A DNA stretch of 64,000 nucleotides. Source: Zopfochytrium polystomum (Eukaryota; Chytridiomycota; Chytridiomycetes; Chytridiales; Chytridiaceae). The notes beneath the pieces were generated by a model that was not told where the DNA came from, searched no databases, and saw only the letters and a program-made list of their open reading frames with translations. The stretch is taken from assembly GCA_025765615.1 (NCBI GenBank), contig JAIVFJ010000259.1, positions 22,168-86,167 of the forward strand. The letters run 5' to 3'. A program made the translations under genes and the position numbers. This document shows positions 1 to 64,000 of this stretch, piece after piece (positions within the stretch are counted from its first letter, which is position 1; the number at the start of each line of letters is the position of its first letter).

Positions 1-840
1 TGTAGATTGGTATGTCTAGGATCCCGTATAGGTAGGCTGAGGAGATGTCGATCATCTCCATGTCCCAGCTATACAGGGTGCTGAGGGCAATCATCCAACG
101 AAGTGTGTTGCCTCTAATAACTGGCGAGAAGGTGAGGGTGAAGTCGACGCCAGGCTGCTGGGTGAATCCACAAACAACAAGTCGAGCACGGAACTGCTCA
201 ATGGTGCCGTCAGGTTTGAACTTGAGCTTGTAGACCCACTTGCAGCTGACAATGTTGGTGCCAGGCAGGGCTGCTGACTCCACAAAGACTCCCATCTTGC
301 GAAGCATATCCAGCTCGTACTCTTCAGCCTCCTTCCACTGCTCTGCATGAGGCAATGCCATGGCCTCCTCGTGCGTCAGTGGATCCTTGTATGTGTCTGG
401 GGATACTTTGACTGAGTTGGAGTTGACGTTGAAGGCGAAAAGGGGTCTGTCTTCATCGTCAGCATCAGACTCGTAGACTGACTGGATATCGTTATCGTCT
501 AAGTCCTCGTCAGGCTCACACGCAAACAGCACATCTTGCACAACAGGGGTGCTGTCAGCAGGTAGCACTTCACCTGATGCGGCGGGGTACACTTCACCAC
601 TGGGCCTGTCAATACCCCTTGCAGATAGAGAACTCGAGACATCCAGCGACGCAGGGCCCCCCCAAGCAGGGCCCTCACCATCCCGACCCGCCTGCTGATG
701 AGCCTCTGTGCTGGACCTGGGCAAATTCTCCAGGTCCACCGCCCCTTGCGTCGTTGGGCGGAAAGGTCTCCGGGGCATCGGCAGTGGCTGGTGAGGCTTC
801 CTGTGCGCGATAGTGTGGGGCGATGTGAGGTGACGTTAAT
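1..840 (-). pseudogene. Copia-1 pol, linker and 5' part of reverse transcriptase (cut by window edge)
   Basis: Reading the minus strand in one frame from about 840 down to 1 gives an acidic, Ser/Pro-rich linker and then the start of a Ty1/Copia reverse transcriptase. The Met-Ala-Leu-Pro segment at 361 leads into the conserved Cys-Lys-Trp-Val-Tyr-Lys and Arg-Ala-Arg-Leu-Val motifs around 250-180. An Asp-Ile-Ser-Ser-Ala-Tyr-Leu segment follows near 40-20. The YVDD catalytic box and RNase H lie outside the window. The integrase reading frame stops at 918 in another frame, so at least one frameshift separates the two parts and this copy is probably dead. The family assignment is firm; the exact upstream limit of the open frame is approximate. 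Confidence 0.8.
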
Positions 841-917
841 GGTTTTGAACTGTTTTTGGTTGTGAAGAGGAAATTTGAAAAGGGAATGGTGTAGAAAGGA
901 AAGAATTAGTTTTTTTT

Positions 918-2879
918 TTAGTGAAGTTTGGAGTGACTCACTGGGTCAGGTGGGATTGGGTGTTTCCTCGGTAGGCCTGGCTTCCTTTTAGGGGGTGGCT
1001 CCTGCCCAGCAACTGCTGCTGGTTTCTTTGTTGCACTGCGCTTCCGTTTGGGGGGTGGCTCCTGCTCGGCATCTGGTGCAGGCACAGCTGTTGGTGGTGG
1101 AGGCTCTGCTGAGATGCTCACTGATGGTAGCCTCACTGGTGATGATGGCTTGCGTGGGCGACCTCGCTTCTTTGGTGCTGGCGCTGGTGTGCTGCTGTGC
1201 TCCCCCTTACCCTGGCTCTGCTGTTTCTGCTGGGTTTTCTGCTGAAGTAGCTGGTGAAGGTGCTGTTCTGCATCTACAATTGATTGAACTGCTTTCTCAT
1301 AAGCAGGGTCATCCAAGTCTGAAAGTGAAGGGAGATTAACGCTGATGTCCCCAAATCCCCCCTTCACAGCGTGAACTCCCAAGAACTGGGGGAATTCATC
1401 TTCAAAAAACTCAATGTCACGATAATGCTGGTAGATGATCCGCTGCTCTTGGAGCTCCCACAGGACAGCAATGGAGCGCGAGGGACTGCCAAGGTAAAAG
1501 GCAGGACGGCCTTTGGGATCAAGTTTCTTACGAAGCTTGGGGCTAACGCGGTAGAAACACTTGGAGCCAAAGGTGCGAAAGTGGCCAACCATTGGTGGGA
1601 TGTGGTGGCGGCTTTCGAACGGAGAGAGGATGCCACACTGGATGTTTGGTAGACAGTTCTTGATTTGCGAAGCTTGATGGTAAGCGTAACTCCAAAATGT
1701 GAGTGGAACGTTAGGTGCGCCAAGTAGAAGTGACTGGGTCATGTCTGTGACAGTTTGGATGTGGCGTTCTGCGACAGAGTTCATCTGGGCTGTGCGTGAA
1801 GGAGACGCCTTGAGCTGAATTCCATGGGAGTCGCAGAAGGACTTGAAGGTCCGATTGAAGCTCTCCTTGCCACGATCCAATCGGATGACCTGTACTTTGC
1901 GTCCCTCCGTTTTCTCAAGAAAGAGAATCAGGCGAATTAGAAATGGTAATGCATCGCTCTTGCGAGCAATGGGAATGTCCCAAGAGAAACGACTGCTCTC
2001 GCAAACTACAGTGATTGCATAGTTGTAGCCATCAAAGGAAGTAATGGGGATGGAGTTGACATCAACGTTGAGGGTGTGGGCAAATGGGAGTTGTTCCTCA
2101 TCACGCTCTGGGAATGACTTTTGGCGCATCTTGGCTGCGACACAAGTTTGGCACTTTGTGGGGTATGAAGCATCGATGGGTGGTAGGTCTGCTGTCGTCC
2201 AGTGGTGGAGCATGAAGCCAAGGCGCTGGAAGCCGACGTGTCCCAGGGCACGATGAAGTCTTTCAACCTCTGCAATCTGGAGACTTTCGGCCTTGCTCAC
2301 AACAGGTGGTGGCCCGTCTGGGCTTGGGTAGTGTTTGCGGTGGGCAATGGCGATAATGGCAGCAGAGGCATGGCTGAGGCGGTGTAGTCTCGAATTCTTG
2401 GTGACGAGGAAGTGGAGCCCAAGACGTTTGGTGCAACGACCAACAGGAGTTCTATCGCTTCTGTTGAATATGGCGCCAGGTTTATCCACATCCATAGAGA
2501 CAAAGAACTTCCCGTCTCTCTCAATGTCATTGGTGGCGATGAGACTGTATAGTGCAGTTGGCGCATAGAATGCTTTCTTGATGACAATTTCGACACCGTT
2601 TGGTAGAGGAATCCTCGCTGAGCCAGATCCCTTCGTCTTGAGTGGTGGGGACTCCTCATCTATGGTGCCAACAGTAGAGTCTTTCTCTTCGTATGAGGTG
2701 AACAGGTGGAGGTCTTTGAGAATGGTCCTTGGGCAGCCAGTGTCAACAACGATTGGGGACTCTCTGAAGACAGCTGAGTGCGATGAGAGGAGGGCAACAG
2801 ATTTTGGAACATGATGTGCAGAGCGGAAGTTAGAGGTCCTCTTTTGGTGCGCCCGAGGTGGAGGCCTCGGGCCTACTGA
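918..2879 (-). pseudogene. Copia-1 pol: aspartic protease plus integrase
   Basis: One open minus-strand frame runs from the gag frameshift site (2879) to a stop at 918. It starts with a Copia aspartic protease (Val-Val-Asp-Thr-Gly, about 2745). Next comes the GAG-pre-integrase zinc-binding region (His-Arg-Ala-Leu-Gly-His then Cys-Gln-Thr-Cys, about 2250-2130). The integrase core carries the three acidic residues in Asn-Val-Asp-Val, Arg-Leu-Asp-Arg-Gly and Ser-Val-Ala-Glu-Arg. The C-terminus is basic and repetitive, with an AT-hook-like Lys-Lys-Arg-Gly-Arg-Pro-Arg-Lys and two Glu-Pro-Pro-Pro-Lys-Arg-Lys repeats. It lies in the -1 frame relative to gag, matching the frameshift cassette at 2851-2885. 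The stop at 918 precedes reverse transcriptase, so a mutation has split pol. Confidence 0.87.
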
Positions 2880-2885
2880 AAATTT
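2851..2885 (-). promoter_or_regulatory. Copia-1 programmed -1 ribosomal frameshift cassette
   Basis: On the sense (minus) strand the heptamer AAATTTT (2879-2885) is in the gag frame as A-AAT-TTT, the X-XXY-YYZ form. It is followed by a 6-nt spacer containing the gag UAG (2873-2878). A perfect 8-bp stem follows: GCCCGAGG (2865-2872), 6-nt loop, CCTCGGGC (2851-2858). Slipping -1 enters the protease-integrase frame without meeting a stop. The related relic split between 10560-10579 and 5857-5875 keeps the same layout, with one C-G pair replaced by T-A, a compensatory change. Confidence 0.82.
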
Positions 2886-4173
2886 GACTCCCCTGAATCA
2901 CTGTAGTCAGACTCAGTCTCATACTCGCTGAGAGACTGTGAGGCATCCAGGGCTGCAACAAGGGCAACTGGGGCATCTGCTTTCTTTGCAAGGCAGTCTC
3001 TGGCATAGTGGTTCTTGAGGCCACACTGGTGACAGGCGACAACACTGTCAACTACTGAAGCATCTTGTTGCTGTTGGTCAACAGTAGGTGAGTTGTTGTT
3101 GCTGTTCCTCTCTCTCTGGCTGCGGCGACGCTCAGACTGCTCCTGGTTCTGGCAACCACCTTGGTCAGGTCGTTCCTTACGAGGCCTCTCCCGACGGTTG
3201 CTGCGTTGCTTCTCACGAGAGTCAAAGCGAGCATGACGCCGCTCTGACCTGTCTGCCTGTTGGGAGTGGCCATCATTCCGTTGACCTTGGGGACCACTGA
3301 GTAGGGCTGCCTCATTCACTGGGTCGGCAGGTGGCTCCACAAAGTCTTCAGGGTTGTGGTTGCGGGCCTCCATGATCTTCAGGTAATCGAACAGACCAGT
3401 GATGTCTGTGATGGTGCCGTCATCAATCTTGCTCATATAGTGGTTGACTTGGGGAAACCAGTATTTGTTGTTCTTGAAACTTTGGTTTAGTACATGGACA
3501 GCAGAACGAAAACTTAGGGTTATGTCAATCTGGTCGCGCATGTTGATTGGAGTGAGTTCCTGTGCATGCTGTAGGGATGCATAGTGCGTCTCAAATTTCT
3601 GCTGGAAGTCCACGATTCTTTCTTTCTCTCCAATGCAGAGTTTCTTGAACTTGTCAATAAGGTTCATAACCTGTGCAGGGTCGACACGGCCGACTTTGCG
3701 CTTGAGTTCGGCAAGGGCCTCGAAGACAAAGTAGATGCCACTAATCTTTTGCTTGAGGTTTTCGCCAACATGATTCCAAATGTGCATCATAGCCAGCTTG
3801 TTTTGCGCATAGGTTCCAGGAAAGACAGTTCCGTCGTCACTGAAGGTCCAGTAGCCGACATACTGTGGATGATTGGGTACATGTACTGGGAGGATACGCA
3901 TGACATCTGATCGCTCCACATCGGGGGGTGCTGCAGCAGTCCAGTTGACAAATCCTGCACTGGCAGCAGCAGGGCCAGCTCCAGTGGCAGCTCCAGCAGC
4001 AGCAGCAGCGTCAGCACTTGCTCCAGCTCTGGCGGCTGCGCCGGCACGTTGTACTCCTCGAAGGCTAACAGTAGCAAGTGCATACTTGCCAGCGAGATAG
4101 CCAAGTACGTCTTCGTACCATGTGTCAAAGTAGATGGGTTATTGAGGGCCTGGTGGACTAGTTTGACGCTCAT
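2873..4173 (-). pseudogene. Copia-1 gag (capsid/nucleocapsid)
   Basis: Gag begins at the ATG ending at 4173 and ends with TAG at 2873. The N-terminal ~15 residues and the rest are in different frames, so one frameshift lies near 4140. After an Ala-rich stretch comes the UBN2/retrotran_gag-like capsid region (about 3900-3350). An Arg/Gln/Ser-rich basic segment follows, then a CCHC zinc knuckle (Cys-His-Gln-Cys, Gly, His, Cys, about 3035-2995) and an acidic tail. Gag would form the virus-like particle and bind element RNA. The stop codon sits inside the frameshift cassette, so some ribosomes would continue into pol. The N-terminal frameshift makes this copy probably inactive. Confidence 0.8.
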
Positions 4174-4640
4174 ATTGTGTCAGGGAAAAGGTTTGTTAAG
4201 GGGGTTCTGAAGGGTGTGGTAAAGTGATGAGAACGAAGTGGGATTGGGATACTAAGCGATTGGATTCTTGACTTGTAGGTTGTCACTTCGAATAAAAAGA
4301 ATAGATCACGTGATCGATGGCGGCCAAGGAGGGGTTGAAAACAGCGGCTGTATAGCTGACTGGTGAAGACGATCGCTTTCTTGAAGTGTTGGATGGCTTC
4401 AGTTCGATTCCTCGATGAACGATTGCTGGTGTGCGATGGTGGATCGCTCGTTCACTCGATCGATTGTGAGGATGGATCACTTGATTGCTAAGCTGGTCTC
4501 TTCTTGCTCTGGAGAGCTCTCCCTGGTAAGGTGTTGGAATCTGGCGGTTGTGGTCGTCGCGCAAGCAGGATGGCGTGATTGTGGAGGAGGGTGTGACAAG
4601 TCAAGTCTATGATCAACTTCTTCTTTTTTTTCTTTTTTTT
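4174..4640 (-). mobile_element. Copia-1 5' leader and possible LTR
   Basis: This non-coding stretch upstream of gag aligns by eye, with many differences, to 21073-21490, which sits upstream of the related relic gag. Shared islands include the sequences around 4350-4370 and 21230-21245, and a common end at GACAAGTCAAGT (about 4589-4600 and 21470-21481). It is therefore family leader or LTR sequence. I cannot place the LTR boundary because the 3' LTR is outside the window. Confidence 0.5.
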
Positions 4641-4859
4641 CGCAGGGGCAGAAGTCTGTCTGCCGCCTCTTCTCCAACTTATCGTGACATAAAATGTGCA
4701 GCAAAAACGTTTGACAGTAAAGTAAGTAATGTGAATTGCGTTTTTGAAATCTTTTGCATAAAAATTTACTTCACACCAGGGGATGCCTGTTGACTTATAA
4801 ACAACCCTTGCAAAAAAAAACAAAAAAAAGAAAGAGGGAAGAAATTTTATTAAGGAGCA
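4641..4859. other. A/T-rich non-coding stretch
   Basis: Contains pyrimidine- and A-runs. A short stretch near 4780-4825 (GGATGC followed by CCTTGCAAAAA) resembles 35595-35620, next to the other helicase copy, so it may be the shared end of the Helitron-type element. No gene seen. Confidence 0.4.
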
Positions 4860-5170
4860 AGGTCACATAGAGAGCTTCTTTCTATGCAGCTTCTCAAGCT
4901 CTCAAAGATGATCCACCAACACCTTGAAAGCAACATTTCTAATAGTTGGTTCACCTTTTTCTACATTGTCTTGCAGTTATTATAAGATCTGTTTGTAATG
5001 TCACACTGGAAAAAGCAACATAGGACTGTCCATGTGCAAACACATCCTCCCACATATCCAGTCCAACCTTTTTCAAAGTCTGGCCTTGGGACTTGTTGAT
5101 GGACATTGCAAACACAGGTCGAACAGGAAATTGCTTTCTGGTGAACTACAAGGAAAATTCTGAAATCAGA
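4860..5170 (-). pseudogene. C-terminal scrap of a PIF1/Helitron-type helicase
   Basis: Minus-strand translation across about 5135-4990 gives the conserved helicase C-terminal motif [13 protein letters not shown], followed by the Phe-Ala-His-Gly-Gln region typical of PIF1-like helicases of Helitrons. It is closely similar to 35650-35960, including the non-coding tail toward 4860. Only the last ~70 codons remain and the frame is not sustained. Rolling-circle origin is inferred from family resemblance; no Rep domain is present. Confidence 0.7.
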
Positions 5171-5204
5171 ATAGCAGGTTTGGCAGTGTTGAATAGCAAC
5201 TGTT

Positions 5205-5480
5205 GTGAGGACGACAGGCTGTTGAGCCTGTGAACTCAAATAATTAAGTGTATATCCACTTTTTAACCAGTAACTGTAAGGATTACCTGGCCCAGATGGA
5301 CAGAGTTAACAAGATGCTGGCAGAGCTAACAAGCTCGACCACCTGCTACGATGATGCAATGCCTCATGAAAGGGTATGAGATCACAGGGTTTTCTGACTG
5401 TCTTCTTATCTGCACCAATCATTTCTTGCCAGCCCTCTCCCTTCTGTTTGCCAAGAAATGCCCCATGATTCTCTGGGCAA
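5205..5480 (+). repeat. R-family repeat, short degenerate copy (R3)
   Basis: Begins with the same 5' end as R1 and R2 (GAGGACGACAGGCTGTTGAGCC). It then keeps scattered blocks of R1: the CTCATGAAAGGGTATGAGATCA block near 5365, and GCCAAGAAATG...CCATGATT near 5450-5470. Most of the interior, including both tRNA-like segments, is missing. Its far end runs into Copia relic sequence near 5485. Confidence 0.6.
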
Positions 5481-5484
5481 CACC

Positions 5485-5875
5485 ATGGCGGCCTTTAAAC
5501 TTAGAAAAGAAAAACTTCCCATCTTCTTGAAGGTTGTTGGTGGCAAGGAGACTGTAAAGAGCACTTGGAGCGTAGCAGGCTTCCTTGATTACAATCTCCA
5601 CACCATTTGGAAGAGGGATTCTTGCTGGTCTGACACCTTTGACTTTGAGTGGGGTGGAGTCTTGGTCAATGGTTCTGACAGATGAGGTGCGTTTGGTGTA
5701 GGATGTGAAAAGGTGAGTGTTTTTAAGAATGGTCCTGACACAGCCAGAGTCAACACCAATGGGTGATTCCTTGAACATGGTGGAAGATGATGATGAGGGG
5801 TGAGGTGTTTGGGGACATGAGGTGCTGGTTGGAAGTTAGAGGTCTGCTTTTGATGTGCCTGAGGTGGGTGCCTCG
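5485..5875 (-). pseudogene. Copia relic (Copia-1 family), protease region
   Basis: The minus-strand frame from about 5778 down encodes the family's aspartic protease (Ser-Pro-Ile-Gly-Val-Asp-Ser-Gly) and the same Ile-Pro-Leu-Pro-Asn-Gly-Val-Glu-Ile-Val-Ile segment as Copia-1. Homology extends upstream to 5857-5875, which is one arm and the loop of the gag-pol frameshift hairpin. Its gag half continues on the far side of R2 at 10560, then beyond Copia-2 and Gypsy-2 to 21072. It is the truncated 3' remnant of one old element and is not functional. Confidence 0.78.
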
Positions 5876-6870
5876 TGTGAAACTGTGCTCTCTAACTCCT
5901 CACCTAGGGCTATAGGTGGAAACTAGAGCATGGACCTAAATACCAATCCTGACTAATGAAAAGGGGCAAAAGGAGGGTGTCTAGGGGCACTAGACAGGAA
6001 AGTGTATTTGGAGTCTTAAAAAGCCCAAGAAAACACAAATAAATCTCTAACACAAAAGAGGGGTTTCTCACCAAAGCATGAAACAGACTCAATCACAATA
6101 GAAAGCATAATTCTCTGGTGCAAGACACAGAAGGGTTTCATCTGGGGCACAAGGCCAAAGCCAAGTTAGACCAGAGACAGAACTGACTGAATCAGTAAGA
6201 CCGACGGAATCGGTAAGGGGAGTGACAAGCCACTACAACCCATTAAAAGAAACAACAAAGAAATAACCAACAAGTCAAACCCTGAGTTGGAGGGGGTTGG
6301 AGAGACAAAGGGCAGACACAAGGAACAGTTTGTGTGCAGAGGTGCCTGTTGAACCAAATCAGAACTGTTTTCCACCTAACAGAACCAGACACAACTTGTC
6401 TCACTCCAAGGAGAGTGTTCCAACTCAATCCAAGAAAGAGGGTGCAACCAGGGTGGGAGACAGTGGGACTCTTCTTACTTCATCCTACCAGGAGACAGAC
6501 CTCTGCCTCACCAGGCCAGAGAGAATAACCTGTCTTAGAAGCAAGGAAGGTAAATTCCCACTCCCACACACAAGGAAGACACCAAAGACAACCACAGGTA
6601 TTAGCATGAAAGGAAGAGGGTCTGAACCCAGCGAACCAGGCCCACCAAAGGCCAAAGAAACCATCACCAGGGACAGGGAGGAATACCAGAGAGACCATAC
6701 CACCACATAATACCTGACCAGCCAACTCATTCATATCACCTTGAGAGACCTGGATTTGAAGTGATGTATTGACAGGAACTGGCGAGGCACTACCACAGTT
6801 TTACCCTCCCACCTTCCATCATCAAGTAGCTCCTACCCCAGACCAGCCTAAACAGTATGCAGAATGGTGA

Positions 6871-6940
6871 GGTGCACTGGGACTTGAACCCAACACACTG
6901 CCATAAATGGCCAAGAGAACCAATTCTCCTGTCACACACC
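6871..6940 (-). repeat. tRNA-like segment inside R2
   Basis: Inverted counterpart of 25263-25332. The minus strand has a box-B-like GGGTTCAAGTCCC with a T-arm and a 7-bp acceptor-like pairing including wobbles. It is shared with R1, so it belongs to the repeat and is probably not a functional tRNA gene. Confidence 0.45.
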
Positions 6941-7087
6941 AGGGGACTGCCACCCCCAGCTCATACACACAGTCAGAGAAGGAATAAGGGCAGGCAAGAA
7001 GACTTCAGGTACAGGTTCTGAGGGGCAACAAGAATGGGGGGTGGGCTGCTTAAATAGGAGAGGGTTGGAATCAGGAGGGTGAAGGAA

Positions 7088-7394
7088 TGTCAGGAACAGG
7101 GCAGGACAGGACAAGGCAGACAAGGAACTGAGAGGAGTGATGATTGTATTGGAAACAATAATTCACTTGAGGAATGGACAGGTCCCCCATCCCCCTTTTA
7201 TACCTTTTGAGAATCTTCCTTGTCAAGACTCAAAGAATGTTCCAGAAAGAGCAATTAGAAATACAATGATACCAATGATACCAATGACAACAAGACAAGT
7301 CAGGAAAGCAAAGAAGGTTCCAGAGGGTTCCACAAGATTCCATGAAGGAATGTTCTAGAAGGTTCCAGAGGTTTCCAGAGGGTGATTCATAACA
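7088..7394 (-). mobile_element. Solo LTR of the Gypsy-1/Gypsy-2 family
   Basis: Reads as the reverse complement of the Gypsy-1 LTR, from TGTCAGGAAC to GATTCATAACA. It is flanked by the 5-bp direct repeat AGGAA (7083-7087 and 7395-7399). The TATA box and the AAGTGAATTAT self-primer sequence are present. With no internal region, it most simply arose by LTR-LTR recombination after insertion into R2; R1 is uninterrupted at the corresponding site. Confidence 0.93.
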
Positions 7395-7414
7395 AGGAAG
7401 AAGGAAGGGGAAAA

Positions 7415-9633
7415 AAAAATAATATCTTAAATCTAAAAAACCCTTGTCAACTGACACTCAAGACCTTTCACCACCGCCTTGCCACTGCCCTCCACCGCCT
7501 TGCCGCTGCGCCTTGCCACTGCCAGATCGCTGTCAGATCAGGTTGCTGCCAGATCGCAATTGCCCTGTTGAATCGCAATCGCCAGTGGAATTTGACAGCG
7601 TCGCCATTGCAGGATCGACTGGCACTGCACTGCCAGATCGACGCCAGATTGCCACCAGATTGCCGCCAGATCACAATCACAAGACTGCAGAAGCCAAATC
7701 AACCTCTCATCACCACCGCAGCCCACTCCATCAATCAGCATTGCTGCCTTGCCATTGCCTTGCTGCCTCCAGATCAACGCCAGACCACTGCCTGATCTCG
7801 ATTGCTGCCTCATCGATTATCGACTACTTGGGCGTCACGCCCCATTCCTAGTTGACTCTGATCTGGCAACCACCACCACCGCTGTTGCAGTCGCCCTGCT
7901 GTTGCCAGATTGCCACCAGATTGGAGCTGCCCTGCTGGATCGCGATTGCCAGCAACAACACTGCGAAGATCACCTTGCCAATCGCTGCCAGATCGCCACC
8001 AGATCGCTGCGGACCACAATCGCCCTCTTGAGTCGCAATCGCAGCCGAAGGCCGCAATTGCAAAGTTATCACCTTCACTACTTGCTGCGATTGCCGTCTT
8101 TAAAAACTCCACCGCCAGTCCCCAGTCAACTTGCCACTGCTGCTGACCAATAACATTGGTGTTTCCTGCTGTCGTCTCGATCCAGTCGCTACACACTCGT
8201 GTCCCTCCTCCGCATCCCAGAATCCAAGCCACCTCGCTGATAAAGATTGGCAGCCACTGCTATTTCCTCGATCACGTGGCCTATCGCGCTCCCCACTTTC
8301 GTTGTCACCTGCCACATCATTTCTGTCTCACCCATCTGGCTTCCATCTGACTTCTCGTCGTTGAGCACTTGTGCCTTGTCGACACCTCTGCTGCCACTTC
8401 TCACTTCAATTAAACTGCTTCCAATCGACCTCCTTGCCGTCTGCATCTAGGACATGATCTACCCTTAGCTCTTGCCCTTCTGACTGCGATCCTCAGATCT
8501 CCCCCACCTCATTGCCACCATGCCACCCCTCCCAGCAGACTTGCAGCCTCCTGTCACCATTCATCTTTCCACTTCAGAAGGCCTGTCACCATTTGTGTTG
8601 CCACTTTCCTCTATCACAACTTCCCTTCATCAGCGTTCCTCATTGACCCACCTCATCTCTCATTGTTCTCACAATCACAAGGGTTCCTGCAAATAGGCCA
8701 TCTCCAGATTGCTTACACTCAAGATTTGCCTCTCAGAATGTTTGCTTGGCCCGTTATCCTTCGCTTTCAGTTCCAACCCTACTGTCCTTTTTTTTTTTTT
8801 TTTTTTTTTTTTTTCCTGGCTTTTGCCCTTCTGACTATAAACCTTGATGCTGCCTTCTCCAACCTTCCCTTTTGGGAACTCTGACTCAGGCTTTGCCAAC
8901 TTTGACTACAATTGCAACGTATATTACTCATTCTTTATCTCTGCAATTCTGTCTTTGAGAACATTGCCCCTTCACCTCTCCAGTACAACTACTACTACTC
9001 TTCAACCACCAAATCTCCCAGTCATCTTCCCAATTCCCTCTTCTTTATCACCATCGTTTATGACTTTGCCCCTTTGGGACCACTGCTCTCGCGGCCCTCA
9101 ACTTGCTGTTTCCTATCCCTTGAAACCTCACTCACTACAACTTATTCATTTACCTGGTTTTTGCCCCTCTGACTATAACCATTCATGCTCCTCCAACCTT
9201 CCCTTTTGGGAACTCTGACTCAGGCTTTGCCTACTCTGACTACTATCACAACACATATTTGTTTACCTTTCCTTTTGAACTTCCATTTGGGCATCACCCT
9301 TCTGACAACAACTCTTGGCCTTGATTTCCCCTCTGGCTCCTGCCCCTCTGACTATAACTCTTCCTGATCTCTTCAACTCTCTCTTTGAGAGCTTCATCCC
9401 TCAACCTTTCCATTTACAACTACAACCTCTCTTCAACCACCAATCCTTCCCATTCCCTCTACTTTGTTACTATCTTTTATATGTGGTGGAGATACCTGAC
9501 AACCCTGTAAGTCCAAAGTGCATGGGGTGGGTTTCCTGAGGTGATACCTTGACTAAGTCAACTATGGTTCACTGCTGATGGCACTTTCTCTTCCTGCCTG
9601 GCCCTCTGGTGCTGGAACAATAAAAAATAAAAA
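7415..9633 (+). mobile_element. 2.2-kb retroposon-like insertion of unknown family
   Basis: R1 lacks this block. It is bordered by a ~14-bp near-perfect direct repeat (GAAGGAAGGG-AAAA at 7400-7414 and 9634-9647) and ends in an A-rich run, the look of target-primed insertion. The first part (7460-8100) is a mesh of short repeats of the CCAGATCGC/TTGCCACC type. The part at 8820-9380 repeats a ~340-bp unit containing CTGACTATAA and CTTCCCTTTTGGGAACTCTGACTCAGG. A run of about 27 T lies at 8789-8815. No convincing coding region was found; the open frames are by-products of repetition. Confidence 0.55.
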
Positions 9634-10194
9634 GAAGGAAGGGAAAAGAGGGGAAAACATATACAAAAGAACAAAACAATAAATAAAACAGCAAAGAAGA
9701 GAGAGGAGGAGTGAGTCACCAAACAATGGGCTGAGCCATCAAACAAGGAAGACAGCTCAGAAAATCATGGAGCATTTCTTGGCATCAGCTGCCAAGAAAG
9801 ATGGAGGAGATGGGGAGAGCTGGTTGGTGCAAAGAGGAAGACAGTCACTCACAGCCACAAAAGAAAAGAGAGACACACACAGAGACAACAAACAAACAAA
9901 TAAATAAAAGATAAAACAGTAAAAACAGGTAAAACAGGATAAACTACTAATTGAAAAAATAAGTAAAAATCATCAATAAAGAAAGGAGAAAAAACCCTAT
10001 GATCTCATACCCTTTCATGAGGCCTTTCATCATGGTAGCTTATGTAGCAGCTCTGTGTTAGCTCTGTGTACACCTGGACTCTGTACTTCTACCCACAGAA
10101 GCACATCATCCTAATCCATTTCCAAAAGTGAAGGGGGCAGGCTTAGTCATTGTGCAGAACGTAGCATTTCTGCATCATTCAGTCAGTGAATGCC

Positions 10195-10261
10195 AGCATG
10201 TCTTGAACTTGGCACCTTTTCCATTGAAGGGAGCACGCTAAACCACTGAGCTAGAGGGCCT
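10195..10261 (-). repeat. tRNA-derived (box A/box B) segment inside R2
   Basis: The minus strand reads TAGCTCAGTGG (box A-like) followed about 38 nt later by AAGTTCAAGAC (box B-like). It matches 24489-24560 in R1. The acceptor stem does not pair, so a SINE-type internal promoter relic is more likely than a tRNA gene. Confidence 0.5.
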
Positions 10262-10559
10262 CTGACCAGTAGTTCAGAGCGGCCTGAGCCATTCAGCCTG
10301 CAGCTTAGTGCGTAATAACAACATGAATAATATACATGGCCGCGGCTAAGGGACAGTCCAAATCTCAGTGGCTCAGCTTGCAGGGACAATAATAACCCAT
10401 GAAAATAATAAGAAATGGGGTCCAGCCGTGTTACGTCACTTTTGTGAAACGTTGTTTGGTAGAGTCAAATTGATAATCCTCACAAGTTATCAGTTAAAAA
10501 AACGGGGTATACTCTTTTTCTATTTGAGGTCGCAGGCTCAACAGCCTGTCGTCCTCACA

Positions 10560-10640
10560 CTCAGGCCAACTAAAAATCCAACGAATACTCCCCAAGGTTG
10601 CTACTGCCAGGACTGCTAACGTCATCAGAGGGCACATCAC
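10560..10640 (-). pseudogene. Copia relic (Copia-1 family), gag C-terminus
   Basis: Minus-strand codons give an acidic tail (Ser-Asp-Asp-Val-Ser-Ser ... Leu-Asp-Phe) ending at TAG near 10570, matching the end of Copia-1 gag. The slip-like heptamer GGATTTT (10573-10579), a 6-nt spacer and the first arm of the hairpin (10560-10566) follow. The segment joins 17651 across Copia-2, proven by the ATCAC target duplication. Confidence 0.8.
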
Positions 10641-11429
10641 TGTTGGTGATTGCGCCTGGCGTGTCAGAAGGGCACCAACAGACTTGAGTCGGCGTGGAGC
10701 GATAAAGCTTGTTTAGAGCGTGAGCCCTTCTCTTGTTAAGAGCGAAGCGCCCTTTGTTGTCAAAGTAGATGGAGAGCCGATGCTCTCAGACAGATTGGTC
10801 TTGTTTAGAGTGCAGAGCACACCCTTTTCTTGTAAGAGCGAAGCGCCCTATACGAACGAGGTATCGACCTGAGGTAGAACTTGAAGAGCTTCGCAGGTCA
10901 AGGTAGAGGGTATGTTGACTCAGATAAGAATAATGGTTTTTGTTTGTTGTATTCGAGGGTAGAGAGAGAGCAGGCAGATGTGATCAGGATCTGGGATGAT
11001 GCTTCTCTGGAGCTGCTGGGGCTCCCCCTTTTATACTGCAGGTGGTCTCAGGAATCAGACTCTGGTGATAGTCTTTTAGCTCTGAGAGATAGAGTTTAGA
11101 CTTTGAGGAGTCAGGAGGCAGGCATGACATCATTGTTGCATCACGCTGATTTGGCCAAAACTTCCATGGAGTTATGTGTGCAAAGAAGTAAGTCAGGCTC
11201 CCTGTCAAGCTCCTATAATCATTCCTATCAAATTGCAAGAGTGAAGCACACTGATGTGGTCTACCCAGACTGGGGATTGAAACCACCTCTAAGCACTTGT
11301 ACAGTGTCAGAGATTGAGAAAGTGTAGATGACACTTGGATCAGTCCTTATGCCATCTTAACTTATCGTTTCTCTTGAAGACAGGTCAGAGGATCTTAAAA
11401 GGTGTAGGTAATGTGTGCAAACTCCAACA
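10641..11429 (-). repeat. Copia-2 3' LTR
   Basis: Sense TGTTGGAG...CCAACA. Preceded in sense by a purine tract TTGAGGGGGAG (11430-11440), the expected plus-strand primer. A TATA-like GTATAAAAGGG lies near 11025-11037. Identical to 16862-17650. Confidence 0.92.
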
Positions 11430-11440
11430 CTCCCCCTCAA

Positions 11441-11598
11441 TTTGAGAGGTATTGATTGCTCAGGTACGCGAGAAAATTGCCTGCATATGCAGTACCAACC
11501 TCGTAGCTGGAGTTGAACCAGCGCAATATCTCATGACGAATATACCAGAAAACCTGCAAAAACACTGATATATCGCTTGGACTGTGAGCACGGAACAA
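11441..11598 (-). other. Copia-2 3' untranslated stretch
   Basis: Lies between the RNase H stop at 11599 and the polypurine tract. No coding signal. Confidence 0.5.
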
Positions 11599-12640
11599 TT
11601 AAAAGTGTGTAGGGCTGTGTTGAAGCGGTATAATACTGTTCCCTGTGAGATCAGCGTAGCTTGCTAGCCCCAGAAGTGACATGAGCTTTGAATGTCTCGT
11701 TGCCGGAAGTGGTTTGGTGAGAATATCTGCCACCATTAGATCCGTTGGACAATATCGCAGCTCAATATGCTTCTTCTCCAAATGGTCCCTCATGAACTCG
11801 AGACGAACATCAATATGCTTAGTATTCCCATGATGAATAGGGTTTTTAGCTATAGCGATAGTTGATTTGTTGTCTTCATTCACAATCGTGGGTTTAGAGA
11901 TATCGAACCCAAGTTCGCTCATCAACTTCCTAAGCCAAATTGCCTCTTTGAAGGCTTCCGCTAGGGAGTAATATTCAGCTTCAGTTGAAGATAAGGCTAC
12001 TGAGGATTGTTTTTTGCTGTACCAGGTGATTGCTGCTCCAGCAAGTATGAATACATGACCGGAACGCGACTTTCGGCGTGGTTCTTCAGCATAGCTGGCA
12101 TCAGCGTAGCCTACTGGTTGTGGTATGCCAACAGCATGTTCAACAGCCTCTAACGAGTCATTCGTTACTATTTGAAGTCCGGAATTACAGTTGGAAGTGT
12201 AGAACAAGCCAACGTCGTATGTTCCGCAGAGGTATCGAAGCAAGTGTTCAAGTGCCTTTTGGTCAGAGAAAGTCGCTTTTCCTTGATACTGTTGCAAGGC
12301 ATATACAGCATGTGCAATATCTGGATGAGTTTGATTAGCAACATAGGCTACTTTCATGAGTGTACTAAGGAATTGATCCTGTTCTCTCTTGTCAAGAAAG
12401 CCAGATGCGTCGTCATGAACCCATGATATGGACATTGGTGTCTGTTTAACCTTTGGGATGATTCCTGTTCCCCAAAGATTACATTCTTCAAGAATGCGCA
12501 GAATATAGTTCTTTTGGCCTAACCAAATACCATTACTTATCCGTTCGACCTCAAGCCCAAGGGCGTAGTTGAAGTCAGGATTTTCTTTGATACTGTAGCG
12601 GCTGCGAAACTTATCTTTGACATCTTGGATGACATCCTGG
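11599..12640 (-). pseudogene. Copia-2 reverse transcriptase C-terminus and RNase H
   Basis: Minus-strand frame picks up pol after a frameshift near 12640 and ends at 11599. It contains the RT thumb/connection region, then Copia RNase H: Tyr-Ala-Asp-Ala-Ser-Tyr, the Ser-Ser-Thr-Glu-Ala-Glu-Tyr box, Glu-Asp-Asn-Lys-Ser-Thr, the His-His-Gly-Asn-Thr-Lys-His-Ile-Asp segment and the final Ala-Asp-Ile-Leu-Thr-Lys-Pro-Leu signature. Length and motifs are complete for the C-terminal part of Copia pol. Function in the element is degradation of the RNA strand during reverse transcription. The frameshift separates it from the HVDD polymerase box. Confidence 0.88.
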
Positions 12641-15017
12641 GATTTACAAGAATTACATCATCCACATGCACTGTTGCTAGGCAGAGTATAGTGCTGTCTG
12701 GATTTTTTCTTGTGTAGAGGCAGTTGTCTGATTTGAGTTGTTCAAAGCCAATTTCAAGTAGAAAATCTCTAAGTGTTTGGTACCATTGGCGACCAGATTG
12801 GTGCAGCCCATAAATACTTTTGAGAAGTTTGCATACTAGAAGAATGTGGTCGGCTCCTTTTTTCTCAAAACCAGGGGGCTGTAGCATGAAAATGTCGCGA
12901 TCAACAGTGGCATTGAGGAATGCCGTGTCTACATCAAGGCTTTCGAGGAACATTCGAAAAATAGCCGCTAATGCAAGTACAGTGCGGACAGATCCATTTT
13001 TGACAACAGGAGAAAATGTTTCGTCATAATCTATGCCTGGGATTTGAGTGAATCCTTTTGCTACAAGCCTTGCTTTGAAGCGTAATAGGAAACCGTCTTT
13101 GTCAAGTTTGTAGGCAAAGACCCATTTCGGCTTAATAGGCCTTATACCATCCGCTTTTGGAATTAGCTCCCATGTTTGCTTATCCATTAGAGATTTGAAC
13201 TCGCTGTTCATTGCTGCCATCCAAAACTTTGCGTATTTGGAATTCATGGCTTCTCCAAATGTTGAAGGAAGCGGCGGCAAATCTCGGAGATGTAATTTCT
13301 CTGTGGGAAACACAGTTACTGGATCCTCATCGGTGGTTGCCATTAATGCCTTCATGCGATGGAAGAGTTCGCGGAATTGAAGCCTTGATACTCGCTTGTT
13401 GCGAATATGGGCAACCATTGCACGCAAGTACCTTCGTGCATAATAGGACTTTGGATGGTCCGCTACTTTTATTTGAATTTCAGGTATCTTAGCTGTGAGG
13501 CTATAGTCATCTCTTTCCTCCTGCTCTGGTTCAGATTCAGAGTCTGAGTAGAGAGTATCTCGTTTCAGATCTAAGTCGATAATGAGAGAAGGTTGGATTT
13601 CTATCTCGCTTGATTCCTCGCTCTCAGATTCAGGATCTGAGGAGTCATCATTGGAGTCGATTTCCCAAAACTTGTTGAGTTGAGCCCGAGTTGGGCGTCG
13701 AGGACCAGAAGTTGCTCGGATGGAACCCAAATCTTTAAACAGGTCTTTGACTTTGCAGTCTAACCCCGGGAAGATATCTTCATGGAATTTCACATGGTAC
13801 TGCTCAGTGATCATACGCCCTGCAAGGTCATAGATTACTGCAAGTCTATTTCCTTTGAAACCCAAAAAGATTCCCAGCGTTCCCTTCCATGAGGTCATAC
13901 AGCGTTTTTCCTTAGGCGTTTTGAATATTGCCAAACAACCAAATGTGCGTAGATGGTTGAGTGTAGGAAATGAGCCAAACCAGCGTTGGTAGGGTATAGC
14001 TTTTGTGGTTTTGTGAAGAACTCTGTTTTTGATGTATGCCGCATAGCACAGGGCATAGGGTAGAAATGAGTGCGGAAGTCGCGACTCCAGTAACATGCAC
14101 GCTGACATCTCCTTTATTATTCCAATCTGCCGTTCTACCAGTCCATTGAATTCCTTGGTGTAAGGAGGACTGGGTTCAAGCATGATGGGTGGACTTCGCT
14201 GGGATGCCCAATCTTTGAAGGAGTTCACTGAGTAAAGTTCACCACTGTCACATCGGATAGCGGCTACATTTTTACTGTGTTGTAGCTCAAAGCGTTCCAC
14301 AGTTCTCTTGAAGCGTTCAGGTGCTTGCTTCTTCGACGTCAAGAATTCTATGTCTATCCATCGAGAGAATTCATCGACGACTATCTGCCAGAACTTCTCT
14401 CTCCTTCTGCCCTGGACCGGCATCTGGACAAGGTCGGTGTGTAACCGAGAGAGTACTTCCGTGCTCGTATTGTCTGTCGAGTAAATTGGCTTGGCCCTTA
14501 TCTTCCCAAAATCACAAGTTATACAGGGGTAACGAAGTGCGTTTGGTATGATAATATTCTTCCCTTTATTCACAAACTGCAAAGTATTGCCAATAATTCC
14601 CAATGCAAGATGCCCATAGCGGCGATGCAATTTTTGCGCAGAACTTGATGCCGTGTCAGTCTGCGTGGAAGTAGAGACAGTGGGGTAAACAATGCGTCGC
14701 CCCTTACTGAGTTGTGAAGAGAAGTTTGGAAGTTTACCTTCAGAGGCGTCCCTCGTATAGGCGTATTCCGTGTCTGCATCCCCCTCCCATGTATTGGCGT
14801 TCGAGCCAGGGAGCTGCAGGGTGACGTGGTACATTCTGTTGAATTTTTCGCCAAGAACGTATTCTGAGTTCCCCAAGAGGAGAATGGCAGAGTCTGGCTG
14901 GAAGATCAGATTTCCCCCCGTCGTGTCCAGGAGATGGTAGATGGAAACCAGGGTGTCTGAGAAGTCGGGTACGTAGTACGAGTTCTGCAAGACGGTTGTG
15001 AAGTCACCAGCCCGAAG
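12537..15017 (-). pseudogene. Copia-2 integrase and reverse transcriptase
   Basis: Open minus-strand frame following the in-frame TAG at 15018. It begins with protease C-terminal sequence, then the GAG-pre-integrase motif (His-Arg-Arg-Tyr-Gly-His; Cys-Ile-Thr-Cys-Asp, about 14650-14500). The integrase core follows with Asp in Leu-His-Thr-Asp-Leu, Asp in Arg-Cys-Asp-Ser-Gly and Glu in Gly-Leu-Val-Glu-Arg. After a long acidic linker come the RT palm motifs (Lys-Trp-Val-Phe-Ala-Tyr-Lys; Leu-Asp-Val-Asp-Thr-Ala-Phe-Leu-Asn; Tyr-Gly-Leu-His-Gln-Ser-Gly) and His-Val-Asp-Asp near 12660. The frame breaks just after the catalytic box. Confidence 0.88.
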
Positions 15018-16853
15018 CTAAAAATCCCCGACACCAGCGGCTGGTGTGTATGCTCCTTCGGCCGTTTGTATTAGACGACTACAAGGTTGCAGATTGCTGA
15101 AAAGTGCGAGAATAGGTGACATTGTTGTTGTGGCACCTGAATCAAGAATTGCTTCGTAGATGCATTCTGAGGCAATAGCAGCGTTGTCGTTGGCAATTCC
15201 ACAGTGTTCGCTGTGTGGACTGTTTGGAAATGCTTGATATATCTCCTCCTCGTCGCCACTGAAAAGTTCATCCTCTGAGAAGTCAGAGAGAGTTGTTGTG
15301 ATGGTGATTGGAGGAGACGGTGTGCGACTGTGTATAAGAATCGGGGTTTCTGGCCTAGCCCACCAAATATCTCGGGCAGAGAGTGCCTTATCGGAAAGAA
15401 ACTGGTCAAGCGCGCTGGAGTCCTCAAGGGCCTCGTTTGCTTGCTCCCCTGTATCCATCTTCCCAAAGTCCAGAGTAAGGTTTGTAAGCCACGTGGTGTC
15501 CGAGTCAGGGTTTGAAGGCTTGCCCGTGTGCGCAGTGGTTGGGGCAGGGCTCTCAAGTATGTGCACAGTTGCAGAAGGAGTCTCAGTCATCTCCTCATCC
15601 AACACCTCATTTATGTTTGAAGTGCTTCTGAAGATTTTGACTTTTGATTTAGGCTTTCGCTGATTAACCTTTAGACTTTTGGAATTAAACTTTAAACTTT
15701 TGACTGATAAGCTTTCGGAGCTTAAATCAGATAAGCTTTCAAAGTCTAAAACCTTAGCCTGATTGGCTTTATCAGTTCTGGCCTTGGCTCCCCCCTCATC
15801 TGGTTGTTTTCCTTTCACGTTAGCAGCATGTGCTTTTGTGTCAGAGAATTTTTCCGTTTTTGCTGCTGCGGCAGCTGTGCGTTTGGCTGCAGTAAGGCAT
15901 TTGTCTGGTGTGTGCTCAACCCAGCGACCATGGATCTTGCATGTCCCTCCTTGACCAATAGGCTTATCCTTCTCCAGCGAAACCTTCTTCAAGGTTGGAG
16001 TGTCAGCGGCTGGCGCTTTTCGCTTCGTTGCTTGCGCAGACGATGCTTTCTCCTTTCCGTCGTGAGCTTGCTGGTAAAGAATGTGAGCAGCTTGGACATC
16101 GTCCAGAACTGCAGCCTTTGAATCATAGCCTCCTGCTCAGCGACCAAGTTGCAATCGCAGGCGTACAGAGTTGAACTCATCGGCATTAGGCAAGGATTTG
16201 TAGATTGCATAAGGTACAAGTGACAGGAAACTGTTTTTCGCTCCTTCGCATCCTGCTGTTGTGCACGTGAAGTATTTCTCATAGTCACTGCAGATGAGCT
16301 GGATTGTGGAGAACCATTTACGTTCTGCGACATGACCTGATGGTTTCTGCAGGCTCATGAGTGTAGAAACCCATTTGAAACCTTCAGCACCGTTGTGGTC
16401 GTTTGCAGCATAATATGTATTCAGCCACACAAGTCGTTCATGGACAGTATTGATCTTTTCCCTCTCAAGGTGGTCAACGTCCTCCTGGCGGCAGCAGGCG
16501 TTGAAGCCTGCAAGTGCTTTGGAGTGTAGTTGCTTGTGTGCAGTGTAGTCTCGCCGAGTCTTTGCAACGAGTCCATTATAGTCAACAAGTGCAGCATTGA
16601 AGGTTTGCATAGCAGCAGTGTGTGCTGCCTTCTGCGCGTCTGTTGCCTCAGCAGGGAGGACAGCAGGTTTTGCAGGTGCTCGATAACCCATGATGCGACT
16701 CATGAATATGGCGATGGTTGGAGCAAGAGAGTTCACAGCCAAGAATTCATCTGCACCGAGTGATCGAAGATGCTCGAGGATGACAGTGTCGCGATGACGC
16801 GTCCACGCCGTGTAGGACACACCGGAAAAACGAATGGGGTTTGCACTTGCCAT
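15018..16853 (-). pseudogene. Copia-2 gag and protease
   Basis: Gag starts at the ATG ending at 16853, only 8 nt inside the 5' LTR boundary, so the element has almost no leader outside the LTR. One frame runs to 15018 with a single in-frame TGA at 16137-16139. After the capsid region comes a variant zinc finger of the Cys-X2-His-X5-His-X4-Cys form (Cys-Lys-Ile-His-Gly ... Cys, about 15935-15890), a charged linker, and the aspartic protease motif Ile-Leu-Asp-Ser-Gly-Ala near 15145. Copia-4 has the same variant finger. Gag and pol share one frame here, so readthrough or proteolysis rather than a -1 shift would be used. Confidence 0.85.
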
Positions 16854-16861
16854 CTTCTTTG

Positions 16862-17650
16862 TGTTGGTGATTGCGCCTGGCGTGTCAGAAGGGCACCAAC
16901 AGACTTGAGTCGGCGTGGAGCGATAAAGCTTGTTTAGAGCGTGAGCCCTTCTCTTGTTAAGAGCGAAGCGCCCTTTGTTGTCAAAGTAGATGGAGAGCCG
17001 ATGCTCTCAGACAGATTGGTCTTGTTTAGAGTGCAGAGCACACCCTTTTCTTGTAAGAGCGAAGCGCCCTATACGAACGAGGTATCGACCTGAGGTAGAA
17101 CTTGAAGAGCTTCGCAGGTCAAGGTAGAGGGTATGTTGACTCAGATAAGAATAATGGTTTTTGTTTGTTGTATTCGAGGGTAGAGAGAGAGCAGGCAGAT
17201 GTGATCAGGATCTGGGATGATGCTTCTCTGGAGCTGCTGGGGCTCCCCCTTTTATACTGCAGGTGGTCTCAGGAATCAGACTCTGGTGATAGTCTTTTAG
17301 CTCTGAGAGATAGAGTTTAGACTTTGAGGAGTCAGGAGGCAGGCATGACATCATTGTTGCATCACGCTGATTTGGCCAAAACTTCCATGGAGTTATGTGT
17401 GCAAAGAAGTAAGTCAGGCTCCCTGTCAAGCTCCTATAATCATTCCTATCAAATTGCAAGAGTGAAGCACACTGATGTGGTCTACCCAGACTGGGGATTG
17501 AAACCACCTCTAAGCACTTGTACAGTGTCAGAGATTGAGAAAGTGTAGATGACACTTGGATCAGTCCTTATGCCATCTTAACTTATCGTTTCTCTTGAAG
17601 ACAGGTCAGAGGATCTTAAAAGGTGTAGGTAATGTGTGCAAACTCCAACA
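16862..17650 (-). repeat. Copia-2 5' LTR with repeated hairpin module
   Basis: Identical to 10641-11429. Sense 3' part carries two copies of a module: GGGCGCTTCGCTCTTA followed by CAAGARAAGGG, a GCTC-ending hairpin and CTCTAAACAAG. Between them lies the perfect hairpin GAGAGC-ATCG-GCTCTC. The Copia-4 leader at 57690-57820 keeps this layout. Confidence 0.9.
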
Positions 17651-18142
17651 ATCACTGGTGCTGCCTGTGGCAAAAAGTGCAACTAGCTCGTCCCATTTCC
17701 TCATAATGCAGTGTATGGCAAAGTGGTTCTCCTTCCCACAATGGTGACACAGCACTGACATCCTCAGTGGTGCAACTCCTTGTTGCTGATCCTGAGCTGT
17801 GCACCTGGAGAGTTGGCCTCAGGCACTGCACTATGTGCAGCCTGATTTTCTGGTTGTCTCGAGTTTGGGAGGTGTGGTATCCACGTTGCTCAGATTGCTG
17901 TTCTCCATAATGTTCTCTACCCTGTTGCCCAGCGCAGGCACCCTGACCATGGTGGTGCCCACCACAGATTTCACTGTCATGGTGGTGTCGCTCAGCCTGG
18001 TGGGAGCGCCTTTGCTCTCAGCGGTCATGGAAGTTGCTAAGTAGTGCAGCCTCATTGACTTGCTCTGCTGGTGGTGTGACAGTTGGTCCTTTAGGTTTGT
18101 TACAGGCTTCCATTGTCTTAGGAAGGCAAAGAGGGCGGATAT
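17651..18142 (-). pseudogene. Copia relic (Copia-1 family), middle and zinc-knuckle part of gag
   Basis: Minus-strand translation in mixed frames shows the family's Val-Asn-Glu-Ala-Ala-Leu-Leu-Ser block (about 18055-18030) and a CCHC knuckle (Cys-His-His-Cys-Gly-Lys-Glu-Asn-His-Phe ... Cys, about 17755-17710). It continues at 10640 after removal of Copia-2. On the other side, about 115 gag codons are missing where truncated Gypsy-2 now abuts. Confidence 0.75.
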
Positions 18143-18331
18143 TTTGAGAATCTTCCTTGTCAAGACTCAAAGAATGTTCCAGAAAGAGCAATTAGTAATA
18201 CAATGATACCAATGATACCAATGACAACAAGACAAGTCAGGAAAGCAAAGAAGGTTCCAGAGGGTTCTACAAGATTCCATGAAGGAATGTTCTAGAAGGT
18301 TCCAGAAGGTTCCAGAAGGTGATTCATAACA
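18143..18331 (-). repeat. Gypsy-2 3' LTR, truncated
   Basis: Matches the first ~190 bp of the Gypsy-1 LTR in reverse complement, from GATTCATAACA (ending 18331) back to TTTTGAGAATC. It stops just before the TATA region, abutting Copia gag. Confidence 0.9.
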
Positions 18332-20455
18332 TCATCTCCCTCTTTTAGGCCTCTTCTGCAACTTGGTGGGGTACCTGGTCTTGAACTTGAGCAGAAGGTC
18401 TTGGCAGTGAGTGAGGTTTGACTCAGGTTCCCAGGTGTTGTCAGCATCTGAGTAACCTTTCCACGTGACAAGGAAGTTGAGTGTCCTTCCAAACCACTTG
18501 GCATCCAAGATTTGTTCAACCTCAAATTCCTCTTCACCATCTACCTCAACTGGAGGAGGAGGAGGAAAAACTCTGCCTGGAATGGAATTGGCCACAAACT
18601 TCTCCAAAAGGCTGACATGGAAAACTGGGTGGATCTTCATTGATGCAGGGAGATCCAGCTTGAAGGTGACTGGATTGATTTGCTCCAAGATCTTGAAAGG
18701 TCCCAACTTGAGGTTGTCTAGCTTGGGACTTGGTCTTTTGGTCTGCAAGTTCTTCCTCACGCCTGGCCAGTAAAAGTCTCTGGAAACAAGCTAATATGTC
18801 TTGTGCTCTCCTGGGTGTCCAGCTGTTGCTGCATCATGCCTTGTCTTGAGTATCTCAAGTTTTTCCTCTTCTTGGCTGATTTGAATCTTGTGAGGCTTGG
18901 GGTCCTTGGAAATAGCATAGGCCCACACACTGTCACAAAGCAGTGAAAGGTGTGTCTTGGATGGTGGGGTGAAAACATCTCCCCCTTCAGGTGCAAGGAC
19001 TGTCCTTCTGTGCTCATCAGCAGCGGGGCTTGAATTAGTTGACTGGGAACTGTGATTCTTGAATCTTTGACTGGGTTCTGTTCTTGGCAAAGACTGTGAG
19101 CTGTGGAGCTTGATCTTGAATTTGGACTGTGAGCTGTGGTACTTGAATCTTTGACTGTGGGTTCTGTGAACTACAGACTTGGCCATGACTGTGAGCTCTA
19201 TGAGCTGTACTGGAATCTTGACTATGAACTGTGAACTGTGAAACTTGAATCTTGGCTGGGATCTGTGAGCTGCAGGCTGATACTGGAGCTGTCATTTGTA
19301 GTTGACCTTGGATACTAGGCTGAGAACCTTGAATCAGGGACTTGAGAGCATGAGACTTGGAGGCTTGACTTGAGTTTTGGGTGACTGTTCCAATGGTTGT
19401 GATGGTTGACTTGGGTGAGAGTTGAACCATGACATCCATGGTGAGTTGGTGGGGCTTGGAATCTGAGGTGGTTGTGGTGCTGGTGGTGGTGATGAAACAG
19501 GGGCAGCTTGGAGGAGGGTCCAGGGAATTGCCCCTCAGTGAGCCTGGATCTGGGAGTTTGGGTGCTTCTTCCTTGGGCAGTCCTTGACAGCATGCTCCTT
19601 GGAGCCACAGTAGAAACACAGTCCCTGCTGGCCCTCCTTGTTTTCTCCTCTTGGCTCAGAGGACCCTTAGGAAGTGTCTCAACTGCATCCACTTGCATGG
19701 GTTCAGGAACTGTAAGAGCTTGAGGGACTGGGGTAGGTCTTGATGTAGTTCCTACTTGTCTTTGCTTCAGCCTCTTGGAGTAGAGTCTGTTGTCAATCTT
19801 GATGGCAAGGAGAATGTACTCTTCCAAGGTCTCTGGAATGTGCAGAGACTGGGAAAGCATGTCTTGGATAGACTCATGGAGACCATCATGGTACAGCTCC
19901 ATCAGAGCAGCATCATTGTATCCAGATTCTCTGGCTAGTTGCTTGAATTGGTTGGTGTAGGCCACACAAGATTGCTTTCCTTGCTTGATATGCTTGAGCT
20001 TGGATCTTGCTGTCCAAGATGCATAGGGGTCACCAAAGGTAGCTTCCAGCCCCTCCCAGAGCTCTTGCAGGGTGGTGGGTGTGCTTGGGAGAGATCTGTA
20101 CCATGATTGAGCTTGACCAGACAGGAGGGTGCTTGTGAAAAGAACCTTGACTTGCTCACTGGGAAATCATGAAGGTTGGAGAAAGATGACATTCTCCACA
20201 GTGGCCATAAAGTTCCTCAGGTCATTGGCCAGCCCAGTGAACTTGTCAGGGCTGGGAACCTTGGGCTCTCTTGCTTGGTTGGCTTGGGGCAGGGGAAGAG
20301 CTTGATGTTCTTGTTGGTGAAGTTGTTGTTGAAGCTGGTGCTGCTGGTGAAACTTGTTCTTGAAGTTGGTGTGTCTGTCTTGAAAGGGCTTGTAATTGGT
20401 CCATCAAGGCTTGGAAGGCAGTTGCATCAGGGAAGGTGTTGTTTGGGTCAGACAT
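18332..20455 (-). pseudogene. Gypsy-2 gag-pol remnant
   Basis: Gag ATG ends at 20455. The capsid region is colinear with Gypsy-1 gag but carries frameshifts near 20160-20200. The zinc knuckle and the CCCAAAC slip heptamer are retained near 19550-19620, but the downstream stem has one pair disrupted. After deletions the remaining parts are the Gln/Ser/Pro-rich linker (19480-19035), a piece of RNase H end and integrase zinc finger (19020-18780), and the integrase C-terminus with chromodomain (18760-18332: Glu-Gln-Ile-Leu-Asp-Ala-Lys-Trp, Trp-Lys-Gly-Tyr-Ser-Asp-Ala-Asp). No reverse transcriptase or integrase activity can be encoded. Confidence 0.88.
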
Positions 20456-20495
20456 GATGGCAGAGAGTAGTGGGAGAGGGTGAAGTGAATTATGA

Positions 20496-20807
20496 TGTCA
20501 GGAACAGGGCATGACAGGACAAGGCATGGCAGACAAGGAACTGAGAGGAGTGATGATTGTATTGGAAACAATAATTCACTTGAGGGATGGGACAGGTCCC
20601 CCATCCCCCTTTTATACCTTTTGAGAGTCTTCCTTGTCAAGACTCAAAGAAAGTTCCAGAAAGAGCAATTAGTAATACAATGATACCAATGATACGAATG
20701 ACAACAAGACAAGTCAGGAAAGCAAAGGAGGTTCCAGAAGGTTCCATAAGGTCCATGAAGGAATGTTTTCGAAGGTTCCAGAGGTTTCCAGAGGGTGATT
20801 CATAACA
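20496..20807 (-). repeat. Gypsy-2 5' LTR
   Basis: Reverse complement of the Gypsy-1 LTR with a small insertion near its 3' end. The sense primer site ATAATTCACTT (20483-20493) lies just inside it and is complementary to AAGTGAATTAT in the LTR, as in Gypsy-1. Confidence 0.92.
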
Positions 20808-21072
20808 GGTGATATGCATGACTTCCCATTCCTCATATCCTGCCGGGGGACTCGCTGACCAGAACTTGAATGCTCAGGGATGGCAGGAATCACAACAGTT
20901 GAGTCTGTCGCAGGGATTGCTGGGACAGCAGCAACTTTGTGCGCCAGCTGGATCCAGACAGCAGTGCTTGCTTGCTTACTTACAAATGCCCCACCAAGTA
21001 GTCTATCCATCTTGTGAAGTTGACAGGGTTGACTAGCTGGCAGTGCAAAAGGTTCACGCATGACTTGCTCAT
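20808..21072 (-). pseudogene. Copia relic (Copia-1 family), gag N-terminus
   Basis: Starts at the ATG ending at 21072 (Met-Ser-Lys-Ser). It shows the family's Asn-Pro-x-x-Phe-x-x-Trp motif shared with Copia-1 gag, then frameshifts. Gypsy-2 interrupts it at 20807. Confidence 0.65.
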
Positions 21073-21490
21073 TGTGTTGAGATAGAATGAGGATAACAGG
21101 GGGAACGAGAGGAGTTAATCAGAGTTCAACAGACTACGATCACTTGGTGGGATAAAAGTCAGTAGTTGTTCGCTCTGACTGCGGCTGTCTCTAATTTGGG
21201 CAGTGATTGCAGAAGTTGTCAGTGGCTGTATAGCTGACTGGTGAAGAAATTGTTTGTTTGAAGTGGTGGACAGCTTCGGTTTGATCCTGTAATGGATGAT
21301 CACACGTTTGATCCCTTGCATATGAGGATGGATCTCTCGATCGCTTGGCTGATTGGGGAGACGCCTCCATTTATTTGATCACTTTGGGGTGGAGAACTAT
21401 CCCTTGTAAGGTGTTGAAATTCAGCCTTGGGAGCAGTGCAATTGTGGGGCAGATGACAGGAGAGGAAGCAGGACAAGTCAAGTTTTTTTC
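21073..21490 (-). mobile_element. Copia relic leader/LTR-like region
   Basis: Aligns by eye with 4174-4640 upstream of Copia-1 gag. This marks the right-hand end of the old Copia relic whose pieces extend left to 5485. The LTR boundary is not determinable. Confidence 0.5.
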
Positions 21491-21796
21491 TTCAATAAAT
21501 TCTGTTTTGCATTTCCTTGCGAGGGCATATTCCAACATTTACAGTGTTTTTCATGCAAGAGAAAATTTTTTTTTCTAAAATGGTCACAGAGGATTTCATA
21601 TTGAAAAGCAGAAAAAAAGTTTTGGGGATAGGTTTTGACAAGGGTGGCAAGACGTGTGCCTAAAAAAAAATAATAATCAATACACTGAAAAAAAAGAGGC
21701 TTTGCAGCTAAACTGTTTTTCTAATTGCAATTAGTGCTTTTTTGTCTTTGGTACCCAATCAAAACTGGGCAGAAAAATCGGAAGAGGAAGGAACTT
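21491..21796. other. A/T-rich non-coding stretch
   Basis: No coding or repeat signal beyond A- and T-runs. Confidence 0.4.
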
Positions 21797-21997
21797 AATG
21801 GTTGTCTGTCTATCGATTGTCTGTCTGCCTCCCTGTCTCTGGGACTGGCAGTCAATGGCTGTCTGTCTCTCTGTCTCTTCGCTCTGTCTCTCTTTCACTG
21901 TCTCTTTCTGTCTCTCTGTCTCTCTTTCTCTGTTTCTCTCTCTCTGTCTGTCCTCTCTCACTCCGTCTCTGTCTCTCTCCCTGTTTCTCTCTCCGCT

Positions 21998-22062
<65 letters not shown>

Positions 22063-22376
22063 TTCTCTGTTTCTCTCCCTGTCTCTCACTCCCTCTCTCG
22101 CTCTCCCTGTCTCTCTGTCTCTCTCTCACTCCCTGCCTCTCTCCGTCTCTCTTTCTCCCTCCCTCTCTGTCTCTCTCTCTCTCTCTCCCTGTTGCTCTCC
22201 CTGTCTCGCTCCCTCTCTCCCTCTCTCTGTCTCTCCCTCTCCCTCTCTCTCTGCGACTGACGGTCAATGGGCTGTCTGTCTCTCCATCTCTTCACTCTGT
22301 CGCTCTCTCTCCGTCTCTCTGTCGCTCGCTCTCTCTCCCTTTCTCTCTCCCAGTCTCTCTGTCTTTTGCTCCCCTG

Positions 22377-22421
<45 letters not shown>

Positions 22422-22423
22422 TC

Positions 22424-22463
<40 letters not shown>
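21797..22463 (+). repeat. Polypyrimidine (TC)n / TCTG microsatellite
   Basis: Imperfect CTCT/CTGT repeats with pure (CT)n blocks at about 22002-22052 and 22379-22462. Translations are Ser-Leu or Arg-Glu polymers in all frames and are not genes. Confidence 0.97.
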
Positions 22464-22466
<3 letters not shown>

Positions 22467-24192
22467 GAGCGAGGGTTGAGGGGGGATCAGGGGGCAGGAG
22501 CCCCGGAAGTCAACGGGCTGGGCTCAATGTGTTGTCTGTCTTTCAGATTGTCTGTCTGGCTGTCTGTCTCTTTGTCTGTCTCACCATCGTTTCTCTCTCT
22601 CTCTCTCTGCGACTGACAGTCAATGGGCTGTCTGTCTCTCCATCTCTTCACTCTGTCGCTCTCTCCCCGTCTCTCTGTCGCTCGCTCTCTCTCCCTGTCT
22701 CTCTCCCAGTCTCTCTGTCTTTTGCTCCCTCCCCTGCCTCTCTCTCTCTCTTTTGGGCGGGGGTTGAGGGGGGATAAGAGGCAGGAGCCCCTGACTCAAA
22801 AACATATTCCCCTCTGTCTCTCTGTCTCTTCCGTTATCTCTCTATCTGTTTCTCTGTCTCCCCCTCTCTCTGCAGTCCTTGGTGTTAGGTGGAACAGACT
22901 GGTTAGCAGCAAGAGGTACAAGACGGACCTGAACCTATTGTGACTGTCAGTTATCCTTCTCACGATGCCCATGGGAGAGCAAGCCACTGCCAATGCAGAC
23001 CTGGGTGCTGGCTTGCGCTGATGGCAAATACTTCGAGTATTAAGTGGAACAGAAACCCAGAGTCAACAGTTTTCCTCCTCCTCTGCTCAAGCAGATAATA
23101 TAGGAGAGGTTTTTACCCTGTGCCAGTCACACTTGCTTAGCAACTATTACAGCTTGCATATCATTATTACGTATCAATTCTTCATAACAGAGTTTTTCTC
23201 TTTCTCTCCAGTTGGGGAGAAGGACCACCCACAAACACACATCTCCACTTCATTCACTCCTTCCACTCACTCACTCAGAGTAGACTGTTTACAGGAGTGG
23301 CAAGTACTTTATTTTCTTTTGCGCCCAATTGAAATACAGTGTCAAAAATTCAAAAAGGAAGTCAACAGGCTGTCTGTCTATCTGAGTAGAAGTCAACGAG
23401 TTGTCTGTCTACCTCCCTGTCTCTGCTTCTGGGAGTGGCAGTCAATAGGCAGTCAACAGGTTGTCTGTCTTGCTCTGTCTCTGACTCTGTATGTGGGCTG
23501 TAGATGGAAAAGGAATAAAATTGTCTGCAATCTCTCACTCTCTCTCTGTCTCTTTCAAGTGGGGGGGTTGAGGAGGGGGTGGCAGCCCCCCCCACCAGGG
23601 GAGTCCAGGGCCCCCACCACCTAACTCAAGAAAAAGTTTTCTTCTCCCTCTCTCTTCCCTCTCTGTTTCTCTGACTCTCCCTTTTAACTTCTTTCAGCTC
23701 TTGGCTGTCTGATTCACTGTCTGCTCTCTATCTGTCTATGTCTCCATCTGTCTGTCGCTCTGTTGGTCTTTCAGTCCTTTATGGCAGTCTCACTGCCAGG
23801 GGGGGGGGGGGGTTGACACACACACACACACTCTCTCTCTCTCTCCCTCTCTCTCTCACTTTTTTTTGTGTTACAAAACTGCTGTGTTCCAGTCAAGTGG
23901 ACCACAGTGGGCATCAGTGTCCCCAAAACAGTGTGAATATTGCCACCAATCCAAACAGATGCGTGGGGTGGCTGAACCCCCCACCCCCCCCCCACCCAAC
24001 TTAAATACTATTTCTGCTTATGATTTTGCAAAGTCAACTCGGCTGTTGTTTCTATCAATCAATGATTTGTCACCCTCAGAAAGGGGCAGCAAAATTCAAA
24101 AAGGAAGGAAGTCAACAGGCTGTCTATCTATCTGAGTGGAAGTCAACAGGTTGTCTGTCTACCTCCCCATCTCTGGGAGTGGCAGTCAACAG
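22464..24192. repeat. Mosaic of degenerate 'GTCAACAGG-TTGTCTGTC' units and G-rich boxes
   Basis: A phrase of the GTCAAnnGGCTGTCTGTC type recurs near 22259, 22617, 23360, 23456 and 24112. The G-rich box TTGAGnGGGGGTTGAGGGGGG occurs near 22465, 22752 and 23556, and again at 26430. The ~130-bp block at 22256-22385 is repeated at 22610-22745. A 12-G run lies near 23801-23812. The stretch 22880-23340 is unique-looking with no gene. Confidence 0.65.
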
Positions 24193-24488
24193 TGTGAGGA
24201 CGACAGGCTGTTGAGCCTGCGACCTCAAATAAAAAGAGTATACCCCGCTTTTTTAACTGATAACTTGTGAGGATTATCAATTTGACTTGACCAAACAACG
24301 TTTCACAAAGTGACGTAACATGGCTGGACCCCATTTCTTATTATTTTCATGGGTTATTATTGTCCCTGCAAGCCGAACCACTGAGATTTGGACTGTCTCT
24401 TGGCCGCGGCCATGTATATTATTCATGTTATTATTACGCACTAAGTTGCAGGCCGAATGCCTCAGGCCGCTCTGCACTACTGGCCAGA

Positions 24489-24560
24489 GGCCCTCTAGCT
24501 CAGTGGTGTAGAGCGCTCCCTTCAATGGGGAAGGTGCTAAGTTCGAGACATGCTGGCAGT
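24489..24560 (+). repeat. tRNA-derived (box A/box B) segment inside R1
   Basis: TAGCTCAGTGGTGTAGAGC (box A plus a D-stem GCTC/GAGC), an anticodon-like arm around TTCAATG, and AAGTTCGAGAC (box B). The T-stem and acceptor stem do not close, so it is not a functional tRNA gene. Confidence 0.5.
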
Positions 24561-25262
24561 CACTGACTGAATGATGCAGAAATGCTAAGTTCTGCACAAT
24601 GACTAAGCCTTGCCCCCTCACTTTTGAAATGGATTAGGATGATGTGCTTCAGTGGGTAGAAGTACAGAGTCCAGGTGTACACAGAGCTAACACAGAGCTG
24701 CTACATAAGCTACCATGATGAAAGGCCTCATGAAAGGGTATGAGATCATAGGGTTTTTTCTCCTTTCTTTATTGATGATTTTTACTTATTTTTTCAATTA
24801 GTAGTTTATCCTGTTTTACCTGTTTTTACTGTTTTATCTTTTATTTATTTGTTTGTTTGTTGTCTCTGTGTGTGTCTCTCTTTTCTTTTGTGGCTGTGAG
24901 TGACTGTCTTCCTCTTTGCACCAACCAGCTCTCCCCATCTCCTCCATCTTTCTTGGCAGCTGATGCCAAGAAATGCTCCATGATTTTCTGAGCTGTCTTC
25001 CTTGTTTGATGGCTCAGCCCCATTGTTTGGTGACTCACTCCTCCTCTCTCTTCTTTGTTGTTTTATTTATTGTTTTGTTCTTTTGTATATGTTTTCCCCT
25101 CTTTTCCCTTCCTTCTTCCTTCACCCTGCTGATTCCAACCCTCTCCTATTTAAGCAGCCCACCCCCCATTCTTGTTGCCCCTCAGAACCTGTACCTGAAG
25201 TCTTCTTGCCTGCCCTTATTCCTTCTCTGACTGTGTGTATGAGCTGGGGGTGGCAGTCCCCT

Positions 25263-25332
25263 GGTGTGTGACAGGAGAATTGGTTCTCTTGGCCATTTAT
25301 GGCAGTGTGTTGGGTTCAAGTCCCAGTGCACC
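25263..25332 (+). repeat. Second tRNA-like segment inside R1
   Basis: 70 nt with GGTGTGT / GTGCACC ends that pair over 7 positions (three wobbles), and GGGTTCAAGTCCC as a T-arm. The D-arm is poor. The inverted match is 6871-6940. Confidence 0.45.
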
Positions 25333-26327
25333 TCACCATTCTGCATACTGTTTAGGCTGGTCTGGGGTAGGAGCTACTTGATGATGGAAGGTGGGAGGGT
25401 AAAACTGTGGTAGTGCCTCGCCAGTTCCTGTCAATACATCACTTCAAATCCAGGTCTCTCAAGGTGATATGAATGAGTTGGCTGGTCAGGTATTATGTGG
25501 TGGTATGGTCTCTCTGGTATTCCTCCCTGTCCCTGGTGATGGTTTCTTTGGCCTTTGGTGGGCCTGGTTCGCTGGGTTCAGACCCTCTTCCTTTCATGCT
25601 AATACCTGTGGTTGTCTTTGGTGTCTTCCTTGTGTGTGGGAGTGGGAATTTACCTTCCTTGCTTCTAAGACAGGTTATTCTCTCTGGCCTGGTGAGGCAG
25701 AGGTCTGTCTCCTGGTAGGATGAAGTAAGAAGAGTCCCACTGTCTCCCACCCTGGTTGCACCCTCTTTCTTGGATTGAGTTGGAACACTCTCCTTGGAGT
25801 GAGACAAGTTGTGTCTGGTTCTGTTAGGTGGAAAACAGTTCTGATTTGGTTCAACAGGCACCTCTGCACACAAACTGTTCCTTGTGTCTGCCCTTTGTCT
25901 CTCCAACCCCCTCCAACTCAGGGTTTGACTTGTTGGTTATTTCTTTGTTGTTTCTTTTAATGGGTTGTAGTGGCTTGTCACTCCCCTTACCGATTCCGTC
26001 GGTCTTACTGATTCAGTCAGTTCTGTCTCTGGTCTAACTTGGCTTTGGCCTTGTGCCCCAGATGAAACCCTTCTGTGTCTTGCACCAGAGAATTATGCTT
26101 TCTATTGTGATTGAGTCTGTTTCATGCTTTGGTGAGAAACCCCTCTTTTGTGTTAGAGATTTATTTGTGTTTTCTTGGGCTTTTTAAGACTCCAAATACA
26201 CTTTCCTGTCTAGTGCCCCTAGACACCCTCCTTTTGCCCCTTTTCATTAGTCAGGATTGGTATTTAGGTCCATGCTCTAGTTTCCACCTATAGCCCTAGG
26301 TGAGGAGTTAGAGAGCACAGTCTCACA

Positions 26328-26947
26328 ACAGGCAGTCAACAGGTTGTCTGTCTTCCTCTCTGTCTCTGACTCTGGCTTTTGGCTGTTGGTTGATAAGTTA
26401 TCAAATTGTCTGTGACCTCTCTCTTTTGAGTGGGGGGTTTGAGGGGGGGCTCAGGCTCGTGACTCAAAAACAATTTTCCCCTATCCCTCTCTACATGGCC
26501 TGCCACTGCATTGATTGAGGACTTCCACACTCTTCATGTATCTTTCGTTTTGCCAGCCACACTCTTCAGTATCTTCTTTTTTTCAACTTTTTTTTTCTTT
26601 GGGAAGGATTGCTTACAAGTCAAGGCATCCCTCGTAAGAAAGAAAAGGGCGCGTAAACTTTTTCTGGTCGATCCACCACAGGGAGATTTGACCTAATACG
26701 AGTTTCTTGTCAACGTGCAAATCCAAAGTATGAAAGGTAGTCCACACCCCCTTCAACGCTCCGCACCTTTCGGTCCAGGAAAAATCGAATGCTACAGGCG
26801 CACCAGAAATCAGGACAAGATTGCAGAGTCTTGAAACACACCATTCGACATGCATGCACAGGAGACCAACAGCGCGCCAAGCAAAAGGGAATATTCATGT
26901 CGTGCTTGCATGCAATATAAAGTGTGCGAATGGGCACCAAAAACTCG
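26328..26947. other. Repeat border and intergenic sequence
   Basis: One more pyrimidine/G-rich unit (26333-26480, with the G-rich box at 26430) is followed by ~460 bp of unique sequence downstream of the ankyrin gene. No gene recognised. Confidence 0.5.
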
Positions 26948-27960
26948 TCATGGACCGCCGGGTCCCTGTTTCGACGCCGACGCCGACGCCGACGCCGACT
27001 GCAGCAGGGCGACGAGCGCCGGATCGCCTGCAATATCAGCAGGGGTCCTGCCGCGCCGGTCGCGGGCGGTAGCCAATGCGATGAGGGTGTTTGGTGGTGG
27101 TGCGGATGATTCGGAGGAAGAGGATGACGACGACGACGATGACGAAGGCAGCGGCGGGTGGTCGGCGAGTGCCTTCAGCAGCAGTCGCGCGCATTCGATG
27201 GAGCCGGACTCTGCGGCGGCGTGGAGGCACGTCTGGTCGTCGCCGAGGGTCTTGAGGGAGGGATCGGCACCGCGCGAGAGCAAGAGGGCCGCGACGGCGG
27301 CGTGGCCGCCCATGCAGGCGCGGTGCAGGGGCTGTTTGAGTGAGAGAGAGAGAGAGAGAGAGCGAGCTGGCTGTCAGTCGTTTTTGGTCCCATCGTGCGT
27401 TTTGCTGCACCAATCTTCTTCAATCGTGGCACTGCACATCGCAAAAGCATGTGCGCTCACGCGCGAAACACATTACGGGTAACCACACGAAATCTCGTGT
27501 GCTAATGCGCGCGTACACAAGAACAAGCATGAATGATCGCGCACCTAAACGCGCGCTAACACCCGCACACACGTAACAAGCACGAAAGATCTCGCACACA
27601 CACACACACACACACACAAACACTCTCCCTCTCTCGCTCTTTTCGTATCATCATAATCACCGTCGAGCCGAGGCCTTCCGTTCTTCTGTTGACGTCGGCA
27701 CCCTTGTCAATGAGCAGGCGGCAGACGTCGATGCGGCCGTGGCGGGCGGCGAGGTGGAGCGCCGTGTAGCCGGACGAGTCGACGGCGTCGACGCCTCTGT
27801 TGCTATTGCTACTGCTGTTGGTCGCGGAGAGCGCCTTTGCGACCTTTGCGAGATTGCCCGCCTGCGCGGCGCCGTGCAGCGAGCGCACAAAGTCGAGCTC
27901 GCGCAGCGACTGTGCGTAGGCCGTGCCGGCGCCGCTCGACGCCGCGCAGCCGCAGTCGCC
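26948..27960 (-). CDS. Ankyrin-repeat protein, two exons seen, 5' end unresolved
   Basis: Exon A runs from about 27960 to 27661 and exon B from 27331 to the stop at 26948. The intron (27332-27660) has a GTGATT donor and an AACAG acceptor, holds a (CA)n run near 27596, and keeps the frame. Exon A encodes an N-terminal region and an ankyrin repeat (Gly-Tyr-Thr-Ala-Leu-His-Leu-Ala-Ala, about 27755). The splice completes a second one (Ser-Thr then Pro-Leu-His-Arg-Ala-Cys). Further repeats follow (Thr-Cys-Leu-His-Ala-Ala-Ala; Arg-Thr-Pro-Ala-Asp-Ile-Ala), with a poly-Ser insert before the last. Ankyrin stacks mediate protein binding; partner and location are unknown. No ATG lies between the upstream stop (about 28040) and exon A, so a first exon is missing or starts further right. 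It is probably divergent from ERG27. Confidence 0.78.
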
Positions 27961-28329
27961 GCCGGCGTCGTGGCGGTGGTCGCTGTGGTGGCTGTGGTGG
28001 TGGTGGCTCGTTTTGGTGGGAAGGTGGCGGGTTGGTGGTCGTTGTAGGTTTTAATTTATTTATTTATTATTATTATTTTTTTGGTTCAGTTGATTGGATG
28101 GGCTCCGGCAATGAATTGTTGCTGGTCAGGCCACTTTTCTTTTCTTTTTTTTTTTTTTTCCCCTCGCTCGCTCTCTTTCTCTGTCTCTCTCTCGCTCCGT
28201 CTCTGTCTCTGCCTCACACTCTCTCGCTGTCCCTCTCTCTCTGTCTCTGTCTCTGTGTCTCACTCTCTCTCGCTCTGCCGATCTTGCACATGTCAAAAAG
28301 TGGTGCCACCAAAAAACAAGATCCGCCCC
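27961..28329. promoter_or_regulatory. Shared upstream region of the ankyrin gene and ERG27
   Basis: About 370 bp between two divergent genes, with T-runs (28074-28080, 28140-28160) and a CT-rich tract (28160-28275). No specific factor site is recognised. It may also hide the first ankyrin-gene exon. Confidence 0.4.
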
Positions 28330-30017
28330 ATGGCAATCCCCGCCGCCGCCGAGGCCGCCGCCGTCACTGGGGCCGTGCGCGCCGTCTACGTTGTGACCGG
28401 CGCAAACTCGTTGAGTAAAGACGACGATGATGAATGATGAAGTGGGAGAGGAAGAAGAAGAAGGAGAAGAAGAAGAAGACGATTATGAAGAAGATGAAGA
28501 AGAACGCGTGCAGATAGTCGGAGTGATGCGAAACCGTTTTGCTTGGTACACTCCGACGCTAACATACACATTGCATGCTGCGAACGTACATTCATACATG
28601 CAGGGGTGTCGGGTTAGGCATCGCAGAGTGCATCCTCGCCGACTTTCACTCGGGCCGCGTCGGCCCCGATGGATGGTTCCCCAACTACGCTTACCCCGCC
28701 GCAACACTGCTAAAGAATGTCGCCGACGACGACAACTACGACTCCAACGACGTGGCCGAGGGAAAGCAGAGCAATGGTCGAGAAGTCAACTCCAAAAGCA
28801 GCACGAAGACGGTTCAGAAACAGCAACGCGGGCAGCAACACCGACGGCTGCACCCGGACCCGCATCCCCGTATCACCGTCGTGCTCGCTTGCCGTAACTC
28901 CGCCAAGGCGGACCACGCTCGCCGCCAGCTCCTCCGCAAGTTCTACCCTTCCGCCATACCCCAACAATCACCACCGCCAGGCTCCTCCGCCACCGGCGCA
29001 CCGGAGTCGCCGCTGCAGCCGCCCATCGACGAAACCAGCGACGGCGCCGCCGCCGTGCAAACCCTCCTCCTCGACCTATCCGACCCCTCGGACGCGCGCC
29101 GCGCCGCGCGCGACATCGCCCTCCGCTTCCCCGCCCCACGCTACCGCCTCGCCGCCCTGGTCTTCAACGCCGGCGCCGTCGGCGTCGAGCGCCTCTCGCT
29201 CGGCTCGGGCACCCTCGCCTTCCTGCGCCGCCCCGCCGACCTCGCCGGCATGTCGGCCGCCTCGCTCGTCCAGACCCGCGGCGAGCGCACCCGCGACGGC
29301 AGGTGGGGCGCCGCCTTTGCCGCAAACTTTTTCGGTCATTTCGTGCTGCTCAAGGAGCTCTTGCCCGAGCTCGAGCGGTCCGCCGCCGGCGGCGCCGGCT
29401 CCGTACGCGTGCTGTGGACTTCGTCGCGCACCGCCGACAAGAAGCACTTTGACAGCAAGGACATTCAGGGATTGAGAAAGTGAGTTGTGTGTGTGCGTGT
29501 GTGTGTGTGCGCGGGTTCGCGCGCTTGTTTGTAATGGAGTGTGCGTGTGTGTGGGTGGGATTCCGTACGTACGCGCGTATGTATGTGTGCCCACGCGATA
29601 GCGCGCGTGTTCGGAATGGGAGTGTGCGTGTGTGCGCGCGCTATCGCACGCGAGATTTGATGCTTGCGTGAGCGGATGCACGAGCACCGCGCGCGCACGT
29701 GTCTACACGTGCGGTCTCGTGTGTTCAGTGACGCTGCGCTACGGCACTCACAACCCCTCATCCACAACCTCCCCGGCAAAAACAACCAATAACCAACCAC
29801 CCACCACCACCACCACCGACGCATAGCCCGAGCCCCTACGAGTCCGCAAAGTACCTGATCGAGCAGGTCGCCGCCGCCATGGCGCCGTCGCTGCGAGAAA
29901 AGGGCATCCTGTCGTTCGTCACGGACCCGGGCGTCGTCTGGTCAAACATTGTCAGCGGCATCTTTCCGCCGTCGTTGTTGTACCTCGTCATTCTTTTGGT
30001 GGGTTGTTGCGTGCGTG

Positions 30018-30061
<44 letters not shown>

Positions 30062-30665
30062 CAGCGCGCGTCATTGCGCGTGTTTGTTTTGCGTGCGCAA
30101 GTATGCGTTGGCGCGGCGCGAGACCGTCCACTTGCGTGATATTCCATGTTCCCTAACGCACCTCCCGCCTACCCCGATCACCTCCCCTCCCCTCTCTCAG
30201 TTCCAACTGCTTGGGCTCTCGGGCATCAGCCTGAACGGCCGCGACGCGGCGACGCCGACGCGGTTCCTGCTGACGCATCCGCGGCCCGAGACGCTGCCCG
30301 CCGACACCGTCTACGAATGCAGCACGCGACTCGGCTCACGGCTCGGCGTGGTCCTCGGCAAGCGGCTCCCCGTGCCGTCGACTTTGTCGTCGTCGTCGTC
30401 GTCGGCAGCGACGTTATTGGAGACGACAGAGGGAAGAGGAGGAAGAGGAGAGGGAGCGGATGGGCATGCGGACGGCGGACCGCGGCTGCGCCAGCAGCGA
30501 CGGCTGAAGCAGCAGGAGCAGCAAAACCGGCAGCGACTATCCAAGGCGCTGCCTGCGCTCGTCGAGCTGGAGGCCCGGCGGGAGGCGGCGGCGGAGGCGG
30601 CGCAGCAGCTGCTGGCCGAGGCCGACGCGCTGTGGCGGGAACTGGTGGAGCAGAGCGGCGCGTGA
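28330..30665 (+). CDS. ERG27: 3-ketosteroid reductase (ERG27/HSD17B7-like SDR), four exons
   Basis: Exons 28330-28409, 28604-29479, 29827-29998 and 30201-30665 join in frame to 530 codons, with GT-AG introns. Each splice restores a family motif. The first junction completes Thr-Gly-Ala-Asn-Ser-Gly-Val-Gly, the NADPH-binding TGxxxGxG. Asn-Ala-Gly lies near residue 215, Ser-Ser precedes the third junction, and Tyr-Glu-Ser-Ala-Lys (Tyr323, Lys327) is the catalytic YxxxK. The Asp-Pro-Gly-Val-Val and hydrophobic C-terminal segments match the Erg27 branch, which reduces C-3 ketones in ergosterol synthesis at the ER with Erg25/26/28. The protein is much longer than yeast Erg27 (347 residues): a charged insert follows the Gly-rich loop and a Gln/Ala-rich helix ends it. 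The third intron carries a (GT)n run. Confidence 0.85.
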
Positions 30666-31726
30666 AGGAAGCGGTGGAGATGGCGGCAGCGGGAAGGAAG
30701 GGAGGGAAAGCCCTTTGCCTCTCCCTCTCTAGTCCTTGTTCACGTTCCTACCTTTCCTTTTTCTCCTTTGCACGTGCCTTGTTTCTTTTTTTTTTTTTTT
30801 TGTATTTCCTTTGCTCTTGAAGAAGCAAAAATGGGGTCGTGCATCAATGCGCATTCCGTTTAGAGGGAAACCCCGCGGTGCTCGGTACCGCGACCGTTGC
30901 AGAAAGCATCTACTAATACATCCATAAAGAAATCTGAATGACTATTGAGGTAAACCCCGAAACCTCTTCTTCCTTTTGCATAATAATACCTTAGTCCTGT
31001 ATTTTTTTTTGGTCGAACTGCGAAGAGTCGGAAAGAAGCAAGTGGAAACGATTTGCAGCAGAACGACCTGTGAAGGAAGGCTTCAGGAATTTGTGTGATG
31101 CAAATTGCACCTTGACAACTCGGCAGAGCCAGGAACTCTTGCTAAGGGCCTCCTACCCAGATCCTCGTTGGTTTTTAGGACAGTTTGTCGCCATCACCGG
31201 ACTTGAACAACTCACACCTTTACTTGACTGCAGGCAGACTCACAAGAAGACGGAAGGCCGGAGGTCGCGGCAGTCGAGGACGCGAACGGCTGCTTTTTAT
31301 TTCTTAGTTTTATTTTATTTTATTTTATTTTATTTTATTTGGCCGATGGACCTTCTCCTTACGCTCGAATAACTTTCAAACAAATCCAGGAATTCTTTGT
31401 TACTTTTAAAATTTATTTTCTCATTTTTTACTTCCACTATTGCGGGTACCTCAGTTTCGTTCAACGCTACCTCCAGAATTATGCACGAAGGAGGACGGAA
31501 GAACGCTGCGCTCCCGATTTGCACATAATCAGTTAAGTCGGTAGGTGTAGGGCATGAAGCCTTTGGTTCGTGGGGAGAAGGGAGGGTAAAGGGCGAGAAG
31601 CGAGAAGCGAGAAGGTTAGGCTGCTCACAATGTCATGGTTGGAAGATGGCATTGGCACGGACGGCAAAAGAAAGCGAGGGCGGGTGGCAACTCGAGGACA
31701 CCGTGCAATTTTGATCGAAACAATTT
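30666..31726. other. Convergent intergenic region
   Basis: Sequence between the ends of ERG27 and the bS18m gene. It contains T-runs and a (TTTTA)n pentanucleotide repeat (about 31308-31340). No gene recognised. Confidence 0.5.
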
Positions 31727-32599
31727 CTACGAATGAAGGCGCTGCTTACCCAACGCTTGCGATCTCCTGATGGCGCGCGACAGACGGCGCTGGCTCTTGA
31801 TGGTAAGGCCTTTAATATTTCAAATTTACAAAAAGGTAAGAACATAACGTTGTTCTCCGGAGCTCTACGGTACACACACACGCACACACGACCTCAAATT
31901 TACCCACCAGTTTTCCATCGAGGCTTGATGTGACCCATCTCGGTCACAAACGACGAGAGCAGCTTCGTGTTCTTTGTTGTTGAACAAAATAAGGTAGACG
32001 ATCAAAGACTAGAGTTTAGACGATCACTTTTTTCTCTCTCTCCATGCGACGCACCTGGTACTCGTCGAGCGGGTCCATCTTGAGCACCTTGAACACATCG
32101 ACCTTTGGTGCATCCTTCAGCGTCTTTGCAAAGCGCGGCAGGTTGCGCTCGTTCAGGTCCTCGGGTCGGTATTTCTGCGCGAAAAGAGAGCAAACAAAAA
32201 GAGGGGGGGTGATCACAAGAAGATTAGTATTTCTAACAATTGGGCTGATGCCTCCATCCAGTCGCACGGCCCGCCCGTCCATCCACCCACCCACAATCTA
32301 TGGGCCGCACGGATCGCATACGGTGGTGCGGGAGGGAGGGGAAACCCGTGTGGAGATAGAGGAAAGGGAGCCAAAAAGAAACAACTGCACCTCGTACGGC
32401 AGAAAGTTCCTCCGCTTGACGGAGCCAGAGGTGATGCGCGAGACTTTTCCCTCGGCAAAGGGGGCGGGGATCGCCAGGTCGTTGAAGGAGCGGCGCTGCT
32501 GGTATTGCTGCCGCTGGAAGGTCGAGGGGTCGAAGGAGGCAGGACGCAGGAGAAGGCAGAAGGTGGGGGCGATCCACGACGACGGCCGCGATGATGAAA

Positions 32600-32636
<37 letters not shown>

Positions 32637-32674
32637 CGAGGTTGATAGTGTCGCTTGTGTTGATGCTGTTGCTG

Positions 32675-32705
<31 letters not shown>

Positions 32706-32810
32706 GATCTTACCTCGCGACGAGGCTAGGGAGGCGGTGGAGAAGAGGGTCAATGATGACGGCAAGAAGCGCGCAGCTCCGCGGCTGACAAGGGCGGCCA
32801 CTGCTGACAT
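31727..32810 (-). CDS. RSM18: Mitochondrial ribosomal protein bS18m, four exons
   Basis: Exons 32810-32391, 32174-32055, 31971-31908 and 31809-31727 join in frame to 228 residues. Introns of 216, 83 and 98 bp are GT-AG. The N-terminus (Met-Ser-Ala-Val-Ala-Ala-Leu-Val-Ser-Arg) is Arg/Ser/Ala-rich like a mitochondrial presequence and carries Ala and Ser homopolymers. The middle has Tyr-Arg-Pro-Glu-Asp-Leu and Asp-Pro-Leu-Asp-Glu-Tyr, as in fungal Rsm18. Exons 3 and 4 rebuild the S18 signature: Leu-Leu-Ser-Ser-Phe-Val-Thr-Glu-Met-Gly, then Thr-Gly-Leu-Thr split by the last intron, then Gln-Arg-Arg-Leu-Ser-Arg-Ala-Ile-Arg-Arg. S18 sits on the platform of the small mitoribosomal subunit. The short exons were found only by homology reasoning. 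Confidence 0.88.
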
Positions 32811-33465
32811 GGTCGTGTTTGTGTGTTCAGGCCGAAAAGGTGTTTTACAAATAAAAAGACTGTAAATATTTAAAAGCAGGGAACGGGACTGCCAATTAAC
32901 TAACAAACAAACCAACAGATTTCCCTCTCCTAACGACAACGACCACCCAGACCCCGCCGCTTGTTTGTGCTTGTTTGCGCTTCCCACAATGGTGTCGCCG
33001 AGCCGACCACCGATGCCCCCCCGTTCCCCTCTCGCGCAACACGCTACTGCTTCGCACCGAATAACGAATGAGCGGTCGGTTTCTTCTTAGCAAAGGAGGT
33101 ATTCACTCGCTCTTTTTTTTCGCACAAGCAAAAATAGAAAGGGAGGGGGAGAAGGCGATAAATGGAATGAGGAAACGACGGGCTGGCAACTGCAGAAAGA
33201 GGTAATGTATGGATGAATGAGTGGAATGGAATGGAATGGGCCGATTTGCGGGTAGTCGGTTGGTTTATTCGGAATAGAGAGGTGGGGAAAGGGAGGGCGA
33301 GCGGGAGGCAAAATCTCTGCGAGGGACTGAAAAGTTGTGCCAGGAGGACACGGGTGGAAGGGAGGAGTGTGTTGTGGGGGGGTCGGGAACGAAGTCGGGG
33401 GGGCACCGCTCCAAAATGTCAACGGGAGTGTGAGTCTGAGTGTGAGAAAAGTTGAGAGAGAGAGA

Positions 33466-33504
<39 letters not shown>

Positions 33505-33612
33505 AACGACGAAGTAAACAGAAAATAAGAGAAACAACAGAAGGAGGGGACAATCACGGGATGTGGCCTCAACTTTTTGACTCCTCCCTTCTTCCCTCCT
33601 TCCCCTCTCTCC
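32811..33612. other. Intergenic region with (GT)n
   Basis: Between the starts and ends of two minus-strand genes. Contains (GT)n at about 33469-33502 and purine-rich stretches. Promoter of the bS18m gene is expected near 32830-33060. The His-Thr polymer frames here are microsatellite translations. Confidence 0.5.
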
Positions 33613-35205
33613 TTACAGCCTCGACAGCTTGCCGCTGCCACTGCCGTGGCCGTCGCCGTCGTCGTGCGGAATAAACACTTTGCCCGGGTTGAGAATGTTG
33701 TTCGGGTCCAGGGCCACCTTGAGCCGCCTCATCAGCGCCATCGCCTCGGGCCCGGCCTCGTCTTCGAGCAGGCGGCGCTTGCCCAAGCCGATGCCGTGCT
33801 CGCCCGTGACCGTGCCGTCCATCGACAGCGCCAGCGCCCCGAGCCGGTCCCGCACGCGCTCGGCGGCCGCCGCCTCGGCCGCGTCGCCCGCCTTGACCAG
33901 CAAGAAGCAGTGAAAGTTGCCGTCTCCCGCGTGCGCGACCATCGGCCCGACCATGCCCTCCTCGCGCAGCAGGTCCGCCGCCGCCGCCATCGCGTCGCCG
34001 AGCCGCGAGATCGGTACCGCAACGTCGGTCGTGAGGACGCCGACGGAAGCCGTCGTGCCGGCCGCGGCAGGTCCGTCCTGGACGGACGGGTGCGTCCGCA
34101 GCGACGGCGCCGAAAAGTACGCCTTTTTGCGGAGGTCCCACAGGCGCTCGGCCTCGTCGTGGGAGGTCGCGATGCGCATGGACGACACCGATCCCGCAGA
34201 CGCAGACGCAGACGCCGCTGATGCTGTTCCTGTTCCGCCGCTGACAATGCGGCGAAAGGCGTCAACCTGCTCGCGGACTCCCGCATCTGACAGAGCGGCG
34301 CATTCCGCGAGCAGCGTGGTTGCCTCGTCAAATGGCGCGGGCTCGCCCGGCTTGAGGTCGTGGAGGTTGACGGAGCGGACGCACAGGGCGTCGAGCATCT
34401 CGAGGCGCTGGAAGGGCGTTCCGGACAGGACGAGGGCGTGGACGGCCGCGGCGGCGGCGCGGAGAGACGGGAACGAGGCGAGGCAGACGGTGGTGTGGGT
34501 GGGCAGCTTGCGCAGGCGCAGTGTGGCGCGCGAGACGACGCCGAGCGTGCCCTCAGAGCCGACAAAGAGGCGGGTGAGGTCGTAGCCGGCGCTGCTCTTG
34601 ACGGCGCGCCGGCGGGTCTGGATGACGCGGCCGTCGGCGAGGACCACGCGGAGGCTGAGCACGTTGTCCTTCATGGTGCCGTAGCGGTACGCGAGGGTGC
34701 CCGAGCAGTTTGTGCCGCACATGCCGCCGATGCACGCGGCCGCGCCGGGGTCCGGCGGGAAAAAAAGGCCGTGCGGGGCGAGCGCGTCGCGCAGCTCGGT
34801 CCACCCGACGCCCGGCTCGACGACGGCGTCCATGTCGGCGGAGTGGACGGCGACGACGGCGTCCATGCCGCTCGTGTCCAGGACGACGCCGCCGGCGGCG
34901 GTGGGGACTGTGTGGGCCTCGAGCGACGTACCCCCGGCGAGCGGGATGACGGGCACTCTGTGGGCGTTGCAGCAGGCGAGGACGGCGGCGATGGCCTGCT
35001 CGGAGGCGGCGGCGGCGACGGCGTCTGGCGGGTGCGGGGTGTGGTAGGTGTAGTCGTGCGAGCGGCGCCGCAAGAGCGATGCGCTCGTTTCAATCGACAG
35101 GGCGCCAGCGGGCAGGGAGGCGGCAGCGGCGTTGAGGTCGGCGATGCAGGCCGAGAGCACCGAGGCCGGCGGGCGGGGAAAGGACGAGATATTGGCTGGA
35201 GTCAT
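33613..35205 (-). CDS. DLD1: D-lactate dehydrogenase (cytochrome c-type, FAD-linked)
   Basis: One uninterrupted frame of 530 residues from a real ATG. The PCMH-type FAD domain shows Leu-Ala-Gly-Gly-Thr-Ser-Leu-Glu (residues 89-96), Gly-Gly-Met-Cys-Gly-Thr-Asn-Cys-Ser-Gly-Thr with Arg-Tyr-Gly-Thr-Met-Lys-Asp-Asn (160-181), and Val-Gly-Ser-Glu-Gly-Thr-Leu-Gly (215-222). The C-terminal FAD-oxidase domain has His-Ala-Gly-Asp-Gly-Asn-Phe-His and Gly-Glu-His-Gly-Ile-Gly-Leu-Gly-Lys. This matches fungal Dld1/animal LDHD, which oxidise D-lactate to pyruvate and pass electrons to cytochrome c in mitochondria. No clear presequence precedes the domain, so either a short upstream exon was missed or targeting differs. 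Glycolate oxidase and D-2-hydroxyglutarate dehydrogenase are relatives, but the overall motif set favours D-lactate dehydrogenase. Confidence 0.88.
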   Translation of the reverse strand: MTPANISSFPRPPASVLSACIADLNAAAASLPAGALSIETSASLLRRRSHDYTYHTPHPPDAVAAAASEQAIAAVLACCNAHRVPVIPLAGGTSLEAHTVPTAAGGVVLDTSGMDAVVAVHSADMDAVVEPGVGWTELRDALAPHGLFFPPDPGAAACIGGMCGTNCSGTLAYRYGTMKDNVLSLRVVLADGRVIQTRRRAVKSSAGYDLTRLFVGSEGTLGVVSRATLRLRKLPTHTTVCLASFPSLRAAAAAVHALVLSGTPFQRLEMLDALCVRSVNLHDLKPGEPAPFDEATTLLAECAALSDAGVREQVDAFRRIVSGGTGTASAASASASAGSVSSMRIATSHDEAERLWDLRKKAYFSAPSLRTHPSVQDGPAAAGTTASVGVLTTDVAVPISRLGDAMAAAADLLREEGMVGPMVAHAGDGNFHCFLLVKAGDAAEAAAAERVRDRLGALALSMDGTVTGEHGIGLGKRRLLEDEAGPEAMALMRRLKVALDPNNILNPGKVFIPHDDGDGHGSGSGKLSRL

Positions 35206-35649
35206 GATTTCTTCAGCGGGCGAGGGGGGGGCGTATGCGTGTGTGAGAGAGAGTGAGTAGTAGGAGTAGTCGCCTCGTCGTCGTCGCCGTCGTCGTCGTC
35301 TTCGAAGGTGGACGAGGACGCGGGGCGATCGATCGATCCGATGTTATATTACTTCTGTTTTTAAAATAAACAAATAGAGAAAATGGGGAAAAAAAGCCCC
35401 CCTTTTCATTGGGGCACGTGCCGCCGGGTGAAAGTTGTTGAGTCACGCACTGTCACGGAAGGCACCACACACACACACACACACACACACACTCTCTCTC
35501 TCTCTCTCTCTCTCTCGCTCTCTCTCTCTCTCTGTCTCTCTCTCCACTACCAAGACGGTCGTTGGTGGTGGCGCTCCTCTTCGATCAAAACTTGGGGATG
35601 CAGTCCTTGCAAAAAAAAAAAAAAAAAAAAACAGAAAAATAAAGAGGAA
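35206..35649. other. Upstream region of DLD1-like gene and microsatellite border
   Basis: Holds triplet (GTC)n near 35275-35300, (AC)n followed by (TC)n at 35466-35545 and a poly-A run near 35610-35630. It is the right edge of the gene island, where repeats resume. Confidence 0.6.
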
Positions 35650-37240
35650 GAAAATTTATTAAGTAGCAAGGTCACACATAGAGAGCTTGAGAAGCTGCAT
35701 AGAATGAACTAAAACCTACGATGATCCACCAACTCCTTGAGAACCACATTTCTGATCGTTTGTCCACCTTTTTCTTGATTGTGTTTTGCAGTTATTATAA
35801 GATCTGCTTGTAATGTCACTCTTGAAAAAGCAACATGCGACTGTCCATGCGCAAACACATCCTCCCACATATCCAGTCCAACCTTTTTCAAAGTCTGGCC
35901 TTGGGACTTGCTGATGGACATTGCAAACACAGGTCGAACAGGAAATTGCTTTCTGGTGAACTACAAGGGAAATCCTGAATCACTGGGTTGCAGAGAGATT
36001 CTGGGAAGGAGGACTTTCTCTCTTTTCCTGCTGCCCACAACAACTTCACAGAGCCGCACGTTGGGGCAGACCTCACATAGGATGAGGTGTGTCTCATTGC
36101 AAAGTCCATCTGTCAGGTTGCGAAGGAGGATGAGGGGCATTCCCACTTTGACAGCTAGCCTGTGGGAGGCAGGCTAGAAAGGCTAAGGGTGTTGAGTGGC
36201 TGTCGCCTTCATTGTCTCCAACTGGGGAGTCAGCAGAAAGTAGCTCCTGGGTATCTCCTGGAAGCTGCTGTACGGCATACTCATTGAACCGATGAACCAC
36301 ATCATTCCTTGCAGCCAAAATACACCTGTCTGCCAGGTAGGATGCAAATGCTTCCCCTGGCTGCTGAACTGCTGCACCAAAATCATCATAAACTGCCTCA
36401 AACAGTTGCCTCACGCGAGGACTGCCATTGTTTGCAGGAAATGTGAGGGTGATGATGTAGTCTAGGACAATGACAAGATTGGGTGCTCCATTTGGTGTGT
36501 CAAACTGCTGCAGGCCACCCCTGCCAAGGCGACCCAACCATCCTGCAGAGTCAACGGCATTCTGATTTGCTGTTCCCTGTGCAAGTCTCATGTTGGTTCT
36601 CAGCTCAAGCATCTTGACATGCCTCCAAAGGTTTGAGAACTTGCGAATCCTTCAGGATCATGGTCGTTGTGGCATTGGACACAACAGGTGCAGTCTGCTG
36701 AAAGTCGCCCCCAAGAAGCACCACTTTTCCTCCAAATGGGGTTTCAGCCAGCTGAGGATCTGAGGGCCTGACAACATCCCGCAGGACTCTGTCAATGACA
36801 TCCAGAGCCAAGGAGTTGAGCATGGATATCTCATCCAATGCAATGAGATCAGCCAAGTACAGCTCCAGTGCTTGGTCGGTGGACATTTTGATGCCAGACT
36901 GAGAGTCAGCATCAAGCTCTATGGGGATGGCAAATTGAGAGTGGGCAGTTGTCCCACCAGCCAGCAGAAGCGCAGCTACTCCTGAAGAAGCTACAGCATG
37001 GACACCTGACCAAAGCGGCCTTGACTGCTACAGACTTTTGCCAAGATGGCATTGTAGACAAAGATCTTGCCACTGTTAGTTTTGGGCCTTTTGGTGTAAG
37101 CAGTGTGCAGGAGCTTTGACCTGATAATGCTCTGCAAGGATGGCTTGCAGCAGTTTGCAAGTGATGGTCCTTGTAACAGTTTTGTATAAAGACAAACACA
37201 AGACTGACGGAGGCCAAGATCAACCTCCCACCACCACCAC
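35650..37240 (-). pseudogene. PIF1/Helitron-type helicase, decayed
   Basis: Several minus-strand frames in order give helicase motifs. A degenerate Walker A region lies near 37060 (Thr-Asn-Ser-Gly-Lys-Ile-Phe-Val-Tyr-Asn, where the usual Gly-Thr-Gly-Lys-Thr is damaged). Walker B Asp-Glu-Ile-Ser-Met is near 36825, Gly-Gly-Asp-Phe-Gln-Gln-Thr near 36705, Leu-Arg-Thr-Asn-Met-Arg near 36600, Gly-Met-Pro-Leu-Ile-Leu-Leu-Arg-Asn-Leu near 36140, and the C-terminal Ser-Lys-Ser-Gln-Gly-Gln-Thr-Leu with His-Gly-Gln near 35910-35840. At least four frame changes make it a pseudogene. Such helicases form the C-terminus of Helitron RepHel proteins; no Rep domain was found, so a cellular PIF1 relic is the alternative. 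The second copy at 4860 favours a mobile origin. Confidence 0.8.
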
Positions 37241-37913
37241 CTTCAGTTGTGTACTACCTCCATCTCCACAGCAGCACAACCCATAGACAATCCAGCCCAA
37301 CGAATTCTTTCATACAAAACTGTTACCCATCCCAATCACTTCCCCCTTGATTTCAACAAGATCCAATCGGTAGAAGGGGTTGTACGCTTTTCAGATCGGC
37401 CAACTTTGGGGATCGATCACAGGCGCTACAGACATTGAACAGCAATTCCGTTACTACCATTGGAAAGCTCTTGATTTTTTCTTTCGAACGAACCCACCTG
37501 ATCTTGGATCAGACGCTCCTACATTGCGTACACCACGTCTGAAGTTGGCAATCACTTTTCCAACTTTGACCTCAATTTGCTGGCCTTCCAGACCTCCCCC
37601 AGCCAATCCCAAGCTATCATTGGAAAGGCCTGCTTCTGGACTACACGACTGTCACCAATGGCATCCCAAAATCACTCTCCTTTGTGATAAGCAATGCCTT
37701 TTTCCATTCAGGGTCACCAGATTACCTCCAACCTTCATACCATTAATTTTTGATTTTTTGTCCCCAATTGGAGACAATGACCACCCCCCTACCTGACACA
37801 CACCAAGCTAACAAGCCAACATTTCATCTGCTGCAACACCACCTTCACAACACACCCAAAATCCAACGAAATCCCTTCAAACTTGGCACACATAATTGCC
37901 CTGAGAAAACAAC
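37241..37913 (+). other. Possible leader of Copia-3
   Basis: Non-coding, C-rich sequence immediately upstream of a Copia gag ATG at 37914. No LTR boundary is recognised. Confidence 0.35.
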
Positions 37914-39078
37914 ATGACTACTGACTCAACCAAGTATGTTGCCAAGTCCTTCAGCGTCTTGGAGGGACCAGAAAATTTCGGTGACTGGTTGGAGGATCTT
38001 AAAGCAGAACTCTCCAACAAAAAATGTCGACTTACGCCACTGCATTGACACAAGTCACATCAACACAGAGCAGGACGATGCAGTTGATCCACTAGCCTCT
38101 GCGACACTGGAACCTGTCTCATCAGAGATGGACCATTCCAAGGACAGAGATTCCAATTGGTGCCTCCGTCTTGTGGACCAGAGAAAGTGACTTGGTTTCC
38201 TGGTGCACAGAACCAGAATGCACATTGCTGTCTAATCATTCGTCACCACATCTATCGAGCCCTCACCCAAATCACACCTGGTCGAAACTTCACTTACAAA
38301 TTGGTTGGCGAATTGGGAATAATTTGCTGCACAGCAGACCAGGGACTTGCAAAGGAGATCATTGACGACTTTGAATGCATCAAAATGGAACCAACTGAAG
38401 CCTCAGTTGCCTTCATTACCCAATTCACTGAAGCGTACCATCAAGTCGACAGCTTTGCAAAGTAAGCAGCTGGAGAACTTCTCCATCATATTCGCCCTTT
38501 CCAACAAGCTGTTCGAATCTTTATTGGCTCACTGGACCAAAGCCTGTTGGATATGGGGAAAGGAAAAGTTTTTTATGTTGTCAGCAACTCAGCTCCTCAG
38601 ATAACAAGTTTAGCCAAACTAATCTCACTCTTCAAAAACCTGTTTGACAAAAGAAATATGATAAGTAACACATCTAGCTGGCCAATCAAAGCGACAATCA
38701 CTCAGCTCTACTACTGCACCAGAAATCACCACACCAACTATTACTATCCTGGTTATCTGCTTCTTCATATCAATTGAAGAACAAACAGAAGAGGTCCTCA
38801 AAACCCAACTTGCTCCATCAACTAATAATCAATCTGCTAAGTGTTTTGCTCGTCTCTTTTGATATGCATCAAAGTAACTGCCTTTACCCTCTCAACATTC
38901 AGCCATGCAGTCTCCTGTCAGTAATGATTCATCATTCCATGAACATCAACACAGGCATTTCAGTTTTTGGAGACCTGCACCACTAACAACTGTCCCTGTG
39001 CCCTTTTAATAATACTTACTCATTTTCAACAGGGCATAACAAATTAGGAATTAATGATATGGTGTTTTCCTCGTCTAT
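37914..39078 (+). pseudogene. Copia-3 gag remnant
   Basis: From the ATG at 37914 the first ~38 codons give a typical Copia gag start (Phe-Ser-Val-Leu-Glu-Gly-Pro-Glu-Asn-Phe-Gly-Asp-Trp). The frame then shifts repeatedly (about 38030, 38160 and 38460), while capsid-like stretches remain recognisable up to about 38600. It is interrupted at 39079 by a Copia LTR and continues at 39940. Confidence 0.65.
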
Positions 39079-39125
39079 TGATGAAATCCCACCCAGGACT
39101 GGAGGGACTTGGTGTGTGTGGGGAT

Positions 39126-39162
<37 letters not shown>

Positions 39163-39939
39163 AGTGATGATGGAAAAGGGAGAGGAGTGAGAGGATGGAG
39201 AGAGGAGAGAGGAGTGAGTGGGCAGAGATGGAAGAGGGAGCAAATGGAGGAAGAGAGATTGGCTTGTTTTGCACTGGATTCTGTCAAAGCAGCAAGGAGG
39301 GGGTTGGATTCCTTGTTTGATCTCTGTGAGAGGTTGCTGCTTTTATACTCCTGCAGGTTGGAGCCATCAGAAAACAGAGGGAGCAGTGGGCTGCACAGAG
39401 CAGGCCACAGAAATGAGATAAAACAGGCTGAGCACCAATCCCCAGCCTGGGCTAAGTACCCATTCAGGGCTGAGCACCACCCAGGGCTGGGCATCACTCA
39501 GGGCTGAGTACCAGCCAGGGCTAAGTACCAGCCTGGGCTGAGTACTTTGTCTGGGCTGAGTTCCACCAGGAACCAATTTACAGCTTGTTTGAGAAACAGT
39601 TGCATGTAAATTGGTTTGGTTGTTTCCAAATCAGGATGGGGCAGTGGTACACTGCTTCTGCATGCTTGCTGTGCTGTGTTACATGTGCAGAGTGCGTAGT
39701 TTGAGCGTTTTTGTGCATGTTCTAATTGCATTGTTCCTACCGGTAGGATGAACAAAGCTAGAACAACAGCCGCCTTTGCCTATCTCTTTTTATTGAGAAC
39801 AGATTAGCCCTTCCGAGCGCCCCATTCAAGTATTGAATCTACTGAGCCCTTCAAACACCCCATCCAATGTGATTGGATGGAGTTCTCAAAGGGATCATCA
39901 GTAACGGGCGTAGTGTACCCCGTGGGTCGAATCTCAACA
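39079..39939 (-). mobile_element. Lone LTR of the Copia-4 family, older variant
   Basis: Reverse complement of the Copia-4 LTR, from TGATGAAATCCCACCC to ...ATTCGACCCAC-type end (TCAACA, 39939). It includes the (GA)n tract at 39129-39160, the array of ~20-bp 'GGTACTCAGCCCTGG' units (39405-39560) and the AATAAAAAGAG region. Unlike Copia-4 it lacks the palindrome array. No clear target duplication was seen (TCTAT versus AGCAT), so it may be truncated at its inner end. Confidence 0.75.
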
Positions 39940-41780
39940 AGCATCGACCACCAGCAAATCCAAATGCGCTCTTACTCCATCAACCAAACCCTCCACAACA
40001 GCAGATACCTGAAAACCAAGCACTCCTACTACAGAACGGTGATTGGGATGACCAGCAAAGTGAGCAGTATGCTGCAGAACAGCAATTGTGGATGGAAACG
40101 CAACTCCAATCAGAGACCGAACAAGATGAAAGTCAACAGGATTTTTGGATGGCCCGGGAGTAATCCGGGCATTTGCAGTTAACATCCCATCTCTTCCTAT
40201 TTCTTTTCCTGTACTCATCGACAACAGTTGCAATGTCACAAGGCTTCGAGATTTCTCTCTCTTCATTCCCTATAGTTATACTCAGCAGAAATCTAGCATG
40301 CGTATCGCCAAAGAAGGACCTATTCTTACTTGTGAAGGATTCGGCACAGCTCTCATACCACTCACCAACAACATCACACTTATAATTGAAGGTGCCCAAT
40401 ATGCTCCAGAACGTCCTGTCAACTTGGTCGCTGATCAGGACCTACAACTATGTGGCTTCTTCCATCTTGCACAAGACCTTCAACCTAGTACTATTTATCG
40501 TAGCAGTCCTGAGGAGGAGATCCAGCCGTTCTTCAAATGATTCTTAGACATGGTCTCCAATGGTTCCCAACAGCAGCAGACCCCAACTTCAACTACAGCA
40601 AACAATTTATTGCACATTGCGCCAGTAAATTTTACAACCTCTTCAGCTCTGCAGAACCAGTTGATACACTCAGTATACGTACAGCCTTTTTCAACAGCAA
40701 AGCTCCAAACACTCAGCGCATGCATCAACGCCTTGGCCATATCCCTTATGCAAGACTACAAGCAATGAAGAAGCGCCGTACATGTGCTGACTTTCCTGAC
40801 AGTAAGCTGGACTTGCTTGAAGAACAGTGTAAGGCCTGCATTATTGCCAAACAGACTCGTGCTGCTATTCCACATACAGACCCTCCAGATAAACTACCAG
40901 GCGAACATTTAGCCTTTGATCTAGTGGAAGTCAAACCAAAGTTTTGAGGACAACATGGCTTTGCTCTCATTGCCATTGACTATGCAAGTAATTATCTCTG
41001 GTCAACAAACCTTCGGAGAATGTCAGAAGCACTACCGGAGGCCATTAAGATCATCCAACAATTGGAGACAGTTATGGATGTTCGTGTAAAGGGCGTCCAC
41101 TTTGATGATGGGGAACTGACTTCACTCGCTTTTAACCGTTTCTGTGCGTCACGCGGTATCTGCGTCGAAGTCAGTCGACCTCATACACCTGAGCTGAATG
41201 GGAAAGCAGAGCGAGCAGTTTGAACAGTCATGAATGTCACACAATCCCTTCTAAGACATGCTGGTTCACCATGGTCATTGTGGGGATACGCGATTCGACA
41301 TGCAGTAGACATCACAATCCACTTCCTGTCCTTAGCTGTGGATTACTATCTCCAGTTGAAACGCTTCTTGGATTCCTCCATGCATCAGTCAATTCAGAGT
41401 GTTTGGCTCAGGATGTTTATATCACATCACAGCAAAGGAACGTGGACAAACACATCAGTTCAAAAAGCTTGCAGAACGCGCTCGACCAGCAATTTACATT
41501 GGAAACATTGGTCGTTCCATTGCTCGTTTGATTGACATCAGCACAGGTAGAGTAATCACTCATCGATTGGATGACCTTGTGGTTGCAGAAGACAGTTTCC
41601 CTTGCCTCAGCACCTCAGCAGCAGAGGATATTGCTCAGGATCTCGTTCATCAGCTAACACCACTCCTCAGCAAAGATGAACTTACATCAACTGAACAAAA
41701 CATCACCAACCTCCTTCGTGAAGCCAATGTTCCCGTGGATCAATTTCCAGAACCAGGACCAGCAGCAGTAGCTGAATGAC
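39940..41780 (+). pseudogene. Copia-3 pol remnant (protease, integrase)
   Basis: Begins with an acidic Gln-rich gag tail (39940-40160). An aspartic-protease-like Leu-Ile-Asp-Asn-Ser follows near 40215, then GAG-pre-integrase (His-Gln-Arg-Leu-Gly-His, 40725; Cys-Lys-Ala-Cys, 40830). Integrase core blocks come next (Ala-Phe-Asp-Leu-Val-Glu near 40915; Gly-Val-His-Phe-Asp-Asp-Gly-Glu near 41095; Glu-Leu-Asn-Gly-Lys-Ala-Glu-Arg near 41200). At least five frame changes or stops occur. It is the continuation of the gag at 37914 and cannot make protein. Confidence 0.75.
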
Positions 41781-42235
41781 AACCTTCCACAGAACTAGCA
41801 CCAATTGAACATGTAGTGATCCAGGTACGGCAGCGAAAGTGAATCGGATAATGATGTACAGCACAAAGTGTTGGAGGTGGCGGCACGACGGGTTGGACTC
41901 CGTGTTACCGCAATTAACGCCATCTCCGCCTTACCTACAAGCACTAAAGCCGGGGGACCAATCGGATGAGTGGGGGCGGCGACCGGCTCTGTGACTGCAG
42001 GAGCACTCTCGGCTGGGAGTGACGTGGGTGGCGCAACCGAAGGCCCTGGGCCATACCGACCCTGCGGGAGCTAGTGTGGCGTGGACCAAGTCAGAAGGGA
42101 TGGATGCCTGTTTGGGGAGCCCATTCCGTAAGGAACACCACCAGGGGAGATAGGTCCCTTGGCGCCTGACGTTACGCATGGGGGAAAGTGCAGAAGGCGG
42201 GCTGTGGAGAGAGGAAGAGAAGGCTCTCTATTATT
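41781..42235. other. GC-rich unidentified block between Copia-3 pieces
   Basis: Distinct in composition from the surrounding relic, especially 41950-42200. No motif, repeat partner in the window, or open frame worth calling. It may be an insertion. Confidence 0.35.
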
Positions 42236-42330
42236 TTCATTGCTATCTATGTCGATGATATTTGTTTCTTTGGGCACACAGAGGAAATCACCTCTCCCAT
42301 CACCTTGCTAAAAATTCTTCTATAAGCTCT
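42236..42330 (+). pseudogene. Copia-3 reverse transcriptase scrap
   Basis: Encodes Ile-Tyr-Val-Asp-Asp-Ile-Cys-Phe-Phe-Gly-His-Thr-Glu-Glu, the RT catalytic YVDD box and what follows it. This places the rest of pol in line with the upstream integrase remnant. Confidence 0.7.
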
Positions 42331-42868
42331 GTGAACTGGGTCTTATGAGATCTCCTCTTCATCTTCAGGGGCTCATCCATAGTCTAGTGGCAATAGGGAT
42401 AAGACAAGTCTTTAAGATGGGAAGCTCCTGGTTATTAGCAGAGCCAGTACCCTGGATTCAGCTCAAACTCAACAAAGATGGATGATGTGGTTCAGTTCTG
42501 TCTTTATTCAAGGACAGCTAGACCAAGTGGAGTTGCTCAAGTACCCCACAGGCCCCAGGTTCAAGCCCTGGCTATCCAACATGGTGACCAACAGGCAGCA
42601 GTTCAACAAAGGAATGCCCTAAGGCAGTATGGCATCTGCCAGTATCACAGAGACAGAGCTCAATGTGAGAACCAACCAGGTAGGAGAAGGAAGAGAAAGG
42701 AAAGGGAAGGAAACCTCACCCCAGCTTGGCATACAACACACTGGCCTGGGGAAATCACACCTCTACTAGCTTGGTCTGGTAGCACTGGCCTAAGAGGACT
42801 CCATCCCCAGCTTGGTCTGGTAGCACTGGCCTAGGGAGAAACACCAAAGAGGAAAGAAAAGGATTGGT
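42331..42868. repeat. Unclassified repeat sequence with a tRNA-like segment
   Basis: Contains a partial tandem duplication (AGCTTGGTCTGGTAGCACTGGCC at about 42768 and 42809). A tRNA-like stretch at 42512-42577 has GGACAGC/GCTATCC ends pairing at 6 of 7 positions and a perfect CCAGG-TTCAAGC-CCTGG T-arm, but its D-arm is poor. No coding signal. Confidence 0.4.
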
Positions 42869-43193
42869 TGTTACCTAGGTAGGATTTATTGAGAGAGAGT
42901 AGATATATATAGAACAAAGGAGGGGAGAGAGGGAGTATTTATAGGAAAGGGGAGGAGAGAAAAAAGGAAAGAAGGAAGAAAGAAAGAAAAGAGAAAAAGG
43001 GAAAGACATAACAAAAGGAGAAAATGAAAGAAAGAACAAGTTGGAAGGGTGAATCACTCTTTCAGCCACACCCCCCCTCCACCCAGTGTCTCTCCTGCCT
43101 CCAAATTTGGGGTGAACATAATTTGAGGCTTTGAGGCCACATCAGTGCAGGGACAGTGGATTGAAAGGTGGGAAAATGAGAGAAAAAGGAAAA

Positions 43194-43491
43194 TGTTATG
43201 AATCACCCTCTGGAAACCTCTGGAACCTTCTAGAACATTCCTTCATGGAACCTTCTGGAACCTTCTTTGCTTTCCTGACTTGTCTTGTTGTCATCGGTAT
43301 CATTGGTATCATTGTATTACTAATTGCTCTTTCTGGAACTTTCTTGGAGTCTTGACAAGGAAGACTCTCAAAAGGTATAAAAGGGGGATGGGGGACCTGT
43401 CCCATCCCTCAAGTGAATTATTGTTTCCAATACAATCATCACTCCTCTCAGCTCCTTGTCTGCCTTGTCCTGTCCTGCCATGTTCCTGACA
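43194..43491 (+). repeat. Gypsy-1 5' LTR
   Basis: TGTTATGAATC...TCCTGACA. TATA box TATAAAAGG at 43376. The predicted transcript start lies near 43411, 35 nt downstream, where the self-primer sequence AAGTGAATTAT begins. Confidence 0.97.
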
Positions 43492-43504
43492 TCATAATTC
43501 ACTT
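43411..43504 (+). promoter_or_regulatory. Self-priming pair: 5' RNA end and primer-binding site
   Basis: AAGTGAATTAT (43411-43421) is exactly complementary to ATAATTCACTT (43494-43504), which starts 2 nt after the 5' LTR. Complementarity stops at exactly 11 nt on both sides. This is the arrangement known for Tf1 and related chromoviruses, where the mRNA 5' end folds back to prime minus-strand synthesis instead of a tRNA. Confidence 0.85.
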
Positions 43505-43531
43505 CACCCTCTCCTACTACTCTCTGCCATC

Positions 43532-44455
43532 ATGTCTGACCCAAACAACACCTTCCCTGATGCAACTGCCTTCCAAGCCTTGATGGACCAATTACAAGCC
43601 CTTTTAAGACAGACACACCAACTTCAAGAACAAGTCCTTCACCAGCAGCACCAGCTTCAACAACAACTTCACCAACAAGAACATCAAGCTCTTCCCCTGC
43701 CCCAAGCCAACCAAGCAAGAGAGCCCAAGGTTCCCAGCCCTGACAAGTTCACTGGGCTGGCCAAAGACCTTAGGAACTTTATGGCCACTGTGGAGAATGT
43801 CATCCTTCTCCAACCTTCAAGATTTCCCAGTGAGCAAGTCAAGGTTCTTTTCACAAGCACCCTCCTGTCTGGTCAAGCTCAATCATGGTACAGATCTCTC
43901 CCAAGCACACCCACCACCCTGCAAGAGCTCTGGGAGGGGCTGGAGGCTACCTTTGGTGACCCCTACGCATCTTGGACAGCAAGATCCAAGCTCAAGCATA
44001 TCAAGCAAGGAAAGCAATCTTGTGTGGCCTACACCAACCAATTCAAGCAACTAGCCAGAGACTCTGGATACAATGATGCTGCTCTGATGGAGCTGTACCA
44101 TGATGGTCTCCATGAGTCTATCCAAGACATGCTCTCCCAGTCTCTGCACATCCCTGAGACCTTGGAAGAGTACATTCTCCTTGCCATCAAGATTGACAAC
44201 AGACTCTACTCCAAGAGGCTGAAGCAAAGACAAGTGGGAACTACATCAAGGCCTACCCCAGTCCCTCAAGCTCTTACAGTTCCTGAACCCATGCAAGTGG
44301 ATGCAGTTGAGACACTTCCTAAGGGTCCTCTGAGCCAAGAGGAGAAAACAAGGAGGGCCCAGCAGGGACTGTGTTTCTACTGTGGCTCCAAGAAACACGC
44401 TGTCAAGGACTGCCCAAGGAAGAAGCACCCAAACTCCCAGGTCCAGGCTCACTGA
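43532..44455 (+). CDS. gag: Gypsy-1 Gag
   Basis: 307 residues from a real ATG 41 nt after the 5' LTR. A Gln/His-rich N-terminus predicted to coil (residues 20-55) precedes the retrotransposon gag capsid domain (about 70-190, with Gln-Ala-Gln-Ser-Trp-Tyr-Arg-Ser-Leu). A CCHC knuckle (Cys-Phe-Tyr-Cys-Gly-Ser-Lys-Lys-His ... Cys, residues 282-295) lies near the end. It assembles the particle and packages RNA. Pol overlaps its last 85 nt in the -1 frame, and the slip heptamer lies 19 nt before the TGA. The ORF has no damage. Confidence 0.95.
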   Translation: MSDPNNTFPDATAFQALMDQLQALLRQTHQLQEQVLHQQHQLQQQLHQQEHQALPLPQANQAREPKVPSPDKFTGLAKDLRNFMATVENVILLQPSRFPSEQVKVLFTSTLLSGQAQSWYRSLPSTPTTLQELWEGLEATFGDPYASWTARSKLKHIKQGKQSCVAYTNQFKQLARDSGYNDAALMELYHDGLHESIQDMLSQSLHIPETLEEYILLAIKIDNRLYSKRLKQRQVGTTSRPTPVPQALTVPEPMQVDAVETLPKGPLSQEEKTRRAQQGLCFYCGSKKHAVKDCPRKKHPNSQVQAH

Positions 44456-47400
44456 GGGGCAATTCCCTGGACCCTCCTCCAAGCTGCCCCTGTTTCATCA
44501 CCACCACCAGCACCACAAACACCTCAGATTCCAAGCCCCACCAACTCACCATGGATGTCAAGATTCAACTCTCACCCAAGTCAACCATCACAACCAAGGC
44601 CCTTATCGACTCTGGATCATCCTGCAACATCATTGATGCCACCCTTGCCAAGTCTTGTGCCATTCCCACCATCAAGAAATCCACACCCCTCAAGGTCCAC
44701 TTTGCCAATCATGCTCTGTTCAAGGAAATCAGCCATGAAACCAAGCTAAACCTCCACATCCAAGACTTTCCACCATCCATGGTCAATCTGGAAGTATTGG
44801 ATCTTGGCTCACCCACATTCTCTGTCATCCTGGGATTACCATGGCTGCAAGCCCAGAACCCTGCCATTGATTGGGTCACTGGTCAAGTCCAACCTCCACC
44901 AATCGGAACAGTCACCCAAAACTCAAGTCAAGCCCCCAAGTCTCATGCTCTCAAGCCCTTGATTCAAGATTCACAGCCAGCCAAGACTCAAGTTCCACAG
45001 TTCACAGTTCACAGTCAAGATTCAAGTAGAGCTCATAGAGCTCACAGTCATGGCCATGACTCTTGTTCACAGAACCCACAGTCAAAGATTCAAGTACCAC
45101 AGTTCACAGTCCACATTCAAGATTCAAGTTCCATAGCTCACAGTCTTTGCCAAGAACAGAACTCTCAGTCAAAGATTCAAGAATCACAGTTCCCAGTCAA
45201 GAATTCAAGCCCCACTGCTGAGGAGCACGACAACCTGGACCCATCAGAACTTTTGCTGGCATCCAAGCTACCAAAAGAATATCTCCCTTATGCTGATGTG
45301 TTTTCCAAGACCAAGGCAGACCTGCTACCAGCTCAGAGGCCTTATGACTGTGAAATCCCACTCAAGGATGAAACTTGCAGCCCACCTTTCAAGCCACTGT
45401 ACCACCTCTCTCCACCAGAAGCCAAGGCCCTCCAAGAATACATTGAAGAAATGCTGAACAAGGGATTCATCCAACCTTCCAAGTCACCAGCTGGAGCTCC
45501 CATCTTTTTTGTCAAGAAGAAGGATGGGGGACTGAGACCCTGTGTGGACTACAGAGATCTCAATGAGATGACAGTCAAGAACCGCTATCCACTGCCTCTC
45601 ATCTCTGAATTACTGGACAAACTGAGCCATGCAAGGATATTTTCCAAGATTGACCTCAGAGGTGCCTACAATTTGGTCAGAATTAAGCCCCAGGATCAAT
45701 GGAAGACTGCCTTCAGATGCAAATACGGTCACTTTGAGTACTTGGTTATGCCCTTTGGACTTACCAATGCTCCAGCTATTTTCCAAGGCATGATGAATGA
45801 CATCTTCAGGGATATTCTGGACCTTTTTGTCATTGTCTACCTGGATGATATCCTGGTATTTTCATCTGACACTGCAAGCCATATGGGACATGTCAAGACT
45901 GTCTTGGAGAGACTCAGACAGCATCACCTCTATGCAAAGCTGGAGAAGTGTGAATTCCACAAGACCTCCATTGAGTTTTTGGGGTTCATTGTGTCTGACA
46001 AAGGGATCTCCATGGCACCAGACAAGATCCAAACTATTCTTGAATGGAAGGCTCCAAATTCCATCAAGGATGTTCAAAGCTTCCTTGGATTTTGCAACTT
46101 CTACAGAACCTTCATTGCCAACTATTCTGCCATAGCCAAGCCTCTCACTGATCTCACCAAGAAGACCACCAAGTTTGAATGGACCCCAGCAGCAGAGCAA
46201 GCCTGGCTAGCTCTTAAGAAAGCAACCACAAGTGCACCACTCCTTAAGCATGTGGATCCCTTGCTTCCCTTCACCTTGGAAACTGATGCCTCAGACTATG
46301 CCCTTGGCGCTGTTCTGTCCCAGCCAAGCTCTCAGGACCCCTCTGCTCCTCTGCATCCAGTGGCATATTACTCCAGGAAGCTGAACAGTGCTGAGTGTAA
46401 CTACACAGTCCATGACAAGGAGTTGCTTGCAATTGTGGAAGCATTCAAATTCTGGAGACACTACTTGACTGGTTCTAAAGGCATCTCTGTCTATTCTGAT
46501 CACAAGAACCTCACCTTCTTCAGGGCAAGGTGGTTGCTCAAGCAGAGGCATGCCAGGTGGGCTGAACTGCTCTCTGAGTATGACTTTAAGCTGTGCTATT
46601 CTCCTGGCCACCTTAACACTGTGGCTGATGCCCTGTCAAGAAGAACAGACCTTGCACCTGAAGGGGGAGATGGTTTCACCCCACCATCCAAGACACACCT
46701 TTCATTGCTTCCTGACAGTGTGTGGGCCCATGCTATTTCCAAGGACCCCAAGCCTCACAAGATTCAAATCAGCCAAGAAGAGGAAAAACTTGAGATACTC
46801 AAGACAAGGCATGATGCAGCAACAGCTGGACACCCAGGAGAGCACAAGACATATGAGCTTGTTTCCAGAGACTTCTACTGGCCAGGCATGAGGAAGTACA
46901 TCAAGAACTATGTCAGCAGCTGTGAAACCTGTCAAAGAAACAAATCCAGCAGACACAAGCCCTATGGACTTCTGGAGCCCCTCCCAATTGCCATCAGCCC
47001 TTGGTCATCAATATCCATGGACTTCATTGTGAAACTGCCCCCATCCCATGGATTTGACTCTATCCTTGTTGTCATCTGCAGAAGGACAAAGTTGGCCCAT
47101 TTCATCCCCTGCACTGAGAATATAGATGCACAAGGAACAGCAGACCTGTTTTTGCAGCACATATTCAGGCTCCATGGGCTGCCTCAGTCAATCGTCAGTG
47201 ACAGAGGACCACAGTTCAGATCTCAATTTTGGAAAGCACTCACAGCAGCCCTTGGAATCAAGTCTCAACTGTCAACTGCTTATCACCCTCAGACTGATGG
47301 ACAAACAGAAAGAACAAACCAGACTCTGGAGCAGTATTTGAGGTGCTATGTCAGCTATCAACAGGATGATTGGCCCACCCTCCTTCCACTGGCAGAATTT

Positions 47401-48090
47401 GCTCTCAACAATTCTCTCCACTCAAGCACCCAGCTATCTCCTTTCTTTGCAACCTATGGCTTCAATCCAAGAGGAGATCTTCTGGGACAAGAGACCCTAT
47501 CCAATGTCCAAGCTCCTGCTGCGGCTTCACACTTACATAAGCTCAAGATCATCAACTCCTTCCTGGACTCCACCCTGAAGCAAGCCCAAGAAGATGCCTC
47601 AAGATTTGCCAACACTCACAGAATGGACCATGACCTTGCTGTGGGTCAGCAAGTTTGGCTTCTGAGGAAGAACTTGCAGACCAAAAGACCAAGTCCCAAG
47701 CTAGACAACCTCAAGTTGGGACCTTTCAAGATCTTGGAGCAAATCAATCCAGTCACCTTCAAGCTGGATCTCCCTGCATCCATGAAGATCCACCCAGTTT
47801 TCCATGTCAGCCTTTTAGAGAAGTTTGTGGCCAATTCCATTCCAGGCAGAGTTGTTCCTCCTCCTCCTCCAGTTGAGGTAGAAGGTGAAGAGGAATTTGA
47901 GGTTGAACAAATCTTGGATGCCAAGTGGTTTGGAAGAACACTCAAGTTCCTTGTTAAGTGGAAAGGTTACTCAGATGCTGACAACACCTGGGAGCCTGAG
48001 TCAAACCTCACTCACTGCCAAGACCTTCTGCTCGAGTTCAAGACCAGGTACCCCACCAAGTTGCAGAAGAGGCCTAAAAGGGGGAGATGA
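44371..48090 (+). CDS. pol: Gypsy-1 Pol (protease, RT, RNase H, integrase, chromodomain)
   Basis: Open frame of 1,239 codons starting at a GTG, so it has no own ATG and is expected only as a Gag-Pol fusion through the -1 shift near 44434. Order: protease (Ile-Asp-Ser-Gly, residue 80), a linker of degenerate Gln-Val-Pro-Gln-Phe-Thr-Val-His repeats (200-280), RT (Tyr-Leu-Asp-Asp at 490-493), RNase H (Glu-Thr-Asp-Ala-Ser, about 638), integrase HHCC finger (about 815-860), and integrase core with Ser-Met-Asp-Phe, Ser-Asp-Arg-Gly and Gln-Thr-Glu-Arg acidic residues. It ends in a chromodomain (about 1178-1228: Trp-Lys-Gly-Tyr-Ser, Trp-Glu-Pro-Glu). Chromodomains of this type steer integration to marked chromatin. 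No stop interrupts it. Confidence 0.96.
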   Translation: MFLLWLQETRCQGLPKEEAPKLPGPGSLRGNSLDPPPSCPCFITTTSTTNTSDSKPHQLTMDVKIQLSPKSTITTKALIDSGSSCNIIDATLAKSCAIPTIKKSTPLKVHFANHALFKEISHETKLNLHIQDFPPSMVNLEVLDLGSPTFSVILGLPWLQAQNPAIDWVTGQVQPPPIGTVTQNSSQAPKSHALKPLIQDSQPAKTQVPQFTVHSQDSSRAHRAHSHGHDSCSQNPQSKIQVPQFTVHIQDSSSIAHSLCQEQNSQSKIQESQFPVKNSSPTAEEHDNLDPSELLLASKLPKEYLPYADVFSKTKADLLPAQRPYDCEIPLKDETCSPPFKPLYHLSPPEAKALQEYIEEMLNKGFIQPSKSPAGAPIFFVKKKDGGLRPCVDYRDLNEMTVKNRYPLPLISELLDKLSHARIFSKIDLRGAYNLVRIKPQDQWKTAFRCKYGHFEYLVMPFGLTNAPAIFQGMMNDIFRDILDLFVIVYLDDILVFSSDTASHMGHVKTVLERLRQHHLYAKLEKCEFHKTSIEFLGFIVSDKGISMAPDKIQTILEWKAPNSIKDVQSFLGFCNFYRTFIANYSAIAKPLTDLTKKTTKFEWTPAAEQAWLALKKATTSAPLLKHVDPLLPFTLETDASDYALGAVLSQPSSQDPSAPLHPVAYYSRKLNSAECNYTVHDKELLAIVEAFKFWRHYLTGSKGISVYSDHKNLTFFRARWLLKQRHARWAELLSEYDFKLCYSPGHLNTVADALSRRTDLAPEGGDGFTPPSKTHLSLLPDSVWAHAISKDPKPHKIQISQEEEKLEILKTRHDAATAGHPGEHKTYELVSRDFYWPGMRKYIKNYVSSCETCQRNKSSRHKPYGLLEPLPIAISPWSSISMDFIVKLPPSHGFDSILVVICRRTKLAHFIPCTENIDAQGTADLFLQHIFRLHGLPQSIVSDRGPQFRSQFWKALTAALGIKSQLSTAYHPQTDGQTERTNQTLEQYLRCYVSYQQDDWPTLLPLAEFALNNSLHSSTQLSPFFATYGFNPRGDLLGQETLSNVQAPAAASHLHKLKIINSFLDSTLKQAQEDASRFANTHRMDHDLAVGQQVWLLRKNLQTKRPSPKLDNLKLGPFKILEQINPVTFKLDLPASMKIHPVFHVSLLEKFVANSIPGRVVPPPPPVEVEGEEEFEVEQILDAKWFGRTLKFLVKWKGYSDADNTWEPESNLTHCQDLLLEFKTRYPTKLQKRPKRGR
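44428..44473 (+). promoter_or_regulatory. Gypsy-1 programmed -1 frameshift cassette
   Basis: CCCAAAC (44428-44434) is in the gag frame as C-CCA-AAC. A 5-nt spacer follows, then a perfect 8-bp stem GGTCCAGG (44440-44447) / CCTGGACC (44466-44473) with the gag TGA in its 18-nt loop. The -1 frame from 44434 is the pol frame. Confidence 0.8.
48076..48090 (+). promoter_or_regulatory. Gypsy-1 polypurine tract
   Basis: AAAAGGGGGAGATGA immediately before the 3' LTR, overlapping the last pol codons. Expected plus-strand primer. Confidence 0.9.
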
Positions 48091-48388
48091 TGTTATGAAT
48101 CACCCTCTGGAAACCTCTGGAACCTTCTAGAACATTCCTTCATGGAACCTTCTGGAACCTTCTTTGCTTTCCTGACTTGTCTTGTTGTCATTGGTATCAT
48201 TGGTATCATTGTATTACTAATTGCTCTTTCTGGAACTTTCTTGGAGTCTTGACAAGGAACACTCTCAAAAGGTATAAAAGGGGGATGGGGGACCTGTCCC
48301 ATCCCTCAAGTGAATTATTGTTTCCAATACAATCATCACTCCTCTCAGCTCCTTGTCTGCCTTGTCCTGTCCTGCCATGTTCCTGACA
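48091..48388 (+). repeat. Gypsy-1 3' LTR
   Basis: 298 bp, differing from the 5' LTR at two positions (C/T near the GTCAT-GGTAT site and G/C in the AAGGAA-ACTCTC site). Ends TCCTGACA and is followed by the second GAAAA. Confidence 0.97.
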
Positions 48389-48634
48389 GAAAATGAGTAA
48401 AAATAAGAATGAATAGGATGAATGAGGGGTGTGCCCCTTGTGCTTAGGCCCATTCAGCACAAGGAACACAGGATGCTCTTTTATAGTGATAAACACTAGA
48501 GCCCGTGAGGGATGTGATGAATGGTAATAAAAAATAAATATGGGGGGCCAATATAATGACATAGTCACAACTGGGGAAGAGCTTTTAGGGAGACCCCAGC
48601 TAAGACCATGATCAGTGAGATTAGGAATCTCACA

Positions 48635-48915
48635 GTACCTCTTTTTCAATATCCTAGCGCCCCGTTCGCAGGATCAGTACAGCAGTGGTAGGGAGTCGAG
48701 AGCGTTCGTCACTGGGTGGACACCCTATGGATCCACTACTTATACTTAACTGGAGGGAGCTGCCGCAATCGCGAAGATCGGGCCATCGGAGGTGGGTCTG
48801 GAGGCGTAGTTGCAGGTGTTGAGGGAGTGCCAGTTGCTTTGGATTGTTTAAGCTTTTGTAGGGCTTCTTGTCTTTCTTTATAAGCAGTGGGATTGGTCCG
48901 GCGGACATTATCCCA
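48635..48915 (-). other. Gypsy-3 3' untranslated region
   Basis: From the stop after the chromodomain-like tail to the polypurine tract. No coding motif. Confidence 0.5.
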
Positions 48916-49660
48916 CTATTCTTTGACAAATTCAGGGTCCATATCAACTTCCTCATTCCAACTGTTAAAGCGATTGGAATAATTTTTCCATTTGAGGTGG
49001 TATGAATAAGTGTTGTCATTGTTATGGCGGAAGGCTAAGATCTTGTCGACCTCATACAAAGGATTGTAGATGTCGGCTTCAGTAAAGTGAGGATCAAAGC
49101 AACGCATAAGTTCAATACTCATTCCGAGTGCGGTACGTTGAGATGTGGCAGGCCTTCTTTTCAGAATTACTGCTTTTTCCCATTCTTTTATTGCAGTGGC
49201 GAGCTCTTCAGCGTTGCTTTTAAGTGCGTCCTCAGCAGAATCAATGGGGACTCGAGGAGTGAAGGGGCGTAGTCGGGAGATATGAACAGTGCGTGCAGCA
49301 ATCTCTTTGCCAGGAAAGGTTTCAATGACGGTGCATTTAGAATTGGAGTCTTTTCCGTCAACGCGGATTATGCGGACAGGCCCAGCCCATCGGTAAAGGA
49401 AACTTTCGTTCTCCGGCATGTCAGAGCGCGTCGGTCTGAGGATAACAGCCATCCAGGCTCTATCGCCAGGAAAAAGTTTATGTGGGTTGGAGTCTGTTTC
49501 TTTCGATTTTTTCTTCAATTGTTTTTGTTGTGCTGTGGCATTTTGTTGTGCGACCAAGTGGGCATGCGTTAATATATCAAGAGTATGCACGACATAATGT
49601 CGAATTTGTATTTTTAACATAAATACAACTCTCTTGCTCAGAGGGTTGGAGAAAATGATT
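48916..49660 (-). pseudogene. Gypsy-3 integrase C-terminus with chromodomain-like tail
   Basis: Minus-strand frame one base off from the integrase core ORF, overlapping it at 49577-49660. It opens with the helix after the integrase core (Ala-His-Leu-Val-Ala-Gln-Gln-Asn-Ala-Thr), then a GPY/F-like module (Phe-Leu-Tyr-Arg-Trp-Ala-Gly-Pro-Val-Arg-Ile). It ends in a chromodomain-like fold (Tyr-Glu-Val-Asp-Lys-Ile-Leu; Leu-Lys-Trp-Lys-Asn-Tyr; Asn-Ser-Trp-Asn). The tail departs from the usual Trp-Glu-Pro, so binding specificity may differ. The frame offset shows at least one indel in this old copy. Confidence 0.8.
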
Positions 49661-52381
49661 TAAATCTTTGTTTTCAGTAAGGTAGGTGACAGTGAGATCT
49701 TCTTCACCTTGTGGTGAAGGAAGATGGAGAAGCAGAGGCGATGATGCGCCTTCCCAAAGTAATAAGCCTTGGGGAGGTTCAGAGCTATTGACGTCAATCA
49801 GTTTTACACTGGTGGGCGCAAGCATACTATGCCAAAAGTGGAGGTTCGCAATTTCATCTGATGTGCAATATCCTCGTGGGAAGGAAGGGCAAGGCCCATC
49901 AGTCTCTTGGAACAGGGTCCCACGTAGGGAATAGATGTAGCGAATCTCTTTTTTCTGCGGATTGTAGAATATGACTGACCGAACAAGCACTCCATGGTTG
50001 GTACGGAGGAAAAAAGGGAGATCTACCTTCTTTATGGATTGGGTCTGTCGAGTACGTGTGAATACAATGTATACAATATCAAGGTTATGAATCTCAACGA
50101 GATCAGTCCAGATGCGTGAGGCAGATGGTTCTGTTGGGTAAGGACGCAGCTTTCGTGGGATATGCTGGAGCAGCGTCATTCGAAGGTCAAATGTTTTGAT
50201 ATATGCAATGCGGAGGAATGGTGCTGGTTCAAGCTTAGGGTTTAAGGTAAGCGGGATAGCTTTTCCCCTTACTACAGCGTGAGAAAGAAGAGTTTCTGGT
50301 TCATTGTCATTGCGGTCAGGGATGCCAGCGACGTCAGACACTTTAGTAATTTGAGGCATGTCCTCATAATCCTCAGGGGTGACTCCGAGGAAGAGGTCAG
50401 GGGGTAAACGGCAGTCACGTCCATGTAATAAGAAGAAGGGTGTATCACTGAGGAGTGGGTGAGGATGAGTACGATATGCAAAAAGCACATAAGGAAGGAT
50501 TTGGGGCCAGTCCTCATGGGTGTGTTGGTTGATGTAGGCACGAATCATAGTTTTCAAAGTTTTAATGAAACGTTCAGCAGTACCATTGGCGCGGGGCCAG
50601 TATGGCGATGTAAAAGACTGTCCCATTCCGAGAACGTGTCCGATAGCAGAAACTAGTGCAGATTTGAGCGGTTGGCCGTTATCAGAATGAATTTCAACAG
50701 GGATTCCGTGTCGACAGAAGACATGTTCAACTAGTGCTGCTGCAACTGTCATATCTTCAAGATCAGTGAGAGGGATGGCTTCAGCCCATCGTGTGAAGTA
50801 ATCTACAACAACAAGGATGTATTTATAACCATCAGGCGTTTCTTTGAAAGGTCCAGCAAAATCAATTGCAATTCTTTCAAAAGGAAAAGAGCCGATAGGT
50901 ATCGGGTGAAGATATCCTGGTCGATGAGGGTGATCTTTGGTTTTCTGGCATGTCTCACAACTCTGGATGTGATTCTCCAAGTCAGTTGTGATAGTAGGCC
51001 ACCAGAATCGATCAAGGAGGATATCCATTGATTTTCTTTTGGCAAAGTGACCAGCAAATAAGTCATCATGGAAGAGTCGTAGGCTCTCGCGCCGCAGAGA
51101 ATCTGGAACACACAGGGCAAGTCGAAGTGGAGTGCGTTTCAACATAAATGAGGGGAGGTCGAGTATACAATACAAAAGCCCCTTGCGGACAATCATCTTT
51201 TCAGCCCATTTGGTCAGAGCTTCAGGCAGATTGTTGTCAATAGCACCAGTTTCACGGAAGCGGAGGATGGGTCCAAAGAACTTATCAGCAAGTTGTAATT
51301 CTCTAACTTTGTCAGTTTTGGCAAATACGCCAAGCTTCTCAAACATGAATGATTCAAAGCCTGTAGCCAGTAATTTGTTTACAAGTGATTCATAATTGGG
51401 CTTTGTGGGACGTATTGTTCCATAAGGGCGAGGTGTGTGATTAAAATGAGGGGATTCTTGTACTCGCTCTGTCATGCAGAGATGACGGCGGGGAAGAGGT
51501 TCGTTAAAGTTATCCAATTCATAAAGTGACGACATTCGTTTAAGAATTGGAGTGAAATCCAAAGGGAGGAAGCAATCAACACGAAGATGATCACTTGGCA
51601 GGTCGATGGTGGATGAAAGTTGTGTTTGGGTGCGTGGACTATAGATCCGTTTGTCAAGGAAAATATAATCAACACGGAGAGCAGGGTAATCAACAGTTTT
51701 ACCCAGGATCCTGCCTTGTGGTGCAAGCCAGGTATAACCGTTGGTTAGTGGATGATCAGTGCGGTAAGCATCAATGAAGCCGTCATTGAGAAAGGCAGTT
51801 ATCCAGTCACGTTCCCAAGCAAAATAAGTTGAGAATGAGGCATCTTTCTGAGTCAAGTATTTCTCAATTGCGGGGTGAATATCCATCTCAGTATGGGCAA
51901 TGTTAAAATCACCAGCAATGATGAGGAGATATCCTTGGCTTTTAAGATAATGACAATGGCTCCGCAGATTCACAAGAAAGGCTTTCTTTGTTTTTTCTCT
52001 GTCAGGGTCATGGAATGCGCTAGGCACATAAACAGTGATAACAGCCATTTCACCAAATGCAACGGTAATAATGCGCCCTTCCTCATCAGGGTGATGGGAA
52101 TAAGGTGAGCATTTATGTTCAATTCCATGGAGTTCTTACTTCCAAAAGATGGCGACACCATTTTTACCAGTACGGGGGTCGTGTATGACACAATTCCAGT
52201 TTGCAAGATTGCAGAGACCAGTATACAGGGAACCAGCTTTCGAACCAATGCGAGTTTCCTGGAGACAGATAATTGAGCATGGTTGCGAATCGAGGTATTT
52301 CTCAAAGATGGCAAGAGCAGGGGTATTATCATCAGAAGGTCGAATTCGACGAGCCCATGATCGAATGCTGTTCAGGTTCTA
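49577..52381 (-). pseudogene. Gypsy-3 pol, exonuclease III/AP-endonuclease-like domain fused to integrase
   Basis: One minus-strand frame, open from 52135 to 49577, with nonsense codons only at 52379-52381 (TAG, where the fold usually has Trp) and 52136-52138 (TAA). The first part is an EEP nuclease of the ExoIII/APE class: Asn-Leu-Asn-Ser-Ile-Arg (52378), Gln-Glu-Thr-Arg (Glu at 52256), Asp-Glu-Glu-Gly-Arg, Tyr in Val-Tyr-Val-Pro (52030), Gly-Asp-Phe-Asn (51913-51902), Arg-Val-Asp-Tyr (Asp at 51670) and Ser-Asp-His (51595-51587). All expected catalytic positions are occupied. Integrase follows: an HHCC finger (His-X6-His, Cys-X2-Cys, about 51070-50950), then Asp396, Asp456 and Glu492 (numbered from 52048) in exact D,D-35-E spacing. 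Residues ~578-823 (50317-49577) are unrecognised. ExoIII-type enzymes cut DNA at abasic sites and trim 3' ends; a role in the element's replication is inference. Confidence 0.88.
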
Positions 52382-54881
52382 TGCCAGAGGGTGTGACAGC
52401 ACCATGAAGAGGTTCTGATAGAGCTGAGGTATTTTTTACCTCTTTTTCAACACTAATGTTGGTCTCAAGAGGAGATTTGGTATCAGAAACAGGTTCTGAT
52501 TCTTCAACATCGGCAAATTCTTCAGGGTCGGTGTTCATATCAAAAGGAACTCGGGAGAGGGTGTCAGCAACAATATTGGACTTGCCAGGGACATGGACAA
52601 GCTCAACATCAAGGTCGCTAATTTGGTAAGCCCATCGGGCAAAACGGCCAGTTAAGCCTCCATTCTTAAACAAATGCAGGAGGGAAATATGATCAGTTTC
52701 AACTGTAAACTTCTGGTTGAATGTATATCGTTCGAATGTGTCAATGGCCCAGATAACAGCAAGCCCTTCACGATCTGTGTTACTGTAGCGCTTCTCCACA
52801 TCGGTGAGGACGCGGGAGGCAAATGCGATAGGTTTTCGGAGATGACGTGAAGTTGGATGTTCTGGGTCAACAGCATAAAGTGCAGCACCAAGGGCGACTT
52901 TAGATGCATCACAAACAATAACAAGTTTGTCGGACTCTTGTGGTAAGTAAAGGAGCGTATCCTTCGCAAGTTCTGCTTTGAGGATCTGGAAGGCATTTTC
53001 CTGGTCAGCAGTCCAAGTAAATGCGTCAGTTTTCTTCAACAATTGGTAAAGTGGTTCTGCTTTATCAGAAAAGTGTGGAATAAATCTCTTAAAGTAGTTG
53101 GCAAAACCAAGGAAACGTTGCAATTGCGTCAGCGTTTGGGGTGTTGGGTAATTATCGAGAGATACAGTTTTGGTGTAGTCTTTGCACACTCCATCCTTTG
53201 AGACACGATGTCCAAGGAACGGAAGGTCAGCATAAAGAAAGTTGCATTTGGAGGGTTTAAGCTTCAGATTATATCCCTTAAGTCTTTCAAAGACATTACG
53301 AAGGTGTTCAAAGTGTTGATCGAGTGAGTCAGAGTAGATGACAATGTCGTCAACATAAACCATGCAATAAAGCCATTTGATACCAGCCAGGACAGTGTCC
53401 ATAGCACGTTGGAAGGTTGGTGGGCTATTACAAAGTCCAAAGGGCATGACATTGAATTCATGAAGGCCTTGTGAGGTTATGAATGCAGTTTTTTCTCTGT
53501 CGTCAGGATGAACAGGGATTTGCCAGAATCCACTAAGTAGATCCATAGCACTGAATACAAGTTTATGACCAATGGCGTCAAAGATCTCCTCGATACGGGG
53601 GCGTGGATATCTGTCACGGACAGTGATTTCATTCAGTTTTCTGAAGTCGGCACAGAAACGCCATGAACCATCTGGCTTTTTGGCAAGTACAACAGGAGCA
53701 GCAAAGGGCGATCGAGACTCTCGAATGACATTATCATTTTTCATCTTAGAGATGTGTTCACGTAGAACAGCAGTTCTTCCCATTCCTTCAGGGTACGGAT
53801 TGGAGGCAGGAATCTTAGCTCCAGGTTGAAGCTCAATCCGATGAGGTGATGCAAACTTAGTTCCAGTGATTTTTCCAGGTCGGAAGATGTCAATGAACTC
53901 AAAAACGAGTGCTTTCAGCTTCTGGACAGCTTCTTCTCCTTCTTCTCCAAAGGTTTTGACAATGTGACCAGTTTTAATCTTATTACATATATCATCATTG
54001 GTCATGGTTGCTTCAGCTGGAAGGTAATCAAGTCGTTCTTCTGCCACAGAGTTTCTCATTGGCATCTGTGGGTCTAATTCAGAATGGAGAGCAGTTGGAA
54101 CTTCTCTGAGAGAAACTGCTTCTGGTTCGGCAAAAGTTTCACCAGAAAATGTGGTGGAGGTTTCATCAGAGTCAGGGTTTCTAGCAACTCGGGTAGACTG
54201 AAGAAGGTCCTCCCACTGAGAGAAGTCAGTTTTGTTAATTTCTGAATTAAATATAAATTCTGACAGGTCAGCACAGTTGCCAACTGTGGCTTCTGATGCA
54301 TTGTCATCAAAATTAGGATCGTCGAGCTTATTCAGGATATCTAGGAAGGACGTAGTGTCTGAAGGATCATGTTTTGAAGCAAGGAGAGTCATTTCAATCA
54401 AGCTTTGAGGGTCATTATGGAGTGAGTCAGGAACATCAATGATTTGCTTCGGCCGAGGGTCAAACGGGACTTCTCCATGTTTGTTCTCTGGTGGTGGTGG
54501 GAGATCAAGGATAGAGGCAAATCTGGTTCCTCTTTTGATGCGAATCAGGGCACTTCCTGTCATGAAGATGGGCAATTTGAATTCCCTTGCATGTTCATAA
54601 ACATGAAGGTCATTGGCGTTAAAGAGTGATGAAGGGAAAAGTATTCCTTTGTCAGTGAGGCTGTTCTCAGGTGAGGCATGGACGAGAGTGTCACGGTACT
54701 CGAGTGGTCGATCTAACATCAGGTGGACTGCATTCTTATCACTACCAGGAAGGAGGGTAATGTTCTTAGTGGCAATGAGAAAAGAGTAGGAGATCTCTTC
54801 TTTGATTGGTATTCTCTGAGTCCAATGGGTTTTCAATGGGTTGTCATAAGTTGACGGCCAAGGTATGTGTTGATGGTCCAT
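52332..54881 (-). pseudogene. Gypsy-3 reverse transcriptase and RNase H
   Basis: 849-codon open frame. After a ~300-residue linker come the RT blocks: Ser-Pro-Phe-Ala-Ala-Pro-Val-Val-Leu, Arg-Phe-Cys-Ala-Asp-Phe-Arg-Lys-Leu-Asn, Met-Pro-Phe-Gly-Leu and Tyr-Val-Asp-Asp (53346-53357). RNase H has Val-Cys-Asp-Ala-Ser, the Asp-Arg-Glu-Gly-Leu-Ala box and Glu-Thr-Asp-His, then the tether ends in Ala-Asp-Thr-Leu-Ser-Arg. It stops at 52332, about 50 nt inside the nuclease domain read in the +1 frame. At its start, a 10-bp tandem duplication (about 54824-54843) puts it out of frame with protease. The RT itself shows no missing catalytic residue. Confidence 0.92.
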
Positions 54882-55729
54882 TCAACTTGCGATGTACTGT
54901 ATTTGATGTCAATGTTAAAACTGCGCATTGCAGGGGTACCGATGATAATAGGTCGAGGGCACTTCTGAACAACAGAGAACCAGAGGGTGCGAGAGCCACG
55001 GCTTGAGTGGCCGAGGTTAAGCTGAAGCTTAGTATATCCGATGATTGGGACATGGCCACCAATTCCACTACTCATTTTGGGTGTTTTTGGTTTGTAGTTG
55101 ATGGTCATATGCTCAATTTTCTTTAGGAGGTCAACTGTGATGACATTGTGATTAGAACCTGAGTCGATGAGGCAGTTGGGAATAACTTTTCCTTCAAGCC
55201 AAGCGCAGGCTTCAGCAACAGTAGAGTCACGAAATTGCTGGTAATCTTCATCTGGCGGCTCAGCAAGTTCTAAATCAGGCTGTGCAGTTGACATTTTGTT
55301 TTTTGTAGTTGTAAATTCAGGCTCACTTTCGTGATTGGAGCTGGAGTTGGAAGTAGTTCTCGAATCAATTTGAGGAGGTTCATATAAGGTGCTAGTCTTT
55401 TTACATGGTGTATATGAAGTAGGAACAGTCTCTCCAGGTTTTTGAGGGGGTGGTCGCTCCGTTGACCGCAGAGGATTGCGAATGCAAGGGCGAGATGTTT
55501 GAATCAAGCGGAACATCTTCATTAAAAAAGGATTAAGTTCTGGGTGAAAAATGATTGGAGAGGGATAGCGAATAGCAGTAGAAAAATTGTGGGCACACAG
55601 GTGGTAGGTGCCTCCTCCTATATCGGATGGCGCGTCGAACAGATTTACGTAAAGTTGGGGGTAGGACAGTTGGAGAATGGGTAACCCATGTACCATCTTT
55701 TTGAGGGTAAAGGAGAGGTGGAAGCCCAT
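54833..55729 (-). pseudogene. Gypsy-3 aspartic protease region
   Basis: The frame contains a Ser/Thr/Pro-rich gag tail and then the protease: Cys-Leu-Ile-Asp-Ser-Gly-Ser-Asn-His (about 55170) and the Pro-Ile-Ile-Ile-Gly-Thr-Pro flap-like segment (about 54945). It ends at a TGA created by the 10-bp duplication that separates it from RT. It would cleave Gag-Pol. Confidence 0.82.
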
Positions 55730-56430
55730 TCTTAGTTAAAATAGAATAATTGAAATGAAGAATCATGCCAGAGTGGTTCAAGTCAGTAGAGAACTTAAAG
55801 AAGTAACCGATATTTCGGCAGAGCGGGAAGTTGACAGGAAGTCGCTTTGGAGTCTTCAGGATAAGAGTAAAGGGTTGAGGCATGACAGCAACAAGCTTTG
55901 TGATTAAAATTTCATTGAAGTCATCAAGGACAACAGCAGGGTGGCCACCTTGGAAAAGATTTGGCAGAAAAGCAGTGTAAGTTGGGGATAACAGGATGAG
56001 TTTTATTTCTTCTAAAAATGATGGTGATAAGACTGAAGTCAAAGGGGGAAAAGCATGGCTCTCCAATTGGACCATGGTAAAAAAGGATGTAGGTAAATCA
56101 TAAATGGGTTGGGATAAAGGTAAAGATAACTCAAGCAGAGGGCTTGGAGTCATTGGCTTGTTTGAGGCCACTGCAGAGGCAGGGGTTAGAGCAGTTGGAA
56201 ACATAGAAGGCGGAAAGCCATACTTAAGGTAATGTTCAGCCATCTGCATAAGAATGCAGTATCGATCAGGGTGTCAAAGGCTGAGAGGAATGTGACTGCA
56301 GAGCTGAGGAGGCTTGGGCACATAGGGGCCCCTGTTGAAGCTTTGAGAATAGCGACGGCCAGAGGGCAGTTGTTGCTCGTTGTTGTAAACCTCAGCCTCA
56401 GGTTGATCTTCCTCAAAGAGTTGGTCATAG
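55533..56430 (-). pseudogene. Gypsy-3 gag, 5' end lost
   Basis: Two overlapping frames (56428-56186 and 56249-55533) carry a capsid-like region without a visible CCHC knuckle. The true start lies upstream of 56430 and was removed by the Copia-4 insertion. Identity as gag rests mainly on position before protease. Confidence 0.55.
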
Positions 56431-56741
56431 GCTGTTGAGATTCGACCCACGGGGTACACTACGCCCGTTACTGATGATCCCTTTGAGAACTCCATCCAAT
56501 CACATTGGATGGGGTGTTTGAAGGGCTCAGTAGATTCAATACTTGAATGGGGCGCTCGGAAGGGCTAATCTGTTCTCAATAAAAAGAGATAGGCAAAGGC
56601 GGCTGTTGTTCTAGCTTTGTTCATCCTACCGGTAGGAACAATGCAATTAGAACATGCACAAAAACGCGCAAACTACGCACTCTGCACATGTAACACAGCA
56701 CAGCAAGCATGCAGAAGCAGTGTACCACTGCCCCAGGCTCC

Positions 56742-56850
56742 GGAATTCCGCTCTCTGCACCGGAATTCCGCCCTTTTGCATCGGAATTCCGCTTCCTGAT
56801 CTGGAATTCCTCTCTCTGCACCGGAATTCCGCTTCCTGATCTGGAATTCC
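56742..56850 (+). promoter_or_regulatory. Array of six GGAATTCC palindromes in the Copia-4 LTR
   Basis: GGAATTCC at 56742, 56762, 56783, 56803, 56823 and 56843: spacing 20, 21, 20, 20, 20 bp, about two helical turns. The same array is in the 3' LTR (63552-63660). It is absent from the older LTR at 39079-39939. Possible binding sites for a dimeric factor; function unproven. Confidence 0.6.
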
Positions 56851-57059
56851 AGCTTTCCTGCTGTGCTGTGCAATCTGAGCAATGCAACAGGGCATTTCTA
56901 AAAGTGAGATAAAAACTGAGCTCACCAGAGATTGCACCAATCATTGGATTTCTAAAAACAAGGAAAAAAGCGGCTTGTCTCCCAAACAAGCTTCCTGATT
57001 TGGAAACAACCAAACCAATTTACAAGCAACTGTTTCTCAAACAAGCTGTAAATTGGTTC

Positions 57060-57290
57060 CTGGTGGTACTCAGCCCAGACAAAGTGCTCAGCCCAAGGTG
57101 GTACTCAGCCCTGGCTGGTACTTAGCCCTGGGTGGTGCACAGCCCAGGCTGGTACTCAGCCCTGGGTGGTGCTCAGCCCAGGCTGGTACTTAGCCCTGGC
57201 TGGTACTCAGCCCTGAGTGATGCCCAGCCCTGGGTGGTACTCAGCCCTGAATGGGTACTTAGCCCAGGCTGGGGGTTGGTGCTCAGCCTG
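57060..57290 (+). repeat. Tandem ~20-bp repeats in the Copia-4 LTR
   Basis: About ten degenerate units of the type TGGTACTCAGCCC(T/A)GG(G/C), with variants TTAGCCC and TGCTCAGCCC. Also in the 3' LTR (from about 63870) and reversed at 39405-39560. Confidence 0.85.
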
Positions 57291-57838
57291 TTTTATCTCA
57301 TTTCTGTGGCCTGCTCTGTGCAGCCCACTGCTCTCTCTGTTTTCTGATGGCTCCAACCTGCAGGAGTATAAAAGCAGCAACCTCTCACAGAGATCAAAAA
57401 AGGAATCCAACCCCCTCCTTGCTGCTTTAACAGAATCCAGTGCAAAACAAGCCAATCTCTCTTCCTCCATTTGCTCTCTCTTCCATCTCTGCCCACTCAC
57501 TCCTCTCTCCTCTCTACATCCTCTCACTCCTCTCCCTTTTCCATCATCACTGCTCTCTCTCTCTCTCTCTCTCTCTTCATCCCCACACACACCAAGTCCC
57601 TCCAGTCCTGGGTGGGATTTCATCACAAAGCTAGAAACAAGCCGCCGGCCACATTTGTACGCTCGAACAGGGCCCTGCTGCTCTTACAAGAAAAGGGTTT
57701 CTGACTCTAAACAAGACCAACCTGTCTGTGAGCACCGGCTCACCAGCTACTTTAAGGCAACAAAGGGCTCTTGGCTCTCTACAAGAAAAGGGCTACCGCT
57801 CTAAACAAGTCCACTGGTCCACCAAGCCGCTACCTAGC

Positions 57839-59134
57839 ATGCCTTCTTCAACCCCCAAGGCTGTCCGCTTCTCTTCTTACGGCTACCAGGCTTGGGAACT
57901 GCATGTGGAAGAAGTCATCAAGCCGGTCATGGCATACAATCTTGTTGCCAGCTTCCTCAAACCTGATTACTTTGGTACGTTCAACGAGCACTGCACCAAG
58001 GTCGGCATCGGTGCTGCTCCTCCCAGTATTGGTTCTCCCCCTGAATCCTCTGCAACGGCGGAGGCCAAGGCTGCGTACAGTGAGATGTACCGTCTGCACC
58101 ACGCTGCCCTTGACAAGTACCACACTGGTATACGCCAAGAACACAAGACCTACAGGGAGCTTGAGGCCCAACACGACAAGGCGGTTGCTACCCTCGACTC
58201 CTGCTCGCGCATTGAGGATGTGCGCTCCATGAATGCGGCAAACATCACCAACTGCGCTGACCGGTACAAGTGGCTCAATGACAAGTACGCCCTGCAGGAC
58301 CACACTGGTTCACAGCAGGACAAGTGGCTTGCGACTTACAGTCGTTTGGCAAAACCCAGAGACTCTGGTCCGGCAGTCCAGGAGTGGTACACCACTCTGA
58401 CCACACTGGTCACGGATTGGCCAAAGCATTTCAAATGTACTGCCACCACTTGCAGGGGTGTGACAAACATCCTGCGTTCTGCCATCATCCACAAAGCAAG
58501 GGAAACGCTGCCTGGACATGAAATCTTCTCTGGCGTTCGTCAAAATCTTCTCAAGGGGCTGTCAGGCTACGCCAACACCAGCGATCTCATCAAGGAGTTG
58601 ACAAACTGCCACACGCTGTACCAGCAAAGCAAAGAGAAGAACAGCAGACACTCTGCTCACCATGGCACTTCTGAGATGGAAACAGCTGCTTCAGCAAAGA
58701 CCTCAGTGGCAACCAAGAAGCGCAAGATCGGTGAGGCACTCAACGGCAAGCCTACTTGTGACCTTCATGGAATCTGGGTCTCACACTCTCGCGAGGAATG
58801 CCTCAAGTTCCCTCAGGGGAAGTCAGAGCCGGCTCGCCCTGCAAAGAAGGCCAAGGGCAAGCAGCCTGCACACGCCAAAGAAGCCAAGGCCACGTCAGCT
58901 GATTCCAAGAAAGCTACTGAAACTGCCAAGATTGCACGTGAGGTGGCCGCTAAAGAACACCACCAAGCCTCTTGCGCAGGCTCTGAGGACTCTCCTCCCC
59001 ACAAATGCTACAGGATGGATACTCCACCACCACCTCCTGAAGCAGAAGACGTCGAAATGTTGGAGTTCAGTACTGAGGGTGGCTCTGGACGACTTCCTTT
59101 CAGTAGAAAGGGCACTTGCGGCACGGGAGTTTGA
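57839..59134 (+). CDS. gag: Copia-4 Gag
   Basis: Frame from the ATG at 57839 (chosen by homology to the Copia-2 gag start) to TGA at 59132. A capsid region with a conserved Trp-Leu-Asn-Asp-Lys-Tyr segment precedes a basic stretch and a variant zinc finger Cys-X2-His-X5-His-X4-Cys (Cys-Asp-Leu-His-Gly ... Cys, 58759-58803), as in Copia-2. A Lys/Ala-rich and then Pro-rich tail follows. Protease lies in the +1 frame from about 59080, where Copia-2 has one continuous frame, so this is either a one-base lesion or a +1 shift. Confidence 0.85.
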   Translation: MPSSTPKAVRFSSYGYQAWELHVEEVIKPVMAYNLVASFLKPDYFGTFNEHCTKVGIGAAPPSIGSPPESSATAEAKAAYSEMYRLHHAALDKYHTGIRQEHKTYRELEAQHDKAVATLDSCSRIEDVRSMNAANITNCADRYKWLNDKYALQDHTGSQQDKWLATYSRLAKPRDSGPAVQEWYTTLTTLVTDWPKHFKCTATTCRGVTNILRSAIIHKARETLPGHEIFSGVRQNLLKGLSGYANTSDLIKELTNCHTLYQQSKEKNSRHSAHHGTSEMETAASAKTSVATKKRKIGEALNGKPTCDLHGIWVSHSREECLKFPQGKSEPARPAKKAKGKQPAHAKEAKATSADSKKATETAKIAREVAAKEHHQASCAGSEDSPPHKCYRMDTPPPPPEAEDVEMLEFSTEGGSGRLPFSRKGTCGTGV

Positions 59135-61253
59135 AATTGGAACATGCCAGGCCGTTGAGGTGGAGGAGGAATTTGAAGTGGAACTCACAGTTACACTTCT
59201 TGACGGCAGAATGGATCCAGACTGGATCACTGACAACATTGTCTCAAACGTCGGCTACAAAGTGATGTACGAATCTGGACGCTTCCTCTACCGCAACGTC
59301 ACCTACCGCCGCATCTACGAGACTGCGCTGATGGCAAGACTTGCTGGCAGCAACCCACACCAGGTCATCCTTGACTCTGGGGCTTCCAGGACAATGTCAC
59401 CTTGTGAAGAGCACTTCACAAACTTGCGGCCCACCTCCCAGCAGATCAAAACAGCTGACGGCTTTGCAACTGCCACTGGAGTGGGCGACTTCACCCTGTT
59501 CGTTAACGGAAGAGCTCTCATCATGAGGAACTCGCTCTATGTGCCAGAGTTCTCAGACACTCTACTCTCCGTTCAGCAAATCGTGCGGCAGACAGGTCAC
59601 AACGTGACTTTCACAGCAGACACAGCCCTATTGCACCCTCGGGTACATGGTTCAGACTTTACCATTGCTCACAGGGACACAGGAAATGTTTATGTTGTGG
59701 ACCCTTCTCTTCTGACGGGACATACTGGTCTCGACAGGGCAGAACTTGGAAGGGACGCGCCGACTCCTTCGGGGGACGCCCCAGGTGAGTCGCAACAGCA
59801 AACTGCTCCTTTGCAAACTGCAACTCCAACTTTAAGTCAAACTGACCCAGACCCTTTACCAAACCCTCAGAACATTGAAGCAGTCCGAGCTCTTCACAAG
59901 AAATTTGGTCACCTGTCTTTATCTTCTTTGAAGCGTACTTGGTCAAATCTGAATAAAGTTGGTCATTCATTTTTCCCCATCCATGACATTCCCTGCGTGA
60001 CATGTGATGTTGGGAAATTGAAAGCTTCGCCTATCCACTCCACTTCCAGACCAAACACCACACTGCTTGGTCGTTTACACACTGATGCTGTCCCACTGCC
60101 CGCACGTGGACACCATGGTGAAAAACATTGGCAACTGGTTGTGGAAGAGTCAACCCGTTGGCTTGACATTGAGTTCCTCAACTCTTTGTCCGACGCGCCC
60201 ACAAGATTCCGGTCTACGATCGAAAGGTTTGAACAACAACATGGCAAACATATCACATCTGTGCGCTGTGACAGGGGGGAAATCTTCAAAGATGGAGAAT
60301 TCAAAACTTGGGCCAATACTCGGCATCCTCCTATTGTTTTAGAACCTAGTCCTGCATTCACCAAGGAATTCAATGGGCTGGTAGAACGTCAGGTCAACAC
60401 TCTCAAAGACATGGCACACTGCATGCTCTTAGAGTCACGATTGCCCCACTCTTTCTTTGTGTATGCAGTCCGCTACGCAGCATACATCAAGAACAGGGTT
60501 TACCACTCTTACACTAAGAAAACACCTTATGAAGCTTGGTACGGTGAAAAGCCAAATGTTGATCACATCCGCACTTTTGGCTGTTTGGTTATCCACCGTA
60601 TCCCAAAGGAAAAGCGTTCACTTAAACATCCTGACAAAGGGGCGCCAGGCATATTCTTAGGGTATAAAGGAAACACTCTTCCAGTAGTCTACGACTTGAA
60701 AACTCAGAGAATATCGGAACACTTCCATGTCTCCTTTCACGAAAATGTTTTTCCTGGCATTGTGCGGAACTGGAGACAGTTCCTTCATGACTCCCGCTTG
60801 AAGGAATGGGGACCAGTCCAACCCACAGCTCAGGATTTCCAATATCTTTCCACCTCGTTGCATACCCCCGCTATGTCCACTGATCCAGATGTGGCACATC
60901 CTGACGCTCTGTCTGACTCACAAGAAGACGATGTACCACCTGCAGAATCACAGGGGGGAGATCTACAGCCGGGTATGCTATACGACGCTTCTGATTCTGA
61001 ACCAGAGTCAATACCTGATGAACAGGAAATCCCTCCTAGGGAGCGCTCAACTTCTCCTGACATTCTAGCTTTGCCAGAGTCAACAGGGGAGGCAACAAAT
61101 CCCCCAATCATACCACGAGAGCCATCAGGTTTACGAGACTACCTGGCATTGAAGGCAAACCTTTGTAAACTACGAACAAAACCATCAATTGCCACAAGTC
61201 CTTCCACTTACAGTCGGAAAACCACTCCGCGCTTTAACTGCAAGAATTCGTAA
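59080..61253 (+). pseudogene. Copia-4 protease and integrase
   Basis: Real coding starts where homology to Copia-2 begins in this frame (Leu-Asp-Asp-Phe-Leu-Ser near 59090); the open frame extends further left only as a shadow of gag. Protease Leu-Asp-Ser-Gly-Ala-Ser lies at about 59372. GAG-pre-integrase has His-Lys-Lys-Phe-Gly-His (59895) and Cys-Val-Thr-Cys-Asp (59995). Integrase has His-Thr-Asp-Ala (60080), Arg-Cys-Asp-Arg-Gly (60265) and Gly-Leu-Val-Glu-Arg (60375). An acidic linker runs to a frameshift near 61190. Confidence 0.88.
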
Positions 61254-62998
61254 ACTACGGATAGCACGGGGACAATTTCGTGAACTCTACCAAACGCTCA
61301 AAGCATACACTGTGCTTGAGCCGGAGGAAGTCACAGCATATCCAACAGAAAGGATCCACCAGCGGGACTTACCACCACTCCCTGCTTCACATAAAGAGGC
61401 CATGCGTTCTCCTTTTGCAAAGTATTGGAAGGCAGCTCAACTCTCAGAGATCAATTCGATCACATCAAAGCATGTCTGGGACTTAGTGGCTCGACCTAAA
61501 GGGCGTAAGATACTCAAGCCCAAATGGGTTTTTGCCTACAAGTTTGACAGTGAAGGGTACCTTGAACGCTTCAAGGCTCGCCTTGTTGGTCGGGGTTACA
61601 CTCAGATCTTTGGTCAGGACTACAATGAGACCTTCTCCCCTGTCGTCCGCAGCTCCTCCATACGGGCAATCCTTGCTATCTCGTTGCTGTTTGACCTCAT
61701 ACTTGCAGGCCTTGATGTCGAAACTGCATACTTGAACGCCAAACTGGACATTGAAAACTTCATGGAACAACCAGAAGGCTTTGAGATAAGTGGTGCAGAC
61801 GGGATACTTCTTGTCTGTTTACTCAGGAAGAGTCTGTACGGACTGCACCAGTCTGGTCGACAGTGGTACAAAACAATCCGCAACTTCCTAGTAGAAATTG
61901 GATTTACGCAATTGAAGACTGACCACTGTGTCTTTGTGCAAAGGCACCCTGATGGAAAGGTCAAGACCATCATCACTCTATACGTAGATGACATCCTCAT
62001 CTTCAGTCACACTGAAGAAGAAATTGCCAAAATTCTTTCTCTGATCAAATCAAAGTTCAAAATCCGCGAGGACCTCAACCCAAAAGTTGCTGTTGGCATT
62101 CAAGTTGAGAAAATCAAAGATGGAATCTTATTGGACAGAAAAACTACACACAGCATGTCTTGGAGGAAGCAAACTACTGGTGTGACGATGAAGGCTTACC
62201 TGTCAAAATCAAAGCAACTCCCATGTCCACGACATGGATGCACGATGTGGACTCTGGAAAACTTCCACAAAAAGAGTCGGAATACTTCCGAAGCACACTC
62301 ATGCAACTTGCTTACCTTGCAAACTTGACGCGCCCTGACATTGCGTATGCTGTGAATACACTTGCACAATACCAGTCCACTCCAACCCATTCAGATTCCC
62401 TTGCGCTTGACAGATTGCTGCGATATGTCCGCGCTACCTGGGATCATGGACTTTTCTACCAAAAGGGAGACTCCCAGATGACATGCATCACCAATGCAAC
62501 GCTCCCAGAGGTAGAGAAAGCTGCGGGTATTTCTTACCCAGAGTGGATGAACCACATGGCTACGCTGATGCCAGCTATGCTGAAGAGGATGGACGCAAGT
62601 CGAGGTCAGGGCATGTGTTCATGCTTTGCGGGGGTGCTATTACATGGTACAGCAAGAAACAATCAGTTGTCGCTTTGTCCTCAACTGAGGCGGAATACTT
62701 CTCCCTTACTGAGGCCATCAAAGAGGCAATCTGGCTACGAATGCTCTTCCAGGAGCTGGGTATGGATTTAAATAAGCCCACTACTGTTTTTGAAGACAAT
62801 CGTTCAACCATAGCTATTGCTATGAATCCAATACACCATGGTCGGGTCAAACACTTTGACGTGAGGTTGCATTTCATACGGGGACAACTTGGAGAAAAAG
62901 GAGGTTCAACTCATTCATTGCCCAACGGACAAGATGATAGCCGACCTTCTAACCAAAGCTCCTTCCCGCAGCTCAACATGCAAAGCTTGCATCACTGA
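61190..62998 (+). pseudogene. Copia-4 reverse transcriptase and RNase H, frameshifted
   Basis: Three consecutive frames. RT (61189-62155) has Lys-Trp-Val-Phe-Ala-Tyr-Lys, Leu-Asp-Val-Glu-Thr-Ala-Tyr-Leu-Asn and Tyr-Val-Asp-Asp (61981-61992). The connection and start of RNase H lie at 62160-62550. RNase H proper, from 62550, has Tyr-Ala-Asp-Ala-Ser-Tyr, Ser-Ser-Thr-Glu-Ala-Glu-Tyr and Glu-Asp-Asn-Arg-Ser-Thr, with a last shift near 62890 before the Asp-Leu-Leu-Thr-Lys end signature. Catalytic residues are present but not in one frame. Confidence 0.87.
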
Positions 62999-63242
62999 TG
63001 GGAATTTGCCAGTCTCGCCGACCTCCAAGGTGTAAGCGTGGTGCCCACGCTCAAATCAGCACAACGCTTAGTCTAAAGGCTCTCTCTGGCTTCTCCAGCT
63101 ACACGTGTGGGTTCATGCGGTTTTCACAAGTTGTAGGGGGGTACATGGGTGGGTTCGAGTCCCACTGCTTGGCTGGCCATTGTTGGACAGCCATGTACTC
63201 CAGGAGAAAACAGTTGCCCCCTCTCTTTCTATGCGGGGGTTG
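62999..63242 (+). other. Copia-4 3' untranslated stretch with T-arm-like hairpin
   Basis: Holds GTGGG-TTCGAGT-CCCAC near 63150-63167 (box-B/T-arm-like) and ends in GCGGGGGTTG, a weak polypurine tract, before the 3' LTR. Confidence 0.5.
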
Positions 63243-64000
63243 TGTTGAGATTCGACCCCGGGGTACAACTACGCCCGTTACTGATGATCCCTTTGAGAAC
63301 TCCATCCAATCACATTGGATGGGGTGTTTGAAGGGCTCAGTAGATTCAATACTTGAATGGGGCGCTCGGAAGGGCTAATCTGTTCTCAATAAAAAGAGAT
63401 AGGCAAAGGCGGCTGTTGTTCTAGCTTTGTTCATCCTACCGGTAGGAACAATGCAATTAGAACATGCACAAAAACGCGCAAACTACGCACTCTGCACATG
63501 TAACACAGCACAGCAAGCATGCAGAAGCAGTGTACCACTGCCCCAGGCTCCGGAATTCCGCTCTCTGCACCGGAATTCCGCCCTTTTGCATCGGAATTCC
63601 GCTTCCTGATCTGGAATTCCTCTCTCTGCACCGGAATTCCGCTTCCTGATCTGGAATTCCAGCTTTCCTGCTGTGCTGTGCAATCTGAGCAATGCAACAG
63701 GGCATTTCTAAAAGTGAGATAAAAAACTGAGCTCACCAGAGATTGCACCAATCATTGGATTTCTAAAAACAAGGAAAAAAGCGGCTTGTCTCCCAAACAA
63801 GCTTCCTGATTTGGAAACAACCAAACCAATTTACAAGCAACTGTTTCTCAAACAAGCTGTAAATTGGTTCCTGGTGGTACTCAGCCCAGACAAAGTGCTC
63901 AGCCCAAGGTGGTACTCAGCCCTGGCTGGTACTTAGCCCTGGGTGGTGCACAGCCCAGGCTGGTACTCAGCCCTGGGTGGTGCTACAGCCCAGGCTGGTA
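63243..64000 (+). repeat. Copia-4 3' LTR, cut by window end
   Basis: Begins TGTTGAGATTCGACCCC and is near-identical to 56433 onward for 758 bp, including the palindrome array and the start of the ~20-bp repeat array. Confidence 0.93.

What the first reader, a model, noticed from the sequence alone, without database searches (positions are those of the whole stretch)
51554..52381. LTR retrotransposon pol carries an ExoIII/AP-endonuclease-type nuclease between RNase H and integrase
Seen: Gypsy-3 encodes a complete EEP nuclease fold with the ExoIII/APE residue set (Asn, Glu, Tyr, Asp-Phe-Asn, Asp, Asp-His), followed without a stop by a gypsy integrase with exact D,D-35-E spacing in the same frame. 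Known: some retroviruses carry dUTPase at this same RNase H-integrase junction, and non-LTR elements carry an APE-type endonuclease before RT; I know of no described LTR element with an ExoIII-type domain here. Inference: the enzyme could repair abasic sites or trim ends of the cDNA, or help integration. The context (GDFN, R-V-D-Y, SDH with the cellular-type 'DEEGR' and 'ERDW' segments) points to capture of a cellular repair gene rather than a LINE.
Basis: partly seen in the sequence, partly recalled or inferred. Interest (0 to 1): 0.93.

Follow-up and report, generated by a model that had tools for sequence, protein, structure and literature searches.

The report
Jumping gene carrying DNA-repair nuclease
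A family of jumping genes related to retroviruses has built a DNA-repair type of enzyme into its own replication protein, just before the part that inserts it into the genome, and copies of the family have kept that enzyme's active site under selection.

Summary
Six other copies lack the deletion. Three have an unbroken frame of 3,723-3,741 aa. Two of these and a fourth copy have LTRs identical over 908-1,098 bp and 4-bp target duplications.

It is neither an assembly join nor chance. In this genome 31 of 35 related RNase H matches have an EEP just downstream. Three public proteins from unnamed organisms share the EEP-integrase order. EEP, RT-RNase H and integrase trees each put these elements in one clade, support 97-100: one capture, then vertical inheritance. 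The domain is ExoIII/APE-like, not LINE-like, keeps its active-site positions and evolves at dN/dS 0.04-0.13 where measurable.

Most likely role, inferred: repair of abasic or 3'-blocked cDNA before integration. Ten paper searches found no such LTR element.

The parts
42344..43004 (-). distal 661 bp of this element's 3' LTR, separated from the rest by a nested element
   Evidence: 97.6% identical to C40 LTR positions 100863-101529
43005..48390 (+). nested second Gypsy element (1,255-aa ORF 44323-48090, no EEP) inserted in the 3' LTR
   Evidence: LTR pieces meet on either side; domains
48391..48634 (-). proximal 244 bp of the 3' LTR
   Evidence: 99.6% identical to C40:100622-100865
48928..49056 (-). 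chromodomain
   Evidence: PF00385 E 2.9e-8
50597..50884 (-). integrase core (rve), D..D-35-E
   Evidence: PF00665 E 2.5e-11
50933..51109 (-). integrase zinc-binding domain
   Evidence: PF17921 E 6.5e-19
51581..52378 (-). EEP (ExoIII/APE-type) nuclease domain, N-terminal strand lost in this copy
   Evidence: PF03372; motifs placed; complete in L009
52136..52138 (-). TAA stop inside the EEP of this copy
52374..52379 (-). scar of a 326-bp deletion with short microhomology; 6 of 6 other copies spanning the place carry the missing stretch
52617..53015 (-). RNase H
   Evidence: PF17919 E 1.2e-26, PF17917 E 6.9e-26
53205..53681 (-). reverse transcriptase
   Evidence: PF00078 E 9.7e-35
54932..55198 (-). 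aspartic protease, weak (18.6 bits, cut-off 24.3)
   Evidence: PF13650 E 0.0032
48391..56432 (-). main body of the truncated window copy of the EEP-Gypsy element (no match to the 5' part beyond 56432)
   Evidence: 98.5-99% identical to six other copies over the main pieces

Best explanation
SHOWN: a clade of Ty3/Gypsy (chromodomain) LTR retrotransposons encodes a presumed Gag-Pol as one very long frame with the order (weak protease)-RT-RNase H-EEP nuclease-integrase-chromodomain. The EEP belongs by sequence to the cellular ExoIII/APE (xth) family. The trees fit one capture before these families split, followed by inheritance with the pol gene under purifying selection, with catalytic residues intact. 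The window copy is a broken member.

INFERRED: the domain is an active AP endonuclease / 3'-repair nuclease that works inside the virus-like particle or preintegration complex. It would nick abasic sites and clear blocked 3' ends in the freshly made cDNA, so that RT can finish both strands and integrase receives repaired, clean 3' ends. Lying between RNase H and integrase, it is delivered with exactly these two enzymes. The likely logic is that of the dUTPase of some retroviruses: protection of cDNA from base damage, here by repair instead of by pool cleaning.
For: Unbroken frames of 3,741, 3,741 and 3,723 aa in C40, C61, C442. Domain order. RNase H, EEP and integrase in that order in 20 of 30 loci given (L026-L032 are one family incl. 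the window copy); 31 of 35 RNase H matches have an EEP match downstream and 29 of 35 integrase matches (43% identity or more) have one upstream. LTR identity 100% over 908, 1,098 and 1,097 bp, 4-bp TSDs CGGT, GCCT, AGCA: integrase-type, recent insertions. One clade in trees of EEP (12 of 12 rows, 100/97), RT-RNase H (10 of 10, 100/100), integrase (11 of 11, 100/100). All nine active-site positions kept in 16 of 19 own segments and 3 of 3 public ones. EEP dN/dS 0.04-0.13 in the eight pairs with measurable values above 0 (two more have dN 0), close to RT, RNase H and most integrase values. xth cut-off passed by 8 of 8. The model of public relative P0151 has an ExoIII-like domain (TM to target 0.64-0.76 in the listed hits) joined by a low-confidence linker to a foamy-virus/Ty3-like integrase. 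Retroviral dUTPase as a precedent for cDNA protection: PMC1224870, passages read; its exact place between RNase H and integrase is recalled.
Against: No activity, expression or substrate was tested. ExoIII-fold enzymes have several activities (AP endonuclease, 3'-5' exonuclease, 3' phosphatase, RNase H-like; recalled), and the sequence does not choose among them. The EEP diverges faster (38% identity between distant families) than RT (78%), RNase H (62%) and integrase (63%), so its role may be less constrained. 4 of 35 RNase H and 6 of 35 integrase matches have no EEP match nearby; these places were not read, so loss of the EEP in some copies is not excluded. Both genome lists are capped at 150 scored candidates. 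Whether the domain is cut free from Pol is unknown. Many EEP matches in the genome are partial or broken.
Confidence: 0.55

Rival explanations
1. The EEP replaces or aids RNA removal: using the RNase H-like activity known for ExoIII, it trims the tRNA primer, the polypurine primer or RNA remnants next to the neighbouring RNase H.
For: Sits after RNase H. A TGG-starting primer-binding-like sequence 1 nt after the 5' LTR and a purine-rich tract before the 3' LTR are seen in C40.
Against: The RNase H domain itself is strongly matched (E 2.4e-25 and 4.9e-26), so the activity would be redundant. RNase H activity of ExoIII is recalled, not tested.
Confidence: 0.15
2. The EEP nicks target DNA or processes LTR ends and so takes part in integration, like the LINE endonuclease or as a helper of integrase.
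For: Lies just upstream of the integrase zinc domain, joined by a low-confidence (probably flexible) stretch in the P0151 model. LTR ends are TG...TA rather than the usual TG...CA.
Against: Insertions have regular 4-bp target duplications in 3 of 3 copies read, as integrase alone makes. The integrase keeps its D,D-35-E. The sequence is close to repair enzymes and far from the L1 endonuclease chain and from the LINE-type profile (at most 16.0 bits, cut-off 27.4).
Confidence: 0.15
3. A non-catalytic role: the EEP fold serves as a nucleic-acid-binding or particle-assembly module.
For: Faster divergence than neighbouring domains.
Against: The catalytic positions are invariant in the seven lineages and in the 16 complete own and 3 public segments.
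Confidence: 0.1
4. The EEP came from a LINE or is a chance or assembly fusion.
For: The genome has many further EEP frames that look LINE-like.
Against: Repeated in 7 copies, in diverged families and in three public proteins; ExoIII/APE-like, not LINE-like.
Confidence: 0.03

Closest known systems
Ty3/Gypsy chromoviruses (Metaviridae with chromodomain)
   Same: LTRs, RT-RNase H-integrase order, H2C2 and D,D-35-E integrase, chromodomain at the C end
   Different: Extra EEP nuclease between RNase H and integrase; 14.7-15.1 kb, single presumed Gag-Pol frame of 3,741 aa; about 1,300 aa at the N-terminus without any Pfam match
Retroviruses with dUTPase (non-primate lentiviruses, betaretroviruses, MuERV-L)
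   Same: A captured host enzyme of DNA-damage avoidance in or next to pol; acquired three times (PMC1224870, passages)
   Different: dUTPase cleans the nucleotide pool; the EEP is a nuclease that would act on DNA
ExoIII / APE1 (xth) repair nucleases, including the DNA uridine endonuclease Mth212
   Same: Sequence family, active site, predicted fold
   Different: Embedded in a retroelement polyprotein; 25-34% identity to the 96 free-standing proteins found
LINE (non-LTR) APE-type endonucleases
   Same: EEP fold in a retroelement
   Different: The one LINE chain listed scores near noise against the element EEP (11.5 bits, E 0.92); LINEs lack LTRs and integrase (recalled)
Orchid Gypsy elements with an ALKBH-type m6A demethylase
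   Same: Giant Gypsy element that captured a nucleic-acid enzyme (PMC9289625, passages)
   Different: Separate additional ORF and a different enzyme

Membership tests
Ty3/Gypsy LTR retrotransposon | direct LTRs with target-site duplication | tested here: met
   100% identical LTRs in C40, C61, C13; 4-bp TSD in 3 of 3
Ty3/Gypsy LTR retrotransposon | RT-RNase H before integrase | tested here: met
   placed in trees with 53 (RT-RNase H) and 57 (integrase) other rows
Ty3/Gypsy LTR retrotransposon | aspartic protease | tested here: inconclusive
   PF13650 18.6 bits, below cut-off 24.3; not listed for L009 at E 0.1
Ty3/Gypsy LTR retrotransposon | recognisable Gag | tested here: not met
   no Pfam family in the first 1,478 aa; no significant similarity to P0003. 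A distant Gag cannot be excluded
chromovirus | chromodomain C-terminal to integrase | tested here: met
   PF00385 32.5-33.9 bits, cut-off 25.1
ExoIII/APE (xth) nuclease | family profile over its cut-off | tested here: met
   TIGR00633, 8 of 8 proteins at 103.7-143.3 bits, cut-off 99.05
ExoIII/APE (xth) nuclease | catalytic Asn, Glu, Tyr, Asp-x-Asn, Asp, Asp-His | tested here: met
   16 of 19 own segments and 3 of 3 public; L038, L050, L054 are segments cut short; L038 has the SDH, L050 and L054 were not checked further
ExoIII/APE (xth) nuclease | AP endonuclease / 3' repair activity | not testable with these tools
   needs biochemistry
LINE APE-type endonuclease | Exo_endo_phos_2 / L1-type similarity | tested here: not met
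   PF14529 at most 16.0 bits, cut-off 27.4, listed for 3 of 6; chain 2v0s 11.5 bits

The most novel reading that the evidence does not exclude
Retroelements carry their own base-excision-repair endonuclease as a fixed Pol module. [quoted passage not shown] The EEP may even act as a DNA uridine endonuclease like Mth212, making it a nuclease counterpart of the retroviral dUTPase and a possible counter-defence.
Probability: 0.25. Interest if true: 0.9.

Novelty: new variant of a known kind. Interest (0 to 1): 0.78.

Why it matters
Added enzyme domains in LTR retrotransposons are considered rare (PMC9289625, abstract passage), and each points at a bottleneck in their life cycle. A conserved, selected AP-endonuclease-type domain between RNase H and integrase suggests that base damage in cDNA limits transposition, and gives a compact, expressible protein with which to test it. 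It also defines a recognisable Gypsy clade with a simple signature for annotation: Exo_endo_phos between RT_RNaseH and Integrase_H2C2. Such frames can be mislabelled, as with P0003, which a source names exodeoxyribonuclease III.

Tried and rejected
Chance or assembly join: rejected (7 copies, many diverged families, public relatives). One capture for all EEP-bearing Gypsy elements: L056 (EEP before RT) as part of the clade is rejected by an AU test on RT-RNase H (p 0.0136), P0016 is not (p 0.433), all 12 together p 0.0174; the long branches of L056 and P0016 make their EEP placement unsure. Viral contigs: 86 pattern matches, 0 confirmed. N-terminal part of the element against P0003: no significant similarity. 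tRNA scan of the window: none. Papers: 10 searches, listings seen (two returned none); passages looked up in PMC3248453, PMC6338049, PMC12440569 (no term found), PMC1224870, PMC9289625, PMC5603734. None of what I saw describes an EEP in an LTR element; subscription papers and Repbase entries are not in this library.

Full report
What is in the window. On the minus strand, 48391-56432 is the body of a Gypsy-type LTR element: weak protease, RT, RNase H, then an Exo_endo_phos (EEP) domain, H2C2 and core integrase, and a chromodomain. Its 3' LTR is split by a second, EEP-free Gypsy element at 43005-48390 (LTR pieces 48391-48634 and 42344-43004), and the 5' part beyond 56432 has no match in the window. 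The EEP motifs and the integrase motifs share a frame, but this copy is broken. A 326-bp deletion at 52374-52379, absent from six of six other copies that span the place, removes most of the RNase H-EEP linker and the first strand of the EEP and shifts the frame against RNase H. A TAA stands at 52136-52138.

The same element elsewhere in the genome. Seven copies of the family, the window's included, were found in the 80.16-Mb, 761-contig assembly. LTRs are 100% identical over 908 bp (C40), 1,098 bp (C61) and 1,097 bp (C13), with a tandem LTR-internal-LTR-internal-LTR arrangement on C49. LTRs start TGTGAG and end CTCATA and are flanked by 4-bp duplications CGGT, GCCT and AGCA. Total length is 14,678, 15,057 and 15,050 bp. 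The EEP sits in unbroken frames of 3,741, 3,723 and 3,741 aa in C40, C442 and C61; the other copies' frames are broken. In L009 (part of the C40 frame) the order is RVT_1 674-832, RNase H 896-1028, Exo_endo_phos 1215-1480 (profile 2-225 of 225, E 8.9e-18), H2C2 1640-1698, rve 1715-1810, chromodomain 2324-2372. The first 1,478 aa give no Pfam match at E 0.1.

Diverged relatives. A search of the genome with the EEP gave 82 matches. Thirty loci were cut out (L026-L032 are the window family; L035 and L036 are one place). In 20 of 30 RNase H, EEP and integrase are matched in that order; 1 has RT, EEP and integrase (L047); 3 have RT, RNase H and EEP without an integrase match (L048, L050, L054); 2 have EEP and integrase only (L052, L055); 4 have the EEP alone. 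Identity of the EEP to the query is 75% in the nearest other family and about 38% in the commonest distant ones, seven of these places in frames of 1,425-3,604 aa without a stop. A count by place: 31 of 35 RNase H matches have an EEP match 37-665 bp downstream on the same strand; the four without it also have no integrase match. 29 of 35 integrase matches of 43% identity or more have an EEP match within 1.5 kb upstream, six have none (the two C348 rows in each list are pieces of one copy; 70 of 82 EEP places were used; both lists are capped at 150 scored candidates). The other 115 of the 150 integrase rows score only 33-35% identity and look like the EEP-free Gypsy of the window's second type, whose own frame was checked for EEP; the rest were not.

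Outside this genome. Three public proteins from unnamed organisms carry the same order: P0002 (1,710 aa, RNase H-EEP-integrase and a chromodomain just under its cut-off), P0003 (3,338 aa, zinc knuckle-RT-RNase H-EEP-integrase-chromodomain) and P0151 (739 aa, EEP-integrase). Of the 53 proteins, only P0002, P0003 and P0016 carry PF03372; in P0016 the EEP stands at the N-terminus, before the RT. A scan of viral contigs gave none. These searches reach only relatives sharing short exact words and of similar length.

Phylogeny. In a 37-row EEP tree the 12 of 12 domains lying between RNase H and integrase (9 of the 19 intact own segments and 3 public ones) form one clade (100/97) against 23 cellular rows (20 of the 96 hits, and three PDB chains) and the two EEP-first elements. 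In a 65-row RT-RNase H tree the 10 EEP elements form one clade (100/100) among 53 rows without EEP. In a 68-row integrase tree 11 of 11 do so (100/100; bootstrap not fully settled). Rows with under 60% of the domain were dropped (78 proteins offered, 65 and 68 kept). Where they share rows, the EEP and RT trees agree: P0003 outside, then the window family with C8/C24 as sister to C54, C136 and the C117-like families. One capture followed by vertical inheritance explains this.

What the nuclease is. All eight proteins given pass the TIGR00633 (xth) cut-off of 99.05 bits. By PDB sequence the best matches are bacterial and archaeal ExoIII/AP endonucleases and APEX1 (E 1.6e-20 to 5.1e-18 for the first six); chain 2v0s (LR1, an L1 endonuclease as I recall) gets 11.5 bits, E 0.92. 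The LINE-type Pfam profile reaches at most 16.0 bits of 27.4. The free-standing proteins found are ExoIII-type at 25-34% identity. The nine positions matching ExoIII N7, E34, Y109, D151, N153, W212, D229, D258, H259 (ExoIII numbering recalled) are kept in 16 of 19 own segments and 3 of 3 public ones; L038, L050 and L054 are segments cut short (L038 shows its SDH). The W212 column is F in APEX1 and T in L056. An AlphaFold2 model of P0151 (mean pLDDT 71.8, pTM 0.45; EEP and integrase blocks mostly 80-96 with dips to 42-68) has a low-confidence stretch 326-365 between the two domains. Among the 50 hits listed, Foldseek pairs one half with foamy-virus and Ty3 integrases and the other with ExoIII homologues such as Mth0212, NApe and APE1, TM to target 0.64-0.76.

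Selection. Nei-Gojobori estimates on intact segments, 17 pairs named: EEP dN/dS is 0.04 (C350/C461, dS 0.61), 0.10 (C350/C136, dS 1.36) and 0.10 (C350/C42, dS 1.43), and 0.07-0.13 among close C350-type copies; two pairs of near-identical EEP copies have dN 0. [quoted passage not shown] Most pairs of distant families are saturated at silent sites and give no ratio. The EEP is thus held by selection but diverges faster than its neighbours: 38% identity between the window family and C350 against 78% (RT), 62% (RNase H) and 63% (integrase).

How it most likely works. Shown: placement, family, intact catalytic residues, selection, integrase-type insertion. Inferred: as part of Pol or cut free from it, the EEP acts on the cDNA as an AP endonuclease and 3'-end cleaner before integration. 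Rivals are help in RNA-primer removal, help in integration, and a structural role. A further EEP in another Gypsy lineage (L056, EEP before RT; two more matches of equal score at C79 and C143 were not read), not a sister of this clade by RT (AU p 0.0136), suggests a second capture and a general benefit.

Known or new. Accessory domains named as well known for LTR polyproteins in PMC6338049 (passage) are the chromodomain and a DnaQ-like exonuclease. PMC9289625 (passages) reports an m6A demethylase ORF. PMC1224870 (passages) reports dUTPase acquired three times by retroviruses. 'LTR Retrotransposons in Fungi' (PMC3248453, passages) mentions complex elements with added domains but has no hit for AP endonuclease or exonuclease. 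Ten full-text searches found no EEP in an LTR element. I therefore rate it a new variant of a known kind.

Noticed in passing
L056 (G000:C55:155000-159500), with matches of equal score at C79:80776-81591 and C143:50358-51173: A different Gypsy-type element has the EEP in front of RT (EEP-RT-RNase H, in the frame after one with an aspartic-protease-like motif seen by eye); not a sister of the main clade by RT (AU p 0.0136).
   Followed up: partly
P0016 (public, 2,304 aa): Gypsy-type polyprotein with an N-terminal EEP before RT-RNase H-integrase; its EEP groups with APE1 and the H. pylori enzyme on a long, unsure branch.
   Followed up: partly
G000 contigs C515 and C253: Exo_endo_phos matches recur at steps of about 5.3-6.1 kb, several in frames of 1,273-1,297 aa, which looks like head-to-tail LINE arrays.
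   Followed up: no
G000:C49:54463-83481: Tandem LTR-internal-LTR-internal-LTR arrangement of the EEP element with near-identical units.
   Followed up: partly
window 43005-48390: EEP-free Gypsy element with an open 1,255-aa frame, inserted in the EEP element's 3' LTR; 115 of 150 integrase rows look like this type, most with the same score.
   Followed up: partly
LTR ends of C40, C61, C13: LTRs start with TG but end with TA; in C40 a TGG-type primer-binding-like site lies 1 nt downstream.
   Followed up: no
window 57067-57270: 17-bp tandem repeat just outside the truncated 5' end of the element.
   Followed up: no
G000:C442:1-1974 and 17427-19400: 100% identical direct repeat of at least 1,974 bp (the second copy runs to the end of the stretch fetched) around the C442 copy, perhaps LTR plus more.
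   Followed up: no
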